Shown one piece after another: positions 1 through 21,252 of a stretch of 21,252 nucleotides of DNA (position 1 is its first letter; each line of letters starts with the position of its first letter). The stretch comes from a virus, in IMG/VR virus record IMGVR_UViG_3300047553_000960, positions 1 to 21,252 of that record. One strand, written 5' to 3'. The notes beneath the pieces were generated by a model that made no database searches, was not told the DNA's origin, and worked only from the letters and a program-made list of their open reading frames with translations. Both the position numbers and the translations under genes were made by a program.

Positions 1-1740
1 ATATAAGATGGTTCTTCCAATACCAGCAACAAGATTTTTATCTGGAGTGAAAGTACATAAATCTCTAAATCTATATTGATTGCTGTGAGTTATATCTAAA
101 ACATTACTAGATATTTTGCCAGACTTAATTTTTGATGCTGAAACACTAGCAATATTTTTATTTTTCAAACTTTCAGTAAACTCAATAACATTTTTATCAA
201 CATAGATTACTAAATCTTCAAACGTGTAATCAGAGTAGTTAGGTAGTGATTTGTTTAAGTATATAGTTCCAGAAGTGTTATTTATTGTGTAATGGATTGG
301 ATCGATAAGAATGTCATTGATATACAATCCATTGACAGTGTATTCGTATGATCCCCATGAGAATGGAACATAAAAGTCTTGAATAGATCCATCAGGATTA
401 GTTTTCTGATTAATTGTGCTATCTGAAAGAGTAATGTAAGTTTCAGTTGTAAGAGATGTAGTTAATTTTTGATAAGAACTATCTACGCAAATTAATGTTT
501 TTCTATCTGCAATTGGAAGAATAACATCTATTTTAGAACTTGATTTTACTGTATTCTTGAAGTAAAGAGTGTATGGGGATACTGATGTTATAGAGTACTC
601 AGTTGAAGCAAGCACATTACCATCAACCTTAACTATTGGTTCCCCATAAGTTGACAATGTTTCTGTGAAATTAGTTCCATCTTGATTTTTGAGTAAGAAG
701 ATAGATGAGTTGTTATAAGAACTAAAATTATCAGAACTTTGCGCTAATAAGAAAACATATTTTTGTAAATCTATTTTTGAAGGAGTATTAGTTTCTCCCA
801 GATGTTTATGTTTTAGATAAGACAGTTGGAGTTGTCTTTGAAATTCTCCAGCTGTTTCATTGATTTGATTTCTTCTTTCTTCTAAAACTATTGAAGAAAC
901 GATACTTACATTTGAGTAAGTTGCATCTGGTTCAACTTTGATAGTCCCTAAATAAACAGCATTTGAATAAGTGTTATATTTAGAATTAGGATCAGAAGGT
1001 GAAGTTATGTTGCAAAAACCTGAAGAAAGTGTTGATAATCCAGGCTCTGCCCAAACATAATAAGTGTTAGTAACTGTATATCTGAAGAAAAATGGTTTTT
1101 CAGTTTTAGCTCTATACTTTGAAATAATTCCATTTCCAGTGTTTACAACTACACATTGTTTGAAAGCATCATCAAAATGTAAAGCTGTAGATCCAAGAGT
1201 AAAACCTGTACTTGATGTTACTCCAATCCATAGAGTTTGATTATTAACATATCCTTCTTGAACATAAACTACAAAATTGCTGTTGTAATCAAGAGTGTTA
1301 TCAAGAGAAGAATTTCTTGTCCATGAACCTGATGCAACAGTGTATATACCATTGTTAGCAGATGTAGATTGATTTTTGACTAGAACAATATCTCCAGTAA
1401 CAACAGCTACATTATCAATAGTTTGTTGTCCTGAAAGAGATATATTTGAAACTGTTGCAGCTTTTACTGTGACTGTAAAACCAAGATTGAGAGCAGAAAG
1501 CTTTAAGCCATATTCACTTGTAGAACTTGAAACATATCCATTTAGTAATAATAATTGGTTTGTTCTACTATCTGATAGTTTTTCGATTGTCCATCCATTT
1601 ATAACACCTGGACCTACAATAGAATTAACACCAGAAAGTTGTCTTTCAATGGAAACCATATTTTCATAGTCATAACCTGGATACCATATATCTCCAAATT
1701 GTGAATACAAAAATTTATAAATACTTGTTCTATTAGACAT
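1..1740 (-). CDS. Large phage tail/fibre protein with HKH module and LVKNQ repeat (partial, C-terminus beyond window)
   Basis: The frame opens with ATG at 1740 and is open for 580 codons to the left edge, so the C-terminus is missing. TAGGA lies 5 nt upstream of the ATG and overlaps the stop codon of the preceding gene. Residues 1-85 hold a GPGVINGW motif followed by a beta-rich segment. Residues 90-190 are a classic phage tail repeat (TIDNVAVVTGDIVLVKNQ, NGIY, then W-T-R). Residues 255-340 carry an LGTIKV strand and HKHLGETNTPSKIDL, and residues 533-552 read ASKIKSGKISSNVLDITH. The last two motifs have counterparts in the N-terminal 240 residues of the 1221-aa protein, so the two proteins share a module. 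No enzyme motif is seen. The role as a virion structural or adhesion protein is inferred from domains and context; the exact position in the tail is unknown. Confidence 0.8.
   Translation of the reverse strand, partial: MSNRTSIYKFLYSQFGDIWYPGYDYENMVSIERQLSGVNSIVGPGVINGWTIEKLSDSRTNQLLLLNGYVSSSTSEYGLKLSALNLGFTVTVKAATVSNISLSGQQTIDNVAVVTGDIVLVKNQSTSANNGIYTVASGSWTRNSSLDNTLDYNSNFVVYVQEGYVNNQTLWIGVTSSTGFTLGSTALHFDDAFKQCVVVNTGNGIISKYRAKTEKPFFFRYTVTNTYYVWAEPGLSTLSSGFCNITSPSDPNSKYNTYSNAVYLGTIKVEPDATYSNVSIVSSIVLEERRNQINETAGEFQRQLQLSYLKHKHLGETNTPSKIDLQKYVFLLAQSSDNFSSYNNSSIFLLKNQDGTNFTETLSTYGEPIVKVDGNVLASTEYSITSVSPYTLYFKNTVKSSSKIDVILPIADRKTLICVDSSYQKLTTSLTTETYITLSDSTINQKTNPDGSIQDFYVPFSWGSYEYTVNGLYINDILIDPIHYTINNTSGTIYLNKSLPNYSDYTFEDLVIYVDKNVIEFTESLKNKNIASVSASKIKSGKISSNVLDITHSNQYRFRDLCTFTPDKNLVAGIGRTILY
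802..810 (-). other. His-Lys-His motif of shared N-terminal module (copy in partial gene)
   Basis: Codons 311-313 encode HKH, followed by LGETNTPSKIDL. The 1221-aa protein has the same arrangement at 18631-18639. HxH motifs in phage fibres can bind metal; whether this one does is not shown by the sequence. Confidence 0.6.
1171..1470 (-). repeat. Phage tail LVKNQ/NGIY repeat, copy A
   Basis: Residues 91-190 of the partial protein. The order is a VKAATVSNISLSG strand, TIDNVAVVTGDIVLVKNQ, NGIYTVASGSWTR and a closing TLGSTALHF. This copy is the closest of the four in the window to the form common in phage tail fibres. Confidence 0.8.
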
Positions 1741-1747
1741 CTAGATC

Positions 1748-4700
1748 CTACAATGATGGCATAAATTTGATATTAGCATCTCCTATATCAAGTTGTACGG
1801 CAAAATCGTATACCATAGATGGATTACTGCCAACTGAAGTAAGTAGAATTCCGAACCTGATTTTACTCGATGCTTGACTGAGTTCAAAAGTTTTATTAGG
1901 AGTTATGATAGTAAAATTATCAAAGTTATAAGTTTCATTACTATCATCTGAAGTTGTATATCCGTATACAATACTTCCATTATTTTTTAACTCATTAGAA
2001 GTCAACAATCCTCTTTTAATCAAAGGAGCATCTGTATCGTAGTTTTCTGTATCAAACATTCTTGTGAAGAAATAACTTCCAGTTGATGATGTATACGAAA
2101 TAGCTACAGAGAGTAATTCAGGAGTGATGTTTTTAGATGCAGTAATGAGTTCAACTTTATATTGAAGCCATTTACCAGAATACGAAGAAAGATCAATGTT
2201 TAATGTTTGTGCACTAGTCGATGCATAAATATCATTAACAGTAGATAATGTTTCTGCTTCTCCATAAGATGCAGCTAAACACTCAGATCTTGTATTTCCA
2301 GATTTGATATAAATCTTAACTTGAGTACCATTGTCTAAATTAGTATCAGGAGTTACTGGATATTTATTTAATATCAAAGCAGCTAATTGTGTCCATGCAA
2401 TAAGCGTAGGAACATAGATTGGCTGCGGTTCATAAATACCAATCTCTCTTACCTTTCTGTCTGGAGCATATACTGGATACAATCTTGAAGGTGGAACATA
2501 TATTCCTTTTCTTGAAAGTGAGTTATCAGAATTTTTCTGTATTTGATATATAACTCCATTATTATTTGTTGTTGATAAGGTTGTTGTTGATGGAGCGGTA
2601 TTTGTTGTGCTTGATGCTGTAGTATTAGCGTTCACTTGAGATTGAGTTTGGCTATTAGTATTGCTATTTTGCTTATCACCAGTCACAGTATTGATAGTGG
2701 TGTTAGTATTTGAAACAATATTTGTAACTTCATTTTGTACGAAAGATGAAGGATTATTAGATACATTTGAAGTTTGTAATAATTTGTCTTTGATTATTGG
2801 ATAAGCTGTATTATTAGCAGGTAGAACGACACCTTGAATGTTTCCAGCTTGATCCTTAAATCTTACATAAACATTTCTTGTGTTATCTTCATAAGGAGTT
2901 GTAGAAAACTCAAAGATTGATCCATCTTGACTTGCACCATAGAATGTATTCCCTATAGCAGTCATCGCTTTGATTTTGTTTGGACCGTAGAATTGTGTAC
3001 TTGGAATTAACTCATATGGCTGATTACTATTTTTCTTCCAGTAAACAGCTAATGTGCTTCCTGTTCCTACATTGTTGTATGTATGAAGCTTGAATTTTAC
3101 AAAGTCTCCCTCTAACAAAGTAAATGTATTTGTAGAGTAATTTGTTTCTAAAGAAGTAGTAGATTTAAAGTTGCTTATTTGTAAAGTATCATCTAAGAAA
3201 AGATTGTACCCTACACTTGAATCAACTCTAAATGTACAAGTTCCATCTTGTTCTGCTTTGATAGCTCCTTCAATCATTAGTGAAGGATTTGTAAAGCTTG
3301 CTGGATATGTAAATGCTGTTCCTGCTCCGTAGTTGATAGCAGTAGTTTGCGCAGTTCCAGATATGTAATTATAACTTTCAATATCTGCTACATCTGTCCA
3401 AGTTATACCAGTTGAAGCAGTATATGATCTCCAAGTATTTATAAGTTGATTTGTTTCATTAGGATGAGATACAACTTTCTTAAATCCATTTATAGATTTG
3501 AAATATCCAAAAACCCCATTGTCTGCAACAATATATACATAATTCGAGTTAGGATCATCATATATTCCAAATACTCTGTCAGCGTATGTATCATAAATTT
3601 TTGACCATGATTTAGCTACATTTCCGTCAAATGTAAGTTCCCAAATCTGTCCACCTCTAAATGCAGCTAATACTGAACTTCTAGTAAATGAATTAGCTAA
3701 AGCATCTACACTATCGAAGTTTGTTGAAACAGTTTGGTTCCATTCTGAATTGTAGTATTTATATATTGAAGATGCAGCATATCCATATCCACCACCTAGT
3801 CCAACATAAAGAGTAAAGTCTTTAGCGGACATACTGGTGACTTTATCGTAAGATGAAAAGTCTTTGATATTCAATAATGACTGTCCATCATATTTGTAAA
3901 TACTTGATGAGCTGGATGTACCTTTAGAAGTACCAATGTACAGATCATTACCAATAGATGTCAAGCATGTAATAGGTTTAATGGTTTTGTAATTGGATGC
4001 ACTCAATGGTTGTTTCGCATTTACAACACTCCAAAACTCACCATTGAATGAAACAAAGAGAAGACCTGAGTTACTACCAGCATAAGCTTTGCCATTGAAT
4101 ACATGGATATCTGTAATTTGGTATCTTTCATCAACTAAGGCTTCATTCAATATTGGGTAAACAGTATCATTTTTACTAACATACATTTTGTTATTAGCAG
4201 CAATGAGTATTTTGTCTCCAAATGTTTCTATTGCGTTGATTTCAGATGTAGAATTGCCTGTTTGTTTGCTCCATAGATATTTAGCATTAGTAAGATCTAT
4301 ATCTGTGTAGGTAGTCTCTCCAGATGTAAAGTCTATAAATCCTCTGGTGTCTGCATTTTCAAAATCTTTTGCATCTCTAAAATCTTCAAATCTTGATATT
4401 TGAGCAGAGACTACATCAGTTAATTCATCATAAGCAGAGATTGTAAGATCAGCTCTTTGGTCTATTGTGAAATAATCACCTTTGTAAACTATTCTAGCAG
4501 CATACAAACTAGTTGGAGTATCAAATGCAAAGTTTAAGAAATCAAGAGTTTCTACATCAGCAATATTTTCAAAGATATCCACCCATTCTGATGTTCTTGT
4601 TTCTTTTATTTGAACAATGTAAGTCTTTGTATTACGTGCTGTCGCTCCAATAATTAAATTAGTAACTGTTGGATATATATCGTTGTCAGGATTAGTTGGA

Positions 4701-7144
4701 TCTTCATAAACTTTATCAAATTTTTTGAGTAAGTAATTGAATTGTTTATTACCTAAAACTTCGTATTTTGATAAGTCAGTACTTCCTCCGTATACTGAAA
4801 CTTGTTTTATTGGAGTTTCATAAATATCTAGAAGAAGATCTGTTGATTGTAATTCAGCAGAAGTTGTCAAGAAACTTGTTAATTTATTGTAAGCTGTTGT
4901 GTTTGCTAATCTGACCCAAGTGAGATCAGTATCATCATAATAAGCTAACTCATTGCCTTCTAGAGAATGAGTAGCTAAATAAATATAAACATTCCCAGTA
5001 ACTGCTATTGGAAGATTATCCAATAAAACTTCTACCCAATAATAAGTATCTGCAGTTAAAGACAGACCACTATTGGAAAAACTATAAAGATCATACGCAC
5101 TAGTCAAACTGTCAACTTGTATAGAACCAAAAGATCCTAGTAAAGTAAGTGGATTATCTCCAGTTGTATCTGTTGAGTAGAGATTGAGACTAATCTTATC
5201 TCCAAGATTTAAGAAAGATCCTATTCTTTTTAATTTTAGATTGATCGTGGTGATATTTTGATCAAATGTAGAATAAATTTTAAATGCTGTTTTTAAAGTT
5301 GATAAGGAATAATCTACAATAGTATTTTCTTCAGTAACAGTTAAGCTTGAATATCCTAAACCTGAGAAATAATGAACCTTGATACCAGGGTCAACATCAT
5401 CAGATTTTTTATTGTAAATAGCAATACCTCTTGGAGGAGTAGTATCATAAATAACACTTGCATTAGGATAGAATTCAGATTTCACTAAAACATCAGTGTA
5501 ATCATCAGTAATTTCAAAACCATACCCAGCTGTTGTTCCTAATGCTGCATTCCAATCATAGGTGTCAAAAAATCCAAATGCATCATAACTAGCTCTGTTT
5601 GTGATGGTTACAGGCTCAAAATTATTTACTGTTCCGTAACCAGATGCTCCGTATACTTGCAGATCACTATTGAATAATGAAACTTGAACTGTGCTTCCTG
5701 AATAAATTCTATTATATAAAGTCAGCTTTACATTATGATCTGAACCTGTAGTACCTGTTGCTGATGATTTGATAGGGGAAGATTGCCCATCAATAAATAC
5801 TCTAAATCCAGTTATTCCAGATCCAGGAATTGATGGATAAGATTTGTTTGTTCCAAAATCTAAAAATATGTTGCTTCCAGTAGTGTCAACATAGCTAGTT
5901 GTTGAGGATGGAGTAGCGTTATATTGTCCATTAGCTTGTAATGGTAAGAAACCCTTGTAAAGATTTTGTATTTTGAAATTGGAAAAATTATCTAATTGAT
6001 TTAGGTTTGAACTTTGGTCAGTTATGTAGTCATTAACTGGTTTTGAGTAAGTTAAGAATAATTCACTCGTTGGACCTAATGCACTTTTATTGATAGATAG
6101 TGTGTATTGAGTTACTCCAATACTTCCAAATGTAGTATTTGAATCTACTACATAATCTACTGTTTTATATATGTTTTGATCTGCAACATATACGCTGAAA
6201 CCTGTAGCTGAAGTACCTGGTAGAGTAGGTTCAGACATGGTCACATAAATATCAAGGAATACAAATGCTGCAGTTGTGTTTGTTCTAGCACTAACTACAT
6301 ATGGTTTTATTGTTTCAGATATTGAGTTTGTAACTGCTGATCCTGAGAAAGAAACTGCATATGTTAGCCCAGTTCCAGTGCTATCTCTGATCTTGAATTG
6401 ATTAGAAGATGGTTGAGTATAAGAGATAGTAACAGGGTTAGTTCCATCACTAGGAGCAAGAGAGCTTTCTAAATTTAAAACTACAACCTTTGCATTTGTA
6501 GGACTAGATGGATCTAATACATATCCAGAAAGTATGTTTACACTTTGATTACTTTGGGTAATAGCAAAACCAGAAATACCAGTAGTAGGTAAGATTGGAG
6601 GAGTTGCTTCAGTATAGTAAACATAAACTTTGCTACCATCTGTGCTTGTGGTTGCATAGTTGAAAAGAGGGGGATTGGCTTCTTTTGTTAGGTTAGTAAT
6701 TCCAACACCAGTAAAACTTGCTACAAAAGATTTAGTGACATCGTTGTCAGATAACTTTGGTACAGTTGATCCAAATCCTGTAGCATCATAAGAAACTTTT
6801 ACTGTTTGAGCAGTTAGAGCTATACCTGATCCGTCATAAGAACTATCTACAATTTTGTTCGCATCTGAAAGAATTAACTGTAATGTTTTAGGTTGTGTTG
6901 GATCAATAAACGTTGACGAAGGAGTAATAGTTGAAGCTATTGCTCCAAAGAATTTATGTACAGAAAATCTTAACTCTAATCCAGAAGATGGCTCAAGCCC
7001 AGCACTATCTATGTCTTCAAAATTTAAGTAAATTCTTTTACCATCAAATGAAGTATATGATAGATTACTTAAGCTTGTTGAAATTCCTGGGCTTGCTCCA
7101 CCAAAAACTATAAATGTGTTTCTAGGATCTTGATTATTTTCCAT
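1748..7144 (-). CDS. Giant tail adhesin-like protein: SwmB-like repeats, seven-bladed propeller with inserted PA14, C-terminal jelly roll
   Basis: 1798 aa, ATG at 7144, TAG stop. Only 2 bp follow the previous stop and no good Shine-Dalgarno is visible, so translation probably depends on coupling. Residues 1-517 form four SwmB-like beta repeats ending GITN, AVTN, KIQN and TITN. Residues 610-765 look like a jelly roll (LTADTYYWVEV). Residues 765-905 are a discoidin-like beta domain, with low confidence. Residues 960-1220 contain six propeller blades, 1255-1388 a PA14 domain and 1390-1415 a seventh blade. Residues 1455-1530 are a low-complexity Asn/Thr/Ser/Gln linker, followed by a Pro/Tyr-rich stretch. 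Residues 1600-1690 are a jelly roll with GKWLQYKVEL, and the rest is a beta-rich C-terminus. PA14 and jelly-roll domains commonly bind glycans, so a host-surface adhesion role is inferred. No catalytic residues are recognised. Confidence 0.78.
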   Translation of the reverse strand: MENNQDPRNTFIVFGGASPGISTSLSNLSYTSFDGKRIYLNFEDIDSAGLEPSSGLELRFSVHKFFGAIASTITPSSTFIDPTQPKTLQLILSDANKIVDSSYDGSGIALTAQTVKVSYDATGFGSTVPKLSDNDVTKSFVASFTGVGITNLTKEANPPLFNYATTSTDGSKVYVYYTEATPPILPTTGISGFAITQSNQSVNILSGYVLDPSSPTNAKVVVLNLESSLAPSDGTNPVTISYTQPSSNQFKIRDSTGTGLTYAVSFSGSAVTNSISETIKPYVVSARTNTTAAFVFLDIYVTMSEPTLPGTSATGFSVYVADQNIYKTVDYVVDSNTTFGSIGVTQYTLSINKSALGPTSELFLTYSKPVNDYITDQSSNLNQLDNFSNFKIQNLYKGFLPLQANGQYNATPSSTTSYVDTTGSNIFLDFGTNKSYPSIPGSGITGFRVFIDGQSSPIKSSATGTTGSDHNVKLTLYNRIYSGSTVQVSLFNSDLQVYGASGYGTVNNFEPVTITNRASYDAFGFFDTYDWNAALGTTAGYGFEITDDYTDVLVKSEFYPNASVIYDTTPPRGIAIYNKKSDDVDPGIKVHYFSGLGYSSLTVTEENTIVDYSLSTLKTAFKIYSTFDQNITTINLKLKRIGSFLNLGDKISLNLYSTDTTGDNPLTLLGSFGSIQVDSLTSAYDLYSFSNSGLSLTADTYYWVEVLLDNLPIAVTGNVYIYLATHSLEGNELAYYDDTDLTWVRLANTTAYNKLTSFLTTSAELQSTDLLLDIYETPIKQVSVYGGSTDLSKYEVLGNKQFNYLLKKFDKVYEDPTNPDNDIYPTVTNLIIGATARNTKTYIVQIKETRTSEWVDIFENIADVETLDFLNFAFDTPTSLYAARIVYKGDYFTIDQRADLTISAYDELTDVVSAQISRFEDFRDAKDFENADTRGFIDFTSGETTYTDIDLTNAKYLWSKQTGNSTSEINAIETFGDKILIAANNKMYVSKNDTVYPILNEALVDERYQITDIHVFNGKAYAGSNSGLLFVSFNGEFWSVVNAKQPLSASNYKTIKPITCLTSIGNDLYIGTSKGTSSSSSIYKYDGQSLLNIKDFSSYDKVTSMSAKDFTLYVGLGGGYGYAASSIYKYYNSEWNQTVSTNFDSVDALANSFTRSSVLAAFRGGQIWELTFDGNVAKSWSKIYDTYADRVFGIYDDPNSNYVYIVADNGVFGYFKSINGFKKVVSHPNETNQLINTWRSYTASTGITWTDVADIESYNYISGTAQTTAINYGAGTAFTYPASFTNPSLMIEGAIKAEQDGTCTFRVDSSVGYNLFLDDTLQISNFKSTTSLETNYSTNTFTLLEGDFVKFKLHTYNNVGTGSTLAVYWKKNSNQPYELIPSTQFYGPNKIKAMTAIGNTFYGASQDGSIFEFSTTPYEDNTRNVYVRFKDQAGNIQGVVLPANNTAYPIIKDKLLQTSNVSNNPSSFVQNEVTNIVSNTNTTINTVTGDKQNSNTNSQTQSQVNANTTASSTTNTAPSTTTLSTTNNNGVIYQIQKNSDNSLSRKGIYVPPSRLYPVYAPDRKVREIGIYEPQPIYVPTLIAWTQLAALILNKYPVTPDTNLDNGTQVKIYIKSGNTRSECLAASYGEAETLSTVNDIYASTSAQTLNIDLSSYSGKWLQYKVELITASKNITPELLSVAISYTSSTGSYFFTRMFDTENYDTDAPLIKRGLLTSNELKNNGSIVYGYTTSDDSNETYNFDNFTIITPNKTFELSQASSKIRFGILLTSVGSNPSMVYDFAVQLDIGDANIKFMPSL
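2555..2782 (-). repeat. Low-complexity Asn/Thr/Ser/Gln linker
   Basis: Residues 1455-1530 of the 1798-aa protein are almost entirely N, T, S, Q, V and A, for example NTNSQTQSQVNANTT. It separates the propeller/PA14 part from the C-terminal jelly roll and is probably a flexible tether. The DNA has many GTT/ATT-type runs, so slippage or length variation is possible. Confidence 0.75.
2981..3382 (-). other. PA14-like domain coding segment
   Basis: Residues 1255-1388 of the 1798-aa protein. The visible pattern is IEGAIKAEQDGTCTFRVDSS, then GYNLFLDD, a loop, FTLLEGDFVKFKLHTYNN, LAVYWKK and ELIPSTQFYG. This matches the strand order of PA14 domains, which often bind carbohydrate. It sits between propeller blades 6 and 7. 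Confidence 0.75.
5594..7144 (-). repeat. Four tandem SwmB-like (flagellar-associated/Ig-like) protein repeats
   Basis: The units are residues 1-152, 153-274, 275-395 and 396-517 of the 1798-aa protein. Repeated landmarks are LPTTGISGFAI, LPGTSATGFSVYV and IPGSGITGFRVFI near the start of units 2-4, then VTISYTQP- or LTYSKP-like strands, and a unit-ending TN or QN. The first unit is longer and more divergent. The layout fits the SwmB/SWM repeat family; copy limits are approximate. Confidence 0.65.
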
Positions 7145-7146
7145 GA

Positions 7147-10122
7147 TTAAACTGTCTTGATACTTCCATAATGTCCACTAAGGAACAATCTGCCTTTGTA
7201 GCTTATTGAGGTGAGAGGTCTTATTATTCCGAGTATGTCGTAGTTTCCAGAGTTATCAAATATCTTTTTTCTCTCAAACGGAACATCTTCTAAAAACCAA
7301 GTTTCAGAATTTGACTCATAGTAGAAAATTTTGCCTTGACGATCATCTGGGTTTTCTGACAATTTGCTACTTATAAAACCATCAGTTGCACAATATAATG
7401 TTCCATCATGGTATGTAAATAACCTAACCCCACCTGTTGATGGTAATTTTACAGATTGATTAAAATCTATAGTTTTTACATTGACTGGAGATAATGCTTC
7501 TCCAAAAATAAATGACAATTTTGAATAACCAAATAATGAATCACCAGAATCATTTGACAATTTGCCAAATCTAATATAAGGTTTGTCATAGTCATCAACT
7601 GCAAGATTTGGTTCAATATATTTTGGATTATAAGTATCTAAAGTAATAAAATTTTTCATCTCAATAAATGGACTATATTGAGATCCCAAATACACCTTGA
7701 TATCTTTTCCTTCCACATTTAGTCTTACTTTTGATAATTTATTATTTATATCAAATATATTTTCGTTAGAAAGTATTTGTATGTATTCAATAAATATTGC
7801 ATCAGGTCTTTGGAAATTTTCTGGAAGATTAACGAACTCAATGCAAATCTTGTCTATATTTCCATTCCATACAGGTTTGATGATATATTCTTGATATCCA
7901 TCTGTTGAATGAATTTCAGTGTCAGAATATTTACTAAAACTTCCATCAGAAAATGCCCAATAAGCTCTAATGTTTGCATTTGATAAGTTTTGAGCTTTTG
8001 GAGATATTTTTGCTTTTATTTTGATTGCTGAATCTAAATCAACATCTAAACCTAATCCTGTTATTTCTATTGATGGATTGCCTGTAAGTGTTGGAACAAT
8101 TTTCAATACATATTTATTTACTACGTTATTAAAAACATCAAAATTGCTTTCAGTTTCAGCAGTTAAAGAAGATATAAAATTTCTTGCTGTCCAATCTTCA
8201 GTGCTAGAAGAAACAACTTCTGAAGATACTGAATAAAATTGCCAATCTTTTACTAAACCTGTTGTTATCAAGGATTTAGAAACAACATTTGTTCCACTAG
8301 ATAATCTAACTGTATCAGTACTAAATTCTAATTGAAAATTACCATACAGATCAGATATCTCTAAACCTTGATAACCATTAAATGAATATTGAAGTACCTG
8401 TTCAGGAGTGTAAAGCTCTGGAGCATCTCTCATGTCAGTATTTGAAATTGCAGAACTTTTGCTTAGATTTATAAGTTCTGCTTCAACTGTGTAAGATGGT
8501 TTGTAGAAAATATAATTTCCAGTTGACAAAACATCGTCATAATTTAGTAACCATCTAGATGCAATATTTATGTACCCGTTTTGAACATAAAAACCTAGAA
8601 TACTGTTACCACTGATAATGTAGTTGGAAATTGACTCAATAGATGGATCTGAATTTGCATCATTGTATTTATAAATTCCATTATAAATACCATTTGTTCC
8701 AGCTATACCTTGATCTTTCAGTAATATCAAGTCATTAGTTTTCAAAGTATATCCATCTATAGAAGTAAAATTGTTCCAAGATGATATTGCTGTGTATGAA
8801 GCACACTGAACATCTATAAAAGCTTGATCAGGAAGATTTGCACCAACTAATTGTTCCCAATCAGATCCTTCAGCAAATTCAAAAAATCTTGAACCATAGG
8901 CTGTAGCACCTACTCCGTCTACAGTGTTTCCTTTGATTACTAGAAAATCCGTAGCTCTTCCAGGAACATTATCATTATGGAAATGTGCCATTCCAATATT
9001 AGTGTCATTACGCGAGAGTGTATTGCTATCAAATGAATAATATTGAGCAGGAGCTGGATCTGCTAAAAATACTTCATCAAAAACATAGCTTGACCATTTT
9101 TCATCAGTTTCTGGATTTGAAATTGGTACTTCGCTATAAACCCATATTTCTGGTTTTCTATCAACAGCAGCAAAAACTTGATTTTTACCAACTGCTAATG
9201 CTTTTATTCCAAAATCTAGTGCTTCAAAATCTCCAATATTATTAGATATCAAAGTTGAAGTAGAAAGGGTTTCTGTTTCTACTTCAGTTTCAACAATTTC
9301 TTCTGTAACTAAGTTAGTAGGTTGTGATAACACTATTTGTTTAGATCTGGAGTATTTGTGAATTTTTTTGTTTCTAGATCCGATGAAAAGTTTGTTATAT
9401 GCAGAAGCTAAAGATAAAATTCCTCCAGATGCTGCAGCTAATTCACCTTGAGCATACACCTGTTCCCAAGCAGATCCATCATGAGCAGATGACAATTTAG
9501 CTCTGAATAGTCTTGGTAGTTGATCACTAGCAACATATAAATAAGGTTCAGTTTCATGTTCAAATTGATGTGAAATCATTGCTGAAGCTGAAATATCTAA
9601 AGAGTTATCTTGGAGAATAAAAACAGGACCCTTTACATAATCTCCATTGTAAAACCATATTTTTCCGGAGATACCAGACATATATATTCCATTATCAGTA
9701 GCAACAAGACTAGTTATTGCTCTCTCTTTGTGGAACTTTAAATCGATAACTTTATTGAATGACACTAAGTTTGAGGTGTGGAGACTAGCAAAATATCTTT
9801 CTATTTTTGCTGATACTGTTGATACGTCAATTGCTGTGTCAAAAATTATTAAGTTTTTATAATCATCAATTCCATAACTAATATTTGTAGAAACATTTAA
9901 AGTTATCTCATCAGCAGAAGTTATTTCATAAACTCTGTGCAAATCGTTTGAATTAGTGCCAATCAACTTATAAGCAGTACGTTCAGGATATTCACTGTCT
10001 AAGCTATCAACAAGTGAAACATTAGTAATTTCTTGTTTAGAAACTCCAGCAAAGTAAATGATTTTTTCACTATCGTTTGGACCTTTCCATAAACAACTAG
10101 ATGTAAAAATTGTAGGTATCAT
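7147..10122 (-). CDS. Propeller tail protein with nested LVKNQ repeat and lectin-like domains
   Basis: 991 aa from ATG 10122. The open frame extends to a GTG at 10152. I prefer 10122 because its ATG overlaps the upstream TAA as TAATG, like two other junctions here, and AGAGG lies 11 nt before it. Residues 135-426 contain five propeller blades of the form ITSLVATDNGIYMSG. A long insertion follows: an LVKNQ-type repeat at 435-542 (LLKDQ, NGIYNGIYKY), then a concanavalin/LamG-like domain in two parts (575-655 and 788-875) around a CBM-like beta sandwich (665-785, YWAFSDGSFSKYSDTEI). Two more blades at 899-946 and 967-991 complete seven. The protein stops inside the last blade, as expected if the N-terminal region closes the ring. 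A structural or adhesion role is inferred. The short C-terminus leaves no room for a fibre tip after the propeller. Confidence 0.75.
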   Translation of the reverse strand: MIPTIFTSSCLWKGPNDSEKIIYFAGVSKQEITNVSLVDSLDSEYPERTAYKLIGTNSNDLHRVYEITSADEITLNVSTNISYGIDDYKNLIIFDTAIDVSTVSAKIERYFASLHTSNLVSFNKVIDLKFHKERAITSLVATDNGIYMSGISGKIWFYNGDYVKGPVFILQDNSLDISASAMISHQFEHETEPYLYVASDQLPRLFRAKLSSAHDGSAWEQVYAQGELAAASGGILSLASAYNKLFIGSRNKKIHKYSRSKQIVLSQPTNLVTEEIVETEVETETLSTSTLISNNIGDFEALDFGIKALAVGKNQVFAAVDRKPEIWVYSEVPISNPETDEKWSSYVFDEVFLADPAPAQYYSFDSNTLSRNDTNIGMAHFHNDNVPGRATDFLVIKGNTVDGVGATAYGSRFFEFAEGSDWEQLVGANLPDQAFIDVQCASYTAISSWNNFTSIDGYTLKTNDLILLKDQGIAGTNGIYNGIYKYNDANSDPSIESISNYIISGNSILGFYVQNGYINIASRWLLNYDDVLSTGNYIFYKPSYTVEAELINLSKSSAISNTDMRDAPELYTPEQVLQYSFNGYQGLEISDLYGNFQLEFSTDTVRLSSGTNVVSKSLITTGLVKDWQFYSVSSEVVSSSTEDWTARNFISSLTAETESNFDVFNNVVNKYVLKIVPTLTGNPSIEITGLGLDVDLDSAIKIKAKISPKAQNLSNANIRAYWAFSDGSFSKYSDTEIHSTDGYQEYIIKPVWNGNIDKICIEFVNLPENFQRPDAIFIEYIQILSNENIFDINNKLSKVRLNVEGKDIKVYLGSQYSPFIEMKNFITLDTYNPKYIEPNLAVDDYDKPYIRFGKLSNDSGDSLFGYSKLSFIFGEALSPVNVKTIDFNQSVKLPSTGGVRLFTYHDGTLYCATDGFISSKLSENPDDRQGKIFYYESNSETWFLEDVPFERKKIFDNSGNYDILGIIRPLTSISYKGRLFLSGHYGSIKTV
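8497..8820 (-). repeat. Phage tail LVKNQ/NGIY repeat, copy D (divergent)
   Basis: Residues 435-542 of the 991-aa protein. The landmarks are SIDGYTLKTNDLILLKDQ, NGIY, FYVQNGYIN and SRWLL. The order of the landmarks matches copies A-C, but the sequence is the most diverged. Confidence 0.6.
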
Positions 10123-13100
10123 TAAACTTTTGGCCTCTTTGTAGAATTCCACTTAATTTCTGGTTGAGTTGTATTATTCCCAAAATCTCTGAACTTGATT
10201 TCTATCTTCTTGACACCATCTGTTTCACCACTAAAATCTACTTTTGCGTAAGGTGAAAAAGGTGTCCACTCAGACCAATCTCCTGCACCTGTATCAAGTA
10301 ACTTTCTTGTTTGAAAATCTTTGATACCTGTGACTAGATCATATGCATTTGTCTTTAACCATGCATTCTTGAGATTTGTAAAATCTACTATTTGATTAGT
10401 TCTTGGATCGTAAAAATCAACACCGCCAATAGGAGGTTGTGTGTCTACTAAAGCTTGGGAACTTGCAACAAAAGTCAATGGATTTGATTCAGAAATATTT
10501 CCCATGTAATCCATCACTTGAACCCAGATTTTTCTTGAACCTGAAAAACCAATGTTCTGTTTAGCAAATGCATCAAAAGTTGGACCAGAATTATAGTAGT
10601 TCAAATGTCCATGTAAATATATAAAATACTCATTTGAATTATTGACTATATATTTATCCCAAGGCAACCAAGGTGTATATTGAATGTAGGAGTTGTCAAT
10701 TTCTTTACCAACTCTAAAAGATAAAAGACCACTTTCATTATCTTCAGCTGCGATACTAATCTGGAGCATTCTTAAGTTTGACTCTTCAGCAACTGTAATG
10801 TATGGAACATCATTATTATGTGATGGAGAGTTTATATCTACAACAGATAAGCTACTCAAATTAGTTGAAAAGCTTGATAACTCACCATGGGATACTGCTC
10901 TCACTCTAAAATGTTGAGCATTTTTATTTACGTTATTGATAGACTTTTCTTCATATCTTGTATGAAGTTTATGCCATAAATTATTTGCTATCTTGTAACC
11001 TGAGAATTTTTCATTGTAAATATAATCTCTGTTACTGAAATTCTTTCCATTAGCTTCACCTAAAGAAGCATTGAAAGGAAGATTGATTGCTACCCAAATA
11101 CTTTGTGCTTGAGTCACTGAACTGTTCCAATCACTTTCAGAAAGAGCAACTTGTACTAAATGACTATTTGAAGCAATACTCATACCAGCAACATATGGAT
11201 TATAAGAAACTCCAATCCAGTCAGTAAGTGGAGTTGAGCTGTCAGGTAGAGTGCCAATATTAGCATAAAATCTTACTTTTATTTGATCCATAGGGAAAGC
11301 AGTATCATAGTCTTCCCAATTGATCTTAAATTCAAATAAGCCTGGTTTTGTAGTTGAATAGAATGGGGATATTTCTCCAACTGTAATATTTTTAAAATAT
11401 GTAGTACTAACAAATCTATCTAAAATTTCACCATTGACTGGAATTCTAGTTTTGTACCAATAAGTATTAGCATTAATTGTTCCCTGTAGCACTTTGAAAG
11501 GTACAGAATAAGCTGTAGTTACTAATGACCAACCTGTTGAAGATTTAAGATAAACACCATTTTCTATCTCATCTACCTGATCTTTGACTAAGATATAACT
11601 GCCTACTGACAAACTAGAAATTGCAATATCATCAATTGTCAAGCTTTCTAGATTTGATACTGATATAGATGTCCCTGTGGTAGCAACTTCTGCATTAGTT
11701 GGAGAAGATTTTGTATTTGAAAAAGTCAAACCTGTAGTATTTAGTGTTATTGGATCTGGAGTAGTCAAATACCATTTAGTTTCAGAGTTTACTGTTCCAT
11801 TTTCAACTCTTACTAAAGTATTGCTTACAACTTCCTCAGTACTATCAAATGATGTAGATCTTCTTAGTTGCCATGTTGTTGAAGCACTTCCAGCTCTTGA
11901 AACATAGTACACACCATTTCTCGTAGTTGTTGATTCATTTTTGACCAGAATGACATCATTTACTATAGGTGTATATCCATCAATGTAAAGTGTTGTAGCT
12001 GTCCCAGAAGTGAATGTATTTGAAGAAAATGATGGTGAATTTGGTAATGTAGCTGTTGTTCCAACTGCTGCGTTAAATGTTTTGACTGGAATTGTCAATA
12101 CATTTCCATAATTAAATCCAACAAAATCAGTTTGCCCACTTAATAATTTTTGCCCAAGATAATGAGAAGAATTAGTTAAACCTTCATCAGATAACAATAT
12201 AGATCGAATAGAACTATCATTATCATACTTTTCTTTGTAAATATTAGGAATGCCAGAATACTTGACTTTGAATATTTGATTATTTGAACTGTTGTATGAA
12301 CTTTCTTTCCAACCTAAAGCAGCAAAGTAACCTAATCCTGAAGAGTTGCTTGTAAGAGACATCAACATATTCACAGTTCCAAGCAAATTGATGTTAGAAC
12401 TAGTTGTCTCTTTGATCAATAACCATGTGCCTACGGGATTTTTAGTTTTATATCTACCATTGAAACCATTAGGCACTTGATCAGTTATTTCTAAAATAAA
12501 CTTTTTCTTATCACTACTTGGAGCATAAGATCTAATTGCATGTCTAGTAAGTTTATTATCAGCAGTTCTTTGGATAACAGAGATTTCATTTTTCTCCCCA
12601 CTAAACTTTACTACTATTGTTTCTGCATTTAGCGGAGCATCTGTGTAGGAAGAATTATCATCACATCTAGTGCCAAATGGTCTATCCCAATTGACAGTAA
12701 GATTTTTTTCAGTATGAGATCTGTATGATGAAACAGGACTGAATGCAATGTAAAAATCATCTGCACCATGTATCATTTCAACTTCAAAAATACTTCTGTT
12801 TGAAAATGATGGTTTATAAAATTGCATTTCATAAAAAGCATTTACTTCGTATGAGTTTGAACTGTCAATTTTAGACAATGAAACTGAATCTGCTGAAGTT
12901 GTCTTGGTAAAAGTCAACCCACTTGGTGCATCAGTAAGATATAAGAAATCTTCATTCTCATATTCACTCCATGAGTGTGGAATGTCAATAGATGGAAAAC
13001 TAATTACATCTATGTCATCAACTGAACAATCTCCAACATCAACAGACAATTTTGATTTGCCTTGAGCCATGAATAATTCTTGAAGAACTACACCACCATC

Positions 13101-14477
13101 AAAAGAAGTACCAACAGATGAGGAAATTTGACAACCAAAAGCTGATCCAACTGAAGAAGATCCAAATGATGTTAATAAAGCATTTGACAATAAGTAACTT
13201 TTTGTTGATGAGGAAGATTGATCAAGATATGGAGTAAAATAAGTTTCCACCATACATAGACTTGTAGTACCCATTGAAGAGCAATACATTTCCATCAATC
13301 CTCCAGACTTAATAAGTGGTAAGACACTATTTGGAAGATTTGTGATCTGCTTATATGTACTTATGGTTCCATTATTAACAGTATATAGATAAGAAATTGG
13401 TGCTCCGTCATTTGGAATATCTAATCTACAAACGATTTCATTAGAGTTAGCTGCTGTTTCTGGAGCTGCAAATAATTTTAAATAAACTTGAGTTGTTACA
13501 GCTACACCGCTAGTTGTATATGAGAAACCTGCTTGAGTATAGTAATCAGTTTTGTTTGATGTTGGAACAAGTTTTGTATTGGAGTAGAAGAAAGCTCCTT
13601 TACCAAAACTTTGGCTTGTTAAACCAATATTTGCACCTAATGAAAGAGATGCAGAAGAATAAGCAGATCCGTTGTATCTGTAACTTTGTAGTGAAGTTGA
13701 GGCAATAGAAGCTGATGGTAGTAAAGATCTTTTTACTAAATTTTTAGCTGTGTAAGCATCATAAGTTCCATTAGTATTAGAGACTTCATACAAACTAGCA
13801 AGATATCTTCCAATACCATTATGTGCTTGTTGTGCAGATGATTGATTACCACTTGTAAATGAAAGTAAAGTATTCTTTCCAACCCAACCAGTTTTTCCAC
13901 TAGGGATTTCTGGTTGTGAAGGATTTACGGGAATTTCACCTTCCCAAAGAATTTGATCAAAGATACCATAACCTAATGGGTACTCAATGTCACTTCCATC
14001 AGGTCCTTCAATAATCGCTTTGAGATAAACAGTTGATAGTCCACCAGAAGCAGACAATGGCCAATTATATACCTTGAATAATCCAGTTCCACCAGCTGTA
14101 GGAGCTGCCATTGTTCCTTGGGTTTGTGTTCTATCGAAAAAATATAATGGATTGAAAGTATATTCGTAGTCGAATGTTGTATCGTATGTATAGCTTGTAG
14201 ATGGGAAATTTGTTATCGCAATTGTAGAGGCTTGATCAAACTGCTGATCGTTTGACAAATACAGTGCCTTGATCCTAGTAAAAGTTGACAAACTTCTGGT
14301 AGCCTTATCTCTTACTTCAAAAGAAAAAGTTAAAGTATTTTTGTTATTGTCAAGACTAGGGTCTTTTGAGTATTTATTACTAGTATAAGTATCACCTGAG
14401 TTTATAAATTCAGATTGTAGATATCCACTAGATAAATTGCTTGGTAAAATGATTGTTACGTCGAAAGGCACTTTCAA
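10122..14477 (-). CDS. Large tail fibre-like protein with two LVKNQ repeats and C-terminal Ig-like domains
   Basis: 1451 aa if started at TTG 14477. No ATG is available: an in-frame TAA lies at 14498-14496, and only TTG 14477 or GTG 14471 follow closely. Residues 1-180 are a beta-rich head. Residues 240-475 and 535-745 each resemble a lectin-like jelly roll. Residues 800-922 and 927-1022 are two LVKNQ-type tail repeats (LVKNE...NGVY and LVKDQ...NGVY). Residues 1040-1135 are beta-rich. Residues 1165-1215 look FN3-like (HFRVRAVSHGE). Two Ig-like domains end the protein: 1215-1342 (VQVMDYMGNISES) and 1343-1451 (DTQPPIGGVDF, then IEIKFRDFGNN). The TAA overlaps the next gene's ATG. No enzyme motif was found. 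It is probably a baseplate-attached fibre or adhesin, by inference from module content and neighbours. Confidence 0.75.
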   Translation of the reverse strand: MKVPFDVTIILPSNLSSGYLQSEFINSGDTYTSNKYSKDPSLDNNKNTLTFSFEVRDKATRSLSTFTRIKALYLSNDQQFDQASTIAITNFPSTSYTYDTTFDYEYTFNPLYFFDRTQTQGTMAAPTAGGTGLFKVYNWPLSASGGLSTVYLKAIIEGPDGSDIEYPLGYGIFDQILWEGEIPVNPSQPEIPSGKTGWVGKNTLLSFTSGNQSSAQQAHNGIGRYLASLYEVSNTNGTYDAYTAKNLVKRSLLPSASIASTSLQSYRYNGSAYSSASLSLGANIGLTSQSFGKGAFFYSNTKLVPTSNKTDYYTQAGFSYTTSGVAVTTQVYLKLFAAPETAANSNEIVCRLDIPNDGAPISYLYTVNNGTISTYKQITNLPNSVLPLIKSGGLMEMYCSSMGTTSLCMVETYFTPYLDQSSSSTKSYLLSNALLTSFGSSSVGSAFGCQISSSVGTSFDGGVVLQELFMAQGKSKLSVDVGDCSVDDIDVISFPSIDIPHSWSEYENEDFLYLTDAPSGLTFTKTTSADSVSLSKIDSSNSYEVNAFYEMQFYKPSFSNRSIFEVEMIHGADDFYIAFSPVSSYRSHTEKNLTVNWDRPFGTRCDDNSSYTDAPLNAETIVVKFSGEKNEISVIQRTADNKLTRHAIRSYAPSSDKKKFILEITDQVPNGFNGRYKTKNPVGTWLLIKETTSSNINLLGTVNMLMSLTSNSSGLGYFAALGWKESSYNSSNNQIFKVKYSGIPNIYKEKYDNDSSIRSILLSDEGLTNSSHYLGQKLLSGQTDFVGFNYGNVLTIPVKTFNAAVGTTATLPNSPSFSSNTFTSGTATTLYIDGYTPIVNDVILVKNESTTTRNGVYYVSRAGSASTTWQLRRSTSFDSTEEVVSNTLVRVENGTVNSETKWYLTTPDPITLNTTGLTFSNTKSSPTNAEVATTGTSISVSNLESLTIDDIAISSLSVGSYILVKDQVDEIENGVYLKSSTGWSLVTTAYSVPFKVLQGTINANTYWYKTRIPVNGEILDRFVSTTYFKNITVGEISPFYSTTKPGLFEFKINWEDYDTAFPMDQIKVRFYANIGTLPDSSTPLTDWIGVSYNPYVAGMSIASNSHLVQVALSESDWNSSVTQAQSIWVAINLPFNASLGEANGKNFSNRDYIYNEKFSGYKIANNLWHKLHTRYEEKSINNVNKNAQHFRVRAVSHGELSSFSTNLSSLSVVDINSPSHNNDVPYITVAEESNLRMLQISIAAEDNESGLLSFRVGKEIDNSYIQYTPWLPWDKYIVNNSNEYFIYLHGHLNYYNSGPTFDAFAKQNIGFSGSRKIWVQVMDYMGNISESNPLTFVASSQALVDTQPPIGGVDFYDPRTNQIVDFTNLKNAWLKTNAYDLVTGIKDFQTRKLLDTGAGDWSEWTPFSPYAKVDFSGETDGVKKIEIKFRDFGNNTTQPEIKWNSTKRPKV
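10134..10138 (-). promoter_or_regulatory. AGAGG ribosome binding site deciding the start at 10122
   Basis: AGAGG lies in the last codons of the 1451-aa gene, 11 nt before ATG 10122. The alternative GTG at 10152 has no comparable motif. This supports shortening the longest frame by ten codons. Confidence 0.5.
11412..11699 (-). repeat. Phage tail LVKNQ/NGIY repeat, copy C
   Basis: Residues 927-1022 of the 1451-aa protein. The landmarks are LTIDDIAISSLSVGSYILVK followed by DQ, NGVYLKSSTGWSLV, FKVLQGTINANTYWYKT. It lies in tandem with copy B but is clearly diverged from it, so the duplication is not recent. Confidence 0.65.
11712..12080 (-). repeat. Phage tail LVKNQ/NGIY repeat, copy B
   Basis: Residues 800-922 of the 1451-aa protein. 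The landmarks are LYIDGYTPIVNDVILVKNE, NGVYYVS, TWQLRRSTSFD, VRVENGTVN and KWYLTTPDPITLNTTGLTF, in the same order as in copy A. It is followed directly by copy C. Confidence 0.75.
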
Positions 14478-14533
14478 ACCACCACTGGGATAGAATTATA
14501 GAATTATTCTTTGCCAGCTGATTTAGAACCTTA
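14478..14533 (-). other. 56-bp gap, the longest non-coding stretch in the window
   Basis: It lies between the TGA of the 320-aa gene (14536-14534, followed at once by an in-frame TAA) and the TTG start of the 1451-aa gene. It contains the overlapping near-repeat AATTCTATAATTCTAT and a small AGAATAATTCT palindrome. GGTGG lies 7 nt before GTG 14471 and abuts TTG 14477. No T-run hairpin terminator or clear promoter is visible. Confidence 0.6.
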
Positions 14534-15496
14534 TCAAAGACTAAAATCAAACTGGAAAGGTATTGATTTTTGTACAGTAAGAGGGCAATGTACATCAAAA
14601 TACATGAAACCATCTACATAATCAATATTGTTGTATCTTCCTTGCTTGTAAAAAGTGAAAGAAGATTTATAGACTGAAATATTATTAGTTGTATCATTAG
14701 ACACAAAAATCATATCTTCGTAAACTGCTGACTTTACAGTATCAAGTCCGTTAGGCAAATAAACTTTTAGCTGCAGGTTTTCTGAAATATCGTCAGCTGA
14801 AAGTGTTGGTTCTAAGATAGTATTACAAATAATTTTAAAATAAATACTTTTCGAATCAGGTCCATTTCCAGAATTATAATATTCAACATCATCATCAGAA
14901 GTATTTGTATCTATTAATGCTGGAACAGTTGAAATTACTGGGTTGCCTTGTCTTACTGGTCTTGGGATTGAAAAACTTGCATCATCGTATGTACCAATAG
15001 AAAATTCAGGCATTCTTGAAGTTTCATCTATAACAAACGGATCAAGAAGTGTCAATGCTTCAAAATTAGATTGTTGAAAATCTTCAGCAAAATCTCCAGA
15101 AGCAAGATCATATAACTTTATTGAACTGCTTGCTTCTTTCAAAGCCAGAATGACTGTATCTTCATTTATTGAGTATGTAATATTTTCACAAACAACAATA
15201 AATGTATCATCTCCAACTCCAAACTCAAAACTATTATCATTTTGAGATATCAACATGTCGTAGGAAAACTTGATAGTTATAAATTGAAGATATGGAACCT
15301 TTTTGTTGAATGAAAAACTAATAACACTATTATGTTCAATCAAACATTCAGTATCTTTTTTCAAAGATAGTAAGAAATTTTCTTCAGTTTCAGAAAGTAA
15401 AAAGTTATTATTTTTTGAAAGAATTTCTATATCAAATTCTGTCAAATCATTTTTGACTAAAAACTTTTGCGATACTTTATCAAATGTAAGTTTCAT
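14534..15496 (-). CDS. Hypothetical structural protein, 320 aa
   Basis: ATG at 15496 lies 2 bp after the previous TAA, with a weak GGA about 7 nt upstream. The gene ends in tandem stops, TGA then TAA. The protein is acidic, with alternating hydrophobic residues typical of beta structure. There is no signal peptide, membrane span or coiled coil. I recognise no family. Residues 1-130 (strands such as LQFITIKFSYDML) and 215-320 (strands such as LQLKVYLPNGLD and GFMYFDVHC) look like two beta domains. A Pro/Asp-rich middle (150-215) joins them, with FSIPRPVRQGNPVISTVPAL. Its position between two very large tail proteins suggests a small structural, collar or connector role, but this is inference only. 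Confidence 0.7.
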   Translation of the reverse strand: MKLTFDKVSQKFLVKNDLTEFDIEILSKNNNFLLSETEENFLLSLKKDTECLIEHNSVISFSFNKKVPYLQFITIKFSYDMLISQNDNSFEFGVGDDTFIVVCENITYSINEDTVILALKEASSSIKLYDLASGDFAEDFQQSNFEALTLLDPFVIDETSRMPEFSIGTYDDASFSIPRPVRQGNPVISTVPALIDTNTSDDDVEYYNSGNGPDSKSIYFKIICNTILEPTLSADDISENLQLKVYLPNGLDTVKSAVYEDMIFVSNDTTNNISVYKSSFTFYKQGRYNNIDYVDGFMYFDVHCPLTVQKSIPFQFDFSL

Positions 15497-15498
15497 TT

Positions 15499-18400
15499 TT
15501 ATTCCGATATCAATATGTTGTCATTGGAGATAATCTTCATTCCTTTTGGATGAAATATTTCATTATTATCTCCCCAGGTAGATAAAATATTTCCTGAAGT
15601 ATTTATCAAGTGCAACCTTGAATTTTGTCCATTATTAATAACATCATCAGTTAGCACATAGAAGTTTGAATAGTCAGTTGCAGGTCCAGGAAGAGCTTTG
15701 ACTACATCGTTATTGAAAGTTAGTTTTGTCTCAATAAACCCATTAGATATATTATAAACTAATAATTTTCCTGTATCTGTTGTATCAAATGCCGGACAAC
15801 CTAATAATACATTTCCGCTATTCATCAAGTAAGCAGAACCTAATTTGTTATCATAAAACTTAGCTACATCAGATGTTATTTGCCATTTTCTAGTTAAAGT
15901 ATCATCATCAGAGAAACAAATAACTGCATCAGAATGAGATTGAGCTATCACTAGGAGACTATCAGCTTCATGGTATTGAACGCTGATTGGATTATAAATA
16001 TTTTCAAAATAAATAGGTCCGACTAATAAATCCAATAATACTGTGTCAGATTGATTATTTGGTCCATACATTACTGTTGTTGAAATAGCACTGTCTGAAT
16101 TAAAATCAGTAACATTATTTACTGTTGAATTTGTGGTGCTTAATCCAGTAGTTATTGTTTGAGTTCCAGTTACAGAAGTGCTTATTCCAGCATAGAACTG
16201 TTCAGTTCTATTAGTTGTTGAAACTGTGCTTTCTGGGATTACTGCTGAAAGCGGATCAGTCCCGTTGATGCTATTTCCAGAGTTAACAAAACAATTTTTA
16301 TCTAATCTTACTTGTCTGTTAGTTGCATTCTGTATAGCTGAAACTAAAGCTAATCCTTCAACAGTATCTTTTATTTTCAATTCGTAAGTAGCAGATAATG
16401 AAAATATTGGATTTGAATAAGATCCATCAATTCTTACATCGTCAGCTCTAACTGTAGTACCATCAAAAATAATATATATTTTAGTCAAGTCTACAAAAGA
16501 AATGTTTTGCGAAAAGGCTAAAAATATTTTTCTTGTTGTTGGATTGAATGTTGCAGATAAAGCAACAAAATCTCTAGATTGTAATTTTAATCTAATGTTG
16601 CCTTGAATAACTTTTGTGAAGTTACCATCAATGTCAGTTACAATCACTCTGTCATTTTTAGTATCACAGATTACATTACCACCAGTAGATAAAGCTTGAT
16701 AATCAGATGGTGAATTGAAACCATAGCTTGTTGTTTTAAGAAAGACTTGAGTAGGGGTCAGGTAATTTCTAAGTGTAGAATTGTCAATACCATCTTCAAT
16801 AGTGCTTTCAGAAGTATTATTTGCAGCAGAAATAAGAGAATTATTTCTTAAGTAAATCCAATTGCCTACAGAGGAAGTATCAAAGATCTTAAGATAGTTT
16901 GTATCATCAGGATTAGTTGTTCCATAGCCTACGTTCTTGTTATAGTACGCATCACTTATCCATCCAAATTTTTGAAGAGAAACATCTGTGGTGTTTCTAT
17001 CGTATGTTCTTGTTGTAGCTGAACCTGATGCTGAATAATTTATTCTCAGACTATTTACTATAGGTGCTAAATCCTGATTTTGTGTTGAATACAGATTGAA
17101 TAACACGTCAAGATATCTTCCTTGATTTGAATTTACATCAGGAGTAGCTTGAATAACATCTGATGTGCTAACTGTTTTTAGATTATAGAAAACATCAGAA
17201 TTGGTATTTGATCTTGTTTGGATAGTGTATTTAGATCCAGCAGGTTGGTCAACATCAAATTCAACTAGGTTGTATTGAGTAGTAGTGTCTCCAGAATCAA
17301 ATCTAAGTAAAAAACTTCCACTCTTATATTTGTATTCATCATTCCATACAAATACTGATGTGTTAACTTCAGATGGGGCTCTTCTTGCTAAGATTAGATC
17401 ATCATAATCTCCAGAAGAATTAACATCGCTTTCGGACGGGGTAAGCAATTCAAACTTTACTTGCTTTTCTGCATTCCATCCATTATTAGTTGCAAAATAA
17501 AATCCATATCCATGAACTGACTTCTTGAGACTACTATCACCAAAATCAGAAAGAAGAATATTTTTATAAGCACTTGTTCCAGCTATCATTCCTGTAACAG
17601 TATCGTCAAATATCTTTACATTATCTACAGGGCTAATATAAATGATAGAACTACCAGCTCCAGAAGTGTTAGGAGCAAATTCTATCTTCTGGTCATATAG
17701 TAATCCAGGATCAGTGTTTCCAGAACCAACAACAAGGAACATATAAATATTTCCTAACGCTGCTGTTGTTTCTCCCAATCCAGAAGAAAAACCAATTCCT
17801 ATCCTAGATGCACTTTCAAGAGATAGTGGTTGATCAAACAAAGTATAAGTGTACATTTTAGTGTCAACTTTGACTTTATTTGATGAAAAGGATGTAGTGA
17901 ATACTAAACCAGAATTCCAGTTATTTGCACTATCAAAAATGCTTGAAACTGGACCGTTGAAACTTCTATAGTTCAATGGAGTATCTAAGGTGAAACTTCC
18001 TGTAGTTGCTGATCCAGAAATAGCAATATTATTAAAATAATTTATCGAACTTCCTAGTGAAGATGCAGTTGTTTTAGCACTTAGGAAATCATTCAATACT
18101 ACAAAACTTTTATCACCAACAAATGTAGAACTTATGACACTCCCACTAATTCCTGACCCTGAATTTCTTGGTGATGTGTCTCTAATATCTGCAAGGGTGT
18201 ATGCAGATGGAACTGAAGTTTTTTGTGCAAAATTAGCAGTATTTCCAGTTGAAGCATTGGAAAAATTATTAGGAAAAATACCAGGAACATAGACTAATGT
18301 ATTGATCTGACTTGAATCAATATATGTCATCCCTGTTCCACCTGATTTTTTCAAAGCAATAAGCATCTGCAATCTGTTAGCTATAGATAAATCAGAAAGT

Positions 18401-19164
18401 GTGTAAGTTGTATCTTCTGAAACGATATCTAATAAAAGAGTTTCAAGTTCAGTGTGAGTAAGATTGCCTTTATCTTGTAAAGTGTCGTGAGATATTTCTG
18501 GAAGTCTTGAGCTGTCTAATACTCCAGTTGTAATTTTTGAAGCATCTACATAATCAATATTGTCAGATGATAATAAATTTTTTACTTCTTTTGACAAATC
18601 TACAGGGGTGGGATTGTTGCTTCCTCCAACATGCTTGTGATTAGTTAACAAAGAAGACAATGAAGCAAATAAACTTATATCCTGTCTTCCACTATCATCA
18701 ACTGTAATAAGTCCGTTAATTACATCAACATCAATTTGACCTAAAAAGATATAGTTTACTGTATCATTAAGCTGTGTTAGTGATGCTACGAAATCTACAT
18801 CACCAGTAACTGAAGTATCTGAGTTTTCATATGCATATACATACAGTCTAGTAGAAGAAACATTTGCTGGTATTGTAGGAAGTGTTACATCTTTACTTGA
18901 TGCTGTTGTTGCATATTTATAAGAAACATGTCCTTTACCAGAAGTAATCTGTATTTTTGTTGTTTTAAATTCGTTAGCAAATGTCTTTATTCTCCAAGAT
19001 GGTGTATTAGGATCATCTTCCAAAACACCATTCTTGAAAATTTGGTAAAGATTATATATCTGATTTTCAATAGCTTTAAATCTAAGCTCGTCTAAATCGA
19101 TATTTTCTGAAAGATCTTGGTTTGGTTCAATGTATCCAAAACCATATATTGGAGTATTTCCCAT
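15499..19164 (-). CDS. Large tail protein with HKH module, GRYL jelly roll and C-terminal NHL-type propeller
   Basis: 1221 aa; ATG 19164 overlaps the preceding TAA (TAATG), with AAGAGAAG upstream. Residues 1-240 are a module also seen in the partial gene at the left edge: NLYQIFKNGVL, LGQIDVD, HKHVGGSNNPTPVDL, then DASKITTGVLDSSRLPEISH. Residues 250-590 are beta-rich and unassigned. Residues 590-710 resemble a jelly roll (GRYLDVLFNLYS, APIVNSLRINY) also found near the end of the 1798-aa protein. Residues 815-852 are an NHL-type blade (DTKNDRVIVTDIDGN). An Ig-like insertion follows at about 865-1045 (KIFLAFSQNISFVD), and further blades run from 1056 to the end (INTSGNILSTWG, FHPKGMKI). The protein stops in mid-blade at ILISE. 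A virion structural or adhesion role near the baseplate is inferred. Confidence 0.75.
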   Translation of the reverse strand: MGNTPIYGFGYIEPNQDLSENIDLDELRFKAIENQIYNLYQIFKNGVLEDDPNTPSWRIKTFANEFKTTKIQITSGKGHVSYKYATTASSKDVTLPTIPANVSSTRLYVYAYENSDTSVTGDVDFVASLTQLNDTVNYIFLGQIDVDVINGLITVDDSGRQDISLFASLSSLLTNHKHVGGSNNPTPVDLSKEVKNLLSSDNIDYVDASKITTGVLDSSRLPEISHDTLQDKGNLTHTELETLLLDIVSEDTTYTLSDLSIANRLQMLIALKKSGGTGMTYIDSSQINTLVYVPGIFPNNFSNASTGNTANFAQKTSVPSAYTLADIRDTSPRNSGSGISGSVISSTFVGDKSFVVLNDFLSAKTTASSLGSSINYFNNIAISGSATTGSFTLDTPLNYRSFNGPVSSIFDSANNWNSGLVFTTSFSSNKVKVDTKMYTYTLFDQPLSLESASRIGIGFSSGLGETTAALGNIYMFLVVGSGNTDPGLLYDQKIEFAPNTSGAGSSIIYISPVDNVKIFDDTVTGMIAGTSAYKNILLSDFGDSSLKKSVHGYGFYFATNNGWNAEKQVKFELLTPSESDVNSSGDYDDLILARRAPSEVNTSVFVWNDEYKYKSGSFLLRFDSGDTTTQYNLVEFDVDQPAGSKYTIQTRSNTNSDVFYNLKTVSTSDVIQATPDVNSNQGRYLDVLFNLYSTQNQDLAPIVNSLRINYSASGSATTRTYDRNTTDVSLQKFGWISDAYYNKNVGYGTTNPDDTNYLKIFDTSSVGNWIYLRNNSLISAANNTSESTIEDGIDNSTLRNYLTPTQVFLKTTSYGFNSPSDYQALSTGGNVICDTKNDRVIVTDIDGNFTKVIQGNIRLKLQSRDFVALSATFNPTTRKIFLAFSQNISFVDLTKIYIIFDGTTVRADDVRIDGSYSNPIFSLSATYELKIKDTVEGLALVSAIQNATNRQVRLDKNCFVNSGNSINGTDPLSAVIPESTVSTTNRTEQFYAGISTSVTGTQTITTGLSTTNSTVNNVTDFNSDSAISTTVMYGPNNQSDTVLLDLLVGPIYFENIYNPISVQYHEADSLLVIAQSHSDAVICFSDDDTLTRKWQITSDVAKFYDNKLGSAYLMNSGNVLLGCPAFDTTDTGKLLVYNISNGFIETKLTFNNDVVKALPGPATDYSNFYVLTDDVINNGQNSRLHLINTSGNILSTWGDNNEIFHPKGMKIISNDNILISE
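18631..18639 (-). other. His-Lys-His motif of shared N-terminal module (copy in 1221-aa gene)
   Basis: Codons 176-178 encode HKH, followed by VGGSNNPTPVDL. The partial gene has HKH then LGETNTPSKIDL at 802-810. In both proteins the motif comes after an LG-x-I beta strand and before an ASKI...G...H segment. Confidence 0.6.
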
Positions 19165-19391
19165 TATTTAACTTCTCTTGGTTTGTATTCTGATGTAACT
19201 TTTTCTACACCCCAATTAGAAAATCCCCATCTTAAAATGCCAGTTTCTTCATCAAAGTTTGTATTCTTCAATCTTCCTATTTGAAGTTGATTACTTACAG
19301 GAGAACGAAATGATACTCCAGCTTCCATGTTATTTTTTTGTTCACGAAGCTTTTCAGTAACAACAGATTGAAGTGAAATAAATTTTGGCAT
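19164..19391 (-). CDS. Small conserved-position hypothetical protein, 75 aa
   Basis: ATG 19391 overlaps the hub gene's TAA, and its own TAA overlaps the next ATG, so it is embedded by one-base TAATG overlaps on both sides. GAAGGA at 19401-19406 gives a good Shine-Dalgarno with 9-nt spacing. The protein is polar and mildly basic, with a possible short helix at 6-20 (SLQSVVTEKLREQKN) and a beta-like second half (GILRWGFSNWGVEKV). There is no membrane segment or known motif. Because it follows a hub-like gene it may be a small baseplate or hub component, but I recognise no family. Confidence 0.8.
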   Translation of the reverse strand: MPKFISLQSVVTEKLREQKNNMEAGVSFRSPVSNQLQIGRLKNTNFDEETGILRWGFSNWGVEKVTSEYKPREVK

Positions 19392-21238
19392 TACTCAAGA
19401 TCCTTCATTAATATTGGAATGTTTGCACCAGAAATATCTGCTGTAATTATGTTTTCACCTTTGTTGAAATTGTAAGTAAGATTGTCGTATATATACCAGT
19501 CGGTATAATCTGAGTTATTATTATTCAAAATTTCAATTTTGAATCTTCCGTGGAAATTCAAAGGTCTAGTGACATAACATTCAAAGTTAATAGTGCTAAT
19601 AGGTTGCTTAGCTAATTTTATATAGTTTGTATGTAACCATTGCAAAACTTCATAATCAGGAACAATGAATTTTTGCAAAGATGCTACTAAATATTTTCTA
19701 AAACCAATATAGTGCGTCCTACCATTAACGATATCTGGGACTGGAGAAATTAAACCATCGATATATGTATCAAATGGTTCATATGCTTCAGCTGCTAAAA
19801 ATCCAGTAATAGCACTACCAAATGTTTTTACTCCAGCTGATAGAGTTTTCATATCAGTAGTAGTTGTAAATTGATTAGTAAGTAATCCATGCCAGTCTGG
19901 AACATAACTTAGATTTGCATCATTTCCAGGCAAATTACTATTGGCTGTCAATGTAAATCCATCTAAGTCAAAGCCTGTAAATTTAAAATCTGTATCTGAA
20001 TTATTGTTTCTTGATTCTAACACAAATCCATATTCTTCAGCCCATCTAAATGTAGGTAAACCTGCTGGATCATTTAGTCTTTCAAGAAGTGTGTTGATTT
20101 TATCTCCAACTTTGTCAGTGATATTAATCTTTATAAGTTCTTGATTATTTACTGAGTTTGAGTTTAGTCTCAATCCTAACCCACTTATATTTGTAGGTAT
20201 TCCTTCGAAGTATTCCCAAAAACCAGCACAGGTAATCATGGCATCAATTGCAAGATCATGTCTCATACCAGCAATTAACATATTTTGTTCAAAATAAATA
20301 TTGTCCAAAGTATAACTACCTATATCTTCACAAGTTAATGTCAAAGTTGATTGAGATCCAGTTCTAGTGTAAGTTGTATTAGTTATAAAACCTTGAAAAT
20401 ATGTATGAAGCTCACCACCGTACCCTGCTGATAGATTGATAATTATCAAGTTATTTTCAATCAAATCAATAATATTTTTACTAATAGGACTTTGGTCCAT
20501 ATTTACAAGTACAACAGTTGCAGACTTTCTGATGCGAGATTTATTTGAATTTTGAGTAGAACATCTTACAGTCCAAGATTGTAAAAATTCAGTTATGTCT
20601 CCACCTAACTGAGCTGGTATAGGTTGTAATAATCCAGCTATAGGCAGTGGAAGTCCAGATATTGAGCCAGTAAATCCATTATATGCACCCTCAAAGGTTC
20701 CAGCTGCTTTTTGTGCAGCTGGGTGTGGAGTTTCAATTTGTAAGAAGGCTGGTCCTTCAATGGTTGTGTTCCAGTATATTGGAATAAAGTAATATTTTTT
20801 TGTATTATTTTCTTTTACTTCATGTCCATCGTAAGCAAATGGAGCAATGTTTTGTGGAATTCTAAGATCTGAATAAAAAGATACATTCTTATCTTCAGGA
20901 TGACTTTTATTAAATCTAAGACCTCCATTTTGACTAAATCTGTGTCCGCTATTTATGAAATATTGAAATATAAAAGGAATGTTTAAGCTATTTGAGCCAG
21001 TAGCTGTAAGAGAAGCTACTACATAGTTTGAAAAGCTTTTTTGACTTGGCGTGTCATTTACAAAATTATTAAATATCAAAGCTGAGTATCTAAACTTAGC
21101 TACTACATTTGAAAAGAATATTGATATTCCTGTATCTGGAGGGCATAAAATTTCTTTTCCTGTTGAACCAGTATTAGCATCTCCAAATGGAACAATTGTA
21201 TTCCATTGTGAAGGGTCTGCATTAAATCCAATCATCAT
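19391..21238 (-). CDS. Probable tail/baseplate hub protein (gpD/gp27-like core), 615 aa
   Basis: The start is ATG 21238, with a second ATG directly after it. The frame is also open to the right edge, so a longer N-terminus is not excluded. Residues 1-170 are a beta-rich extension. Residues 175-213 are Gly/Pro/Ala-rich and hydrophobic. Residues 220-340 fit the hub barrel of late control D/gp27-like proteins: a strand ATVVLVNMD, NLIIINLSAGYGG, YFQGFITNT, STLTLTCEDIGSYTL, then a helix GMRHDLAIDAMITCAGF. Residues 545-610 look like the closing beta domain (RFKIEILNNNNSD, WYIYDNLTYN). At 615 aa it is much longer than P2 gpD or T4 gp27 (nearer 390 aa). Such hubs join the tail tube to the spike. The assignment rests on motif pattern, not an alignment, and a different tail-tip protein is possible. 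Confidence 0.6.
   Translation of the reverse strand: MMIGFNADPSQWNTIVPFGDANTGSTGKEILCPPDTGISIFFSNVVAKFRYSALIFNNFVNDTPSQKSFSNYVVASLTATGSNSLNIPFIFQYFINSGHRFSQNGGLRFNKSHPEDKNVSFYSDLRIPQNIAPFAYDGHEVKENNTKKYYFIPIYWNTTIEGPAFLQIETPHPAAQKAAGTFEGAYNGFTGSISGLPLPIAGLLQPIPAQLGGDITEFLQSWTVRCSTQNSNKSRIRKSATVVLVNMDQSPISKNIIDLIENNLIIINLSAGYGGELHTYFQGFITNTTYTRTGSQSTLTLTCEDIGSYTLDNIYFEQNMLIAGMRHDLAIDAMITCAGFWEYFEGIPTNISGLGLRLNSNSVNNQELIKINITDKVGDKINTLLERLNDPAGLPTFRWAEEYGFVLESRNNNSDTDFKFTGFDLDGFTLTANSNLPGNDANLSYVPDWHGLLTNQFTTTTDMKTLSAGVKTFGSAITGFLAAEAYEPFDTYIDGLISPVPDIVNGRTHYIGFRKYLVASLQKFIVPDYEVLQWLHTNYIKLAKQPISTINFECYVTRPLNFHGRFKIEILNNNNSDYTDWYIYDNLTYNFNKGENIITADISGANIPILMKDLE
19401..19406 (-). promoter_or_regulatory. 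Shine-Dalgarno GAAGGA of the 75-aa gene
   Basis: It lies inside the last codons of the hub-like gene, 9 nt before ATG 19391. This is the best ribosome binding site visible in the window and supports the small gene as real. Confidence 0.65.
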
Positions 21239-21252
21239 GATAGGTCCAACAA
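21235..21252 (-). CDS. Possible C-terminal end of the gene upstream of the hub protein (5 codons)
   Basis: In one minus-strand frame the last bases read LLDLS and then TGA at 21237-21235. This TGA would overlap the hub gene's ATG as ATGA. Such overlaps fit the tight packing elsewhere, but five codons are too few to prove a gene. Confidence 0.25.
   Translation of the reverse strand: MLDLS

Follow-up and report, generated by a model that had tools for sequence, protein, structure and literature searches.

A predicted seven-bladed β-propeller interrupted by a PA14 domain in a putative tail or baseplate protein of large uncultivated phages

The C-terminal domain of gp131 from the large phage phiKZ (PDB: 4GBF), a baseplate-associated protein, is a seven-bladed β-propeller (PMC4901313), and the baseplate protein Gp45 of phage phi11 carries a propeller in which an N-terminal strand closes the ring (PMC4901313). 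In the RTX adhesins MpIBP and AhLap, PA14 or other ligand-binding domains bud from split domains: a β-sandwich binding module interrupts another domain and stands out from it (PMC12077191). A PA14 domain also sits within another globular domain in GH3 β-glucosidases such as BcpE2 and KmBglI (PMC9426481). PA14 domains occur in adhesins of bacteria and yeasts. Characterized PA14 lectins bind sugar via a Ca2+ ion, which a cis Asp-Asp pair keeps in place (PMC8092209; PMC6218569).

The 1798-residue protein described here is encoded in a 21,252-base virus record (the window, i.e. the whole stretch of DNA analysed), in which the long reading frames all lie on the minus strand. Like phiKZ gp131 it comes from a large phage and combines a predicted seven-bladed propeller with a likely place in the baseplate or tail. 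Unlike gp131, for which no inserted PA14 is mentioned (PMC4901313), its propeller is interrupted by a PA14 domain, and a sequence search with this propeller against PDB propellers gave no match. The propeller of phi11 Gp45 differs in being five-bladed and trimeric, with no PA14 described. The RTX adhesins are bacterial and their split domains are mostly Ig-like; the Asp-Asp calcium site is present in MpPA14 (PMC8092209) and absent from the phage PA14. The GH3 β-glucosidases are enzymes whose host domain is an α/β sandwich, not a propeller. The layout is a new combination of known parts: the literature searched, which covered few subscription papers, contains no described case that unites split-domain display, an inserted PA14 and a phage baseplate propeller, and no precedent was found in the literature on PA14 and phage tails. 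A candidate precedent (PMC7468147) was rejected, as its subject is a secreted cargo protein encoded by a phage rather than a tail protein. Split-domain display, known in bacterial RTX adhesins, would by this layout be extended to a phage tail protein, with a propeller as the host domain.

Propeller blades and the predicted ring

A blade HMM trained with the window protein's six blades and six relatives places six four-stranded blades in residues 966-1226 (Table 1). Since these blades were used to train the HMM, their scores of 34-54 bits define their placement and are not a test. The residue numbering and the peptides quoted in the initial annotation are exact, and its blade starts (967, 1008, 1056, 1100, 1144 and 1188) agree closely with those given by the HMM (966, 1007, 1053, 1097, 1141 and 1186).

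Table 1. Positions of the propeller blades, the inserted domain and the genes discussed (residues of the 1798-residue protein; nucleotides of the window).
Feature	Residues	Nucleotides	Strand	Remarks
1798-residue protein gene		1748..7144	(-)	Open reading frame; 34 homologous IMG/VR contigs
N-terminal stretch	941-965	4250..4324	(-)	Proposed outer (closing) strand of blade 7
Blade 1	966-1004	4133..4249	(-)	Blade HMM 34.2 bits; four strands in model 1
Blade 2	1006-1050	3995..4129	(-)	Blade HMM 40.1 bits
Blade 3	1053-1096	3857..3988	(-)	Blade HMM 53.3 bits; pLDDT ~90
Blade 4	1097-1140	3725..3856	(-)	Blade HMM 54.1 bits; pLDDT ~90
Blade 5	1141-1186	3587..3724	(-)	Blade HMM 44.8 bits; pLDDT ~90
Blade 6	1187-1226	3467..3586	(-)	Blade HMM 44.9 bits; strands in both models
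Inserted PA14 domain	1228-1388	2981..3463	(-)	PF07691; Pfam match 1266-1375
Position of the PA14-lectin Asp-Asp calcium pair	Ser1310-Val1311	3212..3217	(-)	HMMER alignments
Seventh blade unit	1389-1416	2897..2980	(-)	Blade HMM 7.4 bits; three inner strands
Hub-like phrog_196 protein		19391-21238		Upstream of the 1798-residue protein gene

The seventh unit follows directly after the PA14 domain, where the initial annotation had put it, and was left out of the training set, which makes it an independent test. Of 2,000 sequences made by shuffling its letters, at least 10 score higher than the unit, and none of 455 other 30-residue stretches of the protein does (best 6.7 bits). The 7.4 bits of the seventh unit are what a real blade may score: the six true blades, each left out of the HMM in turn, reach -0.3 to 20.1 bits. 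Across 27 aligned sequences the seventh unit scores -0.3 to 10.1 bits.

Model 1 (residues 780-1445) has a mean pLDDT of 55 and leaves the seventh blade unsettled; its fold matches, with a Z-score of 14.8 at most, end near residue 1245. Model 2 (AlphaFold2, residues 936-1424) was calculated from a shallow alignment (27 sequences in few clusters, including two distant homologues) and is better than the wider model 1, with a mean pLDDT of 70.1 and a pTM of 0.65. Superposition by VIA-align 2 identifies a strong similarity of model 2 to streptogramin B lyase (PDB: 2QC5, Z-score: 26.7, r.m.s.d.: 3.2, 279 of 298 residues); the alignment covers model residues 6-481, corresponding to residues 941-1416 of the protein, and thus takes in both propeller pieces and skips the PA14 domain. 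RACK1 and other WD40 rings align with model 2 at Z-scores of 25-26, and the VIA alignments extend to residues 1414-1424. We take 2QC5, RACK1 and the WD40 ring matches to be seven-bladed, on established knowledge and partly on the entry titles. By Foldseek alone, six- and eight-bladed proteins rank high too. The phiKZ propeller 4GBF is not among the 50 fold matches listed, which is no evidence either way.

Because the alignment runs end to end across both pieces, the ring is most likely one domain split by PA14; in the predicted model the six four-stranded blades and the three-stranded unit align as a single ring, with PA14 lying between blade 6 and unit 7. The strands of the seventh unit in model 2 (1391-1397, 1400-1405 and 1410-1413) have a pLDDT of ~56-74, which together with the modest sequence match of this unit counts against the explanation proposed below. 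Blade 7 probably takes its outer strand from around residues 941-965, as judged from the model: this stretch has a pLDDT of 27-44 and is assigned partly as helix by DSSP, and the model range aligned to seven-bladed chains begins at residue 941-946 in most of the alignments. Residues 966-1226 could instead be a six-bladed propeller, with residues 1389-1416 belonging to the next (Ig-like) domain, a reading that fits the low confidence of the blade 7 strands and of the N-terminal stretch, as well as the failure of the wider model 1 to place either. However, the better model matches seven-bladed rings from end to end, including residues 1391-1416, and the seventh unit scores as a blade does, which makes the six-bladed reading quite improbable. 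We regard the architecture as such, one seven-bladed ring with PA14 between blades 6 and 7, as highly probable. It is the one proposed in the initial annotation, and the blade HMM, Pfam and the predicted model, in which 960-1220 and 1390-1415 form one closed ring, bear it out; the nucleotides assigned to it there (2981-4282) correspond to residues 955-1388 and leave out the seventh unit.

The homologue of one contig (L036:1696-3693) is split into two frames, the break falling within the propeller at about residues 1133-1141.

The inserted PA14 domain

Pfam identifies PF07691 in the whole protein at residues 1266-1375 (E = 6.8e-10, 39.4 bits), within the 1255-1388 that had been annotated as PA14-like; with its flanking strands the domain spans about 1228-1388. 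Scanned alone, the PA14 piece matches PF07691 with E = 9.3e-11 and up to 42.2 bits; these scores lie above the gathering cut-off of 24 bits. All 14 aligned sequences, two of them at 25-27% identity, match PF07691 when this piece is scanned alone. Model 2 has eight strands in this region (block pLDDT ~59-85; core strands ~60-87 in the models), its first ~50 residues are without a confident model, and the fold searches are filled by propellers. The identification as PA14 is therefore mainly one of sequence, with the fold modelled for the core alone. The closest solved PA14 by sequence is the tandem PA14 of RsgI3 (PDB: 6QE7, E = 1.5e-9 with the PA14 alignment), which differs in belonging to a cellular anti-sigma factor and has the Asp-Asp pair in its first PA14 and not in its second; sugar-binding MpPA14 structures follow with weak matches (E about 0.03).

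HMMER alignments place the Asp-Asp pair of RsgI3 (6QE7) and of MpPA14 (6X7J) on Ser1310-Val1311. The Asp-Asp (DcisD) motif occurs in none of the 27 aligned sequences, the other homologues having Ser/Asn/Gly-Val or Asn-Met at the pair. A classical glycan-binding (C-type-lectin-like) adhesin domain, which would bind host sugars through calcium, is suggested by membership of PF07691 and by the weak matches to MpPA14; since the residues that define such a lectin (PMC8092209) are replaced here, this role is very improbable. The description of the insert as a glycan-binding-type domain and receptor-binding candidate is, as judged from the aligned residues, not supported as stated, and among close relatives the domain has no sign of faster or positively selected evolution either. 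Receptor contact of another kind by PA14 is possible. The name 'PA14' should not be read as 'glycan-binding', as this family keeps the PA14 sequence signature and not the calcium site.

Relatives of the protein were obtained from IMG/VR scans, in 34 contigs of uncultivated large phages. Most are 60-88% identical to it over the propeller-PA14 region, and two are 39-40% identical over residues 780-1445. Contigs of the relatives reach 316 and 358 kb, which marks the group as large phages; for the terminase of one such contig the best match listed is a 485-kb uncultured phage, at 26% identity. No relatives were found in INPHARED phages or in GTDB genome contigs. Propeller and PA14 occur together and in the same order in 99 of 99 loci from the 34 contigs, neither being found alone, so the insertion is old and stable in the group; among these loci there is no PA14-less relative that could serve as a before-insertion control. 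Among close relatives purifying selection acts on PA14 as it does on the propeller: where dN/dS could be calculated, most close pairs give ~0.02-0.08, although many of the synonymous distances are almost saturated. Neither diversifying or positive selection nor faster evolution of PA14 is evident among them. Between distant groups (window to L071) PA14 is 27-28% identical versus 44% for blades 1-6.

These results bear on whether PA14 might serve inside the baseplate as a structural spacer or a contact between subunits, binding nothing outside the virion and leaving the receptor to be bound elsewhere in the module. Its presence in every homologue found, its propeller-like dN/dS and the lack of the calcium site in all homologues examined are in keeping with such a role, as is the presence of tail-fibre families in other large genes of the module (gp1, gp4). 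The greater divergence of PA14 between distant groups, however, is more easily reconciled with a surface that faces outwards than with a core contact, and we consider a spacer possible, if less than probable.

Between distant groups the protein varies most in residues 1451-1560 (19% identity), a stretch rich in Ser/Thr/Asn/Gln.

Genomic setting and possible role

The gene belongs to a module that encodes giant structural proteins, and a baseplate-hub-like gene (phrog_196) lies upstream of it, both in the window and in three large contigs; in these contigs the hub-like gene and the homologue are ~16-17 kb apart. Nearby genes, including the large gp1 and gp4, match tail-fibre families. The hub-like gene upstream and these neighbours support the product being a tail or baseplate protein. 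Searches with the protein gave no NCBIfam family match, no significant PHROG match and no enzyme family.

The N-terminal residues 1-516 are separable from 517-1798: in many relatives the two parts are overlapping frames of ~520 and 1284 residues (for example L018:7950-9509 and L018:9493-13344), which are fused in the window.

In the explanation we propose, the protein would be a large component of the tail or of the baseplate periphery in an uncultivated large phage, and its residues 941-1416 are predicted to form one closed seven-bladed β-propeller with the PA14 β-sandwich inserted in the loop joining blades 6 and 7. The N-terminal strand would complete blade 7 and close the ring, and the ring would be a rigid support on which PA14 stands out from the fibre, so that a contact module is displayed in 'split domain' fashion, as in RTX adhesins. 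Lacking a calcium-Asp-Asp sugar site, PA14 might then touch the surface of the host or an adjacent tail protein. The domain identities, their order, the conservation of the insert and the predicted end-to-end ring are the part of this explanation that the results support. As a whole, a split seven-bladed ring in a tail or baseplate-periphery protein displaying a PA14 contact domain without a Ca site, we judge it about evenly poised between right and wrong; by analogy with the systems described above, the likeliest role of PA14 appears to be that of a contact domain which a rigid ring presents in the tail or baseplate. The lack of diversifying selection on PA14 in close relatives counts against this explanation, since contact with a variable receptor might be expected to leave it, as do the low pLDDT of residues 941-965, the shallow alignment behind model 2 and the high Foldseek ranks of six- and eight-bladed proteins. 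The narrower proposal, that PA14 displayed from the split propeller recognizes the host independently of calcium in large uncultivated phages, is doubtful. Host recognition by a PA14 domain on a split propeller is not described in the literature searched. The boundaries given here delimit a contact-module candidate in a phage group for which the isolates searched gave no match to the 1798-residue protein.

Receptor or substrate binding might instead be sought in the propeller, with PA14 capping or shaping its face as in GH3 β-glucosidases. Propellers are the proposed receptor-binding part of phi11 Gp45 and the phiKZ baseplate periphery carries a seven-bladed one (PMC4901313), the active site of BcpE2 is covered by PA14 (PMC9426481), and the top fold match, 2QC5, is a propeller enzyme, though fold alone shows no activity. 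The position of PA14 relative to the ring is, however, unlikely to be reliable in the present model, and the family searches point to no enzyme; we think a binding propeller unlikely. Since PA14 could be displayed and the propeller could bind in one and the same protein, our confidences in these readings partly overlap.

Other proteins of the window have blade-like or repeated sequence. The adjoining 1001-residue protein (7150-10152, minus strand) has blade-like units close to either terminus, separated by a long stretch; one blade-like unit is found in it by the blade HMM of the 1798-residue protein (i-E = 3.6e-4), and profile comparison with that propeller gave nothing (probability 0.3%). 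A 1221-residue protein (15499-19164, minus strand) has C-terminal repeat-like sequence (GKLLVYNISNG ... NDNILISE) that resembles an unfinished propeller and stops just short of the next gene. Three window proteins, all on the minus strand (1-1740, 7150-10152 and 10125-14477), share a tail-fibre-type module (phrog_27782, phrog_11518, phrog_30390 and others), which is strong in two of them and weak in the 1001-residue protein.
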